Shown: positions 1 through 64,000 of the stretch, piece by piece | How the letters are laid out: each line of letters opens with the position of its first letter | How positions within the stretch are numbered: the first letter of the stretch is position 1 | NCBI RefSeq assembly: GCF_900142175.1 | Contig: NZ_FQZX01000001.1 | Coordinates: 1,178,001-1,242,000, forward strand | Length of the DNA stretch: 64,000 bases | Source of the DNA: Maribacter aquivivus | GTDB taxonomy: Bacteria; Bacteroidota; Bacteroidia; Flavobacteriales; Flavobacteriaceae | Direction of reading: 5' to 3' | Notes under the pieces: generated by a model | Database searches by the model: none | What the model was told of the DNA's origin: nothing | Seen by the model: the letters and a program-made list of their open reading frames with translations, nothing else | Made by a program: the position numbers and the translations under genes

Positions 1-756
1 ATCTATATTATAAAAGGTAAGCAGTGGAGACCGGTATTGGTCATTTTACTTTTGTTTAATGCGTTCATAAACTTAAGGTTCATACCTAGTAATTGGATAG
101 ATATGGATATGTTTTATCAAGCATTGACTCCAATGATTATTATTTGTATTGGTATGGGATTAGGGGTCTTAAATTTTTTTTTAGGGTATATCTGGTCTTA
201 TTCAAAACGCTTTAAGTATGGCACAATATTAATTGCCAGTACGTTTTTATTGGTCATTGCGCTACAAAATAAAGTATTTGCTTTAGAAGGTTTAAAAGAA
301 AAAGAGCCCTTAAAGGATGTTATAATTTCGGTATACGATGAACTGTCTAAAGAATATTTGCCTTTTACCTATGCCGTTGTAAATAGCAATTATGCCGTAC
401 AAATAAGTAAAAGCAATCATAGGTATATGGAATATGATTTTTTTGTAACCGATTATTTACAAAAAGACGCACATTACCATAAAGTAAAAGATGATTTGGC
501 ATATTTAAAAAAACACCCTGAAGTAGTTTTGCCCAATACTATTTTCGTTTTTGTAGCTCAGGTACCATTACATAAAGAGTCTTCATCTTTAGATACCCCA
601 ACGAAATATGTGAAAGCTATTAAGAATAGTATCGAAATATTAAAAAGTAGGGGTAGAAAGGTAGAAATATTTCATGAAGCAGATAATTTAAAGGTTTTTA
701 AAATAACCAATGAGGACAAGGCCTCAAAAATAGTTGAACTTATTTTTACATTATGA
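1..756 (+). CDS. C-terminal part of a membrane protein of a Pel-like exopolysaccharide locus (5' truncated)
   Basis: The reading frame is open from base 1, so the gene begins outside the window; the first internal start-like codon is TTG at 37 but nothing suggests a start there. The visible part has two or three hydrophobic segments (about nt 40-110, 130-190 and 235-275), then a soluble region of about 150 residues of mixed alpha/beta character. I do not recognise a named domain in it. Its stop codon overlaps the start of the next gene by 4 nt (ATGA at 753-756), so the two are translationally coupled. Because the next gene is a DUF2194 protein, a family I recall beside PelF/PelG-type genes in Bacteroidota, this is plausibly an inner-membrane component of the same polysaccharide machine. 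That role is inference. Confidence 0.6.
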   Translation: MYIIKGKQWRPVLVILLLFNAFINLRFIPSNWIDMDMFYQALTPMIIICIGMGLGVLNFFLGYIWSYSKRFKYGTILIASTFLLVIALQNKVFALEGLKEKEPLKDVIISVYDELSKEYLPFTYAVVNSNYAVQISKSNHRYMEYDFFVTDYLQKDAHYHKVKDDLAYLKKHPEVVLPNTIFVFVAQVPLHKESSSLDTPTKYVKAIKNSIEILKSRGRKVEIFHEADNLKVFKITNEDKASKIVELIFTL

Positions 757-3700
757 AAAAAGGGCCAATTTACGTTTTACTTATTTTATTATTTTTTGTC
801 ATAGTTGGTTGCCAAAAAGACTTATATCGTTTCACGACGCAATTCAAAGACCCTAAAATCAGTAAAGGTTCACCTGTAGTTCTGTTAATTACGGATGCAA
901 ACCTACATGGTAATGTATTGGAATCAGAAAATTTAAAAAAGACCTTGGATTATACTAAAATTCCACATAGTACTGCAAGAGTGAGTCAATTTAACTTGAA
1001 TCCTATTATAGATGAATCTGTAAGGGTAGTCTCTGTTTATGAAACAATGAATATTAATGACAGGGGTATAGATTCTTTATATGCGTATGTAGCAAAAGGC
1101 GGTACTTTGCAGATAACAAAGGCATTAAGTGATCCTAGAATGTTTTTTTTAATGGGTATTAGGCCAGAAACAGATCCAAAAAAAAATATTATAGCAAAAG
1201 GTTTTCATTTGAATAGGTCCCTATTTCCCAATAAGTTAGGTTTTTCCTATTCTTTTAAAGATCCTTTTTTGGGGTATGACGGAGATAATTTTAAAAACGA
1301 GGCGGTTACCATAGTCTCCGCAATGAATGATTCTAATTATCCTGTAGTACTAAAACATAAAGTAGGAAATGGTAATGTGGTACTTTTAAATTTAGATTTC
1401 ACACTTCAAAAAAATATGAGAGGACTTCTTTTTTCCACCCTTCTGTATGGTTTAGAAGGTATTCCTTATCCCGTTGCTAATGTGTCCACCATTTTTTTGG
1501 ACGATTTTCCTTCCCCTATGTACAACATACTTAAGGAGCCCATAAAGTCTGAAATGAATTTGACCATGGCGGATTATGTAAAGGATGTTTGGTGGCCCGA
1601 CATGAAAAAACTAGCTAAAAGACATGATATTAAATATACAGCCTATCTGACGTTTGACTATAATAACAATACAACCCCACCTTTTGTCTTTAAAGAGTGG
1701 GATGCTACTAGAACTTTGACTAAAAAAGAGGGTAATCAAAGTAGTAGCGCATGGATTACAAAAAACATAATTAGCAGCGGCCATGAATTAGGTTTTCACG
1801 GGTATAACCATGTATCACTATTGGAGCAAGAATGGAAAAATCCGGTATTTATATCAACTGCCTTGAAATCTGCTTTAAAAAAGTGGAATATATTGGATTT
1901 TCAGAATATGCCTATTTCCTATGTACCTCCTAGTAATTATATAGATAGTATGGGGATGCAAAGATTAGTTGAGACAATGCCAAGTTTACGTTTTATGCAA
2001 AGCACCTATTTAGGCCATTTTGAAGAGGGTGGAAATAGGGAGTTTGATCCAGAACCATGGAATAAACATTTTTTTGATTATCCAAGAATAAGTAGTGGTT
2101 TTAATATAGAACCAGAAAAAGAATGGGCTATAGAATCTATGTATATCTATACTGGAATATGGACACACTTTATACATCCGGATGATATTTATCAAATACC
2201 CGATGGGTCAAATAAAGAAACTAGTGCCGATTTTGATTACCGGAATAAATATAGGTTGAACTGGTATTCTGCAAATGGAAAAAAGGGAATGTTAGATACC
2301 TTTGAGGATTACTTGGTAGCTTTTAAGAAAAACCACCCTTTTACAAGATTTTTTAACGCCACACAATCCTCATATATTACAAGTAATTGGAGATATGGGC
2401 GGTTCAACCATATGTATGATAATGGTATTTATGAAGTAGAAAGTTTTGCACATGAAAATGGTAAGGGACCATATTATTGGTTCATTTACGTTGACAATGA
2501 ACATATAGAGGATGCTGATTTAATATTCTCAAATAAAAATATTAGGAATAGGAAACTACCCATATTGAATGGTTTCCTTTATACCATAGAAACACCTGCA
2601 CCTTATCTATTTGTTAAGGATTTTGAAAAGCGGTTATCGGCAGATAAAGAAAGTGCGCTTTTTAATAAAGTCTTACAGAAAAGGGACACCTATTATGTAT
2701 TGAGGAAGTCACTAGTACCATTGGAAAACCAACTTAAAAAATTGGTAAGTAATGATAATATACCTGAAGCCATAGAATTAATCGAAAATTATTTAAGCGC
2801 AAACGGGCAGGCAAATAAGACTTTGTTAAAAAAGTATGCAACCTATATGAGTTGGCAAAACAAAGGAAATGCTTTTTGGGATAAATACAATCTCTATTTT
2901 CTAAAAAGCCAAGACAGCTTATTATCCGATTTATCAAATGAATTAAGTAAAATCGTGTATTATCCTACCAACGAGGTAAGACAACTTTGGTTAGAAAGAC
3001 AATTAAAATTTAATACTAAGAATAGTTCAGTTCTCAATGAATATTATGATGATTTCAATACACCAGAAAATATACTAATGATAAAGTATGTGTTAAGGCG
3101 ATTATGTGTATTGGAACCTTCATTAAAAAACGAAAAAAGATATATTAGGCTTTTATTACAAACAAATGCTCAGGAACTGATGAGTAAATTACATACAGTA
3201 ACCCCCTGCAGTTTAAACGATAAGGCATTGGCAACAGATATTGCGTGGACCTATGCTAACCGACTATTATTTGATAAAGCCTTGCAATGGCAAAGTTGTA
3301 GCGAAAATATAAATCAGGCAACGATTGATTATTGGCGTTTACATACAAAGGATCTTATAAAATTTAAAACACAAGATTATAACTATTACCTGAGTTTGCT
3401 AATAGCAAATGACACTAAAAAGGCCGCTCAAGAGTTACGGGGAAAAGCCCCTTGCCAAGAAGGTTTAAAGGAATATGCAGATAAAATCACAAAGCTTTTT
3501 GGTGATCTGGGTGACTATACTAATGCATTGGCCTGGTCGGTATGTGCAGAGAATATTTCTGTAATAGATAAAATGAATTGGTATTTTGAAGTTGGTCAAA
3601 TGGATATCTTAAAAGATTTTTTCAAGAAATACATTAGGGATTACCCTGCTGATTTTGAAGCCAGTAACTATATGACCACCTTGTTATTATACAATGGTGA

Positions 3701-4751
3701 GGTAAAAGAAGCGGCAAAAATTACAATCGGCGTTCCGATGCATGAAAGGGATGTGAAAATGTTGGCTGTATTAAATAATGAGGTAAAACAAATGGATTTA
3801 CAACCTCAACTCGAATTTTATAGGGTATTTCAGGGGCTTTTGAGCCCATCTTTAGTCATAGACATTCAAAAAAAGGAAAGAAAACAACAGGGGAGTAGTT
3901 TAGGTGTGGAATACTTTAGTATAAATAATAAACTAGACCCCACTTTATCTTCTTTTGGTCTTTACTACGATTATTTTAATAAAAAAGGAAATAGACATCG
4001 TTTTATGCTTACCCAATCAGCTATGTTGCCTATTGAGATGGAAACGTTCCTGCCAGACAATATGGAAAGGCAGTTATTTGGGGTAGATTATAGATTCGAT
4101 TTACAACCTAATAATGATAAAAATTATTATTTCCACGGAAGGATTGAAAAGGACGATACCAGTACCTTTTATTTTCAGGCTGGTATTGGTTTTAACAAAA
4201 ACAAGGGCAAGAAATTTACGGCCTTGCAGTTAGAGATTTTTCCCGTAAGGTCAGGTCCTGGGCATGTACTTAAGATTTATAGATTTATGTTCAATGCTTA
4301 TAAGGAAATTCCATTAGGAAACCGTTTTTTACAGATTCTAGCATTAGAGTCTAATTATTATACAGATGGTGAATATGACGCTACTATACTTGCCAATTTA
4401 AGGTATGATATTTTTAAAGAGAGCAAATTTCAATTTGGACCATTACTTGAAGGAGCTTTGGGTAGAGGCTCTATTGATCGTCGTTTAGGATATCCTTATT
4501 GGTTGGCAAAAAAGAGAATCTATGGAGGTGGAGGGGCACAATTAACTCTTGGGAATGATAAAACTAGGTTTAAGCTACTAACGGATTTTGGAATTTTTGC
4601 GGAAAATGAACAGCCCAATTTTGAAAGGTATACCGGTAACTTATCATATCGTTTGGCAGATTATACCACACTTAATAGCTCTTTTGAAGTGTATACCATT
4701 AAAAACTTTTATTCAAATGTTTTCCGTATGGGAATTCAATATAAGTTTTAA
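753..4751 (+). CDS. DUF2194-type lipoprotein: deacetylase-like domain, helical repeats and C-terminal beta-barrel
   Basis: 1332 aa. A signal peptide ends in a lipobox with Cys20 (IVGC). Residues about 40-240 resemble a class I glutamine-amidotransferase-like or PelA-type N-terminal fold. Residues 245-620 look like a NodB/CE4 polysaccharide deacetylase: Asp250-Asp251 (FLDDFPSP) fits metal-binding motif 1 and His349-xxx-His353 (GHELGFHGYNH) fits motif 2. Residues about 680-1010 are helical with TPR-like spacing. From about 1040 the protein is rich in alternating aromatic/hydrophobic strands and ends in Phe (GIQYKF), as outer-membrane barrels do. In Pseudomonas the deacetylase (PelA) and the TPR-porin (PelB) are separate proteins, so this looks like both jobs in one chain. 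DUF2194 assignment is from memory of the family; barrel and TPR regions are read by eye. Confidence 0.7.
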   Translation: MKKGPIYVLLILLFFVIVGCQKDLYRFTTQFKDPKISKGSPVVLLITDANLHGNVLESENLKKTLDYTKIPHSTARVSQFNLNPIIDESVRVVSVYETMNINDRGIDSLYAYVAKGGTLQITKALSDPRMFFLMGIRPETDPKKNIIAKGFHLNRSLFPNKLGFSYSFKDPFLGYDGDNFKNEAVTIVSAMNDSNYPVVLKHKVGNGNVVLLNLDFTLQKNMRGLLFSTLLYGLEGIPYPVANVSTIFLDDFPSPMYNILKEPIKSEMNLTMADYVKDVWWPDMKKLAKRHDIKYTAYLTFDYNNNTTPPFVFKEWDATRTLTKKEGNQSSSAWITKNIISSGHELGFHGYNHVSLLEQEWKNPVFISTALKSALKKWNILDFQNMPISYVPPSNYIDSMGMQRLVETMPSLRFMQSTYLGHFEEGGNREFDPEPWNKHFFDYPRISSGFNIEPEKEWAIESMYIYTGIWTHFIHPDDIYQIPDGSNKETSADFDYRNKYRLNWYSANGKKGMLDTFEDYLVAFKKNHPFTRFFNATQSSYITSNWRYGRFNHMYDNGIYEVESFAHENGKGPYYWFIYVDNEHIEDADLIFSNKNIRNRKLPILNGFLYTIETPAPYLFVKDFEKRLSADKESALFNKVLQKRDTYYVLRKSLVPLENQLKKLVSNDNIPEAIELIENYLSANGQANKTLLKKYATYMSWQNKGNAFWDKYNLYFLKSQDSLLSDLSNELSKIVYYPTNEVRQLWLERQLKFNTKNSSVLNEYYDDFNTPENILMIKYVLRRLCVLEPSLKNEKRYIRLLLQTNAQELMSKLHTVTPCSLNDKALATDIAWTYANRLLFDKALQWQSCSENINQATIDYWRLHTKDLIKFKTQDYNYYLSLLIANDTKKAAQELRGKAPCQEGLKEYADKITKLFGDLGDYTNALAWSVCAENISVIDKMNWYFEVGQMDILKDFFKKYIRDYPADFEASNYMTTLLLYNGEVKEAAKITIGVPMHERDVKMLAVLNNEVKQMDLQPQLEFYRVFQGLLSPSLVIDIQKKERKQQGSSLGVEYFSINNKLDPTLSSFGLYYDYFNKKGNRHRFMLTQSAMLPIEMETFLPDNMERQLFGVDYRFDLQPNNDKNYYFHGRIEKDDTSTFYFQAGIGFNKNKGKKFTALQLEIFPVRSGPGHVLKIYRFMFNAYKEIPLGNRFLQILALESNYYTDGEYDATILANLRYDIFKESKFQFGPLLEGALGRGSIDRRLGYPYWLAKKRIYGGGGAQLTLGNDKTRFKLLTDFGIFAENEQPNFERYTGNLSYRLADYTTLNSSFEVYTIKNFYSNVFRMGIQYKF

Positions 4752-4898
4752 TAATCTTTTTTAAGATGTAAACTATAAAAGTACTACTAATCAAAATCTG
4801 TAAGAATATTACAGATTATTCAAGCGTTACATTTTTTAAAAACTAATAGTATAATTATATATCCAATTAAAATTTAAATTGGTTTAAACTGATAATTT

Positions 4899-5297
4899 TT
4901 AGTACGTATTAAATAGAATAACCCCATTTGAAGCTTGGGTTCCGTAACCCGCAGCATCTGCGCCAGAGAGAATAACTATTTTCTTCACGTTGTAACTGTC
5001 TATCAGTTCGTTTACAGAATGAAACGAATTTCCAATTACTTGATTATTTAAAACGTATAAAGGTTCTTGATTTCCGCCAGAATCGAACGAGTTTGTCGTT
5101 TTATTTAAAATGGGAACATTATTTTGTAGCACTACTCCTGGCTTTTGTCTTATGCGTTGCAGTAGTGAAACATTAGCTCTATTCTTTTCTCTTAGTTCAG
5201 TATCTAATGATGATTTGTCTTTGGTGGTACTTTTCGCAGGACCGCAACTACACAATAGTAGTACTGCTATTATGCAAAGAGATAGATAGGTTTTCAT
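4899..5297 (-). CDS. Small lipoprotein with a TonB-plug-like C-terminus
   Basis: 132 aa. The N-terminus is a lipoprotein signal with a Cys in LLLCSCGPAKS. The middle is charged and Lys/Arg/Asn-rich. The last about 50 residues (LYVLNNQVIG, VKKIVILSGADAAGYGTQ, SNGVILFNTY) closely match the end of the plug domain of SusC/TonB-dependent receptors, where a 'SI.VLKDASAAAIYG..ASNGVI' motif is usual. No barrel follows, so it is a stand-alone plug-like module. It is transcribed divergently from the DUF423 gene. A role as a periplasmic partner of a receptor or as an envelope scaffold is possible, but the function is unknown. Confidence 0.7.
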   Translation of the reverse strand: MKTYLSLCIIAVLLLCSCGPAKSTTKDKSSLDTELREKNRANVSLLQRIRQKPGVVLQNNVPILNKTTNSFDSGGNQEPLYVLNNQVIGNSFHSVNELIDSYNVKKIVILSGADAAGYGTQASNGVILFNTY

Positions 5298-5347
5298 TTT
5301 TCTTGGATAATGGTTTCTGTAATTTATGAATTAAAAGGAGATGACAG

Positions 5348-5355
5348 TATCTTTG
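5348..5355 (+). promoter_or_regulatory. Candidate -7 box (TATCTTTG) for the DUF423 gene
   Basis: An exact match to the Bacteroidota -7 consensus TAnnTTTG, 12 nt before the ATG at 5368. No clear TTTG lies about 19 nt further upstream, so only half of the promoter is convincing. Confidence 0.35.
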
Positions 5356-5367
5356 AATTAAAAAGAT

Positions 5368-5754
5368 ATGGTTTTAGTTGCGCAATTGATAGGGGCGTTG
5401 TTGGGTTTATTAACAGTTGTTTTTGGTGCTTTTGGTGCACATTTACTAAAGAAAACCTTTACTGCAGAACAATTGAACAGTTTTGAAACGGGAGTGAAAT
5501 ATCAAATGTATCATGCGCTTTTAATATTGATGCTGAGCTTTAACCTTAATCTAGAAACAGGGCTTGAGAAAGCTATTATCTATTGTCTAATTATTGGAAC
5601 CATCCTATTTTCTTTTAGTATTTACGGATTATGCATTTCTGCATCTAAAGGAAATAAAATCAAAATCTTGGGTCCCATAACCCCGCTTGGCGGACTCTTT
5701 TTAGTAGTAGGCTGGGGGTTATTATTCTACAGTTTTATTAAAAATTTAATTTAA
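5368..5754 (+). CDS. DUF423 family inner-membrane protein (YgdD-like)
   Basis: 128 aa with four predicted membrane helices. The N-terminal signature GALLGLLTVVFGAFGAHLLK and the following 'F.TGV.YQMYHALLIL' are the hallmarks of DUF423 (YgdD in E. coli), and the glycine-rich third and fourth helices also fit. Length agrees with the family (about 120-130 aa). The biochemical role of the family is unknown. It ends one base from the stop of the convergent gene at 5756. Confidence 0.85.
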   Translation: MVLVAQLIGALLGLLTVVFGAFGAHLLKKTFTAEQLNSFETGVKYQMYHALLILMLSFNLNLETGLEKAIIYCLIIGTILFSFSIYGLCISASKGNKIKILGPITPLGGLFLVVGWGLLFYSFIKNLI

Positions 5755-5755
5755 T

Positions 5756-7294
5756 TTACTCTGCAGATATAGCTGTAAATTCTTTGATTGCTGTATTTGG
5801 TTCCATAATAGCATACCCTTCCCAGAAAGTTGGGTCGTATTTAGGCATATAAGTAGGTGATATGGTGTTGTTTTCCGTAAAACCATCATAAGTAGCCTGA
5901 GTAATATTTTCGGACTCAAATACAATCATTTCATTCTTTTCTACACTGATAATTACAAAATCCATATTTCCAGATAATTCATTCTGCTTATTTCTACCTT
6001 TTACAATTTTATTTTTTTCAATAATTTTCAGTGGTCTTCTTACACCAACCCTCATACCATTTTCAGATTCGTAGTAGCGTACACCATAAAAGCCATCTTT
6101 ACCCTTGTTGTAAATTATTTTCCCCTTAGATAGGTAATTGTTAGTTGAAATGCCCAGTAGACTAAATTTACTCGTAGGTTTAACATTAGAATAATCCACT
6201 TGTATTACTGCAAAATCATCTGCATTTACATATAAAGTACCTTCATAGTCTGCTGACCCATCTGGTTTAAAAGAAATTACATATACTGGGTTATCCCCTA
6301 AAAAGGTAAACTCTTGAAGCGTATAATCGTATTTTCTTTGCTTATCAATAAAATTAAGTTTGGAATCTTCTTGTGTTGGTAAACCACTAAATATTTTGGC
6401 TAGTTGGTCTCTTTTCCAATTACCATAATTTTTTTGCTGCTCTTCTTTACTTTTCTTTTTCTCTTCAAGCTCTTTATTCACAGCTGCTACATCGGTAGAA
6501 TCCACATCTTCTTCAAAAAGAGTGCTTACTTCATCAGAATCAATTTTGAATGACAATAGACCAGATTTAATCTTAAAATAAGATCCAGGTGTTACATTTT
6601 CTTTTAAAATATTATTGAATCTTTCTTCGATTTTATCATAGTCAAATTCTGTGCTTTTGTCATATAACTTAGAGGCTTTCAATAAATTAAACTTTTGAAG
6701 TTCTTCGTCATGATTGCCATATAAATCTCCTACGATTTCAGAATAAAAACTATCATTTTTTGGAACAGTGTAGATGATACTATCAATAAATTTTTGGTTC
6801 AATACATCTATAGAAGATTTTTTAACCTTAAAATCACTTTGCGTCCAACGGTCAAAATTCGATGTTCGGTGAAAAAGTCTTTTTTTCGAAAGATCATTAG
6901 AATAATTCTTTTCTAGATTATCCTCAACGAAATCCATGATTTCATCGGCAGTATAATTCTTGTTAGAGACAATAACTTCTCTTAACTCTATAGCTTTAGG
7001 TACAAGTGCAATTTTGGTTGTAGTGAATTCAGAAATGGGTTTAGACAAGGTCTCGTAACCCATAATAGATATAATAAGGGAATCATATTCTTTTATGACA
7101 TCACCAAATACTAAATTAAAACTACCCTCTTCATTAGAAATGGCCCACTTATCTTTTAATTGCACTGAGGCGAATGGTATGGGTTGTTGGCTAACACTGT
7201 CAATAACAGTTGCAGTTAAGCTTTGTGCCTTGGCATTAAATAGGTTGAAAATTAGAAATGCGAAAAAAGCTAGAAGAGGTAATTTAGTATTCAT
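5756..7294 (-). CDS. Secreted/outer-membrane protein with carboxypeptidase-regulatory-like domain
   Basis: 512 aa from ATG at 7294. A longer frame reaches 7330, but the ATG at 7294 is followed directly by a clean signal peptide (MNTKLPLLAFFAFLIFNLF...AKA, cleavage before QS), so I chose it. Residues about 25-105 are a CarboxypepD_reg-like/CNA-B-like beta-sandwich (VIDSVSQQPIPFASVQLKD). The rest, rich in beta strands with a charged coiled segment (ELEEKKKSKEEQQKN), resembles the soluble DUF5686-type partners of outer-membrane proteins, though no barrel is seen. Function unknown; a cell-envelope role is inferred from the leader and domain. It stands alone between DUF423 and the feo operon. Confidence 0.7.
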   Translation of the reverse strand: MNTKLPLLAFFAFLIFNLFNAKAQSLTATVIDSVSQQPIPFASVQLKDKWAISNEEGSFNLVFGDVIKEYDSLIISIMGYETLSKPISEFTTTKIALVPKAIELREVIVSNKNYTADEIMDFVEDNLEKNYSNDLSKKRLFHRTSNFDRWTQSDFKVKKSSIDVLNQKFIDSIIYTVPKNDSFYSEIVGDLYGNHDEELQKFNLLKASKLYDKSTEFDYDKIEERFNNILKENVTPGSYFKIKSGLLSFKIDSDEVSTLFEEDVDSTDVAAVNKELEEKKKSKEEQQKNYGNWKRDQLAKIFSGLPTQEDSKLNFIDKQRKYDYTLQEFTFLGDNPVYVISFKPDGSADYEGTLYVNADDFAVIQVDYSNVKPTSKFSLLGISTNNYLSKGKIIYNKGKDGFYGVRYYESENGMRVGVRRPLKIIEKNKIVKGRNKQNELSGNMDFVIISVEKNEMIVFESENITQATYDGFTENNTISPTYMPKYDPTFWEGYAIMEPNTAIKEFTAISAE

Positions 7295-7399
7295 AGGTTC
7301 GATTATTCTTACGCAATCTAGACGAACCAAAGTAAGTAACGTTACAATTTTAGAAACTGTTATGAACGTTTTAAATAAATTTTAACAAAAATCTAAACA

Positions 7400-7543
7400 C
7401 TAATGACAGCCACAACCATCTTGCCCGCAAGCCTTTGAACTCTCTTTTTTGCTAGACCAAATAGATTTTGGAATAAAAAATTTACTAACTATATAACCAA
7501 CAGAAATAGCTAAAGTAATGTAAACTAAAATGTGTTGTATCAT
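7400..7543 (-). CDS. FeoB-associated Cys-rich small membrane protein
   Basis: 47 aa, ATG at 7541-7543, TAG at 7400-7402, only 7 nt downstream of the feoB stop. It has one N-terminal transmembrane helix (ILVYITLAISVGYIVSKFFI), a basic linker, and a Cys/Gly/His tail ending CGQDGCGCH. This is the pattern of the short FeoB-associated Cys-rich proteins of Bacteroidota, thought to act in the FeoC position as a metal-sensing or metal-handing partner of FeoB. Three cysteines and the last histidine could bind iron. The gene is short enough to be missed by usual length cut-offs. Confidence 0.85.
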   Translation of the reverse strand: MIQHILVYITLAISVGYIVSKFFIPKSIWSSKKESSKACGQDGCGCH

Positions 7544-7550
7544 GTGTTTT

Positions 7551-9737
7551 TTATTTTAATAATTGATAAGCTATTAAAGCTACAATATAAGCAAATAGGC
7601 TCATAAATACTAGCTGACCCGCTGGCCATTTCCAAGAATTCGTTTCTCTTTTTACTACAGCAAGTGTACTCATACATTGCATTGCAAATGCATAAAATAG
7701 AAGTAAGGACACACCAGAGGCCAAATTAAATAGTGGTTTTTGAGTTCTAGGGTTTACTTCTGCAGCCATTCTGTTTTTTATGGTTTCTTCTTCATCATTA
7801 CCTACGCTGTAAATAGTTGCCAATGTGCCAACAAAAACTTCTCTAGCTGCAAAGGAGGTGATGACGGCAATACCAATTTTCCAGTCATAACCTAAAGGTC
7901 TTACAATTGGTTCTATAGCTTTACCCATATGACCCATATAAGAATGCTCTAATTTATACCCTGCTATTTCTTGTGCTAATGCGCGTTCTTCAAGTTCCTT
8001 TTGTTGGCTTGAAGCGTTAGGGGCATTTATATCTAAACCATCTTGATGGGTCTCAAAATAAATTTCACTACTAGTGCTGAAGCCTTCTTGTTCCACGCGG
8101 TTGGTTACAATGGTCTCTGCATTTTTAAATTCATCAGAAGATCCGTTAGAACCTAAAAACCATAGTATAATTGAAATTGCCAAGATTATTTTACCTGCCC
8201 CGAAAACAAAACTTTTAGTCTTTTCAAGAACGGTATAGCCAACGTTTTTAAGCAATGGTAATTTGTAATTCGGCATTTCTACCACAAAGAAAGATTTGCT
8301 TTTTATTTTAAGTATTTTGTTTAAGATTACTGCCGATAAAATAGCAGCTCCAAAACCCATTAAGTACAATGACATTAAGGTTAGTGCTTTATAACTCAAA
8401 CCTAGAAAACTACCTTCGGGTATTACCAAAGCTATAATAATCAGGTATACCGGTAAGCGTGCTGAGCACGTGGTAAACGGAGTTACCAATATGGTAATTA
8501 GTCTTTCCTTCCAGTTTTCAATGGTTCTGGTGGCCATTACTGCAGGTATTGCGCAAGCGGTACCCGATATTAATGGAACAACACTTTTACCGCTTAAACC
8601 AAACGGACGCATTATCCTATCCATTAAAAATACAACCCTACTCATGTAGCCTGTTTCTTCTAACAAGGCTATAAAAAGAAACAAGAAAGCTATCTGCGGA
8701 ATGAATATAACAATACCACCAATACCAGCTAAAATGCCTTCTGCAATCAGATTTGTAAAAACCCCAGGTGGCAATGTATTTTTTACCCATTCTGTAGCGG
8801 ACGCAAAGAATCCGTCAATTAAATCCATCGGGTATTCGCTCCACCCATAAATCGCCTGAAATATGGTTAACAGTATTAGAAAAAATATTAGATAGCCAAA
8901 AATTTTATGGGTTAATACTTTGTCTAAAGTTGCTCTAAAACCCTTAGCGGCATTAACGTCAACTTTATAGGTTTCTTTTAAGATACCATTTATAAATTGG
9001 TATCTTAAAATGGTCTCTTTTTGCTGTAGACGTTTTAATTCAGATTTAGATTTAGTGGCAAATGAAGAGGCATCTTTAAATAGCGTCTTTTCAAGAGGCA
9101 TAAAATTGACATCTTGTGTAATTACCAACCATAATTTGTACACGTCTTCTTTTGGGAATGCGGTAGCAAGTTTTTCAAAATATTCTGGTGCAATTACAGA
9201 AATATCTACATTTTGCGTTTTTGGTAAATTCTTGTGATCGGCTATTAACTCTCTAAGTTTGTCGATACCCGTTTCTTTACGGGTACTTACTAATGCAATT
9301 TTTGAGTTTAATTTCTTTTCTAATAATTCAATATCAATAGTAATACCCTTGCGAGACATACGGTCTGCCATGTTAATGACTAGTATGGTGGGTATTTTTA
9401 AATCTTTTATTTGTGTAAAAAGTAGCAGGTTTCTTTTTAGGTTCTCTACATCAGAAACTACAATGGCGACATCTGGGTGATCTTTATCGTTTTTATTAAG
9501 AAGTAACTCGACCGCAACACTTTCATCTAACGAAGTAGTGTTTAAACTATACGTTCCTGGTAAATCTAAAATATGGGCTTTTACACCTCGGGGAAGTTTA
9601 CAGATTCCTTCTTTTTTCTCAACCGTTATACCTGGGTAGTTACCTACTTTTTGGTTTAACCCGGTAAGTTGATTAAAAACCGAAGTTTTACCAGTGTTCG
9701 GGTTCCCAATAAGGGCTACATTGATTTGTTTGCTCAT
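7551..9737 (-). CDS. feoB: Ferrous iron transporter FeoB
   Basis: 728 aa. The N-terminal G domain has G1 GNPNTGKT (11-18), G3 DLPG (58-61) and G4 NMAD (122-125), followed by a GDI-like helical region to about residue 270. The C-terminal half contains the two Gate domains and the FeoB core: LLEETGYMSRVVFLMDRIMR, then FGLSGKSVVPLISGTACAIPAVMATRTI with the conserved Cys, and a second gate with FVVEMPNYKLP. FeoB drives Fe(II) across the inner membrane with GTP-dependent gating. Its start overlaps the feoA stop by 4 nt, and the Cys-rich gene follows at 7 nt, so all three form one operon. Length and motif order are normal. Confidence 0.97.
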   Translation of the reverse strand: MSKQINVALIGNPNTGKTSVFNQLTGLNQKVGNYPGITVEKKEGICKLPRGVKAHILDLPGTYSLNTTSLDESVAVELLLNKNDKDHPDVAIVVSDVENLKRNLLLFTQIKDLKIPTILVINMADRMSRKGITIDIELLEKKLNSKIALVSTRKETGIDKLRELIADHKNLPKTQNVDISVIAPEYFEKLATAFPKEDVYKLWLVITQDVNFMPLEKTLFKDASSFATKSKSELKRLQQKETILRYQFINGILKETYKVDVNAAKGFRATLDKVLTHKIFGYLIFFLILLTIFQAIYGWSEYPMDLIDGFFASATEWVKNTLPPGVFTNLIAEGILAGIGGIVIFIPQIAFLFLFIALLEETGYMSRVVFLMDRIMRPFGLSGKSVVPLISGTACAIPAVMATRTIENWKERLITILVTPFTTCSARLPVYLIIIALVIPEGSFLGLSYKALTLMSLYLMGFGAAILSAVILNKILKIKSKSFFVVEMPNYKLPLLKNVGYTVLEKTKSFVFGAGKIILAISIILWFLGSNGSSDEFKNAETIVTNRVEQEGFSTSSEIYFETHQDGLDINAPNASSQQKELEERALAQEIAGYKLEHSYMGHMGKAIEPIVRPLGYDWKIGIAVITSFAAREVFVGTLATIYSVGNDEEETIKNRMAAEVNPRTQKPLFNLASGVSLLLFYAFAMQCMSTLAVVKRETNSWKWPAGQLVFMSLFAYIVALIAYQLLK

Positions 9738-9979
9738 ATAACCGTATTATCTTCAATAATATCAAGTGCTATATGCAAAGCCATTTCTCTTCTAATGGCA
9801 ATATGTGATCCGTTAACATTGATATAGATAGGGTCGTTTAATGGAGCTACTTGCACTAATTCTACAACGTTGCCAGGTAAACAACCTAGTTCTAGCAGTT
9901 TTATAGGTAGTAGGTTTTCAGTGAATTCTTTTATAATTCCCTTTTGACCTCTTTTTAAATGTGCGACTGTAGTTTCCAA
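9734..9979 (-). CDS. feoA: FeoA, SH3-like partner of FeoB
   Basis: 81 aa, SH3-like FeoA domain (LKRGQKGIIKEF near the start, ELGCLPGNVVELVQVAPLNDPIYI in the middle). The usable start is TTG at 9979: an in-frame TAA lies two codons upstream (9983-9985) and the next internal Met falls after the conserved core. A TTG start overlapped into a 4-nt coupled junction with feoB suggests modest initiation. FeoA binds the FeoB cytoplasmic domain and is needed for Fe(II) uptake in other bacteria. Confidence 0.93.
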   Translation of the reverse strand: METTVAHLKRGQKGIIKEFTENLLPIKLLELGCLPGNVVELVQVAPLNDPIYINVNGSHIAIRREMALHIALDIIEDNTVI

Positions 9980-10337
9980 TCTTTATTTAGATTCATTATA
10001 AGTAAGGCAAAAGTAATGGAAATAATATTATTACCTATACTTTTTAGCATAATTAACGGCTAATGCTTGGGCTAATCAATGGTTTTGTAAACCGATGTCG
10101 TTACAGATTAAAATCTGTGAAATATTATCTTAACTATACCGTTGAATATGTGTATTTTATTAACATATTAATTTTATATGATTGATTTAATGAGATATTC
10201 GGAATTGCCTTTTCTTTCTACAGATCAATGCTTCTAGAAAAAAGCGCAACATTTTGTAATTATAAAAATAACAATGCAATTATCTTAAAAGACCAGAAAA
10301 GAGTAATCAACTTAATTAAATACATAAATAACCAATT
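9980..10337. other. Divergent intergenic region between feoA and a secreted-protein gene
   Basis: 358 bp of AT-rich sequence without a credible ORF. It must hold the feo promoter (candidate -7 box at 10008-10015, minus strand) and the promoter of the gene at 10338. I saw no convincing Fur-type palindrome and no structured leader. Confidence 0.5.
10008..10015 (-). promoter_or_regulatory. Candidate -7 box (TACTTTTG) for feoAB
   Basis: Read on the minus strand this is TACTTTTG, an exact TAnnTTTG match 28 nt upstream of the feoA TTG start. No TTG element lies at the right spacing upstream, which could mean an activator-dependent or weak promoter. Confidence 0.35.
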
Positions 10338-11987
10338 ATGAAAAAACCATTATTAGTGCTATTCCTTTTTGGAACGATGTCCATTTTTGGGCAATCAACC
10401 AAAAGCAAGAATATTAAAGTGGCAATTCCTAGTTATGCAAAAAAACCTGTTCCCCAGAATGTAAATACGTATATGGGGGCATTTGCAAACTCAAAGAATG
10501 CTGCTTTACCTTTTACTGAAGAAGCCTTTAAAAATGCTTTGAAATTTCAAGATTTCACAAAATTAACAGATGAGAACGGAACGCCAGATTTTCTATTTGC
10601 GTTGAACGGATTGTCGATAAAAGATTTAAACTTAACAATATCTCGAAGTAAGGCAAATGAAACCTACAGTGTCTCTATTGTGCCTAAAGCAGATGCTGCA
10701 ATAGGGATATTGACCATGTTAAATGGTGAAAGTGTGCATTACAATCGTATTGCGGTTCTTCCAAAGGCAGATTCACAAGGAACAATTATTCCTGTAGTTC
10801 TTGATTTTACGTTCGAAGAAGAAGAGAAATATTTAACTTTTGCTAATGATGAACAGGCAAAAGGTACACCCTATTTGGTTGAAGAATATTTAAGAGTAAA
10901 CCTTGGTGATAATTTTTTGACTGAAACATTGGCGCCTGTACTTTATGAGGATTATGATATTAGAGCGAATACAGAATTTGAAAAATTCTATTTTATAAAA
11001 GATAAGAAGACAGAAGGTCTAGAAGATGAAACAAAAGCCAAGGTTGCGGACTTTGAAGAAATGTCTACTACTTTTACCAACTTGGAGCAATTAAGAGCAG
11101 GTAAAGAACAATTACATTCTTATAAAACGTATTGGGAAGAAAAATTAGCTGCCTATGATTTGTCAAGTAAGACAGGTAAAAAAGCAGGCTGGGGATTAAT
11201 CATGAACCTATATAACGTTGCTTTGATGCAAGAAGATTTTGAAGCTGCATCTAAGTATATGGAAATGGCTTTAGAGACCGAAGAAAAGAAATGGATAACG
11301 AGAGGGAAGAAAAATGCATTTGATAAACATTACGCAAGTTATGTTTTAAATTATGATAAAGATTCTGGAGAGCGTATCTATTCTGAAGGGTATACCGTTG
11401 ATCCAATCTTAGCAAAAATTGCCAAAAAAGAAGCTATTCAAGGCAATAATGTAGATAAGGCAGTAGGGTATGTAATTAAAGATGATGGTGAAAAGATGGA
11501 AGGTAAAATTTCCATGCGTTTTTCACCTCAAGAACAAGAAGGCGGTAATATTATGGATGTTAGTGGAGACACTACTGCAAAAAGAGTAACAGTTACTTAT
11601 GTAAATGCAAAAGGTAAAACCAAAAACGCTTCTTTGAAGTGTAAAGAGGTGTCTGAAATCGTAATTGAAGACAGAGTGTTTGAGCCCGTTAATCCTAAAA
11701 AAGGCTTTATCAAATCTACAGAAGCCGGCTTGTCCGGTTTTAATTTGAATAGTACAATTTTTATGCAACGCGTTTTCGTTGGTACAGGTATAAAACTATT
11801 TAAAGATTTAACAGATACAGATACCTATTATTTTAGCATTGATGGCGTTAAAAAGGCAGAAACAGCTAGTGCAGAATTTTTTGCTAGTTGTCCCGCACTT
11901 GCAGGACGTATTGAAGGTGGTGAGTTTTCAACATCTGAAGAAGATCAGATAAAGATTGCAAAAGCTTATTCTAACGAGTGTAAATAA
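10338..11987 (+). CDS. Secreted hypothetical protein with a TPR-like segment
   Basis: 549 aa. The signal peptide (MKKPLLVLFLFGTMSIFGQ) predicts export. Residues about 25-230 are mixed, and residues about 245-315 contain a helical hairpin with TPR-like spacing (GWGLIMNLYNVALMQEDFEA, then ASKYMEMALETEEKKW). Residues about 360-480 are beta-rich with the phrase 'GYVIKDDGEKMEGKISMRF', similar to a repeat found in other flavobacterial secreted proteins of unknown role. I do not recognise a family. It is monocistronic, bounded by the divergent feo operon and the shared terminator at 12008-12040. Confidence 0.75.
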   Translation: MKKPLLVLFLFGTMSIFGQSTKSKNIKVAIPSYAKKPVPQNVNTYMGAFANSKNAALPFTEEAFKNALKFQDFTKLTDENGTPDFLFALNGLSIKDLNLTISRSKANETYSVSIVPKADAAIGILTMLNGESVHYNRIAVLPKADSQGTIIPVVLDFTFEEEEKYLTFANDEQAKGTPYLVEEYLRVNLGDNFLTETLAPVLYEDYDIRANTEFEKFYFIKDKKTEGLEDETKAKVADFEEMSTTFTNLEQLRAGKEQLHSYKTYWEEKLAAYDLSSKTGKKAGWGLIMNLYNVALMQEDFEAASKYMEMALETEEKKWITRGKKNAFDKHYASYVLNYDKDSGERIYSEGYTVDPILAKIAKKEAIQGNNVDKAVGYVIKDDGEKMEGKISMRFSPQEQEGGNIMDVSGDTTAKRVTVTYVNAKGKTKNASLKCKEVSEIVIEDRVFEPVNPKKGFIKSTEAGLSGFNLNSTIFMQRVFVGTGIKLFKDLTDTDTYYFSIDGVKKAETASAEFFASCPALAGRIEGGEFSTSEEDQIKIAKAYSNECK

Positions 11988-12007
11988 GTTGGTATAGTTA
12001 TAATTAT

Positions 12008-12040
12008 AAAGTCCCCTGTACAATGTGTATGGGGGACTTT
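12008..12040. terminator. Bidirectional intrinsic terminator
   Basis: Perfect 9-bp stem AAAGTCCCC (12008-12016) / GGGGACTTT (12032-12040) with a 15-nt loop, placed between the convergent stops at 11987 and 12040. The T/A-rich flanks on both sides suit termination in both directions. Confidence 0.8.
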
Positions 12041-12714
12041 TACTTTTTATGAGATTCTTGAAGCACTTTAATATCTTCCATCAATTTTTCAATATCCTCC
12101 TTTTTTGTTCCATCATAGAAACCCCGAATTCTCTTTTTCTCATCTACTAAAATAAAGTTTTCGGTATGGATCATATCAAATGGTCCGCCATCACCATCAG
12201 TCTTTACGGCTAAATACGATTTACGGGCAAGGTCATAGATTTGTTTCTTATCGCCTGTAACTAAATTCCAATTGCTATCATCGACCCCTTTTTCCAAGGC
12301 ATATTTTTTTAATTGGGCAACAGAATCAATTTCTGGTGTTACCGAGTGCGATAATAACATTACATCAGAATCTTTACCAAGCGATTGTTGAAGATCTACC
12401 ATGTTTTTGGTCATGATCGGGCAAATGGTAGGGCAAGTGGTAAAGAAGAAATCTGCTACGTAAATTTTACCTTCGTAATTATCTTGGGTAATCGTTTCGC
12501 CATTTTGGTTCGTTAAAGAGAAATCGGCGATAGTGTGGTATTTTCTAACATGCTGTATCTCTTCAGCTACCAATTCGGCATTTACCATCGCAGGTGAATA
12601 GACCGGTAATAGCTTTACGGGTTGTAAGGCATTGTAAAAAAGATACATGATAACTGCAGAAATAGGTATCAGTACCAGACCAAATAATTTGAATTTAGCG
12701 AAAAAAGAACGCAT
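12040..12714 (-). CDS. SCO1/SenC family copper chaperone / thiol-disulfide protein
   Basis: 224 aa from ATG at 12714; a longer frame to a TTG at 12729 adds only five residues ahead of a good membrane anchor. Residues about 9-28 form one N-terminal transmembrane helix. The thioredoxin-like domain has the SCO copper ligands: Cys94 and Cys98 (FFFTTCPTICPIM) and His183 (DMIHTENFILVDE). In the family, SCO proteins deliver Cu to the CuA site of cytochrome oxidase subunit II or keep its thiols reduced; here the protein would face the periplasm. No oxidase genes lie next to it. Confidence 0.93.
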   Translation of the reverse strand: MRSFFAKFKLFGLVLIPISAVIMYLFYNALQPVKLLPVYSPAMVNAELVAEEIQHVRKYHTIADFSLTNQNGETITQDNYEGKIYVADFFFTTCPTICPIMTKNMVDLQQSLGKDSDVMLLSHSVTPEIDSVAQLKKYALEKGVDDSNWNLVTGDKKQIYDLARKSYLAVKTDGDGGPFDMIHTENFILVDEKKRIRGFYDGTKKEDIEKLMEDIKVLQESHKK

Positions 12715-12841
12715 AAGAATTTTTAACAAAGGTACGCTAGGACTATTTATTTTTCAAGCCAATTCACCCTGTCAGCTGATAAATTATTCATAAAATACCA
12801 CTCCCTCAGAGTGTTTCTTTTTTTTAGCGGTTGTAAAAATG

Positions 12842-12849
12842 TACTTTTG
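12842..12849 (+). promoter_or_regulatory. Candidate -7 box (TACTTTTG) for rseP
   Basis: Exact TAnnTTTG match 27 nt before the ATG at 12877. The region 19 nt upstream is a T-run without a clear TTTG. Confidence 0.4.
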
Positions 12850-12876
12850 TGCGATTTTAATTTTCAGGAAAAAAGA

Positions 12877-14229
12877 ATGAGCCCTATTATAATAAAGACA
12901 ATACAATTTTTTTTAAGCCTTTCTATACTTATAGTACTACACGAGTTAGGACATTTTATACCAGCAAAATATTTTAAAACAAGAGTAGAGAAATTCTACT
13001 TATTCTTTGATGTGAAGTTTTCGCTTTTCAAAAAGAAAATAGGGGAGACCGAATATGGTATTGGTTGGTTGCCTTTAGGCGGATATGTAAAAATATCTGG
13101 AATGATAGATGAAAGCATGGATAAAGAAGCCATGGCAGAAGAACCGAAAGAGTGGGAGTTTAGAAGCAAACCGGCTTGGCAGCGATTAATTATAATGTTA
13201 GGTGGTGTTACGGTTAATTTCATTTTAGCAGTAATTATTTTTATTGGTTTGGCGTATGCTTATGGAGAAAAGTATATTGCGAATGACAGTTTAAAAGACG
13301 GAGTTTGGATTACTGATACTACTTTGGGTGATGCTCTTGGTATAGAAACAGGTGATAAGGTTCTTGCTGTTGATGGTAAAGATATTAAGTCTTTAAGTAG
13401 TATTATGCCAGAAGTAGTTTATGGCGAAAAGATAACCTTAGAACGTAATGGTACTAAAATTGAAAAAGATATTCCGGTAGATTTTATCGAAACCATATCT
13501 AATAATAAGGAAAATGCTAGGTTTATTAATTATAGAATACCATTTATAATAAGAGAAATTCCTGAAGATTCTCAAAATAAGGATAGTGGATTTAAGGCTG
13601 GTGATGCAGTTGTTGATATTGCAGGTAAGACCGTAGAATTTCAAGATCAAGTTATACCTGTGCTTGCTGCCAATAAAGGAAAAAGTGTTCCTGTTGTAGT
13701 AATTCGTGATGGGAATAAAGTTACGCTGAATGCAAAAGTTTCTGAAGAAGGTAAGTTTGGGGTTTATGCCGGATTAGGTTCTATGGAGGAATATCAGGAG
13801 AAAGGTTATTTTAAAGTAGAAACATTGAACTACACTTTCGTAGAATCAATCCCAGCCGGATGGAACAAAGGTGTTAAGACCCTTACAGACTATATCAAGG
13901 GAATGAAGAAGATTTTCAACCCTGATACAGGTGCTTATAAAGAGGTTGGTGGTTTTGCTGCCATTGGTGGTATGTTTCCAGATACTTGGAACTGGCATCA
14001 GTTTTGGGCTACAACTGCGTTTATCTCGATTATTCTAGCATTTATGAATATACTGCCTATTCCTGCATTAGATGGCGGGCACGTTATGTTTTTGCTCTAT
14101 GAAATAGTTACAGGAAGAAAGCCAAGCGATAAGTTTTTAGAGTATGCTCAAGTAACAGGATTCTTTATTTTAATAGCTCTTTTACTGTTTGCAAATGGTA
14201 ATGATGTTTATAAATTGATATTTAAATAA
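12877..14229 (+). CDS. rseP: RIP metalloprotease RseP (site-2 protease)
   Basis: 450 aa from ATG at 12877, preceded by AGGAAAAAAG; a frame opening at GTG 12811 would add 22 residues that do not fit the family. The zinc site HELGH is at 22-26 within the first membrane helix, the third transmembrane region carries LPIPALDGGH, and two PDZ-like domains lie between (about 120-330). RseP cleaves membrane-embedded anti-sigma factors and signal-peptide remnants. The domain order and size match M50B proteases. The gene stands just upstream of tRNA-Asn. Confidence 0.95.
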   Translation: MSPIIIKTIQFFLSLSILIVLHELGHFIPAKYFKTRVEKFYLFFDVKFSLFKKKIGETEYGIGWLPLGGYVKISGMIDESMDKEAMAEEPKEWEFRSKPAWQRLIIMLGGVTVNFILAVIIFIGLAYAYGEKYIANDSLKDGVWITDTTLGDALGIETGDKVLAVDGKDIKSLSSIMPEVVYGEKITLERNGTKIEKDIPVDFIETISNNKENARFINYRIPFIIREIPEDSQNKDSGFKAGDAVVDIAGKTVEFQDQVIPVLAANKGKSVPVVVIRDGNKVTLNAKVSEEGKFGVYAGLGSMEEYQEKGYFKVETLNYTFVESIPAGWNKGVKTLTDYIKGMKKIFNPDTGAYKEVGGFAAIGGMFPDTWNWHQFWATTAFISIILAFMNILPIPALDGGHVMFLLYEIVTGRKPSDKFLEYAQVTGFFILIALLLFANGNDVYKLIFK

Positions 14230-14246
14230 AAAAACTTTTTAAATTA

Positions 14247-14277
14247 TTTGGCGAGTTTCAAAAAACTACTATATTTG
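14247..14277 (+). promoter_or_regulatory. Bacteroidota promoter of tRNA-Asn (TTTG-N19-TATATTTG)
   Basis: TTTG at 14247-14250 and TATATTTG at 14270-14277 separated by exactly 19 nt, the textbook -33/-7 arrangement of the Bacteroidota primary sigma factor. Transcription would start near 14284, about 26 nt before the tRNA. Confidence 0.8.
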
Positions 14278-14309
14278 CACCCGCTTTAGGAAACTAAAAC
14301 GGGTTATTT

Positions 14310-14383
14310 TCCTCCTTAGCTCAGTTGGTTAGAGCATCTGACTGTTAATCAGAGGGTCCTTGGTTCGAGTCCAAGAGGGGGAG
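14310..14383 (+). tRNA. tRNA-Asn (anticodon GTT)
   Basis: 74 nt that fold into a full cloverleaf: acceptor TCCTCCT/AGGGGGA, D stem GCTC/GAGC, anticodon stem TCTGA/TCAGA with loop CTGTTAA (anticodon GTT), 5-nt variable region, T stem CTTGG/CCAAG, discriminator G. CCA is not fully encoded, as is usual in this phylum. The 3' half from 14357 is shared with the repeat at 26394, so this tRNA is the integration target of the island, and its present 3' end was delivered by the element. Confidence 0.97.
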
Positions 14384-14432
14384 CAAAAAGCGAAATCCAA
14401 TCTATTTATTTAGGTTGGATTTTTTGTTTTTA
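14357..14432 (+). repeat. attL: 76-bp direct repeat covering the tRNA-Asn 3' end and its terminator
   Basis: Matches 26394-26469 over 76 bp with a single difference (T at 14370, C at 26407, in the tRNA T-loop). It restores both the tRNA 3' half and the downstream terminator, as tRNA-targeting elements do. Confidence 0.95.
14393..14432 (+). terminator. Terminator of tRNA-Asn
   Basis: Stem AAATCCAA (14393-14400) / TTGGATTT (14415-14422), extendable inward by T-G, C-G and T-A pairs, followed by a T-rich tract to 14431. It lies wholly inside the att repeat, so integration preserves it. Confidence 0.8.
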
Positions 14433-14490
14433 CGTAGTATTTGCAAGGCTTAACTGCATTATGAGTAATAACAGTACTTTCCAATTATAA

Positions 14491-14506
14491 GTCAACTTGT
14501 CAAGTT
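14491..14506. promoter_or_regulatory. Candidate integrase arm-type site, left
   Basis: GTCAACTTGTCAAGTT. Its core CAACTTGTCAA (14493-14503) recurs as a perfect reverse complement at 26354-26364 near the other end. On the excised circle the two would flank the att core in inverted orientation, as arm-type integrase or excisionase sites do. Confidence 0.45.
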
Positions 14507-14607
14507 ATTTGCCGAAATAAGGGACCCAATTCGAGACCCATGTAATATTTCGAGGGACCCACTTTCTGAATTGTACGCCAATTGTTTAACATTAAAACCA
14601 ATTGGTA

Positions 14608-15831
14608 ATGAAAAATCAAAGCTTATCCATCCTGTTCGTTATTAAACTGAACAAAAAGAACAAAAAGGGGATGTGTCCTCTGAATGTTAGAATCACCTAT
14701 TTAAAGAAACGAAAAGAAGCTTCTTCAGGTATAATGGTCAATCCATTACTGTGGGATTCCAAGCAACAGAGTAGTGCCTCTAGAGCTACTTCAGGTGAGC
14801 AAATTAACCAGCAGTTAGAAGTACAAGTAGCGGCAATTAGAAAGGCTTATTTGAAACTTCAATTAGGGAATGACGACTTTACAGTAGAGAATATATGGGA
14901 TATGTTTTTAGGTAAGGTTGAAAAGAAGAATGAATATGTGATATCTTATTTTGAGAAGTTTTTAGTTAAGAAGTCCAAGCTAATAGGTAAAGACCTTAAA
15001 ATGTCTACTTGGAAGAAGTCAGAATATGTTTGTGCTGACGTAGCAGCATTTATTAATTCTAAGTATCAGAAAAATGATTTCCCTTTAATTAAGCTAGACC
15101 AAACATTTTTAGATGATTTTGAATACTACCTTAAAACGGTAAAGAATCAGAAACAAGTAACAATAAACAAGTCGATACAAAGGTTCAGAAAACCTATTAA
15201 GATAGCCGTAGCTGAAGGATATCTTGTAAGTGACCCATTTGTAATGCATAAGCCTGGTCGGGTTAGAAAGGAAGTAATATTCCTTACAGAAGATGAATTG
15301 CAACTACTTGAAGAGTATAAATTCACACAGCCTAGACTACAATTGGTCAAAGATCTTTTCATCTTTTGTTGTTATACGGGATTAGCATACCACGAAATGG
15401 CAAACCTAAAAAGGGAACATATCATAAAGGGTTTTGACGGAAATGAATGGATAAAAATAAGGAGAGAGAAGACAAATAAACAAATATCAATACCATTGCT
15501 ACCTAGGGCTAAAGTTATCATGATTAAGTATAACGAGATGAATGATTATGTACTTCCAAGGTTTAGTAATCAAAAGATTAATTCTTACCTAAAAGAAATT
15601 GCGGGGATAGTAGGCATCAATAAATCAATTACTCACCATATTGCTCGAAAGACTTTTGCGTCAACTGTACTGCTTTATAACGATGTTCCAATGGAGATTG
15701 TTAGTGAGTTGTTAGGGCATTCAAGTATGAAAATTACTCAAGAGTATTATGGAATGATTGTTCAGAAGAGGGTTGGTGAGGAGATGGAGAGGGTTTCAAG
15801 AAAATTGGAGCAACGGCCAGGTTATGAGTAG
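14608..15831 (+). CDS. Tyrosine recombinase/integrase of the Bacteroidota mobile-element type
   Basis: 407 aa from ATG at 14608 (a TTG two codons upstream is less likely). Order: N-terminal arm-binding domain (about 1-85), SAM-like core-binding domain (about 100-200), catalytic domain (about 215-400). Catalytic signatures are HHIARKTFAS (His-x-x-Arg), LGHSSMKITQEYYG (His and the Tyr nucleophile) and a Lys in RREKTNKQ. The usual first Arg is replaced in TGLAYHEMANL; IntDOT of CTnDOT and many Bacteroidota integrases also lack it, so this is not a sign of decay. It reads inward from the tRNA attachment site and most likely integrates and excises the island. Confidence 0.95.
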   Translation: MKNQSLSILFVIKLNKKNKKGMCPLNVRITYLKKRKEASSGIMVNPLLWDSKQQSSASRATSGEQINQQLEVQVAAIRKAYLKLQLGNDDFTVENIWDMFLGKVEKKNEYVISYFEKFLVKKSKLIGKDLKMSTWKKSEYVCADVAAFINSKYQKNDFPLIKLDQTFLDDFEYYLKTVKNQKQVTINKSIQRFRKPIKIAVAEGYLVSDPFVMHKPGRVRKEVIFLTEDELQLLEEYKFTQPRLQLVKDLFIFCCYTGLAYHEMANLKREHIIKGFDGNEWIKIRREKTNKQISIPLLPRAKVIMIKYNEMNDYVLPRFSNQKINSYLKEIAGIVGINKSITHHIARKTFASTVLLYNDVPMEIVSELLGHSSMKITQEYYGMIVQKRVGEEMERVSRKLEQRPGYE

Positions 15832-15946
15832 GTGCGTGGGTTAGCACTTAATATTGCAAGTATAATCCAAGTCGGAATATCCTAAATAATTTTCAGAGTA
15901 GGCGATAAAAAATAATTACTCATAGCCACTGTTGGGCTTTCGTTTC

Positions 15947-17512
15947 TTATTTTTTTGAATCAACTAATTTTGCTTCTGGCATTCCTTTTAGACTTAAATC
16001 GACTAGGTCAGAAATGAATTTAGCGAAGGGTTGAATATTACCTTTAACACTTGCTTCCTCTAATGCGCTCATATAATCATTCCTTCTTTCAACAGGGATT
16101 ACAGTCCACGGATAATTTCCTGAAGCCAACATAGTATTCATTAAAAATCTTGCCATTCTTCCATTACCATCTGAATATGGGTGAATATATACAAAAAAGA
16201 AGTGACCCAATATTACTCTTGTTCCTGCATGATCTTCATTGATTAACAACTCAAATAATGCTGGCATTGCATCTCTCACAGCCTCCTTGCTCATTGGAAC
16301 ATGCCTTGAATTTGAAATATAAATAGGTCTATTTCTATAACCTGCTAAATCTGATGGCTTGCATAATCCAGATAAAACACTTGGAGAGAATAATTTTTGG
16401 TACCAAGTTGGATGATCCTTGTCTACTACTTTGCCTGCATTGGTACCATTTAGTATTTTTTCAATTGATGATTTAACTTCTTTGGATGCATCAAAATAGC
16501 CTTTTGCTGCCATTGCACTTTCAAGTTCTTTATGACCTTCATTTTCTAAAACATCCCACTCTCCGGTACTTACAAGTTCAATTAATTCCTCAGAAACTTT
16601 ATATCTTTCAATAGATAAAGAATGATAAGCATCGGTTTTGTATATTTCATCAATTGAATTTAAATATTCATTAATTTTAATTGGCTGGTCTGGTCCAGTA
16701 GGGAATTGCTCAACAATAGTTTCTCTGTATTTGGCCCACTTTAGTTTTATTCTATTAACATGTGGAGAACTCTTTAAGTCAGAAAGATTTACCACACATT
16801 TTTCTTCAAATGGATCAATTTCTCTAACATCATGATCTAATGCTTTCATTGTGCTAACAATTTCATCAGCAATTTTATCAATCCCAATATTTCGAAATGC
16901 GCCAGCTAACCTTCCAGCTGGCCTAGTATGAGCACCATCAAGCAAAGGACCTAGTATTTGAGAAGCATCTTTTATCATTAGTAGTGCTGCTCTGACATCA
17001 TTTGAATTAGAGGTGAACATAATAGGCTGAATATTGATTAATGATGATTCTAAATTGTAAACTCTGACATCATTTTTTTTATCTAAATTTTCTTTAGGTG
17101 GAACGTCTCCTTTTAACTCTAGAAGTTCAGTGTTGTAAAGAAGAGGAATAACTTTGTTTGGTCCGTTTGGGGATTTCGTGATAAGTTGTTCTGGAATAAT
17201 TGTGTTTCCAACGTGTAATAAGAGTGATTGCTCAGGTGAAAGACAATACTTTCCTTTGTATTTATCTTCTAAATACCTAGAACAAAAGTTCCAATAAGAT
17301 GTAAACCATGATGTAGACTCTCCTGGTTTGTCATTTGGATTAGTGAAAATGTACCATCCTTTCGATACTTCTTGTAAGAATCCATTTTTAGTTAATCTTT
17401 CTCTATGGGTTCTATTAATTTCAGAAGATTTAATAGCAACAATATTTTCATCTTGTTGAAGTTTCCGTAATTCTTTTAATGATGTTGCTAGTTTTTCTCC
17501 TGGTGTTGACAT
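15947..17512 (-). CDS. Fic-domain protein with N-terminal winged-helix, putative AMPylase/regulator
   Basis: 521 aa. Residues about 10-60 resemble the winged-helix of AbiEi-like antitoxins (SLKELRKLQQ, then LTKNGFLQEVSKGWYIF). The Fic active site HPYSDGNGR is at 444-452 with catalytic His444 and the anion-binding loop intact. An inhibitory-helix-like motif SLSIER lies at 298-303, where class II Fic proteins carry (S/T)xxxE(G/N); here Arg replaces Gly/Asn. Fic proteins usually transfer AMP to target hydroxyls. A stand-alone gene with its own DNA-binding-like domain, downstream of the 24-bp array, suggests self-regulation. Role in the island (toxin, regulator or defence) is unknown. Confidence 0.88.
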   Translation of the reverse strand: MSTPGEKLATSLKELRKLQQDENIVAIKSSEINRTHRERLTKNGFLQEVSKGWYIFTNPNDKPGESTSWFTSYWNFCSRYLEDKYKGKYCLSPEQSLLLHVGNTIIPEQLITKSPNGPNKVIPLLYNTELLELKGDVPPKENLDKKNDVRVYNLESSLINIQPIMFTSNSNDVRAALLMIKDASQILGPLLDGAHTRPAGRLAGAFRNIGIDKIADEIVSTMKALDHDVREIDPFEEKCVVNLSDLKSSPHVNRIKLKWAKYRETIVEQFPTGPDQPIKINEYLNSIDEIYKTDAYHSLSIERYKVSEELIELVSTGEWDVLENEGHKELESAMAAKGYFDASKEVKSSIEKILNGTNAGKVVDKDHPTWYQKLFSPSVLSGLCKPSDLAGYRNRPIYISNSRHVPMSKEAVRDAMPALFELLINEDHAGTRVILGHFFFVYIHPYSDGNGRMARFLMNTMLASGNYPWTVIPVERRNDYMSALEEASVKGNIQPFAKFISDLVDLSLKGMPEAKLVDSKK

Positions 17513-17834
17513 TTTTAAATCTTTATAAATGTATTTCTTTTCTAATATTTAATCTATGTAAATTATTCTATTAAATTTAGTGTTTATTAGCCTACTGTGT
17601 CGGACATTTGTTAGCCTAATATGTCGGACACTTACTAGCCTACTGTGTCGGACATTTGTTAGCCTAATATGTCGGACATTTGTTAGCCTACTGTGCAAAC
17701 ATAATATTTATAAGGGTTAAAAGCAATACATTATCACTATTAAGGTATTTAATTAAATAATTTAGAATAATAAATATTTGTTTTTTAAGTATTTTAATCA
17801 GAAGTTGTAGAAGTATATTTTGAGTTGGTTTTGC
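17513..17834. other. Intergenic region holding the 24-bp array
   Basis: 322 bp between the HTH gene and the Fic gene, both on the minus strand. Apart from the array at 17588-17696 it is very AT-rich with no ORF. It should contain the Fic promoter. Confidence 0.5.
17588..17696. repeat. 24-bp tandem (iteron-like) repeat array
   Basis: TAGCC starts at 17588, 17612, 17636, 17660 and 17684, exactly 24 bp apart: four full units and a partial fifth. Each full unit carries TGTCGGACA, a near-palindrome (TGTC-n-GACA). Units alternate between TACTGTGTCGG and TAATATGTCGG, giving a 48-bp higher-order period. There are no spacers, so this is not CRISPR. It may be an operator array, a replication origin or a recombinase-accessory site. 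Confidence 0.85.
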
Positions 17835-18107
17835 TTATTTATTCAAAATATCTAGAATTTCACTCCTTTTGTAATATACCCTATTTCCCATCCTGTAAGA
17901 AACTAATATTCCATGTTTTGTCCATTGGTGTAATGTAGGAAACGAAATTTTGAAATACTCAACTACCTCCTGTCTTGTCATAAGCTCAGTAGGCTCATTT
18001 GGCTGGTAACATTCTTTAATATTTTTTAATTCTTCCTCAATTTGTAAAAGTTTATCTAATACTAATTCCATTGCTTTTGGTAAATCTTCAAATCTCAAGT
18101 TGCTCAT
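17835..18107 (-). CDS. Excisionase/MerR-like helix-turn-helix protein
   Basis: 90 aa. An N-terminal helix (ELVLDKLLQIEEELKNIKE, likely dimerising) is followed by an HTH_17-type domain: LMTRQEVVEYFKISFPTLHQ, WTKHGILVSYRMGNRVYYKRSEI. Proteins of this type accompany Bacteroidota integrative elements and act as excisionases or transcription regulators. The gene lies upstream of the repeat array, whose palindromes are candidate binding sites for it. That link is inference. Confidence 0.88.
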   Translation of the reverse strand: MSNLRFEDLPKAMELVLDKLLQIEEELKNIKECYQPNEPTELMTRQEVVEYFKISFPTLHQWTKHGILVSYRMGNRVYYKRSEILDILNK

Positions 18108-18406
18108 AATAATATTTTTTAAAAATTAATTTTTTAACTTTTTTTTCAAAAAGCCATACACTTGATAAAGTACAAATCACCCCCCTACCCAATTATAAAA
18201 AGGGTTGCTAGGGTACTACTGGAAACGGATTAATTCTTCAAGACCCAAACTAAATAAGCTACTTATCTTTCAAGGGAGCTAACTTAACTTTTTGAGAATC
18301 ACTTCACCTAACTAAGACTGCACTCGCTTCGCTCGTGGAATAAAACTTATTTACCCTTGTTAAGTTCTGGGATAATAATATTCTTATCCTAGAATTAAAA
18401 TATTAA
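18108..18406. other. Divergent intergenic region
   Basis: About 300 bp between the divergently transcribed HTH gene and the 123-aa gene. It has a C-run (CCCCCCTACCC near 18180) and a CTCGCTTCGCTCG stretch near 18323, but no ORF or clear promoter. It should hold promoters for both directions. Confidence 0.4.
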
Positions 18407-18778
18407 ATGATGACGAAGTATAAGCAGATTCAGAACCCTGAAACGGGAGAAACAGAATTTCAGTTCAATGCCACTTTATTGAAAATTGGTAAGAGCGTAT
18501 TAGAAAATGCTAATGAGAAACTTTTTAAAGTAGTAACGTTAAAGTTCAACTTGCCTGATGGCGAAGAAGTAGAGAGAACAGCCATTTGTTATCAATCTAA
18601 CTATCAATATGGAGTAGAAGAAGGTAAAGACTACTTATGTAATCTTAGTTATGATAAAGAAGCTAATCCTCAAATTAGAATGTCACATTTGACAAATGCA
18701 GATAGGGCTACAGCATCGGACTTTGCGGGCTTATTGCAGGTTTCTAGTCAACTAATCGATGATGAAGCTGTAATATAA
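18407..18778 (+). CDS. Small acidic protein of the island, possibly OB-fold/ssDNA-binding
   Basis: 123 aa, two consecutive ATG codons at the start. Predicted beta-rich (FQFNATLLKIGKSV, FKVVTLKFNLPDGEEVERTA) with an acidic C-terminus (LIDDEAVI), a layout reminiscent of single-strand DNA-binding proteins. I do not recognise a named family. Position directly upstream of the RecA-like ATPase is what one expects for an SSB partner of Sak4-type recombinases, but this is only suggestive. Confidence 0.6.
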   Translation: MMTKYKQIQNPETGETEFQFNATLLKIGKSVLENANEKLFKVVTLKFNLPDGEEVERTAICYQSNYQYGVEEGKDYLCNLSYDKEANPQIRMSHLTNADRATASDFAGLLQVSSQLIDDEAVI

Positions 18779-18794
18779 TATTAAGCTTAATTTA

Positions 18795-18803
18795 TTATCC
18801 ACA
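18795..18803 (+). promoter_or_regulatory. Perfect DnaA-box-like 9-mer TTATCCACA
   Basis: TTATCCACA equals the strongest E. coli DnaA box. It sits just upstream of an imperfect hairpin, AGGACTTATAC (18805-18815) / GTATAGGTCCT (18823-18833), in the gap before the RecA-like gene. A single box can occur by chance in 64 kb, so this is only a candidate. Confidence 0.3.
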
Positions 18804-18864
18804 GAGGACTTATACAAGTAACGTATAGGTCCTTTCTAATTTACTAACATTTTAAACAACACTT

Positions 18865-19755
18865 ATGAAAATACGAATATCCGAAAGGAAAAAAGCTAAG
18901 ATTAAGCTTGCCCTACAAGGTAGTGCCGGTAGTGGTAAAACCTATTCTTCATTGCTTATAGCAAAAGGTCTTATAGGAGGTGACCTGTCAAAAACAGCTA
19001 TCATAGATACAGAAAATGGGTCTGCTGACTTATATGCTCACTTGGGTAATTACAATGTCGTTTCTATGAAACCTCCCTATTCACCAGAAAGGTACATAGA
19101 AGCCATAGAGCTTTGCGAAAATGCGGGTATGGAGGTTATCATAATAGATAGTATATCTCATTGCTGGGACTTCTTATTAGATGTGCATAGCAACATGCTT
19201 GGTAATAGTTTTACCAATTGGGGCAAGGTAACACCTAGACAAAATGCTTTTGTTAATAAGATGCTACGTTCAAATGCCCATATCATTTCTACGATGAGAG
19301 TGAAGCAGGACTATGTGCTAAACAATAAGAATGGCAAAATGGTCCCAGAGAAGGTAGGTTTAAAGGCTATACAACGCAATGACCTTGATTATGAATTTAC
19401 AATTGTTTTTGATATTGATGCTGCACATAATGCTAAGGCATCAAAAGATAGGACTGGGCTATTTATTGATAAGCCAGAATTCTTAATTAATACTAGTACT
19501 GGGAAGAAGATAATCCGATGGTGCAATGAAGGGTCCGGGTCAGAATTAACAAAGGCTAAGCTTGAAATTGAGAGCTGTAAGAATATTACAGACTTGAAGG
19601 GGCTCTATTCCAAGTATTCTAGAATTAGAGAGCATGTTAAGCCCTTAGTGATTGTAAGGAAAGCAATACTGGAAAATTTAGAGCATCAAGTAATTCCACA
19701 CAACCAAATAATTCAACAAACTAAAATTCAAGAAAATGGAATTGATAACAATTAA
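18865..19755 (+). CDS. RecA-like AAA_24/Sak4-type ATPase
   Basis: 296 aa. Walker A GSAGSGKT at 19-26, Walker B VIIID at 91-95, and 'IIDTENGSADLY' (about 47-58) as in the AAA_24 family of phage and mobile-element ATP-binding proteins, which includes Sak4 single-strand annealing proteins. The last 60 residues are helical and variable. Likely job: recombination or replication of the island DNA. Its 3' end overlaps the next gene by 20 nt, so the two are co-translated. Confidence 0.85.
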   Translation: MKIRISERKKAKIKLALQGSAGSGKTYSSLLIAKGLIGGDLSKTAIIDTENGSADLYAHLGNYNVVSMKPPYSPERYIEAIELCENAGMEVIIIDSISHCWDFLLDVHSNMLGNSFTNWGKVTPRQNAFVNKMLRSNAHIISTMRVKQDYVLNNKNGKMVPEKVGLKAIQRNDLDYEFTIVFDIDAAHNAKASKDRTGLFIDKPEFLINTSTGKKIIRWCNEGSGSELTKAKLEIESCKNITDLKGLYSKYSRIREHVKPLVIVRKAILENLEHQVIPHNQIIQQTKIQENGIDNN

Positions 19756-20713
19756 TAATAGTATTGAAAAACAGGTAATATTAGAAAAGGATGTTACCGT
19801 ATCACAAGGAAATTTTATAGAGGCTAATACAGAGTGTGTGAGCTTGAGTCACCTTAAAAATGAGTGCATTATACCAAATTATTCGGACTCAGAAAGTACC
19901 ATAGCGCACTCCGAATTTATTGATGCTACAAACGAGGTAGTTCATGCAAATTTTCCAGAAACTAGTGTCTTAGAACCCAATATAAGGATTTCACATATAA
20001 TTAAAGGAAGAGTCCCAACAGCTATACGCAAGTCCGTTAAAGAGCTTAGCCCTAAGGAGAAGACTATATATTACCAACGTTGCGCGTTCATGATAGAAGT
20101 GCCTAGTTTGTCAGAAAATGTAAATAATAATAAACTCTCACTCACTATTGGAGGTGTAAGAGCATTAAATCAAGAGAATCTCTACAGTAAAAGGAGCTTA
20201 GAAAAGTTTAAGGTATTCATTGGGTTCAAAAATCAAGTTTGTACTAATTTGTGCATAAGTACAGACGGATTAAATACAGATATCAGAGTTAGTAGTGTAG
20301 CAGAATTAAAAGATAAGATTAACGAACTAATCCAACAATTTGATAAAGATAGGTTCTTGGGCAACATGGAGCGTATGAGCAAGTTTAGCCTTAATGAGTT
20401 ACAGTTTGGACACACCATAGGAAAAATGCGAATGTACACCCATCTAAATAGGGAGGAAAAACTTGACAAGTTGGCACTTCTTATGAATGATAATCAAATT
20501 GGAACAGTAGTAAAAAACTACTATCATGACCCAAATTTCTCTAGAAGTCGAAATGGGGATATTAATCTTTGGGATTTCTACAATTTAATGACGGATGCCA
20601 ACAAGTCAAGTTATATTGATTTAAATCTAGAGCGTAATGCCAACGCATTTGAGTTCGTAACAGGCATGGCTAATTCATTGCAGAATCAGACTTATAATTG
20701 GTTTTTAAATTAA
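19736..20713 (+). CDS. DUF3871/DUF932-like mobile-element protein
   Basis: 325 aa. After a poorly conserved first 80 residues comes a region (ISHIIKGRVPTAIRKSVKEL, then CAFMIEVPSLSENVNNNKLSLTIGGVRALN) ending in FEFVTGMANSLQNQTYNWFLN. This looks like DUF3871, a family from Bacteroidota plasmids and conjugative elements that is distantly related to DUF932. The family role is unknown but it co-occurs with replication and recombination genes. The start lies inside the preceding ATPase gene. Confidence 0.6.
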   Translation: MELITINNSIEKQVILEKDVTVSQGNFIEANTECVSLSHLKNECIIPNYSDSESTIAHSEFIDATNEVVHANFPETSVLEPNIRISHIIKGRVPTAIRKSVKELSPKEKTIYYQRCAFMIEVPSLSENVNNNKLSLTIGGVRALNQENLYSKRSLEKFKVFIGFKNQVCTNLCISTDGLNTDIRVSSVAELKDKINELIQQFDKDRFLGNMERMSKFSLNELQFGHTIGKMRMYTHLNREEKLDKLALLMNDNQIGTVVKNYYHDPNFSRSRNGDINLWDFYNLMTDANKSSYIDLNLERNANAFEFVTGMANSLQNQTYNWFLN

Positions 20714-20730
20714 AAGGTTTTGAATGAAAT

Positions 20731-20982
20731 ATGAGTGGACAAGACTTATCAGAATTACTCCAATACAGTTCTCCTGAGTGGTTGTATGTTGTGACCTGGA
20801 ACAATGTGCTGAAACAGTTAATAGTTCCCTTTAGAGTGGCTGTAATGAGTCCAGTTGGGCATTTAACTATAGGACAAGTTGTGTATGTAGAAGAAGTGAA
20901 AATCACATTGAACCTAATTACTGTTTTCATTGTTGAGGGCAATGCTTATTACTACCATCACTTTGACATCTTGATTGACTAA
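20731..20982 (+). CDS. Small hypothetical island protein
   Basis: 83 aa, 17 nt after the DUF3871-like gene and in the same direction. The composition (hydrophobic beta-like strands such as LYVVTWNNVLKQLIVPF and KITLNLITVFIVEGNAYYYHH) looks like a folded small domain rather than a chance ORF, but no family is recognised. Confidence 0.5.
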   Translation: MSGQDLSELLQYSSPEWLYVVTWNNVLKQLIVPFRVAVMSPVGHLTIGQVVYVEEVKITLNLITVFIVEGNAYYYHHFDILID

Positions 20983-21271
20983 TAACTTAGTCAGAGGAGT
21001 TATGCTGTATTTTGGATAAACAAGCTTTTGAGACGGTATCTCCTATATCAAAAAACCCCTGAAAATGCGAAGTGCTTTGATTGAAAAAGGGGAGGGAAAG
21101 ATTGGTGATAATTTCACCAGCTTTTTCTCTTACTTATCCGATATGTCCTCTTTTAGAATATTTATTTTAATCATAAGGTTTATCTACATAATTATAAATA
21201 GCTATAATGTGATAATCGTTTCGTTATTCATATTTACTTTTATAATTTTCGTCAACTTAAAATAGATAAAA

Positions 21272-22111
21272 TTGGGTTTAGTAAATAAGGTAAAAGAATT
21301 AGATAACTTCTTAAACGAAAGACACCTTGAAACGGAATTTACTAAAGATAAATTTGAGTATAACGGTATTGACTTTGATGGAAAATCCATCAGTACTGAC
21401 AGTTATACTATAACACATAAAGTAAATGATACAACGGAAGAAGTATTTGAAGCTGAAATGGTATTTGATGAATATCAAATTGGGGCATTTAAAAGATTGC
21501 TTTATGATTTGAAAGATTCCTTTGTTAAAGAATACTCTACCACTTATATCTCACTTATTGAAAAAATAGCATTTGGAAATGCATTTAAAGATCATATCAA
21601 TAAAAAGTTAGAAACTTTTAGAAACCATAAAATAGGCAGGAACTATGCTGGCTTATTATCTGAATTTATCAATGATTTATCGATTAGGTACATTGAGCAT
21701 GATGATGCAAAAGAAAAAAAAGTAAAATCATTTGAATTTAAGAAGAAGTATCTCCACCGGAATACGTTATCAAAGATTTATACAATTCTGATTGATAATA
21801 ATTTAATAGGTGCTGAAACTAAAGAATTTGAATTCAAGAATATTTTTCGAAATGAAGAAGTTGAAATTCCAATACGTTGGATAGGGAATACTTCTGAATT
21901 GAAATATTTTATTAACCTTATCAATAGAGAAGATCTTGGTTTTGTTGACCGGGAAGATTTTAAATGGAGAATTGCTGTTAATTGCTTTATAAAAGTTAGC
22001 AGTAATTCCTTAAAGAAAATTACTTACAAGGATTTAAGAACCTACAAGGCGACAGATAAATCAAAACAAAAACTAGATAAAATTTTAGTTTCTAAAATAG
22101 TGACTATTTGA
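21272..22111 (+). CDS. Hypothetical island protein, possible RteC-like C-terminus
   Basis: 279 aa with a TTG start at 21272; an in-frame TAG at 21263-21265 excludes a longer form and the next Met is at residue 63. It is rich in Lys, Asn and Phe and predicted mostly helical. The C-terminal phrase EVEIPIRWIGNTSELKYFINLINREDLGF has the flavour of the RteC family C-terminus (a W-x-G-T/N-x-x-L-Y-F/L motif followed by helices), a regulator of Bacteroides element transfer. That resemblance is weak. It follows a 289-nt stretch without a firm gene. Confidence 0.55.
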   Translation: MGLVNKVKELDNFLNERHLETEFTKDKFEYNGIDFDGKSISTDSYTITHKVNDTTEEVFEAEMVFDEYQIGAFKRLLYDLKDSFVKEYSTTYISLIEKIAFGNAFKDHINKKLETFRNHKIGRNYAGLLSEFINDLSIRYIEHDDAKEKKVKSFEFKKKYLHRNTLSKIYTILIDNNLIGAETKEFEFKNIFRNEEVEIPIRWIGNTSELKYFINLINREDLGFVDREDFKWRIAVNCFIKVSSNSLKKITYKDLRTYKATDKSKQKLDKILVSKIVTI

Positions 22112-22419
22112 TTTACTACGCTTGTACTACGTCATAATATTTATTCTTAACAATTTTAAACATAGTAGTCATTATTATAATATAAATTATGTTTAGTTGT
22201 ACAACTAGCGTACTACGCTTACCTATTCTTACTTAATATACTCTAACTTCTAGAACTACATTGCACTCAAAATAATCTGAATTACCCTGATATTCTGATC
22301 TAGTAATTGATCATGTAGATAGAAGGATTTTAGATTGTTAGAATTAATACAAAAAGTATTATGAGTTATAATGACGATAGTGCAAATACACAATTATTGA
22401 TTCTAATTTCAACGTTGAA
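22112..22419. other. Intergenic region with short TACTACG repeats
   Basis: 308 bp. TACTACG occurs at 22114, 22125 and 22211, and the 10-mer TACTACGCTT at 22114 and 22211. A short ATG-initiated frame at 22361 appears to be the displaced start of the next gene. This is where a recombination scar or promoter for the downstream pair would lie. Confidence 0.5.
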
Positions 22420-23454
22420 GTGCTTTTAAATACCTGCGGACCGATGACCAATGATGATGGTAAGGTTTTGCATAACACCGTATTTGAGTTCATCAATTGC
22501 CATTTCTATGGAGATTTAGTAGCAGAAGAGTCTACATTAGATTGCAAAGTAAAATTCCGCAATTGTCATTTTCACGGTGATGTAAATTTCCGTAACACTA
22601 CTTTCAAGGATTTAGCAGACTTCTGGAAATGTACCTTTCATAAGCCTATTACATTTTACAAAACAGATTTCTACAGTACAGTTGTTTTTTCAGCATCCAC
22701 ATTTAAAGAGAACGTACTGTTTACATACACTTTGATTGATAAGCTTATGATTTTACGTGGTACAAACCCAGAAAAAGGTTTTGATTTATCATTAGCCATC
22801 ATCGCAGGTCAAATAAGCGTTTATGATTTTAAAATGGATGACTACAAGTCATTTGGAAAAATCTATAAAGAGACAAATAAAGCGATAGACGAAAACAAAA
22901 GCCTTGAATATAGTGATGCGTATGAGACAATATATGATGCAGCTGTTACCATTGGACATAAGATACCTATTGAAAATAAGAGGGAAACATACCGAATTTT
23001 AAAAAGTCAGCTAGAGTCACATAAAAATTTTATTGATGCTGTTCCTTATAGAGTGATGGAAAACAAGACACTTTTAAAAGAGTCTTGGAAAAAGCTAGTA
23101 AATGGTCATACATTCAGCAGACCTATATCAAATATCATAGTGTTATCACTTAATGCAATATCCAACTGGTTTGGTCAATCCTATATATTAGGATTTATAT
23201 TCACAGCAAGCATCGGAGGTTTGTTTTTTACTTGGATGCTTTCGTATATAGGACATTTTGAGCTGACTACAGATGTCACTGAGTGGCAATGGCAGTATTA
23301 TGTACAATACTTGAATCCTACACATAGAGCTGACTTTATGAAAGCCGTAGATGAAAACCCTAGTCAAGGTTTTTATATTTTAGATTTCGTAGGACGAATT
23401 TTTATAGGATATGGTATCTATCAAATCATACAGGCTTTTAGGAAATATAAATAG
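22420..23454 (+). CDS. Pentapeptide-repeat-like membrane protein paired with HsdR
   Basis: 344 aa from GTG 22420. Residues 20-105 are pentapeptide-like: Phe at the centre of five-residue steps (FEFINCHF, VKFRNCHFHGDVNFRNTTF, ITFYKTDF), expected to form a right-handed beta-helix. A helical linker (140-230) follows, then two transmembrane helices at about 254-276 and 320-340, and a short basic tail. The frame stays open back to TAG at 22378, while an ATG at 22361 in another frame would supply a natural N-terminus, so a frameshift near 22383 is likely. The stop touches the hsdR ATG (23455), implying translational coupling. Function unknown; it could anchor or sense for the nuclease. Confidence 0.75.
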   Translation: MLLNTCGPMTNDDGKVLHNTVFEFINCHFYGDLVAEESTLDCKVKFRNCHFHGDVNFRNTTFKDLADFWKCTFHKPITFYKTDFYSTVVFSASTFKENVLFTYTLIDKLMILRGTNPEKGFDLSLAIIAGQISVYDFKMDDYKSFGKIYKETNKAIDENKSLEYSDAYETIYDAAVTIGHKIPIENKRETYRILKSQLESHKNFIDAVPYRVMENKTLLKESWKKLVNGHTFSRPISNIIVLSLNAISNWFGQSYILGFIFTASIGGLFFTWMLSYIGHFELTTDVTEWQWQYYVQYLNPTHRADFMKAVDENPSQGFYILDFVGRIFIGYGIYQIIQAFRKYK

Positions 23455-26316
23455 ATGACAACACAACCAGAACAAATATTAGAGAATAACCTAGTTGCAC
23501 AGCTAGTCGCATTAGGCTACAAAAAGGTTGAGATAGTTGATGAGGTCTCTATGTTGTCTAATTTGAAAGTGCAATTAGAGAAGCACAACAAAGTCACATT
23601 GTCTGAGCAAGATTTTAAGCAAATACTTAATTATATAAATAAAGGGTCAATTTTTGACCGTGCAAAAATATTACGTGACCGTGTACCCTATGTAAACGAT
23701 AAAGGTGAGAACAGGACTATAGAACTCATCAACCAGATACACTGGTGTAGAAACCAATATCAGGTCACACAGCAAGTCACCATAGAAGGTAAATACAAAA
23801 ACCGTTATGATGTTACAATTCTAATTAATGGTTTACCGCTAGTACAAATTGAGCTAAAACGTAGAGGTTTAGAACTCAAAGAAGCATTTAACCAGATTAA
23901 CCGCTACGAGCGTCACAGTTTTGGAGCTGGAGCTGGTTTATTTCAGTTTATACAGTTGTTTGTAATTAGTAACGGAGTCAATACCAAGTACTACGCAAAC
24001 AGTCCTATTAAAGCTCGTTCCTTCAAGCAAACCTTTTACTGGACAGATACCAAAAATAAGCTCATCACGCAGCTTTCAGACTTTTCAGGAATATTCTTAG
24101 AGCCGTGTCACGTATCAAAAATGATTTGTAAATACGTTGTGATGAACGAATCTGGACGTTACTTAATGGTATTACGTCCGTACCAGTTCTATGCAGTAGA
24201 AGCCATCATTGATACCGTAAAAACAACAACTAAAAACGGTTACATCTGGCATACTACGGGTTCAGGTAAAACATTAACCTCGTTCAAGACCAGTCAAATA
24301 CTTACACAGATGCCACAAGTACATAAAGTGGTTTTTGTAGTAGATAGGAAAGATTTAGATTATCAGACAACGAAAGAATTTAATAGCTTCAGTAAAGGCA
24401 GCATTGACGGTACAAATGATACCTCAACGCTAGTAAAACAGTTAACTGGAGATGCAAAGCTAATAGTAACCACGATTCAAAAACTTAACACAGCAGTGAC
24501 AAAGTCACGTTATATTAAGAAAATGGACTCGCTAAAAGATAAACGAGTAATTTTCATTTTTGATGAGTGCCACCGTTCACAGTTCGGAAAGACACACGAA
24601 GCAATTAAAACATTTTTTGAGAATAGCCAGATGTTTGGTTTTACAGGAACACCAATTTTTGAAGATAATGCTGGTAAAAATGAATACGGTAAACGTACAA
24701 CTGCAATGCTATTTAATAAGGATTTGCATAAGTATGTCATTACCGATGCGATACGTGACGAGAACGTATTAAAATTCTCAGTGGAGTATATTCAGACATT
24801 TAAAAAGAAAGATGGTATTCAGGATATCGATGTGGAAGCAATTAACGAGAAGGAGGTAATGGAAGCACCGGAGCGTCTAGATGCTATTACTAACTATATT
24901 GTAGCAAATCATAACAGGAAAACTCATAGCCGTGAGTTTACAGCGATTTTTTGTGTGAGTAATGTGGACACCTTAATCAAGTATTACAATCTGTTTCAGC
25001 AGAAAAAGGAAGCAAGAGAGCATAATTTACGTATAGCGACCATTTTCTCGTACAACGCAAATGAAGACGATAAGGAAGCCGTAGGCGACACGTGGACAGA
25101 TGATGAGTTTGCTATGGCAGCAGAACCAGCAGCAAGCTACGGAACAGCTGAGAAAAACCAGCACACCAGAGAACATCTAGAAGGTTTCATTGGTGACTAC
25201 AACAAAATGTTTGCGACAAATTACAGTACTAAGGACTCGCAGTCATTTTACAATTACTACAATGACATCGCAAAGCGAGTAAAACATAAGCAAGTAGATA
25301 TTTTGTTGGTGGTCAATATGTTTTTAACTGGATTTGATAGCAAGTCGTTAAATACCATATACGTTGATAAGAACTTACGTTATCACGGTCTAATTCAAGC
25401 CTATTCCAGAACAAACAGAATCTTAAACGAATTAAAATCTCAAGGTAACATTGTAGCTTTTAGAAATCTAAAAGAACGCACTGATGAGGCGATAAGCCTA
25501 TTCTCAAATATCAATGCAAAGGACGAAATCATAATGCAACCGTACGAAGAGTACGTTGAGAAAATAAATGCAGCATTTATTGTATTACTACAAATAGCAC
25601 CTACGGTTAACACTGTAAACAATCTGAAGGACGAAGAGGAAGAGCTAGCTTTTGCTAAAGCGTTTAGAGAGTTAATGCGACTTAAAAATATTCTCAGCAC
25701 ATTTACAGAGTTTACATTTGATGACCTCAGCGTAAACGAACAAACTTTTGAAGATTACAAAAGCAAGTATCTAGATTTATACGATAAAGTAAAAAGTCAC
25801 GATGCAAAAGAAAAGGTATCGATACTTCAGGATATAGATTTTGAGCTGGAGTTGATACACCGTGACGAAATTAATGTTGCATACATTTTGAAATTACTGG
25901 CAAAACTGAAGGATGCAACTCCAGAAGATAAAGTAAAGCAAGAGAAAGCTATTTACGATATCATTGCTGGAGATACAAGATTACGTAGTAAGCGAGAATT
26001 GATTGAGAAGTTTATAAGTCAGCATTTACCACTAATCGAAGATTCAGAGGATATTGGTGATGAATTTGCAAACTTCATCAATATAGAAAAGATGAGAGCC
26101 ATAAAAGACCTCAGCGATAAAGAAGACCTAGATGCTATAAAACTGGAGAAAGTAATAGGTGATTACCTATTCACAGAGAAGAAGCCTTTAAGAGACGATA
26201 TCGTAGATTTAATGAATGAAAGACCTAGTCTAAAAGAACGAAAAATAAAGTCTGAGAGAGTGACTAGTAAAATTTTAAAATTTATTGAGACATTTATTAG
26301 CGGCATATCAAATTAA
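23455..26316 (+). CDS. hsdR: Type I restriction enzyme R subunit (HsdR), orphan
   Basis: 953 aa. N-terminal PD-(D/E)xK nuclease: Asp119 (RYDVTILING) and Glu133-x-Lys135 (VQIELKRRG). SF2 translocase: Walker A TTGSGKT 267-273, DECH 370-373, 'FGFTGTPI', 'LLVVNMFLTGFDSK' and 'QAYSRTNR' (motif VI). The C-terminal helical region is the kind that docks on HsdM in EcoR124I-like enzymes. In standard systems HsdR cuts only with HsdM and HsdS; neither is in this island, so either it pairs with a methylase elsewhere or it works with the membrane protein upstream. All motifs are intact, so it is not an obvious pseudogene. Confidence 0.93.
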   Translation: MTTQPEQILENNLVAQLVALGYKKVEIVDEVSMLSNLKVQLEKHNKVTLSEQDFKQILNYINKGSIFDRAKILRDRVPYVNDKGENRTIELINQIHWCRNQYQVTQQVTIEGKYKNRYDVTILINGLPLVQIELKRRGLELKEAFNQINRYERHSFGAGAGLFQFIQLFVISNGVNTKYYANSPIKARSFKQTFYWTDTKNKLITQLSDFSGIFLEPCHVSKMICKYVVMNESGRYLMVLRPYQFYAVEAIIDTVKTTTKNGYIWHTTGSGKTLTSFKTSQILTQMPQVHKVVFVVDRKDLDYQTTKEFNSFSKGSIDGTNDTSTLVKQLTGDAKLIVTTIQKLNTAVTKSRYIKKMDSLKDKRVIFIFDECHRSQFGKTHEAIKTFFENSQMFGFTGTPIFEDNAGKNEYGKRTTAMLFNKDLHKYVITDAIRDENVLKFSVEYIQTFKKKDGIQDIDVEAINEKEVMEAPERLDAITNYIVANHNRKTHSREFTAIFCVSNVDTLIKYYNLFQQKKEAREHNLRIATIFSYNANEDDKEAVGDTWTDDEFAMAAEPAASYGTAEKNQHTREHLEGFIGDYNKMFATNYSTKDSQSFYNYYNDIAKRVKHKQVDILLVVNMFLTGFDSKSLNTIYVDKNLRYHGLIQAYSRTNRILNELKSQGNIVAFRNLKERTDEAISLFSNINAKDEIIMQPYEEYVEKINAAFIVLLQIAPTVNTVNNLKDEEEELAFAKAFRELMRLKNILSTFTEFTFDDLSVNEQTFEDYKSKYLDLYDKVKSHDAKEKVSILQDIDFELELIHRDEINVAYILKLLAKLKDATPEDKVKQEKAIYDIIAGDTRLRSKRELIEKFISQHLPLIEDSEDIGDEFANFINIEKMRAIKDLSDKEDLDAIKLEKVIGDYLFTEKKPLRDDIVDLMNERPSLKERKIKSERVTSKILKFIETFISGISN

Positions 26317-26350
26317 TAATAAAAAAAGGCATACAATTCGGATACCCATT

Positions 26351-26366
26351 AAGTTGACAAGTTGGC
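26351..26366. promoter_or_regulatory. Candidate integrase arm-type site, right
   Basis: AAGTTGACAAGTTGGC; its core TTGACAAGTTG (26354-26364) is the exact reverse complement of 14493-14503 at the left end. It lies 30 nt inside attR. Confidence 0.45.
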
Positions 26367-26393
26367 AAAAGATTGGATATAAAGAAGTTACCT

Positions 26394-26469
26394 TCCTTGG
26401 TTCGAGCCCAAGAGGGGGAGCAAAAAGCGAAATCCAATCTATTTATTTAGGTTGGATTTTTTGTTTTTA
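26394..26469 (+). repeat. attR: 76-bp repeat, displaced 3' end of tRNA-Asn
   Basis: Direct repeat of 14357-14432 with one mismatch (C at 26407). It holds the T arm, acceptor 3' strand and terminator of the original tRNA-Asn but no 5' half, so it is a remnant and not a second tRNA. Confidence 0.95.
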
Positions 26470-26614
26470 GTTAATATTGACAGTGCTTCACCGGGTTTTA
26501 GTCTGAAATCTTATAATCAGGGTAAGATTGAATACGTCAAAACACTTTCCAATATTAGGTACACTCTTTGGGACTCCAATTATAATAATAACTAATTATT
26601 TAAATCAGTTGTTT

Positions 26615-26648
26615 CTTATGATTATTAAAAGAAGGTAATAATCATAAG
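26615..26648. repeat. Perfect 12-bp inverted repeat
   Basis: CTTATGATTATT (26615-26626) and AATAATCATAAG (26637-26648) with a 10-nt loop. Purpose unknown; it lies between attR and the terminator of the aminotransferase gene. Confidence 0.5.
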
Positions 26649-26662
26649 TTATAGCGTCTTGA

Positions 26663-26702
26663 AATAAAGAAGGCTACTTATAATTAAGTAGCCTTCTTTA
26701 TT
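26663..26702. terminator. Strong bidirectional terminator
   Basis: Perfect 18-bp stem, AATAAAGAAGGCTACTTA (26663-26680) and its complement at 26685-26702, loop TAAT. It lies 23 nt beyond the stop of the minus-strand aminotransferase gene and can also stop transcription leaving the island. Confidence 0.88.
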
Positions 26703-26725
26703 ATATAAAAAGTGTTTTGATTGAA

Positions 26726-28231
26726 CTACATGGTAAACCAATCTGTTACTTCTTTAATAATCTTCTGATCACCACTATTTTTATAATCAAATTCATTGCT
26801 TTTTGGGTTGTAGACGTAATCTTCACCCCATTCTTTAAAGTTTTGGGCAACTTGATTCACTGCGTCACATATATAGGCTAATTCTTTATTCGTAGTGATT
26901 GGGTGTAGCGATAAGCGAACCCAACCTGGTTTGTCTGTCAAATTACTATTCTCAATATCTTTGGTCATAGTAGTAGACGTGTTGGTATCCATGCTAAATA
27001 AGTAATGGCAATAGGTACTTGCACATGACCAGCCTCCTCTAACTTGAATGCCAAATCTGTCATTTAGTAACCGAACTACTAAGTTGTAATGTGCGCCTTT
27101 TATTCCAAAGGAAATAACACCTATACGTTTTGCATTATTTTCCCCTAAGATAAACAATCCATCAATTTGGCTAAAAGCTGTAAAACATTGCGCTAATAAT
27201 TCTTCTTCGCGTTTTTCAATGTTGGTAGTTCCCATTTTTTCTTTAAGACGTATAACAAGCGCTGTACGCATTACTTGAAGAAAACCTGGAGTTCCACCAT
27301 CTTCTTTAGTTTCTATGTCTGTATGGTAGCTGTATGCGCCCCATGGGTTGGTCCATTTTACATTTCCACCGCCGGGTACATCTGGGCAATCTGTTTTGTA
27401 AAGATTTTTATTAAAAACTAAAACGCCACATGTACCAGGACCTCCTAAAAATTTATGTGGCGAAAATAGAACGGCATCTAAGTATGCTTCTGGATCTTTA
27501 GGGTGCATATCTATTTCTACGTATGGCGCAGAAGCAGCAAAGTCTATAATGCAAATCCCTTTATTTTGGTGCATTACTTTTGCTAGTTCATGGTATCTAG
27601 AAATTATTCCGGTAACATTGGAACAGGCTGTAAAAGCTCCTATTTTTTGTGGTCTATCTACGTATTTTTCAACCTCAGTTCTTAATTTTTCAGGACAAAT
27701 AAGGTTATTTTCATCGCAAGGTACAATCACTACATCTGCAATAGTTTCCATCCAAGGGACTTGGTTAGAATGGTGTTCCATGTGAGAAATAAAAACAACG
27801 GGGCGTTCGTTCTCCGGTAACTTTATATTGTTTTTTACAGCGTCTGGCCATCGAAGTCCCATAATACGTTGTAATCTTGAGAGTACCCCTGTCATGCCTG
27901 TGCCAGCGGTAACCAATACATCGTTCTCATTTGCATTTACATGCTTTTTAATTATTTCTCTGGCATGTCTGTAAGCATAGGTAGAGGCTTTTCCTGTTTC
28001 GCTTGAAAATGAATGCGTATTGGCAATCATTGGACCTATTTTATTTCTCATGGTATCTTCAATGGGTCCATATAACCTACCACTAGCGATCCAGTCTGCG
28101 TATAGCAGATTTTGAGTACCATAAACCGTCTCAAATACCGCATTTTCGCCTACTACGTGAGATTTAAATTTGGCGAAATGGAGTTCAAGAGAAGATTGCT
28201 TTGCACCTTTTGTAGAGTTGGCTGTAGTCAT
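26726..28231 (-). CDS. PLP-dependent class V aminotransferase (cysteine desulfurase/selenocysteine lyase-like)
   Basis: 501 aa. The PLP lysine is Lys260 in SPHKFLGGPGTCG, the cofactor-phosphate region is TAGTGMTG (108-115), the cofactor Asp/Ala motif is IIDFAASAPY (228-237), and 'HMEHHSNQVPW' (150-160) is typical of the family. The extended N-terminus and C-terminus make it longer than IscS/SufS (about 400 aa). It may act as a desulfurase or a related lyase; no Fe-S assembly genes adjoin. It is alone on the minus strand, with a strong terminator downstream. Confidence 0.85.
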   Translation of the reverse strand: MTTANSTKGAKQSSLELHFAKFKSHVVGENAVFETVYGTQNLLYADWIASGRLYGPIEDTMRNKIGPMIANTHSFSSETGKASTYAYRHAREIIKKHVNANENDVLVTAGTGMTGVLSRLQRIMGLRWPDAVKNNIKLPENERPVVFISHMEHHSNQVPWMETIADVVIVPCDENNLICPEKLRTEVEKYVDRPQKIGAFTACSNVTGIISRYHELAKVMHQNKGICIIDFAASAPYVEIDMHPKDPEAYLDAVLFSPHKFLGGPGTCGVLVFNKNLYKTDCPDVPGGGNVKWTNPWGAYSYHTDIETKEDGGTPGFLQVMRTALVIRLKEKMGTTNIEKREEELLAQCFTAFSQIDGLFILGENNAKRIGVISFGIKGAHYNLVVRLLNDRFGIQVRGGWSCASTYCHYLFSMDTNTSTTMTKDIENSNLTDKPGWVRLSLHPITTNKELAYICDAVNQVAQNFKEWGEDYVYNPKSNEFDYKNSGDQKIIKEVTDWFTM

Positions 28232-28418
28232 AATAAAAGTATTTAAATGAAAACTGAGGCGAAAGATACTAAGGGCAGTACAATTACCTTAGTTAAGTCA
28301 GTATTTTTTTTGCCTTTCTTAAGTGTGAAAATATGCTGGTTGCGAACTGCATAATAATATAAATCAATAAAGAGATAGACATTTTTTAAAGGTAAAAATC
28401 ATCGCCAAACTTTTTCAA

Positions 28419-28426
28419 TATCTTTG
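28419..28426 (+). promoter_or_regulatory. Candidate -7 box (TATCTTTG) for the carboxylase genes
   Basis: Exact TAnnTTTG, 33 nt before the BCCP start at 28460. No TTTG at the ideal upstream spacing. Confidence 0.45.
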
Positions 28427-28459
28427 GTACACACTGTAAGTTGTTTTATAATATAAAAT

Positions 28460-28939
28460 ATGTCAAATTATTTAATTACCGTAAACGAAGAAGAACTACA
28501 ATTTAATAGTAGCGATGTTGATACTTTAGATAGCATTAAAGTGAATGCAAAAAATCTTCATGTTTTAGATAATAATAGTGCTTTTGAGGTGGAGGTTGTC
28601 CATTCAGATTTTTTGAATAAGATGATGTCATTGTCCATTAATGGAAACATATATGATATTAAGTTAGAAGATGAATACGATCAACAGGTTAAAAAAATGG
28701 GATTGTTAGCAGTAACAACTCAAAAACTGAATGAGGTAAAAGCACCAATGCCAGGTTTAATTGTTGATGTAATGGTTGAGGTAGGTCAAGAGATTGTAGA
28801 AGGTACTCCTTTATTAGTCTTGTCGGCAATGAAGATGGAAAATATTATTCTTGCGCAAGGTGAGGGAATTATTAAGTCAATTGAAGTTAAAAAAGACGAC
28901 GCTGTAGAAAAGGGGCAAGTGATTATTGAAATGGAGTAG
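28460..28939 (+). CDS. Biotin carboxyl carrier protein of an acyl-CoA carboxylase
   Basis: 159 aa. The C-terminal biotinyl domain (about 92-159) has the biotinylation motif AMKM with Lys125 and the flanking KAPMPGLIVDVMVEVGQ. The N-terminal 80 residues are the beta-rich spacer seen in stand-alone propionyl-CoA carboxylase carriers. First gene of a three-gene set with biotin carboxylase (29081) and carboxyltransferase (30581); the 141-bp gap to the next gene contains palindromes. Confidence 0.93.
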   Translation: MSNYLITVNEEELQFNSSDVDTLDSIKVNAKNLHVLDNNSAFEVEVVHSDFLNKMMSLSINGNIYDIKLEDEYDQQVKKMGLLAVTTQKLNEVKAPMPGLIVDVMVEVGQEIVEGTPLLVLSAMKMENIILAQGEGIIKSIEVKKDDAVEKGQVIIEME

Positions 28940-29048
28940 AAACCTAACATGATAAATGTTATAGCTTATATAATAAATTACCTAGACCGGCCTTACGAGT
29001 TTCTCATAAGAGAAAATTTCAAATTTCGTGGAAACCCTCTAATTAGTT

Positions 29049-29069
29049 AAATCTCGATTATCGAGTAAA
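29049..29069. repeat. Palindromic element CTCGATTATCGAG, copy 1
   Basis: CTCGATTATCGAG at 29053-29065 flanked by AAAT and TAAAT. The same element, inverted, is at 36149-36161. Another small hairpin, TTTCTC-ATAA-GAGAAA, lies about 45 nt upstream in the same gap. Confidence 0.6.
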
Positions 29070-29080
29070 TTAAGTTTTTA

Positions 29081-30553
29081 ATGAAGAAAATATTAATAGC
29101 CAACCGCGGTGAGATAGCTTTACGAATAATGAAAACTGCCCAAAAAATGGGTATAAAAACTGTTGCTGTTTACTCAGATGTTGACCGTCATTCTCCACAT
29201 GTTAAGTTTGCTGATGAAGCTGTTTTGTTAGGACCTGCGCCATCATCAGAATCTTATCTAGTGATGGAGAAAATTATTAATGCGGCAAAAGTAACTGGAG
29301 CAGAAGGCATTCACCCAGGTTACGGATTCTTAAGTGAAAATTCAGTTTTTGCTCAAATGGTTGAAGATAATGGCATTACTTTCATTGGTCCTAAACCTCA
29401 TGCTATTAAGGTGATGGGTAATAAGTTAGCCGCCAAAGAAGCAGTTCGTGATTATGATATTCCTATGGTACCTGGTATTGAAGAAGCTATAACCGATGTT
29501 AAATTAGCTGAAAAGGTAGCTAAGCAAATAGGTTTCCCTATTTTAATAAAAGCTTCTGCAGGTGGTGGTGGTAAGGGAATGCGTGTTGTTGAAAACTTGA
29601 AAGATTTACCAGAACAAATGCAACGAGCTATCGGCGAAGCGCAAGCTGCTTTTGGTGATGGTTCTGTTTTTATAGAAAAGTATGTGGGTTCACCTAGGCA
29701 TATCGAAATTCAGATACTAGCCGATACGCAAGGTAATATTGTTCATTTATTTGAACGTGAATGTAGTGTGCAAAGAAGACATCAAAAAGTAGTTGAAGAA
29801 GCACCTTCGGCAGTGCTTACCCCAGAAATTAGAAAAGCCATGGGTGAAGCTGCAATCAAAGTAGCAAAAGCATGTGATTATGTAGGAGCAGGTACGGTGG
29901 AGTTCCTGCTTGACGAAAAAAAGAATTTTTACTTCTTGGAAATGAATACAAGGTTGCAAGTAGAGCATCCAGTTTCTGAGTTGATATCTGGTATTGATTT
30001 AGTAGAGCAACAAATAAAAGTAGCCCGTGGCGAAAAGTTGGCTTTTACCCAAGAAGATTTGAAAATAACAGGTCATGCGCTTGAAGTTCGTGTGTATGCC
30101 GAAGACCCGTTAGCTAATTTTATGCCGAGTATTGGTACGTTGTCTACCTACAAAACTCCGGTAGGTGAGGGTATTCGTGTTGACGATGGTTTTGAAGAAG
30201 GTATGGAGGTTCCTATTTATTATGACCCCATGATTTCTAAGTTGATTACCTATGGAAAAAATAGGGAAGAAGCCATACAATTAATGATAAAAGCAATTAA
30301 TGACTATAAAGTTGAAGGTGTTGCAACAACCTTATCTTTTGGCAAATTTGTATGTGAGCATGAAGCTTTTACATCAGGAAATTTCGATACACATTTTGTT
30401 AAAAACTACTATTCTCCAGAACTTTTAGAAAAGCAGTATGCTGAAGAAAGAAGAATAGCAGCATTGGTAGCCTTAAAGTTGTATTTAGAAAATGATAAAA
30501 CCTTGAAAATTCCGACTAAGGTTTCTTCAAATTGGAAGAAGAGTAGAGCTTAG
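29081..30553 (+). CDS. accC: Biotin carboxylase subunit of acyl-CoA (propionyl-CoA) carboxylase
   Basis: 490 aa, ATP-grasp biotin carboxylase. N-terminal MKKILIANRGEIALRIMKTA, the glycine-rich ATP loop KASAGGGGKGMRVV, 'RECSVQRRHQKVVEEAPS', 'FLEMNTRLQVEHPVSE' with the catalytic EMNTR/QVEH residues, all intact. It carboxylates biotin on the carrier encoded just upstream; the carboxyltransferase follows 27 nt later. Together with methylmalonyl-CoA mutase (62725) the set suits propionyl-CoA oxidation. The shared fold means an acetyl-CoA carboxylase role cannot be excluded. Confidence 0.95.
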   Translation: MKKILIANRGEIALRIMKTAQKMGIKTVAVYSDVDRHSPHVKFADEAVLLGPAPSSESYLVMEKIINAAKVTGAEGIHPGYGFLSENSVFAQMVEDNGITFIGPKPHAIKVMGNKLAAKEAVRDYDIPMVPGIEEAITDVKLAEKVAKQIGFPILIKASAGGGGKGMRVVENLKDLPEQMQRAIGEAQAAFGDGSVFIEKYVGSPRHIEIQILADTQGNIVHLFERECSVQRRHQKVVEEAPSAVLTPEIRKAMGEAAIKVAKACDYVGAGTVEFLLDEKKNFYFLEMNTRLQVEHPVSELISGIDLVEQQIKVARGEKLAFTQEDLKITGHALEVRVYAEDPLANFMPSIGTLSTYKTPVGEGIRVDDGFEEGMEVPIYYDPMISKLITYGKNREEAIQLMIKAINDYKVEGVATTLSFGKFVCEHEAFTSGNFDTHFVKNYYSPELLEKQYAEERRIAALVALKLYLENDKTLKIPTKVSSNWKKSRA

Positions 30554-30580
30554 AATTGCAAATTGATTTGAAAAATTAGA

Positions 30581-32122
30581 ATGAAAGATAATAAACAAAT
30601 ACTGGCAGAAAAACTTGCATTGGCTAATTTAGGTGGTGGTCAAGTACGTATTGATAAGCAGCACGCCAAAGGAAAGTTAACTGCTCGTGAACGTATTCAT
30701 TTTTTGTTGGATGAGGGCTCATTTGAAGAAATGGGTGCTTTGGTTACGCACCGTACTAAAGATTTTGGTATGGAAAAACAAGTTTTCTATGGGGACGGAG
30801 TGGTAACTGGTTATGGTACTATTAATGGGAGACAGGTTTGTGTTTTTGCCCAAGATTTTACGGTTTTTGGTGGTGCACTTTCTGAAACCCATGCTGAAAA
30901 AATCTGTAAAATAATGGATATGGCTATGAAAATAGGCGTGCCTATGATTGGTTTAAATGATAGTGGGGGAGCTCGAATTCAAGAAGGGGTACGTTCATTA
31001 GGTGGATATGCCGATATTTTTCATAAAAACGTAATGGCATCTGGGGTAATTCCTCAGATTTCTGCCATAATGGGTCCATGTGCGGGTGGTGCAGTTTATT
31101 CGCCAGCAATAACCGATTTTACCTTAATGGTAGAGAACTCTAGTTATATGTTTGTTACAGGACCTAATGTGGTTAAAACGGTGACAAATGAAGAGGTAAC
31201 ATCAGAAGAATTGGGTGGCGCCTTAACACATGCTACAAAATCTGGAGTAACACACTTAACCGCTGCGAATGATATTCAATGTATCAATCAGATTAAGCAG
31301 ATGATTAGTTATATGCCTCAAAATTGCGAAGATAAACCAGCAGATATTCCATTTAAGCTGGCTAATGAGGTGCGCGATGTATTAGAAGATATCGTTCCTG
31401 AGAATGCAAATCAGCCTTACGATATGCGTCATGTAATCAACGGAATTATTGATCAAGACACGTTCTTTGAAATTCATGAAGCATATGCCGATAACATTGT
31501 TGTAGGCTTTGCAAGATTAGGTGGTAAAAGTATTGGTATTGTTGCCAATCAGCCTATTAGTTTGGCGGGTGTATTAGATGTTGATAGTTCAAAAAAAGCA
31601 GCACGTTTTACTCGGTTTTGCGATTGTTTCAATATTCCTCTTTTAGTATTGGTAGATGTCCCAGGATTTTTACCGGGTACAGATCAAGAATGGAACGGTA
31701 TCATAACCAACGGTGCAAAATTACTGTATGCCTTAAGTGAAGCAACGGTGCCTAAAGTAACTGTAATTACTAGAAAAGCATACGGTGGTGCGTATGATGT
31801 AATGAACTCTAAACATATTGGTGCCGATTTAAATTATGCTTGGCCAGGTGCAGAAATTGCAGTGATGGGAGCAAAAGGAGCTAGTGAAATTATTTTTAAG
31901 AAAGAAATAAGTGCAGCGGATGATCCTGTGGCGAAATTGGCTGAAAAAGAAGCGGAATATGCAGAATTGTTTGCAAACCCATATAGTGCTGCGCAAAGAG
32001 GATTTATAGATGAAGTTATTCTACCAAAAGACACTAGAAGAAAATTGATAAAAGCTTATACTATGCTAGAGAATAAAGTAGCTTCTTTACCAAAGAAGAA
32101 GCATGGTAATATTCCGTTGTAG
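30581..32122 (+). CDS. pccB: Acyl-CoA carboxylase carboxyltransferase (propionyl-CoA carboxylase beta type)
   Basis: 513 aa with both crotonase-like halves. N-half: QARIDKQ-type start, '[22 protein letters not shown]', '[20 protein letters not shown]' (oxyanion hole glycines). C-half: '[47 protein letters not shown]' and '[14 protein letters not shown]'. Asp rather than Ile/Met-type substrate residues were not examined. This is the fused-length beta subunit of propionyl-CoA/acyl-CoA carboxylases, not AccA/AccD. It is the last gene of the set and converges on the LacI gene. Confidence 0.95.
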
Positions 32123-32177
32123 TAGTTTAATTTTTTAACAAAATGATATTTATATATTTTAGGAACTCAATGTAATT

Positions 32178-33203
32178 TTAAACCATTAAAGAAGAATCCC
32201 TAACGATAAGGCTGGTTTTGATCTCAACTGTTTTTGTCATTACATCATTTGTCGGGTTTTCAAGTTCTTGAATTAAGAAACGGACTGCAGTTCTTCCTAT
32301 TTTATCACCAGGTTGATCCACTGTTGTTAGTGCGGGACTAACGATGGTGGAGTTAATAGAGTTGCTAAAACCTACTACAGCTATTTCTTCAGGTATTTTT
32401 ACTTTGAACTTATGTAGTGCCTTTATGGCGCCTATGGCAGCATTATCGGTTATGGCAAATATAGCATCAGGGCGTTTCTTCATGCTTAAAAGAATATTGG
32501 TCAATCGTCTTCCGTTTCCTAAAGAAATATCTTCGGTACTTAAAATAAGTTTATTGCGAACAGGAATGCCGTATTGCTTTAAGGCTCTTAAATAACCGGC
32601 ATACCTTTTTTCAGAATTATAAGAATTCTCCGTTTCCTTAATAATGGCAATACGCTGTTTACCCAGTTCAATTAAATGCTCAACGGCATTAAATGCAGCT
32701 TCCTCTTCATTGATTACAACTTGTGTACAAGGTATTTTGCTAGAAACTTTATCGAAGAGGACTATAGGTATACGATTTAATATTTTTAATATCTCTTCAA
32801 CATTGGTTGTTTTTCTTGCCAATGACATTAATACCCCGTCGACACCAAATTGTGTCATGGTATTTAGCATTTCTACTTGTTTAGCCTCGTTATTGTTAGA
32901 TTCTGAAATAATAACACGATATCCGCGTAGCTCGGCTTCTTCCAAAATTCCCTTTAAAATGGTTGAAGTAAATAAATGAGATATGTTGGGTACGATTACT
33001 CCAAGTATATGAGTTTCACGTGAGCGAAAGCCTCTCGCAAATAAATTGGGTACATAATTCATTTGCTTAGCAAGCTTTTTAACCCGCTCTTTAGTGCCCT
33101 GGCTAATATCGGGGTGATCATTAAGAGCCCTAGAAACTGTGGAAATCGACAGACTCAATTCTTTAGATAACTCTTTTAATGTGGTATTTCTCTTTTTACT
33201 CAT
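32178..33203 (-). CDS. LacI-family transcriptional regulator of the glycosylglycerate locus
   Basis: 341 aa. N-terminal LacI HTH (TTLKELSKELSLSISTVSRALND) with hinge helix, then a periplasmic-binding-protein-like sensor (ILGVIVPNISHLFTSTILKG, 'GVDGVLMSLARKT', 'RPDAIFAITDNAAIGAIKALH', 'PALTTVDQPGDKIGRTA'). It is transcribed away from the TonB receptor gene, with a tandem LacI-type operator between them (33261-33287). It probably senses the imported sugar or a breakdown product and controls the genes at 33399-40424, and itself. Ligand unknown. Confidence 0.94.
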   Translation of the reverse strand: MSKKRNTTLKELSKELSLSISTVSRALNDHPDISQGTKERVKKLAKQMNYVPNLFARGFRSRETHILGVIVPNISHLFTSTILKGILEEAELRGYRVIISESNNNEAKQVEMLNTMTQFGVDGVLMSLARKTTNVEEILKILNRIPIVLFDKVSSKIPCTQVVINEEEAAFNAVEHLIELGKQRIAIIKETENSYNSEKRYAGYLRALKQYGIPVRNKLILSTEDISLGNGRRLTNILLSMKKRPDAIFAITDNAAIGAIKALHKFKVKIPEEIAVVGFSNSINSTIVSPALTTVDQPGDKIGRTAVRFLIQELENPTNDVMTKTVEIKTSLIVRDSSLMV

Positions 33204-33260
33204 AATTGAAAATCAGTGAATTATGATGATTTTATAAGAAATACAATACTACAAAATAAA

Positions 33261-33287
33261 TTGCAAACGTTTGTGCAAACGTTTGCA
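33261..33287. promoter_or_regulatory. Tandem LacI-type operator
   Basis: GCAAACGTTTG at 33263-33273 followed directly by the perfect 14-bp palindrome TGCAAACGTTTGCA at 33274-33287, a head-to-tail repeat of 12 bp. The central AACGTT step is what LacI-family hinge helices recognise. It lies about 60 bp before the lacI start and 112 bp before the receptor start, so it can control both. Confidence 0.88.
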
Positions 33288-33398
33288 TAGAAAATTCGTT
33301 AATATTTGGTTAATAGAATGCTATATTCATATAATTTGGTCTCATAATCAACGATTTGATAATTTAAATCGACTCAACTTAAAAAAAACTCAAACATT

Positions 33399-36074
33399 AT
33401 GAAGAAAATTATTTTTGCGGTAATCGGACTTCTTATCAGTGCAAGCTCCTTTGCACAGACCGATATTTCAGGAACCGTAACAGACAGTTCAGGAGAGCCA
33501 ATTCCCGGTGCTAACATTTTAATTACAGGTAGTACATCGGGTACAACATCAGATTTTGATGGTAATTTTACTTTTTCAACAGACCTTACCGGTGCTCAAA
33601 TATTACGTGTATCATATATAGGTTTTACATCTGTTGACAAATCATTAGATTTAAACGGTACAGCACAAACTGTAAATGTTGTGCTACAAGAAGGTGGTCA
33701 GCAACTTGATGAAGTTGTTCTAACGGCTTCTAGTACATTTCGTTCTCAAAAACAGGCACCTCTATCTATTAGCTCTGTTAAAATGAAAGAAATTACTAAG
33801 CTTTCTGCTAATAGTCAGGCAGATATTCTTAGAAGTGTACCTGGTATTACCGCTGAAGGTGGTGGTGGTGAAACGGCAAGTAACATATTCGTTAGAGGTT
33901 TACCTTCTGGTGGTCAGTATGTTTTTAACCCTTTACAGTATGACGGTATGCCTTTGATTAGTTCTTTCGGACTAAACTCTTCTGCGCATGATGTCTATGC
34001 AAGACCAGATATAGGTTTTAAAGGTGTTGAATTTGTTCGTGGTGGTGCAGCTGTATTATATGGTGCAGGTTCTGTTGCTGGTATTATCAACTACACAAGT
34101 AAAACGGGTGATACGAACCCTGGTAATATTATTAATATTGAAGTTGCCAACCAAGGTAGAATTAAAACAGATTTTTATTCTGGTGGTCAGCTAGGTGGTG
34201 AAGATTCTAATACATATTATGCTTTTACAGGTTTTGTACGTCATGATAGAGGTCCTATAGATGTAGGTTTACCAACTAAAGGTGTTCAATTTAGAGGTAA
34301 CATCAAAAAGAAGTTCGATAATGGTTTTTTTACTTTAAGCGGACAGTTTATTGACGATAAGGCACAATTTTATCTTCCTATTCCATTAAGTGGTGGTAGT
34401 AGAGAGCGTATAAACGGTAATGATGGTAACCCAGTTGAACAGTTGTTATCTGGTGACTTAGCGAATACTTCATTCAATACTCCTGGTGGAACATATAATA
34501 GTCCGATTGCAGATGGTGTTGCAACTACAGGTGGTTACATTATGGGTGATTTCAATTACAGATTTGAAGATGATCTTAAATTGACTTCTAAGATTAAATA
34601 TGCCAACTACAAGCATAATTTCGCATTATATGTTGGTGGTAACGGTGCAAATGGAAATCCTATTACTTTAGATAATTATGTAGAAAGTATAGCTCCTGGT
34701 AACTTAGGGTATACTGCTGCTTACCAAAGTGGATCGGGTTCTCAAATTAATGGTAATGACCTAGTAATCGATAATTTACATGTGGATCGTTTACGCCCAA
34801 TGACAGATTACTCTGGTGAGATTAACCTTACAAAATCTATTGAGACGGCAAACGGTGGTAACCATAACATTACTGTTGGTTCTTATATAGCTCGTACAGA
34901 GGCTGAAGATGTTAACTATCAATATAGAGTATTGACAGAATTCAACAATAACCCACAATTGGTAAACTTAAATTATACCGATGCTGGTGGCGATAATGTA
35001 GTGTATTCTCAAGGCGGACTTTATAACCGTATTGGTCAGACAGCTAATAACTTTCTTTCTCAAAATAGATTGGCATTATATGTTACCGATGAGATGATTT
35101 TAAACAAATGGCGTTTTGATGTTGGTTTCAGATGGGAACATACAGATGGTATCAACAGTCGTGGTGGTATTATGAGCGAAACAGTTTACACTACTCCAGA
35201 TATTACATCAGAACTTAGTGATGTACAAACTGCAGATGGTTCTTTCTTAAGAACAGAAGTAAATGCAAGTGCTTGGGCATTGTCTTTAGCTGGTTTGTAT
35301 GAGTTAACTGAAACAACCAACCTTTATGCTAACTTCTCTAAAGGATATTTCTTTCCACAATTAAGAGGTTTTGCTCCAGTACCTGGTATTTCTGAAAGTC
35401 CTTACGATGCTGAAAATATTATTCAATTTGAAGCTGGTGCCAAATTCGGTAACGAGAAATTCTCAGGATCTGTTGCAGGGTACTATGTAGGTCTTAAAGA
35501 TCGTGTATCTATTCGCCAAGCAATTGTAGGTGGTCAATTAATAGATGAAACAAGAGCAGAGCAAAATACAAGAACAATAGGTCTTGAAGCTACCGGAGAT
35601 TATTCTATTGCACAATACTTAAATCTTCGTGGTAATGTAACATATCAAGATCATGAGATTACAAAGAATACCGATTTCGATTTAGTAAATGGTACTTCTA
35701 CAGAAGCTAATGTTGGTAACGAATTGGCAAGACAGCCAAACTTATTAGGTGGCTTAGGGTTGTACTATGATAACGCTGCTTTTGATGCAAATTTCGGATT
35801 CAACTATACGGGAGCAAAGTTTACAGATGACACCAATAATATAGAATTAGATGCCATAACAATTGGCAGACTAGGTGCAGGTTATACATTCTCAAAAGAA
35901 GATAACAACCAGTCTGTTCGTTTAGGGGTGTCAGTTTTTAACCTATTCGATAGTGATGGTATCACAGAAGGTAATCCTAGAGCTGGTTCAGCTGGTCAAA
36001 CAGAATCTCAATTTTTTGTTGGTAGACCAATTTTACCTAGAAGATTGTTCGTTACAGCGACCTTCAATTTCTAG
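33399..36074 (+). CDS. TonB-dependent outer-membrane receptor of the glycosylglycerate locus
   Basis: 891 aa. Signal peptide (MKKIIFAVIGLLISASSFAQ), CarboxypepD_reg-like domain (about 22-105, ISGTVTDSSGEPIPGANILI), plug domain (about 115-230, ILRSVPGITAEGGGGETASN, FVRGLPSGGQ, VEFVRGGAAVLYGAGSVAGI) and a 22-strand barrel ending in Phe (RRLFVTATFNF). The signature is of the iron/small-ligand receptor kind, not SusC, and no SusD gene follows, which suits a low-mass substrate. It opens the operon controlled by the LacI regulator; the terminator at 36108 may reduce read-through to the hydrolase gene. Confidence 0.93.
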   Translation: MKKIIFAVIGLLISASSFAQTDISGTVTDSSGEPIPGANILITGSTSGTTSDFDGNFTFSTDLTGAQILRVSYIGFTSVDKSLDLNGTAQTVNVVLQEGGQQLDEVVLTASSTFRSQKQAPLSISSVKMKEITKLSANSQADILRSVPGITAEGGGGETASNIFVRGLPSGGQYVFNPLQYDGMPLISSFGLNSSAHDVYARPDIGFKGVEFVRGGAAVLYGAGSVAGIINYTSKTGDTNPGNIINIEVANQGRIKTDFYSGGQLGGEDSNTYYAFTGFVRHDRGPIDVGLPTKGVQFRGNIKKKFDNGFFTLSGQFIDDKAQFYLPIPLSGGSRERINGNDGNPVEQLLSGDLANTSFNTPGGTYNSPIADGVATTGGYIMGDFNYRFEDDLKLTSKIKYANYKHNFALYVGGNGANGNPITLDNYVESIAPGNLGYTAAYQSGSGSQINGNDLVIDNLHVDRLRPMTDYSGEINLTKSIETANGGNHNITVGSYIARTEAEDVNYQYRVLTEFNNNPQLVNLNYTDAGGDNVVYSQGGLYNRIGQTANNFLSQNRLALYVTDEMILNKWRFDVGFRWEHTDGINSRGGIMSETVYTTPDITSELSDVQTADGSFLRTEVNASAWALSLAGLYELTETTNLYANFSKGYFFPQLRGFAPVPGISESPYDAENIIQFEAGAKFGNEKFSGSVAGYYVGLKDRVSIRQAIVGGQLIDETRAEQNTRTIGLEATGDYSIAQYLNLRGNVTYQDHEITKNTDFDLVNGTSTEANVGNELARQPNLLGGLGLYYDNAAFDANFGFNYTGAKFTDDTNNIELDAITIGRLGAGYTFSKEDNNQSVRLGVSVFNLFDSDGITEGNPRAGSAGQTESQFFVGRPILPRRLFVTATFNF

Positions 36075-36107
36075 AAAGAAAGTTTTGTTAGTTTAAGTTT
36101 AATTGAT

Positions 36108-36147
36108 AAACACATTGGTAGTTGCAGAATTGCCAATGTGTTTTTTT
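36108..36147 (+). terminator. Intrinsic terminator after the TonB receptor gene
   Basis: Perfect 11-bp stem AAACACATTGG (36108-36118) / CCAATGTGTTT (36133-36143), 14-nt loop, followed by a T-run to 36147. Partial read-through would set the ratio of receptor to downstream enzymes. Confidence 0.8.
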
Positions 36148-36148
36148 A

Positions 36149-36236
36149 CTCGATTATCGAGATTTAAATGCTCAGACGCTTGCGTCGAAATATTAATTAC
36201 GTTTTCAATTCAATGCCTCGCGGGCTTGACCCGAGG
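36149..36236. repeat. Cluster of palindromic elements before the hydrolase gene
   Basis: CTCGATTATCGAG (36149-36161, inverted copy of the element at 29053), GACGCTTGCGTC (36175-36186, 5-bp hairpin) and the GC-rich CCTCGCGGGCTTGACCCGAG-type hairpin (36216-36236: CCTC/GAGG and GGG/CCC around CTTGA). These stand out from the AT-rich surroundings and resemble dispersed REP-like elements. Confidence 0.6.
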
Positions 36237-36252
36237 TTATTTACTAGATATT

Positions 36253-37566
36253 ATGAAGGAAGAATTATATAAAAAAGCAATTGCAGTATTAGATGCAAAT
36301 TTTCAAGAAGGTGGTTTTACTATACCTAGTGCAGGTTTATATCCTTTTCAATGGAAATGGGATTCTGGCTTCATCGCCATTGGTTTTGCCCATTACGATG
36401 TTGAAAAGGCAAAAACTGAAATGAGAACTTTGCTAGATGCACAATGGGAAAACGGTTTTATACCTCATATCGTTTTTCATACAGAGAACGATTCTTACTT
36501 TCCTGGGGCAGATTTTCATCAATCTGAATTGCATCCCTTGTCCTCCAAAAAATATAGGTCTACAGGTATGACCCAGCCGCCGGTAACCGGTTTTGTGCTA
36601 CAAGAAATGTATCGTATCGCAGAAGATAAGCAAGATATGCTCAACTTTATCAAAGAAGAAATTGATAAGGTATATGAAAATCATGCTTACTTCTATTCAA
36701 ATAGAGATCCACAAGATGAAGGTTTGGTGTACATCTATCACAACTGGGAATCTGGTACAGATAATTCTCCTGTTTGGGATGATATTTGGAAAACGATGAA
36801 TCCGCCAGAATATACTTTTGTTCGAAAAGATACTACACATGTTGATGCTTCTCAGCGCCCGACTAAAAGAGAATATGATCACTATTTACATATCATAGAT
36901 ATTGCCAAGCAAAACAATTATGATGATGCTAAAATAGCGGAGCTTTCACCATTTTTGGTTCAAGATCCTTTGTTCAATGCCATGTTAATTAAATCTAATC
37001 AGGCATTAGTTGATATGTATATTATGATCGGTGGAAATGAAGAGAAAATTAAGACCATTTTAAAATGGCAATCGAAAAGTATTGAAAGCTTCAATAATAA
37101 ATTATTTGATGCTGAATTAGGTGCTTATGTGCATTACGATTTAAGAAATGAAAAACCTATTAGGCATATAACGTCTTCATCTTTTTCGCCATTATTCGCA
37201 AATATTCCTTCTCAAGAAAGAGCTGAGGTCTTAGTGAAAACAATGATGAATAAATTTGGAGGAGAGGATAAATACCTATGTGCTTCTTTTGATCCTACAA
37301 ATGATCGATTTAATCCTAAAAAATATTGGAGAGGTCCCGTTTGGATCAATATGAATTGGATGCTCTTTTTAGGACTTAAGAATTATGGTTTTACCGATGT
37401 TGCTGCACGTATGAAGCAAGATAGCATTGAGCTTATAGAGAAATATGGCTTCTATGAATATTTTGATTGTAGAAAAGATACTGGTGAAGAGAATACCCCT
37501 GGTTATGGAGGCAACAATTTTTCATGGAGTGCTGCTTTGTTTATTGATATGGTGAATACACCATAG
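36253..37566 (+). CDS. GH63-like glycoside hydrolase, mannosylglycerate/glucosylglycerate hydrolase type
   Basis: 437 aa from ATG at 36253; a frame opening at 36103 would read through the terminator and palindromes and is rejected. No signal peptide, so cytoplasmic. (alpha/alpha)6-barrel motifs: FQWKWDSGF (33-40), 'WESGTDNSPVWDD' (165-177) with Asp170 the likely general acid, 'KYWRGPVWINMNW', and FYEYFD (400-405) followed by TGEENTPGYGGNNFSWSAAL, where Glu402 is the likely base. Size and motifs match the compact MGH1/GH63 family that includes Thermus MgH and mycobacterial GgH, which cut mannosyl- or glucosylglycerate. The glycerate kinase downstream supports this substrate. A trehalase or alpha-glucosidase activity cannot be ruled out. 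Confidence 0.82.
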   Translation: MKEELYKKAIAVLDANFQEGGFTIPSAGLYPFQWKWDSGFIAIGFAHYDVEKAKTEMRTLLDAQWENGFIPHIVFHTENDSYFPGADFHQSELHPLSSKKYRSTGMTQPPVTGFVLQEMYRIAEDKQDMLNFIKEEIDKVYENHAYFYSNRDPQDEGLVYIYHNWESGTDNSPVWDDIWKTMNPPEYTFVRKDTTHVDASQRPTKREYDHYLHIIDIAKQNNYDDAKIAELSPFLVQDPLFNAMLIKSNQALVDMYIMIGGNEEKIKTILKWQSKSIESFNNKLFDAELGAYVHYDLRNEKPIRHITSSSFSPLFANIPSQERAEVLVKTMMNKFGGEDKYLCASFDPTNDRFNPKKYWRGPVWINMNWMLFLGLKNYGFTDVAARMKQDSIELIEKYGFYEYFDCRKDTGEENTPGYGGNNFSWSAALFIDMVNTP

Positions 37567-37594
37567 TGTTATAAAATGATTTAAAGGTTTAAAA

Positions 37595-37681
37595 ATGAAC
37601 TACATTGATTATTTTTTAGTCGGATTTTACATAATGGGTATTTTAGGAGTAGGTCTCTTGATCAAAAAAAATAAAAACTAG
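37595..37681 (+). CDS. 28-codon ORF resembling the first helix of the downstream symporter
   Basis: ATG 37595, TAG 37679-37681, 3 nt before the symporter ATG. The peptide begins MNYIDYFLVGFYIMGILGVG and ends in a Lys/Asn-rich tail; the symporter begins MNYVDYIIIVVYLVGFLGLG. So it is a single-helix homologue of the transporter N-terminus. It could be a remnant of a duplicated symporter start or a real small membrane protein that pairs with the transporter. Spacing and a start codon in good context favour translation, but nothing proves it. Confidence 0.55.
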   Translation: MNYIDYFLVGFYIMGILGVGLLIKKNKN

Positions 37682-37684
37682 GAT

Positions 37685-39289
37685 ATGAATTACGTTGATT
37701 ACATTATTATTGTCGTTTACCTAGTTGGATTTTTAGGTTTGGGCTTCATGTTTAAAGATAATAATACGGGTGGAGATTACTTCTTAGGTGGTCGTAAAAC
37801 ATCATGGTTGCCGTTAAGTTTGTCTGCAATGGCTACCCAATTATCTGCTATCAGTTTTATATCGGCTCCTGCTTTTGTTGGTCTCAAAGAAGGTGGTGGT
37901 ATGCAATGGCTTACCTATGAATTAGGTGTACCCTTGGCTATGGCCTTTTTGTTAATTGCAGTATTGCCAACGTTATATAAATCAGGTATAGTTAGTGTTT
38001 ATGAATATTTAGAAACACGATTCGATGCTTCTTCTCGATTATTGATAAGTTTTGTTTTTCAAATAAGTAGATCGGTAGCTACTGGGGTTATGGTGTATAC
38101 TATGGCATTAATTCTACAAGCTACTATCGGATTAGAGTTTTGGATTTCAATTTTAATTATTGGTCTTATAACTATGGTTTATTCTTTTCAAGGCGGAATG
38201 AAAGCGGTTATATGGGGAGATGTTATTCAAATGAGTATCCTGTTTATAGGTATAATCATTTGTCTTTATTTTGGATTTAGTGAGCTTGGCGGAGTAGATA
38301 ATTTTCTTACTCATGTAGATACCGATAGAATTACTGCTGTAGATTTTAATAAATGGGGTTTCAATAATGCCGATGGAAATGATGAATTTGGGTTTTGGCC
38401 CATGGTCATTGGTGGCTTTTTTCTTTACGCTTCTTATTACGGTACAGATCAAACTCAGTCGCAACGATTGTTGTCTTCTAGTAGCATGTCTAACCTTAAA
38501 AAACTAATGATGGCAAACGGACTCCTTCGTTTTCCGTTTACGTTAACCTATTGTATTATGGGTCTTGTGTTGGGTACATTATTAATGCAAGATGTAACTT
38601 TTCAAGAACAAATGGAAACTGTCTATCAAGCTAATATTGGTTCTTTAGCAGGTAAAAAGGCAGATTTAATGGTGCCGGTTTTTATTATTAAATATTTACC
38701 TAATGGTGTTATTGGTATATTGATTGTTGCTATAATGTCAGCAGCAATGTCAACCTTAAGTTCAACGGTAAATTCATTATCAGCCGTAACCATGGAAGAT
38801 TTTGTAAAAAGATTCAACCCTAACATGCCCGATAAAAAATACATGACGTATTCAAAATTGTTGTCCATTTTTTGGGGTCTGGTATGTTTGTTCTTTGCAT
38901 TTTTTGCGGGTAATATAGAAGGCACGGTCATAGAAGTAATTAATAAGATAAGTTCTGTCTTCTACGGTCCTATTTTAGCAGCTTTCATTTTAGCGATTCT
39001 TACTAAGAGAACACATGCGCTTGGTGCCAATATTGGTATTGTAGTAGGGGTGCTGTTCAATATTTATTTATGGTTATATGTGCCACAAATATTTTGGTTC
39101 TGGTGGAACGCGCTTGGTTGTTTAGTAACTATATTGGTTGCTTTGGCAGTGAGCTATACTGTCAAAAGGCAAGTTAACGAAGGCTTAGAGGTAACGTATT
39201 ATTCTGGTAAGAAAGAGGTAGCAATATTACTTGGTTACTTTGTGCTAATTGTACTGTTCAGTATTTCATTACCTAATATTTTGAATTAG
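37685..39289 (+). CDS. Sodium:solute symporter (SSS family)
   Basis: 534 aa with about 13 transmembrane helices. SSS hallmarks: GGRKTSWLPLSLSAMATQLSAISFISAPAF near the start (helices 1-2), 'YGTDQTQSQRLL' (sodium-symporter signature region) and 'SAAMSTLSSTVNSLSAVTMEDF'. Such carriers move sugars, amino acids or organic acids with Na+. Between a cytoplasmic hydrolase and a glycerate kinase it most likely imports the intact glycosylglycerate across the inner membrane. It starts 3 nt after the 28-codon ORF and ends 4 nt before the kinase gene. Confidence 0.93.
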   Translation: MNYVDYIIIVVYLVGFLGLGFMFKDNNTGGDYFLGGRKTSWLPLSLSAMATQLSAISFISAPAFVGLKEGGGMQWLTYELGVPLAMAFLLIAVLPTLYKSGIVSVYEYLETRFDASSRLLISFVFQISRSVATGVMVYTMALILQATIGLEFWISILIIGLITMVYSFQGGMKAVIWGDVIQMSILFIGIIICLYFGFSELGGVDNFLTHVDTDRITAVDFNKWGFNNADGNDEFGFWPMVIGGFFLYASYYGTDQTQSQRLLSSSSMSNLKKLMMANGLLRFPFTLTYCIMGLVLGTLLMQDVTFQEQMETVYQANIGSLAGKKADLMVPVFIIKYLPNGVIGILIVAIMSAAMSTLSSTVNSLSAVTMEDFVKRFNPNMPDKKYMTYSKLLSIFWGLVCLFFAFFAGNIEGTVIEVINKISSVFYGPILAAFILAILTKRTHALGANIGIVVGVLFNIYLWLYVPQIFWFWWNALGCLVTILVALAVSYTVKRQVNEGLEVTYYSGKKEVAILLGYFVLIVLFSISLPNILN

Positions 39290-39293
39290 AACT

Positions 39294-40424
39294 ATGGCAA
39301 TGAAATTTGTAATAGCTCCAGACAAGTTTAAAGGTTCTTTAACAGGATTCGAGTTTTGCGATGCGGTAGAAGAGGGTATAAAAATGGTTTTTAAAGATGC
39401 CGAAATCATAAAGAAACCCTTAGCTGATGGTGGGGATGGTACTATGGAAGTTGCTAAGCATTATATAAAAGGAGAAGCTGTTACGGTTACTGTAAACGAC
39501 CCTCTTTTTAGACCTATTAATGCTTCTTATTTATATTCTGATGAAACTAAAATAGCCTATATAGAGATGGCAGAAGCATCAGGATTAAAATTGCTGAATG
39601 TTGATGAGTTTAATTGTATGGAAACCACCACATCTGGTACTGGGGAATTAATTTATGATGCATTAGAGAAAGGTGCCACTGAAATAATTTTAGGTATTGG
39701 TGGTAGCGCCACAAATGATGGTGGTATGGGCATGGCAAATGCTTTGGGGTATCGTTTTTTAGATGATAACGGTCAAGAATTAATTCCTATCGGAAAAAAT
39801 CTTTCAAAGGTCAAATCAATAGATGATTCCAATAAAAATAATAGACTTGATTCGGTAAAGGTTAAAGTTGCTTGCGATGTAACCAATCCGTTTTATGGGT
39901 TACAAGGTGCAGCCTATATTTATGGGGCACAAAAAGGTGCCTCTGAAAATGAGATTATATATCTAAATCAAGGTTTGTGCAACTTTGCAGAAATTATTAA
40001 AAATCGTTATAAAATCGATTTACAGAAAGTAAGTGGTGCCGGTGCAGCTGGCGGTGTTGGTGGTGGTGCCCTTGTTTTTCTGAATGGCGAATTAATTTCA
40101 GGAAATAATTTAATAAAGGAACTTGCAGATTTTAATAACGCAATCAAAGGAGCAGATTGGATTATTACTGGTGAAGGTCAGTTAGATGAGCAAACGCTGT
40201 CCGGAAAAACTATAGATGGTGTAGTAACATCTGCCAAAATGAATAAAATACCTGTTGCCGCACTTTGCGGATCGGTTAGTATAAGCGTGGCACAACAACA
40301 AAAATTTGGTTTAGCTTACGTTGCATCGATTGTAAGAGGTATTTCTACTTTGAAAGAAGCTATGGAACACAGTAAGGACAATCTTGTAAATGCCGCTTTT
40401 AACTTTGCAAGTTTGATTAAATAA
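39294..40424 (+). CDS. glxK: Glycerate 2-kinase (GarK/GlxK type)
   Basis: 376 aa from ATG 39294. Signatures of the type II glycerate kinase family: FVIAPDKFKGSLTGFEFCDA, 'KPLADGGDGTMEVA', 'GIGGSATNDGGMGMANALGY' (glycine-rich nucleotide region), 'VSGAGAAGGVGGGAL' and 'WIITGEGQLDEQTLSGKT'. It phosphorylates D-glycerate to 2-phosphoglycerate, feeding glycolysis. Together with the GH63-like hydrolase it explains both halves of a glycosylglycerate: sugar plus glycerate. Last gene of the locus. Confidence 0.95.
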   Translation: MAMKFVIAPDKFKGSLTGFEFCDAVEEGIKMVFKDAEIIKKPLADGGDGTMEVAKHYIKGEAVTVTVNDPLFRPINASYLYSDETKIAYIEMAEASGLKLLNVDEFNCMETTTSGTGELIYDALEKGATEIILGIGGSATNDGGMGMANALGYRFLDDNGQELIPIGKNLSKVKSIDDSNKNNRLDSVKVKVACDVTNPFYGLQGAAYIYGAQKGASENEIIYLNQGLCNFAEIIKNRYKIDLQKVSGAGAAGGVGGGALVFLNGELISGNNLIKELADFNNAIKGADWIITGEGQLDEQTLSGKTIDGVVTSAKMNKIPVAALCGSVSISVAQQQKFGLAYVASIVRGISTLKEAMEHSKDNLVNAAFNFASLIK

Positions 40425-40636
40425 GCCATCTAAAAAAAACACCTTTTAAGGTCAAAATTGGTATAGATAAAAAATAAAAGTAATCTGTTAAAACCAGTAA
40501 TTAGCACTACAAATTAATAGTCTAATTCATAGTTTCCACAATTTTAACTTTCTATACCTTTCTTTTCGGTGTATTGACAACAATTTGTTTAAGGGGCAGT
40601 AGGCTACAGTTATCTTTAGTTTAAGTAAGAATTAAT

Positions 40637-40673
40637 ATCCATTAAAACTATAATAGTATTGATGGATTTTTTT
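40637..40673 (+). promoter_or_regulatory. Hairpin plus T-run directly before the adhesin gene
   Basis: ATCCAT (40637-40642) and ATGGAT (40662-40667) can pair, extendable by T-G, A-T and A-T, followed by seven Ts ending 6 nt before the ATG at 40679. Looks like a weak intrinsic terminator in the leader, possibly an attenuator. AT-rich, so stability is doubtful. The rest of the 254-bp gap 40425-40678 shows no gene. Confidence 0.35.
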
Positions 40674-40678
40674 AGCCA

Positions 40679-43600
40679 ATGACTAAACCTACAACCACTT
40701 ATTTAATTCAATATACTGCTTGGAAAAAAGTGTTCACGTTTTTCCTTTTAGTACTGGTGAATAGCGTATTATTCTCTCAGAAAACTACGGGCTGGGATGA
40801 AATAGGATCAACAAACATTTATGAATCATATAGTTCTGATAATTTAGTTAGAGTAGAGTGTAGAGTCACTGGCGGAGTTTCTATTTCAGGTGAAGATACT
40901 ATGGGGTGTATTTCTGATAATACCTACGGTAATCCAGATCCAGTTATTTTTGGAGAAACTTCTTTAGGAATATCCATTAATCCGCTCTTTTCAGGAAGCA
41001 TCGAGTTTCATTTCTTTGATGCGGTAACTGGAGATGAGGTATTTATTACTAATCCATATCTAAATGTTGATAAAGTTGGAACATTTGGAGCACTACCTTT
41101 GCCTTTTTTGACCGGTACAAATACTGGAGTTTTCACTTCTACAAATGGTACATGGACAAATATTGGTAAGAATGGCGATATTTTTGTGTCTACAAATACA
41201 GAATTTAAGATAGACGCTGATGCTCTTTTAAGCTTTAACGGAGGTGAGTGTGGTAATAATTCATTTGATGGTACTGGTGGCGGTACTATGAAAATGGATG
41301 ATGCAGTTAAATCTATTAATATGGATGTTTCTGTATCGGGATTACTTTCACTTTTTCAAGAAGATGTTGAGTTTGTAATATCCAATCTAATTATAGCTGA
41401 ACCAGAAATAGAAGTAACAAAGACTGTTTTAAACAGTTTTAGCTCTCCTGTTGTAACAGGTGATGCTGTAGATTATACTATTGAAGTGGAGAACACAGGT
41501 AATGTGAAAGTTACCAATGTTGCTTTGACAGATACGTTCAAAGATGCTAGCGGAAATACAATTACACTAAGTAATGCTCCATCATTTTCATCCGCAACAA
41601 TGAGTTCTTTAGAAGGTACGCTTTTAGCTGGTGAAGTGGCAACATATTCTGCAAGCCATATTCTAACTGCTAATGAGATTGCTGAAGGCGGAGTAATAAA
41701 TCAGGTAAGTGTATTAGCAGATAGTCCATACGGTCCGGGAGACACTGATGATCTGTCCGATGATGGAGATGATACAGATGGTAATTTACTTGACGATACT
41801 ACAGATAGTTTTTTTCCTATTCCCTTAGAGAATACCGAAACGGTAGAAAAGAATAATTCCGTTGATATTTTAGTGACCAATAATGATGATTTTGGTGGTA
41901 ATGGTCCTAACTCTGGTAGTATATTTATTGTAAGTACACCAACAAACGGTAGTGTATCATTGAATAATAATGGGACAGCGACAAATCCGGTAGATGATTA
42001 CTTTACTTATACACCTGATACTGATTACACGGGGACTGATTCTTTTATATATGGAATAACGGATTCTAAAGGTTATACACAGCATGCAACTGTTACGATA
42101 ACGGTGTATGCTTGTCCAAATGCAGGAATTGATGGAACGTTAAATATCTGTCAAGGAGATAGCTTTACAAACGCAGACCTTTTTGCACAACTATCAGGTT
42201 CTCCTGATGCTGGCGGAACATGGTTTGATAATGGCGATGGAACTCATACGTACACAGTAGCTGCAATAGCACCATGTATAGCGGACGATGAAAGTATCGT
42301 AACCGTAACCGAGCAAGCGCAACCAAATGCAGGAATCGATGGAACCTTGAATATTTGTGCCGGAGCTACATTCACAAATGCAGACCTTTTCGCACAGTTA
42401 ACCGGAAATCCAGATACTGGTGGAACTTGGGCAGATAATGGCGATGGAACTCACACGTACACAGTAGCTGCAATAGCACCATGTACAGCGGATGATGAAA
42501 GTATTGTAACCGTAACCGAGCAAGCACAACCGAATGCAGGAATTGATGGAACGTTGAATATATGTGTCGGAGATAGTTTTGATAATAATGATCTGTTCGC
42601 ACAGTTGACCGGAAATCCAGACACTGGCGGAACATGGTTTGATAATGGCGATGGAACTCATACATATACAGTAGCTGCAATAACACCATGTACAACGGAC
42701 GATGAAAGTATTGTAACGGTAACCCAACAAGCACAACCCAATGCCGGTGTTGATGGAACATTGAATATTTGTTCTGGAGATAGTTTTGACAATAATGATC
42801 TGTTCGCACAATTAACCGGTTCACCAGATACAGGTGGAACATGGGTTGATAATGGAAATGGCACACATACCTATACTGTAGCTGCAACTGCACCATGTAC
42901 AATAGACGATGAAAGTATTGTAACGGTAACCCAACAAGCACAACCCAATGCCGGTGTTGATGGAGTATTGAATATCTGTCAAGGGGATACATTTGATAAT
43001 AATGATCTGTTCGCACAATTAACCGGTTCACCGGATACAGGAGGAACATGGGTTGATAATGGAAATGGCACACATACTTATACTGTAGCGGCAACAGCAC
43101 CATGTACTACAGATGATGAAAGTATCGTAACGGTAACCCAACAAGCGCAACCAAATGCAGGAATTGATGGAACTTTAAATATCTGTCAGGGGGATACTTT
43201 TGACAATAATGATTTGTTCTCACAATTGACCGGTTCTCCAGATTCGGGCGGAACATGGGTTGATAATGGAAATGGAACGCACACCTATACCGTAGCTGCA
43301 ATAGCACCATGTGCAACGGACGATGAAAGTATTGTAACGGTAACCCAACAAGCGCAACCAAATGCAGGAATCGATGCAACGTTGAATATTTGTGTAGGCG
43401 ATAGTTTTGACAATAATGATCTGTTCGCACAATTAACCGGTTCACCGGATACAGGTGGAACATGGGTTGATAATGGAAATGGCACACATACTTATACAGT
43501 AGATGCAACAGCGCCTTGTACAACGGACGATGAAAGTATTGTAACAGTAACCCAACAAGCGCAACCAAATGCAGGAATTGATGGAACGTTGAATATCTGT

Positions 43601-46600
43601 CAAGGAGCTACTTTTGATAATGATGATTTATTTGCCCAATTAACAGGCAGTCCAGATACAGGTGGAACATGGGCAGATAATGGCGATGGAACTCATACGT
43701 ACACAGTAGCTGCAACTGCACCATGTACAACGGACGATGAAAGTATCGTAACCGTAACCGAGCAAGCGCAACCAAATGCAGGAATTGACGGAACATTAAA
43801 TATATGCGAAGGAGATACTATTACCAATGCAGACCTTTTTGCACAACTATCAGGTTCTCCTGATGCTGGCGGAACATGGTTTGATAATGGCGATGGCACA
43901 TATAAGTATACGGTATCGGCAATTTCACCATGTACTTTAGACGATGAAAGTATTGTAACGGTAACCCAACAAGCACAACCCAATGCCGGTTTTGATGGAA
44001 CATTGAATATCTGTCAAGGGGATACATTTGATAATAATGATCTGTTCGCCCAATTAACAGGAAATCCAGATACTGGTGGAACATGGGTTGATAATGGAAA
44101 TGGCACACATACTTATACGGTAACTGCAACAGCACCATGTACTACAGATGATGAAAGTATCGTAACCGTATCCGAGCAAGCACAACCGAATGCGGGTATC
44201 GACGGAACGTTGAATATCTGTGCCGGAGCTACATTCGATAATGATGATTTATTCGCACAACTAACAGGAAATCCAGATTCTGGTGGAACTTGGGTTGATA
44301 ATGGCGATGGAACACATTCGTACACAGTTACTGCAACTGCACCATGTGCTTTAGACGATGAAAGTATCGTAACCATAACCCAACAAGCACAACCAAATGC
44401 AGGAATTGATGGAACTTTAAATATCTGTCAGGGGGATACTTTTGACAATAATGATTTATTCGCACAATTAACAGGTTCACCAGATACAGGCGGCTCATGG
44501 ACGGACAATGGCGACGGAACACATACATATACGGTATCGGCAATATCACCTTGTACAGTAGATGACGAAAGTATCGTAACCGTAAACCAGCAAGCACAAC
44601 CGAATGCGGGTATCGACGGCTCATTGAATATTTGCACCGGAGATACATTCGATAATGATGATTTATTCGCACAACTAACAGGAAATCCAGATACTGGTGG
44701 AACTTGGGTTGATAATGGCGATGGAACACATTCGTACACAGTTACTGCAGCTGCACCATGTACAACAGACGATGAAAGTATCGTAACCGTAACCGAGCAG
44801 GCACAACCAAATGCCGGAGGCGATGGAACATTGAATATCTGTCAAGGAGCAACTTTTGACAATGATGATCTATTTGGTCAGCTTACAGGTAATCCAGAAA
44901 CAGGCGGAACATGGGCAGATAATGGAAATGGAACACATTCGTACACAGTTACTGCAGCTGCACCATGTACAACAGACGATGAAAGTATCGTAACCGTAAC
45001 CGAGCAGGCACAACCAAATGCCGGAGGCGATGGAACATTGAATATCTGTCAAGGAGCAACTTTTGACAATGATGATCTATTTGGTCAGCTTACAGGTAAT
45101 CCAGAAACAGGCGGAACATGGGCAGATAATGGAAATGGCACACATACTTATACGGTAGCAGCAATTGCGCCATGTACTATAGATGATGAAAGTACAGTAA
45201 CCGTAACCGAGCAAGCGCAACCCAATGCGGGAATCGACGGAACATTGAATATATGTTCTGGAGATAGTTTTGACAATAATGATCTGTTCGCACAATTAAC
45301 CGGTTCACCAGATACAGGTGGAACATGGGTTGATAATGGAAATGGCACACATACTTATACTGTAGCTGCAACTGCACCGTGTACAACAGATGATGAAAGT
45401 ATCGTTACCGTAACAGAGCAAGCGCAACCCAATGCAGGAATTGACGGAACATTAAATATTTGCGAAGGTGATACTATTACCAATGCAGACCTTTTTGCAC
45501 AACTATCAGGTTCTCCTGATGCTGGCGGAACATGGGCTGATAATGGGAATGACACGTTCTCTTATACAGTTTCGGGGATTGCACCTTGTGCGACTAATGA
45601 CACTAGTATTGTCACTGTAGAATTTAATCAGACAGATGCTGATGGCAACGGAATCATAGATTGTAAAGAAACCATTATAGTGCTACCTATTATCACCATA
45701 GATGATGTTACAGTAGATAATATCGTTAATGAAACCGAAGCCCAGAATCCGGTTTCTATAACCGGAACAGTTTCGGGTGATTTTATAACGGGAGACATCG
45801 TTACTTTAATCATAAATGCCAATGATTACACCGGTCCTGTTAATGAAAATGGTTTTTTTGAAATATCGGTGCCTGGCACAGACTTAGAAGCAGATGTGGA
45901 TAGTACTATTATTGCTTCGGTAACTACGCTAACTATTGAAGGAAACACAGGGTCAGCTTCTGATCAACATACTTACATTGTTGATACTGAACCGCCTCTA
46001 GTAGATAGTTTTGAAACTATGGATACGTTTCCAATTTTACTTGGTTTGGGGAGTCCTAATGAAATATTGAATATAACTGTTGAGGTAGGTGATACGGGCA
46101 TAATTTTAGAATATATAATCAATACTGATATCAATGGAATATGGGAAATACATACCGATGTAGATGTACCAGAAAATAATTCTTTTCCTATAATTGATTC
46201 TGAAATAACATTATTTATAACAGCAGTTGATTTGGCTGGTAATGAAGGTAATGGTGAAGTGATTATCATTTTCGATAATGAAATCTTAAACAATGATAGT
46301 GATAATGATGGTTTGCCAGATGATGAAGAACTTTCTTTAGGTACAGATCCAAATAACCCCGATACGGATGGAGACGGAATCATGGACGGACAAGAAGTTG
46401 TAGATGAAACCAATCCGTTAGATCCATGTGATTCCATTGGAGGTACGCCGCCATCAGGAAGCGGATGTGATCTTTATGTGGAACTAGATTTAGTGAAACC
46501 TGGTGATATCATGAATGGTGGTTTTGAAATTATTAACATTGAACGGTTCCCTGAGAACATTGTAAAAATTTATAATAGATACGGAGTATTGGTTTGGGAG

Positions 46601-46768
46601 GTTGAAGGTTATGAAAATGATACCAAAGCATTTACAGGCATATCCGAAGGAAGAATAACGATTAATCAGAATGAAAAATTACCGTCTGGTACATATTACT
46701 ATGATATTTATTATACCGACAAAGGAGAACAAAAAATGTTAACGGGTTACCTATACCTAATTCGATAA
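40679..46768 (+). CDS. Giant T9SS type B secreted adhesin with 17 tandem 69-aa repeats
   Basis: 2029 aa. Signal region (AWKKVFTFFLLVLVNSVLFSQ), an N-terminal beta-rich domain (45-240), a DUF11-like domain (about 245-380, EVTKTVLNSFSSPVVTGDAV), a cadherin/Ig-like domain (about 385-475), 17 repeats of 69 aa (about 478-1650), Ig-like domains, a calcium-binding type-3-repeat region (NDSDNDGLPDDEELSLGTDP) and a C-terminal gliding-motility-associated sorting domain (FPENIVKIYNRYGVLVWEVE, GTYYYDIYYTDKGE), the type B T9SS signal. It is followed by PorP/SprF and an OmpA protein, the usual partners that anchor such cargo. Likely role: surface adhesion or gliding. Confidence 0.9.
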   Translation: MTKPTTTYLIQYTAWKKVFTFFLLVLVNSVLFSQKTTGWDEIGSTNIYESYSSDNLVRVECRVTGGVSISGEDTMGCISDNTYGNPDPVIFGETSLGISINPLFSGSIEFHFFDAVTGDEVFITNPYLNVDKVGTFGALPLPFLTGTNTGVFTSTNGTWTNIGKNGDIFVSTNTEFKIDADALLSFNGGECGNNSFDGTGGGTMKMDDAVKSINMDVSVSGLLSLFQEDVEFVISNLIIAEPEIEVTKTVLNSFSSPVVTGDAVDYTIEVENTGNVKVTNVALTDTFKDASGNTITLSNAPSFSSATMSSLEGTLLAGEVATYSASHILTANEIAEGGVINQVSVLADSPYGPGDTDDLSDDGDDTDGNLLDDTTDSFFPIPLENTETVEKNNSVDILVTNNDDFGGNGPNSGSIFIVSTPTNGSVSLNNNGTATNPVDDYFTYTPDTDYTGTDSFIYGITDSKGYTQHATVTITVYACPNAGIDGTLNICQGDSFTNADLFAQLSGSPDAGGTWFDNGDGTHTYTVAAIAPCIADDESIVTVTEQAQPNAGIDGTLNICAGATFTNADLFAQLTGNPDTGGTWADNGDGTHTYTVAAIAPCTADDESIVTVTEQAQPNAGIDGTLNICVGDSFDNNDLFAQLTGNPDTGGTWFDNGDGTHTYTVAAITPCTTDDESIVTVTQQAQPNAGVDGTLNICSGDSFDNNDLFAQLTGSPDTGGTWVDNGNGTHTYTVAATAPCTIDDESIVTVTQQAQPNAGVDGVLNICQGDTFDNNDLFAQLTGSPDTGGTWVDNGNGTHTYTVAATAPCTTDDESIVTVTQQAQPNAGIDGTLNICQGDTFDNNDLFSQLTGSPDSGGTWVDNGNGTHTYTVAAIAPCATDDESIVTVTQQAQPNAGIDATLNICVGDSFDNNDLFAQLTGSPDTGGTWVDNGNGTHTYTVDATAPCTTDDESIVTVTQQAQPNAGIDGTLNICQGATFDNDDLFAQLTGSPDTGGTWADNGDGTHTYTVAATAPCTTDDESIVTVTEQAQPNAGIDGTLNICEGDTITNADLFAQLSGSPDAGGTWFDNGDGTYKYTVSAISPCTLDDESIVTVTQQAQPNAGFDGTLNICQGDTFDNNDLFAQLTGNPDTGGTWVDNGNGTHTYTVTATAPCTTDDESIVTVSEQAQPNAGIDGTLNICAGATFDNDDLFAQLTGNPDSGGTWVDNGDGTHSYTVTATAPCALDDESIVTITQQAQPNAGIDGTLNICQGDTFDNNDLFAQLTGSPDTGGSWTDNGDGTHTYTVSAISPCTVDDESIVTVNQQAQPNAGIDGSLNICTGDTFDNDDLFAQLTGNPDTGGTWVDNGDGTHSYTVTAAAPCTTDDESIVTVTEQAQPNAGGDGTLNICQGATFDNDDLFGQLTGNPETGGTWADNGNGTHSYTVTAAAPCTTDDESIVTVTEQAQPNAGGDGTLNICQGATFDNDDLFGQLTGNPETGGTWADNGNGTHTYTVAAIAPCTIDDESTVTVTEQAQPNAGIDGTLNICSGDSFDNNDLFAQLTGSPDTGGTWVDNGNGTHTYTVAATAPCTTDDESIVTVTEQAQPNAGIDGTLNICEGDTITNADLFAQLSGSPDAGGTWADNGNDTFSYTVSGIAPCATNDTSIVTVEFNQTDADGNGIIDCKETIIVLPIITIDDVTVDNIVNETEAQNPVSITGTVSGDFITGDIVTLIINANDYTGPVNENGFFEISVPGTDLEADVDSTIIASVTTLTIEGNTGSASDQHTYIVDTEPPLVDSFETMDTFPILLGLGSPNEILNITVEVGDTGIILEYIINTDINGIWEIHTDVDVPENNSFPIIDSEITLFITAVDLAGNEGNGEVIIIFDNEILNNDSDNDGLPDDEELSLGTDPNNPDTDGDGIMDGQEVVDETNPLDPCDSIGGTPPSGSGCDLYVELDLVKPGDIMNGGFEIINIERFPENIVKIYNRYGVLVWEVEGYENDTKAFTGISEGRITINQNEKLPSGTYYYDIYYTDKGEQKMLTGYLYLIR
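42110..45628 (+). repeat. 17 tandem 207-bp (69-aa) repeats
   Basis: Each unit begins AQPNAGIDGTLNIC (unit 1: ACPNAG) and contains TGGTW.DNG(D/N)GTHTYTV and APC..DDESIVTVT(E/Q)Q. Two cysteines per unit (NIC and PC) could form a disulfide. Units 14 and 15 are identical at the nucleotide level over about 210 bp (44721-44930 against the copy 207 bp downstream), showing recent tandem duplication. The repeat number is likely to vary between isolates and is a risk for assembly collapse. Confidence 0.93.
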
Positions 46769-46771
46769 AGA

Positions 46772-47722
46772 ATGAAGAAAATAACAAACATATTCTTTTT
46801 GAGTTTTATCGTAATGCTATGCGGTCAACAAATGGTATTAGGGCAGCAAGATGCGCAGTACACCCAATACATGTACAACACTTTTTCGGTGAACCCTGCT
46901 TATGCTGGATCTCGTGATGCCTTAAGTATTTCTGCATTGCACAGATCGCAATGGGTGGGTAGAGATGGAGCTCCAAATACACAAACTTTAAGTGTTCACG
47001 GGCCAACTTCGAATAAAGTAGGACTAGGTTTATCAATAGTGCATGATGAAATAGGGAACAATACCAACCAGAATACATATTTAGATGCTGCTTTTTCATA
47101 TACTGTAGAAACTTCTGAAACAGATAAGTTGTCCTTTGGGGTAAAAGCTGGCGGACATTTATTAAATCTAGATTTTAACAACCTTCGAAATTACAGTGCA
47201 GGTGGTGTAGCCATAACCGATGCGGATCTATATAAAAAGTTTACGCCCAATTTTGGAGCGGGAATTTATTATCATAACGATAAGTTTTACACTGGTTTAT
47301 CCATCCCCAACTTCTTGCAAACGGAGCATTTTGACAGTTCTGATGGCAACGAGAGCTTGGTCTCGGTAGATAGGGTTACTTGGTACTTAATTTCTGGTTA
47401 TGTTTTTGACATGTCGCCATCATTAAAATTTAAACCGGCATTTTTATTAAAAGCAACATCTGGCGCACCTTTACAAGCAGATATATCGGCTAATTTTTTA
47501 TTGAACGATAAATTTTCAATGGGTGCTGCTTACAGATGGGATGCTGCTTTAAGTGCATTGTTCGGATTTCAAATGACTCCTGAATTTATGCTAGGCTTGG
47601 CATATGATAGTGATATCTCTGAATTGGGTGGCACGAAATATAATAACGGCTCTTTCGAGGTGTTTCTTAGGTATGAGTTTTTGAAGAAAGATAAAATTGA
47701 TTTAACCCCTAGATTCTTTTAA
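46772..47722 (+). CDS. PorP/SprF family type IX secretion outer-membrane protein
   Basis: 316 aa. Signal peptide ending near GQQ, then QDAQYTQYMYNTFSVNPAYAGSRDALSIS, the diagnostic PorP/SprF opening, and alternating strands of a small outer-membrane barrel ending RYEFLKKDKIDLTPRFF. It starts 3 nt after the adhesin stop. In Bacteroidota these proteins are needed for surface retention or secretion of the adjacent type B cargo. Confidence 0.95.
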   Translation: MKKITNIFFLSFIVMLCGQQMVLGQQDAQYTQYMYNTFSVNPAYAGSRDALSISALHRSQWVGRDGAPNTQTLSVHGPTSNKVGLGLSIVHDEIGNNTNQNTYLDAAFSYTVETSETDKLSFGVKAGGHLLNLDFNNLRNYSAGGVAITDADLYKKFTPNFGAGIYYHNDKFYTGLSIPNFLQTEHFDSSDGNESLVSVDRVTWYLISGYVFDMSPSLKFKPAFLLKATSGAPLQADISANFLLNDKFSMGAAYRWDAALSALFGFQMTPEFMLGLAYDSDISELGGTKYNNGSFEVFLRYEFLKKDKIDLTPRFF

Positions 47723-47734
47723 ATATAAATAGCA

Positions 47735-49648
47735 ATGAACTTTAAATCGTCTACGGTTTTTGTAATACTTCTTTTTATTTCTGCACTGTGTTCTGCACAG
47801 AAAGGGAACAAAAAAGCTGTAGCCGATAATTTTGAACATTATGCGTACATGGGCGATGGTTCAACGTATGAAGAATTGAGTAAAAAAGGAATGTCTGATG
47901 AAGATATTTGTAAAAACCTTGGTAATGAAGCTTATTTAAGGGCAAAGTATGATGAGGCTAGTTATTGGTATGCAAAGCTGTTAGAACTGAATAGTTCAAC
48001 TACAGAACCAGACTATATGTATAGATATGCACAATCTTTAAAATCGATTAAAAATTATAAAGATTCTGAGATTTGGATGAAAAAATTCAAGAAGGCTAAA
48101 AAGAATGATGTGCGTGCTCAGAACTACAATAAAGATGAAGGTTATTTTGATGAATTAATGACTGCATCAAATGAATATACTATTGAAAACTTAGCTTCCG
48201 TAAATTCTAAAGAATCAGATTTTGCACCATCATTCTACAAAGAATTTTTAGTTTTCTCCACTGGCAGGGATTTAGAAACTACTGATCGTAGTTCTACTCC
48301 GTATTTAAATCTTTATAAAACAATACGTCCAGAGAAAGAACAATATAGTACGGCAACTGCATTTCCTAAAGAGTTGAAATCTGTCGCAAATGAATCTTCG
48401 ACCACTTTTTCAAAAGATGGGAATACCATGTATTTTACACGAAATAATTATAAAAAGGGTTCTTTTACTAGAGATAAGAATGGTATTAGTAGGTTAAAAA
48501 TTTACAGAAGTACGTTTACAGATGGAAAATGGGGAACTATCGAAGATCTACCTTTTAATAGCGACTTTTATTCCGTAGCGCATCCTACATTAAATAAGGA
48601 GGGAACAAAACTGTATTTTTCATCAGATATGCCTGGTACATTAGGTGCATCAGATATTTTTATGGTAGCTATTCATCCGGATGGTAGTTTTGGAACACCA
48701 GAGAATTTGGGGTCTAAAATCAATACCGAAAGTAAAGAGACTTTTCCGTTTATATCAGCATCTGGCGTACTGTATTTTGCATCTGACGGACACCCAGGTT
48801 TAGGTGGGTTGGATATGTTTTCAATCGACTTAAAAAATGAAGGTGCAGTTAAGAATTTGGGTAATCCGATCAATAGCCTTAACGATGACTTTTCAATGAT
48901 TTTCGATGAAGAAACCAATTCAGGTTTTTTCGCTTCTAACCGGAGCGGAGGTGTTGGTAGCGATGATATTTATGCGCTGAAAACGATAGACTGTATGGTG
49001 ACTATAAACGGTACCGCGGTAGATAAGGACACGGAGGAGCCTTTACCATTTGTTACTGTGAACGGTAAGAACACCTCAGGAGGTAATATAGGTGAGGCGA
49101 TAACAGATGCCGAGGGTAACTATAGTATAGAAATTCCATGTCAAGAAAGTCAATATTCAATTGTTGCCAATCTTGACGGTTATGAAGAGGGTTCTATTTT
49201 TATGTTTACCACTCCCGATGAAAAGAATATAACAGATGCCCGTGTGGTATTGGAAGAGAGTAGTAAGGTTGCTGTAATTGGAGCAGATTTGGTAAAGGTT
49301 TTAAAGCTGGCTCCCATCTATTTTGATTTAAACAGTTCATACCTTCGTGATGATGCCTTTGAGAATTTAGATAAGGTAGTGGCTTACATGATCAAAAGAC
49401 CTGAAGTAAAAGTGGAAATTGGGTCGCATACAGATAGTAGAGAAGAGGATGGTTACAACCTTTGGCTCTCTGATCGTAGAGCAAAAAGAACGGTTGCCTA
49501 TATAATATCTGCAGGAATAGATGAAAGCAGAATAACAGGTAAAGGCTACGGAGAAACTGCACTAATTAATAAATGCGCAAACGGAGTCATTTGTTCTGAT
49601 CGTGACCATCAATTAAACAGACGTTCAGAGTTTATATTGATAGAGTAA
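47735..49648 (+). CDS. OmpA-family protein with TPR, PD40-like and carboxypeptidase-regulatory domains (PorE-like)
   Basis: 637 aa. Signal peptide (about 1-21), TPR-like helices (about 50-130), WD40-like PD40 beta-propeller blades (about 155-420; TFSKDGNTMYFTRNN, HPTLNKEGTKLYFSSDMPG, PFISASGVLYFASDGHPGLG), a CarboxypepD_reg-like domain (about 425-505) and a C-terminal OmpA peptidoglycan-binding domain (YFDLNSSYLRDDAFENLDKV, VEIGSHTDSREEDGYN, LSDRRAKRTVAYI, RRSEF). This domain order is that of PorE, which ties the T9SS to peptidoglycan. Third gene of the type B operon, converging on the minus-strand cluster. Confidence 0.93.
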   Translation: MNFKSSTVFVILLFISALCSAQKGNKKAVADNFEHYAYMGDGSTYEELSKKGMSDEDICKNLGNEAYLRAKYDEASYWYAKLLELNSSTTEPDYMYRYAQSLKSIKNYKDSEIWMKKFKKAKKNDVRAQNYNKDEGYFDELMTASNEYTIENLASVNSKESDFAPSFYKEFLVFSTGRDLETTDRSSTPYLNLYKTIRPEKEQYSTATAFPKELKSVANESSTTFSKDGNTMYFTRNNYKKGSFTRDKNGISRLKIYRSTFTDGKWGTIEDLPFNSDFYSVAHPTLNKEGTKLYFSSDMPGTLGASDIFMVAIHPDGSFGTPENLGSKINTESKETFPFISASGVLYFASDGHPGLGGLDMFSIDLKNEGAVKNLGNPINSLNDDFSMIFDEETNSGFFASNRSGGVGSDDIYALKTIDCMVTINGTAVDKDTEEPLPFVTVNGKNTSGGNIGEAITDAEGNYSIEIPCQESQYSIVANLDGYEEGSIFMFTTPDEKNITDARVVLEESSKVAVIGADLVKVLKLAPIYFDLNSSYLRDDAFENLDKVVAYMIKRPEVKVEIGSHTDSREEDGYNLWLSDRRAKRTVAYIISAGIDESRITGKGYGETALINKCANGVICSDRDHQLNRRSEFILIE

Positions 49649-49651
49649 ATC

Positions 49652-51430
49652 TTAATTAATATTCTTCGCTACTACTTCTATTTCTTTCACTACATGTAGC
49701 GGTTTACCGTAAGAAGTAAATCCGTTTAAAATAACCTCGTAAGTTCCTTCTACATCTGAAGTAAAAAATTCAAATTGATAATCGCTAGCTTCAATATTTA
49801 AAAGTGGGTTCCAGTATAATAATCTTCTGTAGTCTGGTATTCTATTGAACGAAGTGTCTTCTGTTTGATAGGTTTGTACAAAGTAATTCTTTTTGGCGAC
49901 AGGTTTGGTAAATGGTAATACTAGGCTATTTTTAGCAGTATAAGTATCCAGAAAATCTTCATCAAAAGTTTCAATGGAAATGATACCTTGATATTCCTTT
50001 TGACCTAAGCGAAATTGATCTCTTGTCAAACTAATTTTTTCAATTTTACGGGCATCAAATGTTCTTATTTGCTCATGATGCGGTATGTAGACACCGTCAA
50101 TTAAAACTATTGCGGGGAAAGCGTTGTATTCTTCGTCATAAGACTTAAAATCTTGTCCAATTCTAATGTAAGCTTCACTTGAATTTGCTTTTCTAAATCC
50201 AGCAAACTTTACCACTTCTACTAACGTCTCTTCAAGGGTAGGAAATCTTGTGTATTCATCAAGAATGATAACTTCTGGAATACCGCCGTTAAAAATATCT
50301 ATTGGATTACTTTGTAAAATAGAATCTGGTTTGGCACTAAAGAATTGGTTTTCTATCTGGTTTAATACGCTTCTATTCGTTATATATTCCGCTTGTTCCT
50401 TTGATAACTTAAAATTTGAGAAAGATAAGTCTGTTAGGTCAATAGAACCAGGTGTTCCTTTTTCTATAGTATACGTTTGGCTTTGGTCTTCAACCTGTAT
50501 TACTATCATTGGGTTTTTACGGTCTTTACGTATATAAGAATAGAAATTTCCGTTTTGGTCGGTTTTCGAAAACTTTAATAAAGATTCCTTCCCGGGTATG
50601 GAAATAACTACAGGGAGATTTTCGACTGGTATACCAGTCTCATTACTTTTTACGGTTCCATAAAGTAGTTCTCCACGTTGTTCCGGTAAAAAGATGCTAT
50701 CGCCAATTGTTTGTTTAATCTCTTTGTTAGCATTAAAATATGCATTGCCATATGTAACGGAATTAAGAGAAGATGGGATGTCTATTTCTTCCTTTCTTTT
50801 TACTTTGATACTATAAAAACCGTGACCTAATGTCCCCTTATAATTTTTAATGCTAAGATTTACTTTTTCCCTAGGTTGATATGTAGATCTGTTAGTTCTG
50901 ATTGTAATTGTTGATGAGTCTGAAACCGAAATAGCATCAGTTGAAATTGACGAGATAGCATCAGATTTATTTTCTAGAAGGGTAGACTGGTCTACCAAAT
51001 ACGGGTTAATGATAACAATATCATCTTTAAAAACTTGAGATAAACCTGCGTTTTTCATCCATTGGGTATAACCTAAAAGCTTGTACCTGCCCGATGGTAT
51101 ATCTGTAGACACAAAGAAATCACCATAGCCATGTCCTTTGCTCAACTTTACTTTATGTTCAAAAACAAAGTCCCTGGCTTCATTTACTAGTGCTACATAC
51201 CCAATTGTACTTATTTTAGTAGGGTTATTGGTTTGTGCATTAAAGCAGTGAATTGAATAATACAAGTATTCGCCAGACAGTACCAATGGTCCGTTATGAT
51301 CTACATATGCCTTCTCTTGAGGCACTTTTTTTAAATTCAAAAGGTCGCTACCATCTTTGATTACATATTGGGCGTGACCAAGATTGGCTATTAAAATGAT
51401 TATTGCGGCAAGTATTTGTGTTGTTTTCAT
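49652..51430 (-). CDS. Secreted macroglobulin/plug-like envelope protein
   Basis: 592 aa. Signal peptide (MKTTQILAAIIILIANLGHAQ). The first part has macroglobulin-type beta domains (GPLVLSGEYLYYSIHCFNA, 'TIRTNRSTYQPREKVNLSIKNY', i.e. an MG2-like 'Y.PG..V'), then a plug-like segment (RKIEKISLTRDQFRLGQKEY, QGIISIETFDEDF) similar to TonB plug ends. It is the last gene of the receptor/DUF4249 operon, 9 nt after a DUF4249 gene. Proteins of this composition in Bacteroidota accompany TonB receptors; the function is not known. Confidence 0.7.
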   Translation of the reverse strand: MKTTQILAAIIILIANLGHAQYVIKDGSDLLNLKKVPQEKAYVDHNGPLVLSGEYLYYSIHCFNAQTNNPTKISTIGYVALVNEARDFVFEHKVKLSKGHGYGDFFVSTDIPSGRYKLLGYTQWMKNAGLSQVFKDDIVIINPYLVDQSTLLENKSDAISSISTDAISVSDSSTITIRTNRSTYQPREKVNLSIKNYKGTLGHGFYSIKVKRKEEIDIPSSLNSVTYGNAYFNANKEIKQTIGDSIFLPEQRGELLYGTVKSNETGIPVENLPVVISIPGKESLLKFSKTDQNGNFYSYIRKDRKNPMIVIQVEDQSQTYTIEKGTPGSIDLTDLSFSNFKLSKEQAEYITNRSVLNQIENQFFSAKPDSILQSNPIDIFNGGIPEVIILDEYTRFPTLEETLVEVVKFAGFRKANSSEAYIRIGQDFKSYDEEYNAFPAIVLIDGVYIPHHEQIRTFDARKIEKISLTRDQFRLGQKEYQGIISIETFDEDFLDTYTAKNSLVLPFTKPVAKKNYFVQTYQTEDTSFNRIPDYRRLLYWNPLLNIEASDYQFEFFTSDVEGTYEVILNGFTSYGKPLHVVKEIEVVAKNIN

Positions 51431-51439
51431 AAGTGCTAT

Positions 51440-52747
51440 TTAATCTACCCAAAAATCAGGTTTTATATTATTTCCTAAAACTGTACAGTCTCCACATATT
51501 GTTGGAACAAAAATAAATGGACCAACGCAAATTGGGTTCGCATTGGGTACAAGGTTTTCTACATAATCGGAATAGTAAGTCACCGTTCCTATATCAATTC
51601 TTTCCAGTAATCCTTGGGGACAGGGATCCATGGGATTATTAAACAATTTAGCAGTCTTAAATCCGCAATTAAATGCATACGGTGGTGTTTCTTCCGGAAA
51701 AAAATTTTCGTAATTTAAGAAGATGCGCTGTTCTGTAACTCCAACTGCTTCTACATAACCATAAACATTTTCAACATTACCGTCTTTACGATGTACGTTT
51801 GCGTAAATGGCTCCTGGTTGTACTTGAGAAAATACATTATCTGATTGAGAAAATGCTTGGAGGGTTTTAAAAAAAGAATGTGCATTTGCAGATTGTACTT
51901 GCTGTTGTACTAAAATGCTATATCGTTGGGCTATTATGAAATTATCTTTAGTGATAAACCGTATATTATGTTTAGAAACATTGCCTTGGGTAATGCCTGC
52001 AATACTGATTAAATCTATAGTGTTGGAAGAAACGGTATTGTAACAAATTCGGTCTTCAACTGTTTTTTCTACCACTTCTAAACTATAATCTACTGTATCG
52101 TCAATACCATCGTAATCTGTTAGTTCAAATTCGAAATTTTGCCAATTGGGAGCAACAATTTTATAGGTTTCATCATAGGTATATTTAAAGTATTCCGCTG
52201 CACCTTCTAGGGATTCACTGTCTACATAAATAGCTATGCCTTCTTCTCCATTGTCATTTTCAGCTTTTTCGGCATATAAATTAGTTATCGTAGAAGTACC
52301 TAATACGGTTATAGGGTCAGATATATACCCTGTACCATTATTTGTATTGATATCTAAAGTATAGTTGGCATCCATTTCCATTGCGAATGGAGTATTGGAT
52401 AGATAAATGCCATCTTCATCTTCAGTGAATGAATATACTTCTCCATTTTCCTTGAGTAAGGACACTGTAGCGCCAGTTTCCATTTTAATGCTATCTACAG
52501 GTCTGCTCCCTAATGGTAAATATGGACTGTAAATAGTATCTGTTTCTAAGTCTAAACGAACTTCACTCCTGCTTAAATAGACTTTTTGAGTAATGACTTC
52601 GTTGGTGAAAACTGCTTCTACTACTAATGCAGCTTCTGCTTCATTTTCATTTAGTGTTGCTATTTCAATTTCTTCCACACAGGCGCCAAAAGTTAGAACA
52701 ACTAAGAGGGTCAATTTGCGATAATGTGAAAAACTATTTTTAAACAT
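51440..52747 (-). CDS. DUF4249 lipoprotein, third paralogue
   Basis: 435 aa. Signal sequence with a Cys in TFGACVEEIEIA (lipoprotein-like). DUF4249 features: 'ALVVEAVFTNEVITQKVYLSRSE', 'YFKYTYDETYKIVAP', 'RYSILVQQQVQSANAHSFFKTL', 'NVFSQVQPGAIYANV' and the Cys-rich end ICGDCTVLGNNIKPDFWVD. It is 9 nt downstream of the second paralogue. DUF4249 proteins are surface or periplasmic partners of TonB receptors; the ligand is not known. Confidence 0.88.
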   Translation of the reverse strand: MFKNSFSHYRKLTLLVVLTFGACVEEIEIATLNENEAEAALVVEAVFTNEVITQKVYLSRSEVRLDLETDTIYSPYLPLGSRPVDSIKMETGATVSLLKENGEVYSFTEDEDGIYLSNTPFAMEMDANYTLDINTNNGTGYISDPITVLGTSTITNLYAEKAENDNGEEGIAIYVDSESLEGAAEYFKYTYDETYKIVAPNWQNFEFELTDYDGIDDTVDYSLEVVEKTVEDRICYNTVSSNTIDLISIAGITQGNVSKHNIRFITKDNFIIAQRYSILVQQQVQSANAHSFFKTLQAFSQSDNVFSQVQPGAIYANVHRKDGNVENVYGYVEAVGVTEQRIFLNYENFFPEETPPYAFNCGFKTAKLFNNPMDPCPQGLLERIDIGTVTYYSDYVENLVPNANPICVGPFIFVPTICGDCTVLGNNIKPDFWVD

Positions 52748-52756
52748 TTGTAATTA

Positions 52757-54055
52757 TTATTCTGTCCAAAAATCTGGTTCAATATTGCTGCCTAGTGCCG
52801 TACAATCACCGCAAACCTTTGGTACAAAGATGTGTGGTCCACCACAGTCTACATCATTAACATTAGGCTTCACATAACTTATTAAATCAAGATCTATCTG
52901 TTGTATGACCGATTGCGGACAAGGATTAGGTCCTCTTGGACCACTAAAACAAAAAGAAACATGAGACTCTGGTGCGGTCAATTCCCTACAATTAAAAGGG
53001 TATGGTGGTAATTCTTCGTTCGGGTAAAAATCGGTGTAATTGAAAAAGAGCCTGTCTTTAGAAACGGATACCACATCAAAAAAACCGATTACGGTACCCT
53101 GAGTACCATCGTCTGATGAAAGGTTGCCCTCTAAAAAACCAGGTTGTATTTGAGAAAAAATATTCCCGGTTTGACTGAAGTTATTCAGTTGATCATAAAA
53201 ACTAAATGACGCCGCGTTAGAAACCAATTGCACAACCTCAATACTATATCTGTGACTTATGATAAAATTTTCTTGGTCAATGAAGCGCACCATAAACTTT
53301 TTAATATTGTCACCTAAGTTACCCTGTTGAGCTTGTATGATAGTATTAGAAAGGTTGTTGCCATAACATACTTGCTGCTCTTCTTCTCTTTCTATAATTT
53401 CTAAGTCATAGGTAACCAATGGTAGCGCACAGGGCTCGTAATTAGTAAGCTTAAAAGCTTCAGGAGACCAATTTGGAGCTATTATTTTATAGGTTTCATC
53501 ATAAGTGTATCTTAAGTTTTGAACGGTACCTGATTCTACGGTGTTATCTACGAATATGCCAATACCTTGTGCTCCAGATTCACTTGTCGTTTTTTCTGCG
53601 TAAAGATTTGAGATGGCTGATAAACCTTCAATTTGCATGTTGGTCGAGGAGTACCTTTTTCCATCTGATGTTATAATATTTAATTGATATGCATTGCCCA
53701 TTTCTGCAGCAAATTCATTTTCGGATTCGTAAATACCAGGACTGGTTTCATTGAAAGAATAGGTAGTTCCATTATTGTTCTCAATGGAAACAGTGGCGTT
53801 AGATTCATAACGAACCAAATCTCTGTTAATATCACGTATAGGTGTGTATGGGTTGTAGATGGAATCAATTCCTAGGTCAACCAAAGTATCCATTCTACTT
53901 AAGGTTACCCTATGGTTTTTTAATTCATTGGTCAGAGTTGCCTCTACAATTAAAATTTTTTGCACATTTTCATTTGACGCTATGCCAAGGTCAACCTCTT
54001 CAATACAACTAATGAAGAATAATAAAGTCAATATTATAAAAAGATTATTTTTCAT
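52757..54055 (-). CDS. DUF4249 lipoprotein, second paralogue
   Basis: 432 aa, close in length and layout to its neighbours. Lipobox-like Cys in FFISCIEEVDLG, 'KILIVEATLTNELKNHRVTLSRMD', 'LRYTYDETYKIIAPNW', 'ISHRYSIEVVQLVSNAASFSFYDQL', 'NIFSQIQPGFLEGNL', C-terminal VCGDCTALGSNIEPDFWTE. The start ATG overlaps the stop of the upstream paralogue by 4 nt (ATGA), so translation is coupled. The close match with the third paralogue suggests tandem duplication. Confidence 0.88.
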   Translation of the reverse strand: MKNNLFIILTLLFFISCIEEVDLGIASNENVQKILIVEATLTNELKNHRVTLSRMDTLVDLGIDSIYNPYTPIRDINRDLVRYESNATVSIENNNGTTYSFNETSPGIYESENEFAAEMGNAYQLNIITSDGKRYSSTNMQIEGLSAISNLYAEKTTSESGAQGIGIFVDNTVESGTVQNLRYTYDETYKIIAPNWSPEAFKLTNYEPCALPLVTYDLEIIEREEEQQVCYGNNLSNTIIQAQQGNLGDNIKKFMVRFIDQENFIISHRYSIEVVQLVSNAASFSFYDQLNNFSQTGNIFSQIQPGFLEGNLSSDDGTQGTVIGFFDVVSVSKDRLFFNYTDFYPNEELPPYPFNCRELTAPESHVSFCFSGPRGPNPCPQSVIQQIDLDLISYVKPNVNDVDCGGPHIFVPKVCGDCTALGSNIEPDFWTE

Positions 54056-55344
54056 TTTTCAATCCAAAAGTTAGGAATTACATTATCACCAAATTTTCTA
54101 CAATCAATACAGCCCAAGGGTTTTACTAAAAATGGAGCACGAGATAATTCTCCATTATCGTCAGGTTCCAAAAAATTTTCATTGTCGCCAATATACCCTA
54201 TTTGACCTGCTATTATTCCTTCTATTAGAGGTGAATTTGATCCTCGGTCAACTATAATTTTTCCGTCAATTACAGTTGAGTGAAAGCCGTCAGGATAGAG
54301 TGCTGGTTCACGAATAACATCGCAAGAAATAATATAAGGGGGCAAAGGCTCATTAGGATAAAAATCTTCATAGTTAAAAAATATTCTTTTTTCACTATAT
54401 GAGCTCAGTTCAAAGTAGCCAAATACAATTGCATTTTCAGAATTCTTAGCGCTTACATTTGATTCTAACATACCGGTCTGGACATTGCTGAAAATGCTTT
54501 CTGAACTTGAAAAATCTTCTAATGAACTAAAGAATGATGCAGCATTGATGTCATGATGATACTGTTTAACTAGAATACTGTACCGATGTGATATGGCATA
54601 ATTATCACTACCGATAAATCTAACTTCAAAATTCTCTAAATCATTTGTAGTTAAATTACTGGTTGAAGTAATTATTAAATTATTGGATTTATTGGTGCCA
54701 AAGCAGATATCAGCTGGTTCATTCCTTGAAGTTACTGTAACTTCCCAACCATCGTCATCTTCACAAAAGAAATCATAATCAACTTGATCCCAAATAAACG
54801 GATTGTAATCCGGTGGGATTATTTTATAGGTCTCTTCATATTCATATCTAAAATAATTTGCTGAAGAAGAATTATTTGAATTACTCACCGTAATTGAAAT
54901 TCCGTCATTTTCAGAATTATTAAACTTACGTTGCGTCTTAAGTTCTGTTAATTCAATTCTAGAAGGTAAAGTAGTTTTATTTGAATGATAAATAACATTA
55001 TCAGCGGTTGTAATCTGTAGCATGTATGCTCTACCCTGTTCTAAACTAATAGCTGCTATTGTACTGTAGTTTCCAGGTTCATTTTCAATGAAATCTATAG
55101 ACCCTCCCAAATCATCAATTATATTCACTTGTGCCCCAATTTCTGGAGTTGGTTCAATTTCATCAAATGAGAAAGTTCTTGTCAATAGAATGGTTTGCGG
55201 TTTATTTTCATCTGTTATTCTGGCATCGACAACTAATGCTCCATCTAAAACTTCTGTGATGTTTTCAGGTTCGAATTCTTCAACACAACCACTTATTTGT
55301 AGTGATGTATAAATTATGAAAACCCATTTTAGTTCTTTTTTCAT
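54052..55344 (-). CDS. DUF4249 lipoprotein, first paralogue
   Basis: 430 aa from ATG at 55344; the TTG at 55353 is unlikely. Lipoprotein signal with Cys in LQISGCVEEFEPE. Shares 'ALVVDARITDENKPQTILLTRTF', 'YFRYEYEETYKIIPP', 'HRYSILVKQYHHDINAASFFSSL', 'ESIFSNVQTGMLESNV' and the C-terminal LGCIDCRKFGDNVIPNFWIEK with the other two. It is the most divergent copy. It begins 12 nt after the receptor stop. Confidence 0.88.
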   Translation of the reverse strand: MKKELKWVFIIYTSLQISGCVEEFEPENITEVLDGALVVDARITDENKPQTILLTRTFSFDEIEPTPEIGAQVNIIDDLGGSIDFIENEPGNYSTIAAISLEQGRAYMLQITTADNVIYHSNKTTLPSRIELTELKTQRKFNNSENDGISITVSNSNNSSSANYFRYEYEETYKIIPPDYNPFIWDQVDYDFFCEDDDGWEVTVTSRNEPADICFGTNKSNNLIITSTSNLTTNDLENFEVRFIGSDNYAISHRYSILVKQYHHDINAASFFSSLEDFSSSESIFSNVQTGMLESNVSAKNSENAIVFGYFELSSYSEKRIFFNYEDFYPNEPLPPYIISCDVIREPALYPDGFHSTVIDGKIIVDRGSNSPLIEGIIAGQIGYIGDNENFLEPDDNGELSRAPFLVKPLGCIDCRKFGDNVIPNFWIEK

Positions 55345-55356
55345 TTTAAGCAATTT

Positions 55357-58206
55357 TTAAAACTTAAAATTATAGGTGATAGAGGGTATAGGAATAGAGA
55401 AAATTGAACTCTGTAATGCCTTGACTTCACCATCATCTGTCACGAAAAACACCGAATACGGATTGTTTCTACCTAATACATTGTAAACAGATATAGTAAC
55501 AAAACTATGCGCTAACTTATTCTTCTTATGATTTCCTTCAATATTAAGACCTAGATCTAAACGGTAGAAATCTGGTATTCTAAATTCATTTCTATCACTA
55601 AAAGCAACAAAATCTGCATTATTAAATCTAAATGTACCTACAGGGTAGGTAATAGGTCTACCTGTTTGGTAAACGAAGTTTGCAGAAATACTATATCGTT
55701 TTGTGAAACGGTAATTGGTAATGACACTTACATCATGGGGCTTATCGAAATTGGAAGGGAAGAACTCACCGTTATTTATGCGTTCTTCACTGAATTCACT
55801 GTCAAATCGATATAAAGACCTGGAATAAGTATAACTAAGCCATCCGTTTAAATTACCGCTTTTCTTCTTTAACAGAAATTCTACGCCGTATGCCTTTCCA
55901 TCACCCTGTAATATCTGTGTTTCTACATTTTCATTTAAGAAGAGGTTGGCGCCAGTTTTAAAATCAAGTACATTTTCCATCTTCTTGTAATACCCTTCAA
56001 TACTTAATTCATACTCGTTTTCTTTAAAGTTTTTATAAAACCCTAAAGAAGCTTGGTAACCCTTTTGTGCTTCAATGTTTAGATCAGATAGTTTCCAAGT
56101 ATCTATGGGTGAAACGGTGGTATTGTTAGAAAGCGTATGTAAAAATTGGTACGAATTATTAAGACTTGCCTTCACCGAAAAATCAGGAGTAAATAAATAT
56201 CTAGCGGAAACCCTAGCTTCTGGTCCACCATAGGTTTTTATATTTTCATTACTTGAATAGGTTATGGTATCTTGAACCGTAGACTCGTTCTTTGGCATGC
56301 CTTCTTCATAGGTTCTTTGTGTAGCTTCGCCTAAGGAAGCAAAGAATGCATAGCGTACGCCTAAATTGACCGAAAGCTTATCGTTTAAAGTAATTTCATC
56401 ACCAATAAAGATAGCTCCTTCAACAGCTTGTTCTTCGTCTATTAGTAATGTACTAATATCAGAGTCTTCGCCGTCAGGTTTTATGCTTCCAGGATTGACA
56501 GAGTAATATTTTGCAGATGCTCCATAATCAAGTGTATGCATATCATTTAACGAGGTACGTATCTTGTATTTTAATTCAGTTTCGTTGATGCTATAATCTA
56601 AATTGAAATCTGTATTGGTTTCTCCGTCAAAATCAATTCCAAAGCCATAATTGCTATTATCAACAATTAAAGCGCTATTGGTCTTTTCGTTCATTCTATG
56701 ATCCCAACGTACGGAAAATAGACGGTTATCATAATTATATAATGAATCTGAGGTAATGCTAAAAGCATCTCTACTGTAATAAGCAGTAGCTTTTACCTCA
56801 TTTTTCTCATTTATTTTATTGTGATACTTTAGAATACCGTCAAAAAAAGAGGCATTACTATTACTTAAAGCTTCGTCATCTAAGGATCTTAAAATCCAAT
56901 CTGCATAAGCACCTCTACCACCAACAACAAGCGAAGATTTTTCTTTTTCTAGCGGAATTTCTAATGCTAAGTTTGCTGTAACAGGTCCAATTGACCCTTC
57001 GCCTGAAAATTTTTCAACATTTCCATTTTTAGTTCTTATATCAAAAACCGAGGATATTCTTCCACCAAACTCAACGGGTATAGCTCCTTTATAAATGTCT
57101 ACACCTTTTGTTGTAAACGGATTCAGTGCTTGAAAGATTCCGAAAAAGTGCTGTGGATTGTAAATAACAGCATCGTCTAACAAAACTAAATTTTGGTCTG
57201 TTTTACCACCACGAACATTTAAGCCCATTGCACCTTCACCAGCAGATGAAATACCTGGTAATGCCTTGGCAACAGATAAAATATCGCGTTCTCCTAATAC
57301 TAACGGAATGTTTTTAGATTCCTCAGAATCTATTTGTTCACTTCCTGTAATAGATTCTTCAACATTTTTAAATGCATCTGCTTCTACAACAACTTCGTCT
57401 AATTGTTGTAGGCCCTCCTCCATCAATAAATCTAAACTACCATTATTGAACATGATTACTTCGCGGTCTGTAGCTGCAATACCCATGGCACGTAAACTTA
57501 GCTCATTATATCCTGCAGGTAATTCTAGTTTATAGTTCCCAGTGACATCGGTTACGGTAATTTGGTTGGTTCCTTTTACACGTATTGCCAAATCCTGAAT
57601 TGGATCTCCAGTTTTAGAATTTATAGCCTTGCCGCTAAGAAGGTATGTTTCTTGTAGATTATTAGGATCACTTTTGCCTACTTTGGCAATATTATATTCT
57701 TGTTTATTTTGGTTTGTGGTGTTGTAAAAAGTGGGTGGTGGAATATTTGTTTTTTGTTCAATGACGACATTTTCTTGCTCTGTTTCTTCTAGTCCAAAGA
57801 AGCTATTTGGTAATTCATCATAAACAATGGTATTTTCTAACAGAACTATTCGATTGCTAGTTTTTTCGATATAAAAATTTAATGAAGTGTTTTCGAAAAT
57901 TGATTGTAAAGCACTATTGATATTTTCATTGTCAAAGGTTTTAGTAATAATAACTCCGCTAATCCATGATTCAATGAAAAAGAACTCAAAATCTGTTTGT
58001 TTTTCAATATCAATAAGTACCTCTTCTAACGGTATTGCCGCATATTGACCATTAATTGTTGGCAATTCTTGAGAATAGGTATTTGAAATTCCAATGATAA
58101 ACAAAAGGAATAATAAAAGATTATTATGAAGTTTAATTGTATTTGAGAACGAAATATTTGCAATAATTGATAGCAATAGACAATTATCTTTTTGTTGTGA
58201 GGTCAT
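55357..58206 (-). CDS. TonB-dependent receptor with N-terminal STN domain, partner of DUF4249 proteins
   Basis: 949 aa from ATG at 58206 (frame extends to 58254; the shorter form already has a hydrophobic leader, LLLFLLFIIGISNTYSQ). Domains: STN (about 45-125, IPLEEVLIDIEKQTDFEFFF), carboxypeptidase-regulatory (about 185-275, SGKAINSKTGDPIQDLAIRV), plug (about 290-400, VPLVLGERDILSVAKALPGI, GLNVRGGKTDQNLVLLDDAV) and barrel to the C-terminal Phe (YNFKF). STN-bearing receptors usually answer an anti-sigma factor (FecR), but no fecI/fecR lies nearby. It heads the operon with three DUF4249 genes. Confidence 0.92.
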   Translation of the reverse strand: MTSQQKDNCLLLSIIANISFSNTIKLHNNLLLFLLFIIGISNTYSQELPTINGQYAAIPLEEVLIDIEKQTDFEFFFIESWISGVIITKTFDNENINSALQSIFENTSLNFYIEKTSNRIVLLENTIVYDELPNSFFGLEETEQENVVIEQKTNIPPPTFYNTTNQNKQEYNIAKVGKSDPNNLQETYLLSGKAINSKTGDPIQDLAIRVKGTNQITVTDVTGNYKLELPAGYNELSLRAMGIAATDREVIMFNNGSLDLLMEEGLQQLDEVVVEADAFKNVEESITGSEQIDSEESKNIPLVLGERDILSVAKALPGISSAGEGAMGLNVRGGKTDQNLVLLDDAVIYNPQHFFGIFQALNPFTTKGVDIYKGAIPVEFGGRISSVFDIRTKNGNVEKFSGEGSIGPVTANLALEIPLEKEKSSLVVGGRGAYADWILRSLDDEALSNSNASFFDGILKYHNKINEKNEVKATAYYSRDAFSITSDSLYNYDNRLFSVRWDHRMNEKTNSALIVDNSNYGFGIDFDGETNTDFNLDYSINETELKYKIRTSLNDMHTLDYGASAKYYSVNPGSIKPDGEDSDISTLLIDEEQAVEGAIFIGDEITLNDKLSVNLGVRYAFFASLGEATQRTYEEGMPKNESTVQDTITYSSNENIKTYGGPEARVSARYLFTPDFSVKASLNNSYQFLHTLSNNTTVSPIDTWKLSDLNIEAQKGYQASLGFYKNFKENEYELSIEGYYKKMENVLDFKTGANLFLNENVETQILQGDGKAYGVEFLLKKKSGNLNGWLSYTYSRSLYRFDSEFSEERINNGEFFPSNFDKPHDVSVITNYRFTKRYSISANFVYQTGRPITYPVGTFRFNNADFVAFSDRNEFRIPDFYRLDLGLNIEGNHKKNKLAHSFVTISVYNVLGRNNPYSVFFVTDDGEVKALQSSIFSIPIPSITYNFKF

Positions 58207-58537
58207 GGTGGTTGGTTGGATTTCTACAAGGTATGAAAAAGAATAATATAACAAAATGTGATTTTTAGAATAATTACACCGATTATTTAAATAATTAAAA
58301 ATAAGAAGTTGATTTTTTACGAATATGATGACCTATGTCTAAGTCATTTGTTAAAAGCATTTTATAATTTAAACATCGGTAATAATTATTTAACTAATTC
58401 TCATGGCGTAGACTTTCAAAATTAGTAATGGCAGCAATATTTTTATAGATTACTTTTTTACTCGTCATACTCTCATTTCATTATATATCAGTATTTTATT
58501 ACTATTTTTAACTTAATTACTTGTTAAAATTAAAAAA
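58207..58537. other. Divergent intergenic region
   Basis: 331 bp, very AT-rich, between the receptor and the kinase gene. It must carry both promoters, but I find no exact TAnnTTTG at a proper distance and no clear hairpin. Confidence 0.4.
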
Positions 58538-60832
58538 TTGAGTCAATACCCTAATAATACCCAGCTTTTGGAAAAGCATCACCAAATATTTATTGAACAA
58601 ACTCCAACAGCAATAGCTATGTTAGATACCAACATGGTCTATTTAGCAGCGTCCAAGCAATGGGTTCAAGATTTTAAACTAGAAAAAGAAACTATAATTG
58701 GAAGGTCTCATTATGATATTTTCCCAGAAATAGGTGATGATTGGAAAGCTAAGCATCAACAATGTTTACAAGGTGCAATAGATATATGTGATGAAGCACC
58801 TTTTTATCGTAAAGATGGGTCCATTCAATGGATTTATTGGGATGTAAGACCATGGTATAATGCTGAAGGAGAAATTGGCGGACTCTTAATGCATACTGGT
58901 GATATTACAGAGCAGAAAGAGAAAGAGTTAAAGGAAAAAAAATTCAATACCATATTAAGAGATACCAGCGAAATTGCACGAATAGGTACGTGGGAAATTG
59001 ATCTTGTACAAGAAAAAGTAATCTGGAGTAGTATGGTGTATGAAATTCATGAGGTTCCTCTGGATTACGAGCCGACAATCGCTTCTGGATTGGATTTCTT
59101 TGAAGATGAAGAAAGTCGTAATCGTGTTTTAAAGTCACTAAAAGAAGCTCAAGAAATAGGTACTCCCGTTAATTTAAATCTAAATCTAAAGACAGCTAAG
59201 GGTAATTATAGATGGGTCAAAGTTATTGGAAAAGTCGAACAGATTAATGGCGAATCCACGAAAATTTATGGTATAACTCAAGATATAACGTCTTCAAAAA
59301 ATTCAGAACAGCTCTTAAATGTTGCATATGCAGAGTTGGAAGCTATTTTCAATTCAAATTCTATGGCAGTTATTACTACGGATAAAGACGGAGTAATTAA
59401 TCGTTTTAATAGTGGTGCTGAAAAATTACTTGGTTATTCTGCAAAGGAAATGATTGGGATTAATAAACCGGAAATTTATCTATTTGAAGAAGAATTGAAT
59501 GTCTTTAAAAAAGACATGGAACTTGAATTTAAGGGAGATTCTAGTGATGCTAATTTTAACTATCGAAACGAGAAAATTTATAATACCAGACAATGGACCT
59601 TTAAAAGAAAAGACGAAACAACTTTCTCAGGGCTAAAATCTTTAACAGCCATTCAAAATAAAGATGGATTTAATGACGGTTTTATAGCAGTTATCACAGA
59701 TATCTCTAAAATCAAGGAGGTTAAAGATGAATTGCGTAAAAAGAATGAGTTATTGAATTTTGCTGAGCAGATTACGATGATGGGGAACTGGAAGTGGAAT
59801 GTAATAACAAACGAAGTAAAATGGTCCACTAATCTTTATTCGATTTTTGATTTTGACAGTGAACAATCCGATCTTAATTATGATACTTATTTCAATTTTG
59901 TTCATCCAGACGATAAAGAAATGGTTAGTAAACATGTGGAAACAGCAATTGAATTTAAGAAGTTTGAAAACCTCTTGCATCGTATTATGCTAAAAGATGG
60001 TACTGTGAAGACCATTAAGCTTATGAGCGAGATCTTTACGAACCATAAAGGTGAAGTTGTTGAACTATTCGGTACATGTCAAGACGTTACCGAATCTAAA
60101 AAAGAGGAGCAAAAGCTAATCAAAGCTAAAGAAGCACTAGAAATTGTTGCACAAAAATTATCATATCAAAACAAGCAACTCGCAGATTTTACGCATATTA
60201 CTTCACATAATTTGAGAGCTCCCGTTGCTAATTTAAACTCGTTAATGGAAATTTATAAGCTTTCAGATGATGATAAAGAACGTCTAGATATATTCAGTAA
60301 ATTCGATACCGTAATAGATCGCCTTACACTAACATTGAATACATTGATAGAGGCATTAAAAACCAAAATCAGTGATGCTCAAGAAGAATTGGAAAGTGTA
60401 GATTTAAATGATATTTTTGAAGATACGACGCAAATATTAAGTGGTTCAATTCTAACTTCAGGTGCTGTTATAAAAGGAGATTTTACAGAACTGTCAACTA
60501 TTACCTATAATAGAATATATATGGATAGCATTTTCCTGAATTTAATTGGGAATGCCATAAAATATAGGGCAAAAGACAGGGTGCCAGAAATAATAGTAAA
60601 ATCTAAGATTAAGAATGGTAGAAATATCATTACATTTAAAGACAACGGCTTGGGTATTGATCTTGAAAGACACGGTCATAAATTATTTGGACTTAATAAG
60701 GTTTTTCACAGACACCCAGATGCAAAAGGTGTTGGTTTATTTTTAACAAAAACTCAAGTAGAAGCTATGGGTGGTACTATTACCGCCACAAGTGAAGTCA
60801 ATGTTGGCACAACTTTTACAATAATATTTTAA
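58538..60832 (+). CDS. Multi-PAS sensor histidine kinase
   Basis: 764 aa from TTG at 58538; an in-frame TAA at 58514 precludes a longer form and the first Met (residue 28) is inside the first PAS domain. Four PAS domains (about 10-130, 145-250, 265-395, 410-530; 'GGLLMHTGDITEQKEKE', 'YGITQDITSS', 'IAVITDISKI', 'FGTCQDVTESK' are typical PAC ends), a dimerisation box with phospho-acceptor His557 (ITSHNLRAPVANL) and an HATPase domain (GNAIKYR, DNGLGIDLERHG, KGVGLFLTKTQVEAMGG). No membrane helices, so it is a cytoplasmic sensor. The response regulator follows at 11 nt. Confidence 0.93.
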   Translation: MSQYPNNTQLLEKHHQIFIEQTPTAIAMLDTNMVYLAASKQWVQDFKLEKETIIGRSHYDIFPEIGDDWKAKHQQCLQGAIDICDEAPFYRKDGSIQWIYWDVRPWYNAEGEIGGLLMHTGDITEQKEKELKEKKFNTILRDTSEIARIGTWEIDLVQEKVIWSSMVYEIHEVPLDYEPTIASGLDFFEDEESRNRVLKSLKEAQEIGTPVNLNLNLKTAKGNYRWVKVIGKVEQINGESTKIYGITQDITSSKNSEQLLNVAYAELEAIFNSNSMAVITTDKDGVINRFNSGAEKLLGYSAKEMIGINKPEIYLFEEELNVFKKDMELEFKGDSSDANFNYRNEKIYNTRQWTFKRKDETTFSGLKSLTAIQNKDGFNDGFIAVITDISKIKEVKDELRKKNELLNFAEQITMMGNWKWNVITNEVKWSTNLYSIFDFDSEQSDLNYDTYFNFVHPDDKEMVSKHVETAIEFKKFENLLHRIMLKDGTVKTIKLMSEIFTNHKGEVVELFGTCQDVTESKKEEQKLIKAKEALEIVAQKLSYQNKQLADFTHITSHNLRAPVANLNSLMEIYKLSDDDKERLDIFSKFDTVIDRLTLTLNTLIEALKTKISDAQEELESVDLNDIFEDTTQILSGSILTSGAVIKGDFTELSTITYNRIYMDSIFLNLIGNAIKYRAKDRVPEIIVKSKIKNGRNIITFKDNGLGIDLERHGHKLFGLNKVFHRHPDAKGVGLFLTKTQVEAMGGTITATSEVNVGTTFTIIF

Positions 60833-60843
60833 TTAAGTTTACT

Positions 60844-61260
60844 ATGAATAATGTTTTAAAAACATGTATTGTTGATGATGATTCAATTTACCGTTTTACA
60901 ATGGTAAAAACACTAGAATCAACGAAACTGCCTATGGAAATCATGGCATTTTCAGATGGTGAAGAGGCAATAGATTTTATGCTTGATAATCTTGATCAAG
61001 ATTCTGTTTTTCCTGATGTTATTTTCTTAGATATTGATATGCCGGTTATGGACGGATTTCAGTTCATGGAAGAATACATAAAAATTAAACCTAGAGTAGG
61101 TAAGAAAATCACTATTTATATGGTATCCTCTTCATTGGATCCTGTAGATATAGAAAGGGCAAAGAAAATAAGTGCAATTTCAGATTACATTGTTAAACCA
61201 ATTGGTTTAAATAGATTAAAAGCCATTATTGAAGATTTGTTAGAAGATCGAAAAGATTAA
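60844..61260 (+). CDS. Single-domain (CheY-like) response regulator
   Basis: 138 aa, receiver domain only. Acidic pocket Asp11-Asp12-Asp13 (IVDDDS), phospho-acceptor Asp63 (FLDIDMPVMDGFQF), Ser/Thr switch in MVSSSLDP and Lys in IVKPIGLNRL. There is no output domain, so it likely works by protein contact or as a phosphorelay step. It is coupled to the PAS kinase just upstream (11 nt gap), making a cognate pair. Confidence 0.95.
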   Translation: MNNVLKTCIVDDDSIYRFTMVKTLESTKLPMEIMAFSDGEEAIDFMLDNLDQDSVFPDVIFLDIDMPVMDGFQFMEEYIKIKPRVGKKITIYMVSSSLDPVDIERAKKISAISDYIVKPIGLNRLKAIIEDLLEDRKD

Positions 61261-61365
61261 ATCATAAAGAGGTGAGTTATTGTTTTTAGGTTATTATACT
61301 ATTGAATCGAGTTAAGCTAAACAGTTTAACCCTAGTATTTTTGACTAAACCTAAAAATTTAAAAA

Positions 61366-61521
61366 ATGTCTTTACTCACAATAATTCTAAATATTTTATT
61401 ACCACCATTAGCTGTTTTTCTTAAACATGGTATTGGTACAACATTGTTAGTTAGTATACTATTGACTATGTTGGCTTGGTTGCCAGGGGTAATTCATGCT
61501 TTTGTTGTAAATCAAGAATAG
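61366..61521 (+). CDS. YqaE/Pmp3 family small membrane protein
   Basis: 51 aa, two hydrophobic helices. MSLLTIILNILLPPLAVFLK, then HGIGTTLLVSILLTMLAWLP and GVIHAFVV: the 'PPL.V.L..G' and 'LT...W.PG..HA' signatures of the Pmp3/YqaE (UPF0057) family, proteolipids tied to salt and cold stress and membrane potential. ATG at 61366, TAG at 61519-61521. A hairpin terminator follows. Confidence 0.92.
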   Translation: MSLLTIILNILLPPLAVFLKHGIGTTLLVSILLTMLAWLPGVIHAFVVNQE

Positions 61522-61569
61522 CTCTTAACAAATATTATCTTGTCTTTTACTCGTTTTAGTAAGACAAGT

Positions 61570-61613
61570 AAACCGCACTAAACGTTAATATAAGATGATG
61601 GTTAGTGCGGTTT
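61570..61613 (+). terminator. Intrinsic terminator after the YqaE gene
   Basis: Perfect 12-bp stem AAACCGCACTAA (61570-61581) / TTAGTGCGGTTT (61602-61613) with a 20-nt loop, followed by CTTTTTA. Confidence 0.75.
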
Positions 61614-61811
61614 CTTTTTATAGCTAAACTTCTATATTTGAAAATCAGTTTCTTATTAACATTAATTATGACAGCCAAACTACTTAGCAATTCTTTTATA
61701 TAATAACTTTGGCGCGTTAGGTATAACTATCTCATTCGACTGTTATTTATTAAAAATCAATAAGTGTTTTATAGATATTTATCATCCATTTTTAATTTTA
61801 TCATTTATAAT

Positions 61812-62618
61812 ATGAATAAATTTTTAAGTATTGTTTTCGGAGTTGTTTTTTTATCGATTGTTGGTTGTAAAGATGTTGATAAACGTGGCAATAGTGAAGG
61901 GAAAAGTGAGCAAGCTACGCAAGAGTTAGATAAGGAAAGCGCAGATGCAATAGTACAAAATGCTATCAAAGCGCATGGCGGAAGTCTATATGATAGTGCT
62001 AATTATGAATTTGTATTTAGAGATAAATTATACATGTTTAATAATGCTGACGGATCTGCTTATCGGCTTAATTTTAAAGATAGTCTAGGCAATAGAATTG
62101 AAGATAATTTTAAAAATGGTTCATTTAGTAGAACTATTAATGACAAAATAGTTGATCTCTCTGAAAAGGATATTTCAATACATAGTAATGCTTTAAATTC
62201 GGTTATCTATTTTGCTACATTACCACATAAACTAAAAGATAAGGCAGTACATAAAGAAAATGTTGGTGAAACTGTTATTAAGGGTGAAGATTATGATGTT
62301 ATAAGGGTCACTTTCGGTAAAGAAGGTGGTGGTAAAGACCACGACGATATTTTTATGTATTGGGTAAATAAAAAATCGAACTACATAAATTATCTAGCAT
62401 ACAGCTATAGCACAAATGACGGTGGTGTACGTTTTAGAAGTGCTTATAACCCGAGAACTATTGATGGTATTCGTTTTCAAGATTACATAAATTGGGAAGC
62501 TCCTATTGGTACTCCTTTAAAAGAACTTCCTGCCCTTTTCGAAAAAGATGAGTTGAAAGAGTTATCTAGAATAGAAACAGAAGATGTTCGTAACTTAAAT
62601 GCAGAACATATAGAATAG
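61812..62618 (+). CDS. DUF6503-like lipoprotein
   Basis: 268 aa from ATG at 61812 (frame opens at 61764, but the later ATG starts a proper leader). Lipobox FLSIVGC. The body (AIVQNAIKAHGGSLYDSANY, 'YEFVFRDKLYMFN', 'DDIFMYWVNKKSNYINYLAY', 'GGVRFRSAYNPRTIDGIRFQDYINW') matches what I recall as DUF6503, a flavobacterial outer-membrane-associated lipoprotein family. A LolA/VioE-like fold is possible. It is monocistronic and its function is unknown. Confidence 0.7.
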   Translation: MNKFLSIVFGVVFLSIVGCKDVDKRGNSEGKSEQATQELDKESADAIVQNAIKAHGGSLYDSANYEFVFRDKLYMFNNADGSAYRLNFKDSLGNRIEDNFKNGSFSRTINDKIVDLSEKDISIHSNALNSVIYFATLPHKLKDKAVHKENVGETVIKGEDYDVIRVTFGKEGGGKDHDDIFMYWVNKKSNYINYLAYSYSTNDGGVRFRSAYNPRTIDGIRFQDYINWEAPIGTPLKELPALFEKDELKELSRIETEDVRNLNAEHIE

Positions 62619-62647
62619 GGTCATTCTAGAACACAATTTACTTATCG

Positions 62648-62655
62648 TATCTTTG
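62648..62655 (+). promoter_or_regulatory. Candidate -7 box (TATCTTTG) for the mutase gene
   Basis: Exact TAnnTTTG 70 nt before the ATG at 62725. No clear upstream element at 19 nt. Confidence 0.35.
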
Positions 62656-62724
62656 AAAGACTGTGTTTGATTCTTTTTCAACGCACATTAAACAAACTTG
62701 TTTTTTAATTAAACTCCGTCTTGT

Positions 62725-64000
62725 ATGAAGGGTAAGACCTTATTTGAAAATTTCAATCCCGTTTCTGAAAAAGAATGGAAACAGAAAATTCAATATGATT
62801 TAAAGGGGAAAGATTATAACGAAGAAGTGGTATGGAATTCTCCTGAAGGTATTAAAGTAAAACCTTTTTACCATGCAGAAGATTTAGAGCACATAACAGT
62901 TACCTCTTCTCATATTACTTCTTGGAATATTGGACAGGCAATCTACTCAGGTAATGCCATAATGGCTAATGAAAAGGCACTGAAATATATAGCAAAAGGA
63001 GCTGAAGCTATTCGGTTTGTTATTCCTACTGATGTAGTAGATGGGGCTACTCTTTTGAACAATATTGACTTAAATGCTGTCAATGTCTATTTTGATATGC
63101 AATTTTTGTCTAAAGATTACATTACTAAAACGCTAGATAAGGTTACTGATTCTAAAAAGATTCATTTTCAAATTGATCCTATTGGTCATTTGGCAAAATC
63201 AGGGAACTGGTATGAATCTATGCCTTCAGATATTAATCTAGTTAATGATCTGGCAGCACTTAATATTGACAATTTATTGAGTGTAGATGTATCTCTTTAC
63301 CAAAATGCTGGTGCAGATATGGTGCAACAATTGGCAGATGCCTTATCTCATGCCAATGAATATTTAAATATTTTACAAGAGCGCGGAAATCTCGCTAAAC
63401 TTAAGAGCGTAGATTTTAAGGTAGCTGTAGGGGGTAATTATTTCTTTGAAATTGCGAAGATAAAAGCGTTGCGTAATCTTTGGAACGTTCTTGCCCAAGC
63501 ATATGATATTGCTGTTCCATGTCACATTATTACACAGCCTTCTAGACGAAATAAAACAATTTACGATTATAATGTAAACTTGCTTAGAACTACTACCGAA
63601 TGCATGTCTGCGGTACTAGGCGGGTCTGATGCTGTATTTAATTTAAATTATAATTCAGAATATAAAAAAGATAATGACTTTGCAGAACGTATAGCTTTTA
63701 ATCAGCTTATTTTATTGAAAGAAGAAAGCTATTTTGATAAAGTGGAAAATCCGGCAGAAGGCAGTTATTATATTGAAACCATAAGCGCGCAATTAGCTGA
63801 GAAAGCATTGATTTTGTTTAAGGCAATTGAAAAGGATGGCGGATTCTTAAAACAACTAAAAAATCATACGATTCAGAATAGAATTGCTGATAGTGCTCAA
63901 AAGCAACAAGAGAAATTCAATACTAAGAAAACAGTTTTGGTAGGTTCTAATGCGTATCAAAATGAGAATGATAAAATGGCGCAGGAAATAGAACTGTATC
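62725..64000 (+). CDS. mutA: Methylmalonyl-CoA mutase small (beta) subunit, 3' truncated by the window edge
   Basis: 425 codons from ATG at 62725 without a stop to the window end. The start MKGKTLFENFNPVSEKEWKQ and 'GKDYNEEVVWNSPEGIKVKPFY' are typical of the beta subunit of the heterodimeric mutase. Later 'MSAVLGGSDAVFNLNYN' and 'VENPAEGSYYIETISAQL', and 'KQQEKFNTKKTVLVGSNAYQN', match mutase barrel motifs. The large subunit probably follows outside the window. With the propionyl-CoA carboxylase set at 28460-32122 this completes most of the propionate-to-succinyl-CoA route; an epimerase is not seen here. Confidence 0.93.
   Translation, partial: MKGKTLFENFNPVSEKEWKQKIQYDLKGKDYNEEVVWNSPEGIKVKPFYHAEDLEHITVTSSHITSWNIGQAIYSGNAIMANEKALKYIAKGAEAIRFVIPTDVVDGATLLNNIDLNAVNVYFDMQFLSKDYITKTLDKVTDSKKIHFQIDPIGHLAKSGNWYESMPSDINLVNDLAALNIDNLLSVDVSLYQNAGADMVQQLADALSHANEYLNILQERGNLAKLKSVDFKVAVGGNYFFEIAKIKALRNLWNVLAQAYDIAVPCHIITQPSRRNKTIYDYNVNLLRTTTECMSAVLGGSDAVFNLNYNSEYKKDNDFAERIAFNQLILLKEESYFDKVENPAEGSYYIETISAQLAEKALILFKAIEKDGGFLKQLKNHTIQNRIADSAQKQQEKFNTKKTVLVGSNAYQNENDKMAQEIELY

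Follow-up and report, generated by a model that had tools for sequence, protein, structure and literature searches.

What does Maribacter aquivivus consume by means of the five genes located at positions 32178-40424 of the window (the whole stretch of DNA analysed, 64,000 nucleotides in length)? Most probably, these genes form an operon under local control for the catabolism of alpha-mannosylglycerate (digeneaside, MG), a sugar-acid osmolyte that red algae make as a soluble product and that some bacteria contain as well. The features of the locus are the following:

32178..33203, minus strand: LacI-family regulator, divergent from the operon (Pfam PF00356, E 2.3e-11; PF13377, E 2.3e-33)
33263..33286, no strand: predicted double LacI-type operator GCAAACGTTTGT-GCAAACGTTTGC, made of two palindromic 12-bp cores in head-to-tail arrangement (motif counts)
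33399..36074, plus strand: TonB-dependent receptor with a CarbopepD_reg-like N-terminal domain and no SusD partner (PF07715, PF00593, PF13715)
36108..36143, plus strand: 16-pair hairpin with a T run behind it, between the receptor and hydrolase genes (terminator-like scan and sequence reading)
36253..37566, plus strand: predicted mannosyl/glucosylglycerate hydrolase of the MGH1-like GH63 group, 437 aa, probably cytoplasmic (PF22422, PDB matches, residue mapping)
37595..37681, plus strand: 28-codon small ORF MNYIDYFLVGFYIMGILGVGLLIKKNKN, similar to the helix at the N-terminus of the symporter encoded next to it
37685..39289, plus strand: sodium/solute symporter (SSF), presumed inner-membrane importer (PF00474, TIGR00813)
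39294..40424, plus strand: glycerate kinase of the PF02595/TIGR00045 family (PF02595, TIGR00045, PDB 3cwc)

Three of these features go beyond the original prediction: the double operator, the hairpin that follows the receptor gene and, between the hydrolase and symporter genes, the 28-codon ORF.

Organization and conservation of the locus

All five genes were assigned by Pfam and NCBIfam profile searches. Together with three opposite-strand ORFs that lie within them, they are the only ORFs of at least 90 aa inside the unit. The full set, with order and orientation unchanged, is found in 59 of 80 related flavobacterial loci (the best 80 of 115 found), and this collinearity argues that the five genes are one unit and not a chance arrangement. 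The original prediction had described them as such a unit; the ORF positions, the profile identities and the retained gene order all agree with it. Selecting the best 80 of 115 biases the counts to close relatives. Taken singly, the LacI, receptor, symporter and kinase clusters were found in 66, 63, 75 and 74 of these 80 loci, respectively. A sigma-70 promoter scan gave 35 sites where 36.5 were expected, which is the chance level, and was not used.

The hydrolase and its active site

The hydrolase matches the MGH1-like_GH profile PF22422 over its entire length (positions 1-356 of 356) with an E value of 1.3e-91 and 308.3 bits, the cut-off being 27, and it also gives weaker matches to the Trehalase and GH63 families. 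Its PDB matches, to Thermus TTHA0978 (2z07, E 2e-93) and to mycobacterial entries (6g3n, E 1e-61; 5ohc, E 1.6e-60), are near full-length. The label GH63-like, given to the enzyme originally, is correct as a class, in that the relevant passages of PMC6608630 place the mycobacterial relative in GH63. The score against the glucosylglycerate hydrolase (GgH) equivalog NF047898 is 329, below the cut-off of 550. The nearest curated model therefore does not name the hydrolase, and the protein is not classed under it.

The Maribacter hydrolase has the residues for catalysis and for contact with glycerate that PMC6608630 names. By alignment, the predicted catalytic acid is D170 and the predicted base is E402, corresponding to D182 and E419 of the Mycolicibacterium hassiacum enzyme (MhGgH), and the pair is identical in 98 of 98 homologue rows. 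All seven residues of the glycerate-contact set (MhGgH Y36, W40, Y88, W177, R216, Y222 and Y375) are found in the hydrolase, compared with one to four in 19 control proteins of the same Pfam family, in which some of these positions are alignment gaps. The controls are those PF22422 matches outside the hydrolase clade that have a locus; the alignment was confined to matches with a locus. The glycerate-contact set is retained in homologue rows from outside the family, too. The 17 further homologue rows include duplicate genes (L133/L167 and L134/L172), the rows of L181 and L182 in the glycerate-contact alignment are shorter than their called frames, and the 18 rows termed distant in the residue mapping include three Flavobacteriaceae (L144-L146). 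Together with the PDB matches, the contact residues point to a hydrolase of the glycosylglycerate type, as had been predicted.

A close relative of known structure is Thermus thermophilus TTHA0978 (PDB 2z07, 4wva-c), which we take to be a mannosylglycerate hydrolase; the PDB entries themselves read 'uncharacterized protein'. The match extends over residues 5-431, and all 19 mapped pocket positions are identical to those of the Maribacter enzyme. The Maribacter gene differs in sitting in an uptake operon with a receptor, a symporter, a kinase and a LacI regulator. The M. hassiacum glucosylglycerate hydrolase (5ohc, 6g3n), which, judging by the residue numbering, would be the enzyme of PMC6608630, has the catalytic D/E pair and the glycerate contacts in common with the Maribacter protein. 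It differs at residue 434, which is Phe in the Maribacter enzyme, as in Thermus, and Gln in 5ohc; in the alignment, the row labelled MhGgH represents the 6g3n chain, with Phe at this position. A further difference, besides the equivalog score given above, is that the mycobacterial enzyme is thought to mobilise a store made by the cell, according to the same passages of PMC6608630.

Regulation

The helix-turn-helix domain of the LacI protein (PF00356) and an adjoining palindromic site with a central CG suggest, on sequence grounds, a regulator that acts on a local operator. In the window the operator motif is matched twice where 0.09 matches would be expected, and the genome as a whole has the perfect core at a single place. 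Operator half-centres, with at most one mismatch, lie upstream of the LacI gene in 58 of 66 relatives, compared with 4 of 3228 control windows taken from whole loci, coding DNA included. Another place with spaced half-sites, C2:1111987, was at the level of the control pattern (one place) and was dropped. The divergent LacI protein would repress the operon from the double operator and would be released by the substrate or by one of its products.

Transport and the glycerate kinase

The receptor consists of CarbopepD_reg_2, Plug and TonB barrel domains. As in SusC/SusD loci, a TonB receptor with a CarbopepD_reg-like domain adjoins a glycoside hydrolase. Unlike in those loci, SusD is absent from the ORFs of at least 90 aa in the unit, the receptor scores 108.6 against the SusC subfamily model with its cut-off of 368.25, and a small-molecule substrate and a cytoplasmic enzyme appear to be involved. 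The absence of SusD and the low SusC score bear out the description of a TonB receptor without SusD and speak against a classical SusCD polysaccharide utilisation locus. Between the receptor and hydrolase genes, no ORF of at least 90 aa was found apart from the hydrolase frame itself. The hairpin in this interval is possibly an attenuator or a processing site; the terminator-like scan of the region found 9 such structures against 4.5 +/- 2.1 in shuffled sequence, an excess that is weak by itself.

The symporter exceeds the cut-offs of both PF00474 (E 8.5e-46, 157.1 against 22.8) and TIGR00813 (256.7 against 184). The presence of a glycerate kinase in the unit, another element of the original prediction, holds at the family level: the protein scores 454.2 against a cut-off of 23.3 with PF02595 (Gly_kinase, E 4.1e-136), 431.8 against 168.45 with TIGR00045, and matches PDB 3cwc with E 6.1e-83. 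It scores below the cut-offs of both the 2-kinase and the 3-kinase equivalogs, and the models therefore leave the phosphorylated position unspecified.

Mannosylglycerate or another substrate

The contact residues with their paralogue control, the kinase, the conserved gene set and the local operator all suggest that the locus serves glycosylglycerate utilisation, as originally predicted. Alpha-glucosylglycerate (GG) is such a compound as well, an osmolyte of cyanobacteria and nitrogen-starved bacteria. It is rather unlikely that GG is the true main substrate and mannosylglycerate a side substrate. The pocket, to be sure, is common to MG and GG enzymes. Passages of PMC6608630 describe one relative that prefers GG and others that use both, among them the T. 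thermophilus enzyme, which uses the two with similar efficiency. The residues of the pocket give no means of distinguishing mannose from glucose: TTHA0978, with the same residue at every one of the 19 mapped sites, uses both substrates. PMC3985010 also lists GG as one of the compounds common in a mat and in its consortia.

The gene context favours mannosylglycerate over glucosylglycerate. Genes of mannose-6-phosphate isomerase (PMI) type follow the kinase gene in 10 of the 80 loci (best 80 of 115; one of the kinases is damaged), and they belong to two unrelated families: a type I PMI immediately following the kinase gene in L075, L079, L082 and L084, that of L075 scoring 145.6 against the ManA equivalog cut-off of 116.2, and a PF01050 cupin in L067-L069, L091 and L097 and after the damaged kinase copy of L066. 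Glucose needs no mannose-6-phosphate isomerase. The other 70 loci, which have no member of these two clusters beside the kinase, speak for GG. For the isomerase and S66 domains, the scan covered one member per cluster (L067, L075, L098), the rest being assigned by clustering; the other scanned first genes after the kinase in relatives included nothing of the pathway. A ROK protein after the kinase in L054 (gap 62) was considered as a mannokinase and rejected, being a single case that scores under every NCBIfam curated cut-off.

Two further observations stand against GG as the main substrate. The first is Phe 434, shared with Thermus. The second is that genes for mannosyl-3-phosphoglycerate (MPG) synthase and phosphatase adjoin the hydrolase gene in L136, L139, L147 and L149. 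These four genomes are from one other genus of the phylum (g276), and the four loci therefore amount to a single observation; the hydrolases encoded there show about 40% identity and fall in a separate clade with weak deep support.

The same four distant loci raise the very improbable alternative that the unit recycles mannosylglycerate made by the cell itself and not material from outside. It was set aside, as the Maribacter genome contains no MPG synthase of PF09488, the one family searched (one-step MG synthase and GG synthases fall outside it), in a search that included a positive control genome. The lack of this synthase favours uptake over recycling, and the importers of both membranes and the LacI repressor likewise argue against recycling. 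Finally, another alpha-glycoside (trehalose, kojibiose, a host glycan), with the kinase present for some other reason, has very little probability: the weaker Trehalase and GH63 matches and the lack of a kinase label beside the hydrolase homologues in all 14 loci examined outside the family (L137, whose hydrolase was missed by the ORF call, was left out of this table) are outweighed by an intact glycerate-contact set, retained outside the family, and by the frequency of the kinase cluster in the flavobacterial loci.

Proposed pathway

The sequence shows what the genes are, the identity of the active site, the retained gene order and the operator; the substrate, the transport roles, the inducer and the use as food are deductions. 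With mannosylglycerate as the substrate, import of this small, charged glycoside would take place in two steps, across the outer membrane by the TonB receptor and across the inner membrane by the SSF symporter. In the cytoplasm, the inverting GH63-type hydrolase would split mannosylglycerate into mannose and D-glycerate, the latter being phosphorylated by the glycerate kinase. Mannose would be processed by a kinase and a mannose-6-phosphate isomerase encoded elsewhere in the genome, which holds PMI candidates and ROK proteins. In some relatives the isomerase gene is inside the operon.

Relation to known systems

In E. coli, mannosylglycerate is catabolised by mngAB, which has PTS uptake, a GH38 phospho-hydrolase and a dedicated regulator. 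The Maribacter locus resembles it in the presumed substrate and in having its own regulator, and differs from it, as the original prediction stated, since the five Maribacter proteins contain no PTS or GH38 domain detectable by Pfam. The further suggestion that a dedicated locus of this type was undescribed in the phylum is weakened. According to the relevant passages of PMC8072126, which cite Barbeyron et al. 2016b, Maribacter dokdonensis 62-1 has homologues of the digeneaside-degradation genes of Zobellia galactanivorans, so that this degradation had already been predicted in Zobellia and in a Maribacter. The likeness of those genes to the present locus lies in the predicted substrate, the bacterial family and, for one of them, the genus. 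PMC6298971, in the part concerned, lists digeneaside among further possible substrates, and the relevant passages of PMC5507952 and PMC8950772 contain no description of the present locus.

The hydrolase, the kinase and the double operator together may serve as a compact genetic marker for a mannosylglycerate consumer across marine Flavobacteriaceae. A form of the locus that presumably serves feeding is also set apart from the one linked to synthesis in the other genus.

A 28-codon ORF beside the symporter gene

The 28-codon ORF begins 90 nt before the symporter start codon. Of 36 genomes from the genus, 12 have it as a separate open frame (E <= 1.3e-5), and its variation resembles that of coding sequence, with a pN/pS of 0.22 and 13/4/20 variable sites by codon position. 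The symporter start lies in frame 90 nt after the start of the ORF in 10 of the 12 genomes. The frame is not kept in the exceptions, L199 and L200, which led to the rejection of stop-codon readthrough into the symporter.

Tentatively, the ORF could encode a membrane peptide of 28 residues with a single helix. A tandem duplication of 90 nt at the 5' end of the symporter gene would have produced it, and selection would have maintained it in Maribacter, where it would act on the symporter as a dedicated partner or brake. Gene callers pass over ORFs this short, so such a peptide is easily missed. Small membrane proteins that accompany SSF transporters include YjcH with ActP and YhdT with PanF, where the gene for the small protein is likewise directly upstream of the symporter gene; the difference here is a product of 28 residues with one likely helix that resembles the symporter's own N-terminus. 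If the peptide is made, a transporter gene would have given rise to its own small partner, and a free copy of the transporter's own first helix might control it.

Composition of the unit

The five genes of the original prediction, encoding a LacI-type regulator (complementary strand), a TonB receptor, an MGH1-like hydrolase of 437 residues, a Na+/solute symporter of the SSF family and a glycerate kinase, have all been confirmed, and their family assignments are clear. We are confident that they constitute a glycosylglycerate utilization unit and fairly confident that mannosylglycerate (digeneaside) is its natural substrate; its activity, transport and induction are all predicted. The symporter and kinase genes are separated by 4 bp; the gap between hydrolase and symporter measures 118 bp, and that between receptor and hydrolase, counted to the start of the 437-residue hydrolase, 178 bp. 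The last of these gaps contains the following feature:

36108-36143: hairpin of 16 pairs, then T residues

The N-terminus of the hydrolase (MKEELYKKAI) has no signal-like hydrophobic start, which suggests that the enzyme is likely cytoplasmic. The genome has 4,578,396 bases, and its closest named relatives at the hydrolase gene are Maribacter sp. 1_MG-2023 (97% identity), M. spongiicola (94%) and M. stanieri (93%).

According to the original prediction, a dedicated locus for this route was not known to have been described in this phylum; passages of two papers weaken this statement: one, citing Barbeyron et al. 2016b, gives Maribacter dokdonensis 62-1 homologues of the Zobellia galactanivorans digeneaside-degradation genes (PMC8072126), and the other lists digeneaside among further possible substrates (PMC6298971). 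The genes reported there share the predicted substrate with the unit described here and may be the same ones. The control on the glycerate pocket, the evidence on mannose, the double operator and the small open reading frame are contributed by the present analysis.

Active site of the hydrolase

The closest relatives of solved structure are Thermus TTHA0978 (2z07, E 2e-93) and the mycobacterial entries 6g3n (E 1e-61) and 5ohc (E 1.6e-60). For the glucosylglycerate hydrolase of Mycolicibacterium hassiacum, PMC6608630 identifies D182 and E419 as catalytic and lists the sugar and glycerate contacts. The window protein is identical at 18 of the 19 mapped sites, and Thermus TTHA0978 matches the window hydrolase at 19 of 19. 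At residue 434, 5ohc has Gln; the window protein, the Thermus protein and all 98 homologue rows have Phe. The window protein, the Thermus protein and the mycobacterial row each have all seven glycerate contacts, as do all 17 additional homologue rows, in which two genes are counted twice.

As PF22422 is a broad family, a paralogue control is important. Nineteen other PF22422 proteins of the phylum retain one to four of the seven contacts, part of this loss being alignment gap because the controls are remote. The window protein misses the cut-off of the NCBIfam glucosylglycerate hydrolase equivalog (329 vs 550). Outside the window, the genome encodes two GH63-like proteins about 8 kb apart, whose open frames span 885 and 880 residues and whose PF22422 matches are low (G000:C1:1832544-1833071 and G000:C1:1840412-1840960).

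Mannose or glucose

Three facts make us lean towards mannose. First, the kinase gene is directly followed by one for a type I mannose-6-phosphate isomerase in L075, L079 (Lutibacter), L082 (Aquimarina) and L084 (Spongiivirga), the isomerase start lying at most 4 bp from the kinase end, with an overlap in L082; the L075 protein is above the ManA equivalog cut-off. Second, a cupin of a different family, which matches the mannose-6-phosphate isomerase C-terminal domain (38.6 vs 23.6 bits in L067, with no NCBIfam equivalog match there), starts 3-15 bp 3' of the kinase in L067-L069, L091 and L097 and follows a damaged kinase copy in L066. The type I loci are scattered over the hydrolase tree, and the cupin loci fall inside one 11-tip clade. 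Third, the hydrolase gene points away from an adjacent gene pair for mannosyl-3-phosphoglycerate synthase and its phosphatase in four of 18 loci taken around phylum-level matches (L136, L139, L147, L149); these represent four genomes of a single genus (g276) of another family and count as one observation. Both L136 enzymes are above their equivalog cut-offs. The gene after the L136 hydrolase encodes RtcB with an intein splicing domain.

Against mannose, the synthesis-linked hydrolases are only about 40% identical, and an isomerase-type gene of either family follows the kinase in 10 of the best 80 of 115 loci, leaving 70 without one. The Maribacter genome itself has two type I isomerase domain matches (C2:1167540 and C1:170028) and two ROK proteins, so mannose could be processed elsewhere in the genome.

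Regulation

A double LacI-type operator is found between the regulator and receptor genes:

33263-33286: double LacI-type operator, GCAAACGTTTGTGCAAACGTTTGC

With at most one mismatch, its core has two matches in the window against 0.09 expected, and without mismatch the 12-base core is confined to a single genomic site. Upstream of the LacI gene, 58 of 66 relatives have two AACGTT half-centers spaced 12 bp apart (at most one mismatch), the exceptions being L063, L071, L086, L095, L100-L102 and L109; the frequency in control windows drawn from these loci is 4 of 3228. The conserved operator and its single genomic location suggest that the regulator is most likely a dedicated one that acts locally.

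Conservation of the gene set

Hydrolase homologues (E <= 1e-20) were found in 44 of 299 Flavobacteriaceae genomes and in 19 of 395 genomes across the phylum, the two samples overlapping. Among the best 80 of 115 confirmed relatives from a search of genome contigs, clustering of open frames found the symporter in 75 loci, the kinase in 74, LacI in 66 and the receptor in 63, and 59 loci have all five genes in identical order and orientation. Some of the other 21 are cut by contig ends (e.g. L054, L055, L057, L081, L098); in others the regulator and receptor are missing despite a continuing contig (e.g. L084, L107, L110, L111, L113).

The receptors fall into two versions, at 63-98% or 44-50% identity (excluding one partial 32% match in L112), and so do the symporters (69-99% or 50-55%). 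The unit thus exchanges its importers and retains the enzyme and kinase. Outside the family, 15 loci were taken and the gene neighbourhood was mapped for 14 (L137 was dropped): none of the 14 carries a kinase or LacI label, L132 and L133 have receptor and symporter, and L134 has the symporter alone.

A GNAT acetyltransferase gene, absent from the window, lies 3' of the hydrolase gene in 22 of the 80 loci, before the symporter where the contig extends (L046, L049, L054, L055, L057, L060, L081-L083, L085-L090, L092, L093, L096, L098, L099, L104, L105), and in the distant L132 (50% identity). In L098, L104, L107, L111 and L112, a gene of a single sequence cluster separates the symporter from the kinase; the L098 member is a peptidase S66 (LD-carboxypeptidase). 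In L066, symporter and kinase each match about half their length and are apparently partly deleted or fused, the cupin gene still being present.

A small open reading frame before the symporter

The hydrolase-symporter gap holds one further feature:

37595-37681 (+): small open reading frame of 28 codons, ATG...TAG, product MNYIDYFLVGFYIMGILGVGLLIKKNKN

It starts exactly 90 nt before the symporter, and its product resembles the N-terminal helix of the symporter, MNYVDYIIIVVYLVGFLGLGFMFKDN (44% over 27 residues, E 3.4e-4). The simplest origin would be that the 5' end of the symporter gene was duplicated in tandem. The separate frame is present (E 1.7e-13 to 1.3e-5) in 12 of the 36 genomes searched in the genus, some of which are incomplete, and is adjoined by a symporter start in all 12; G697 and G709 have the symporter match alone. 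The frame occurs in 8 of 26 suitably sized gaps, all 8 from Maribacter, and was seen in none of 15 loci of other genera and three of Maribacter (L041, L042, L044); the GNAT-symporter stretch of L096 likewise ends with it.

Across the 12 sequences, pS is 0.638 and pN 0.137 (on 9 sequences the ratio is also 0.22), codon positions 1, 2 and 3 have 13, 4 and 20 variable sites, and both shifted frames contain stops in 12 of 12. The start of the symporter itself is more strictly kept (pN 0.025). These rates, a pattern rather than a strict probability because the relatives are non-independent and synonymous sites are near saturation, support selection on a putative small peptide. Other SSF transporters have small partner proteins, and by analogy we propose that the peptide might be a helper or a brake of the symporter.

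Beyond the unit, a gene for a 2029-residue protein (40679-46768, +) with a 207-bp tandem repeat of 16.6 copies is followed by genes for a PorP/SprF protein (46772-47722) and an OmpA/PD40 protein (47735-49648), and the genes at 40679-49648 resemble a type IX secretion/adhesin-like cluster.
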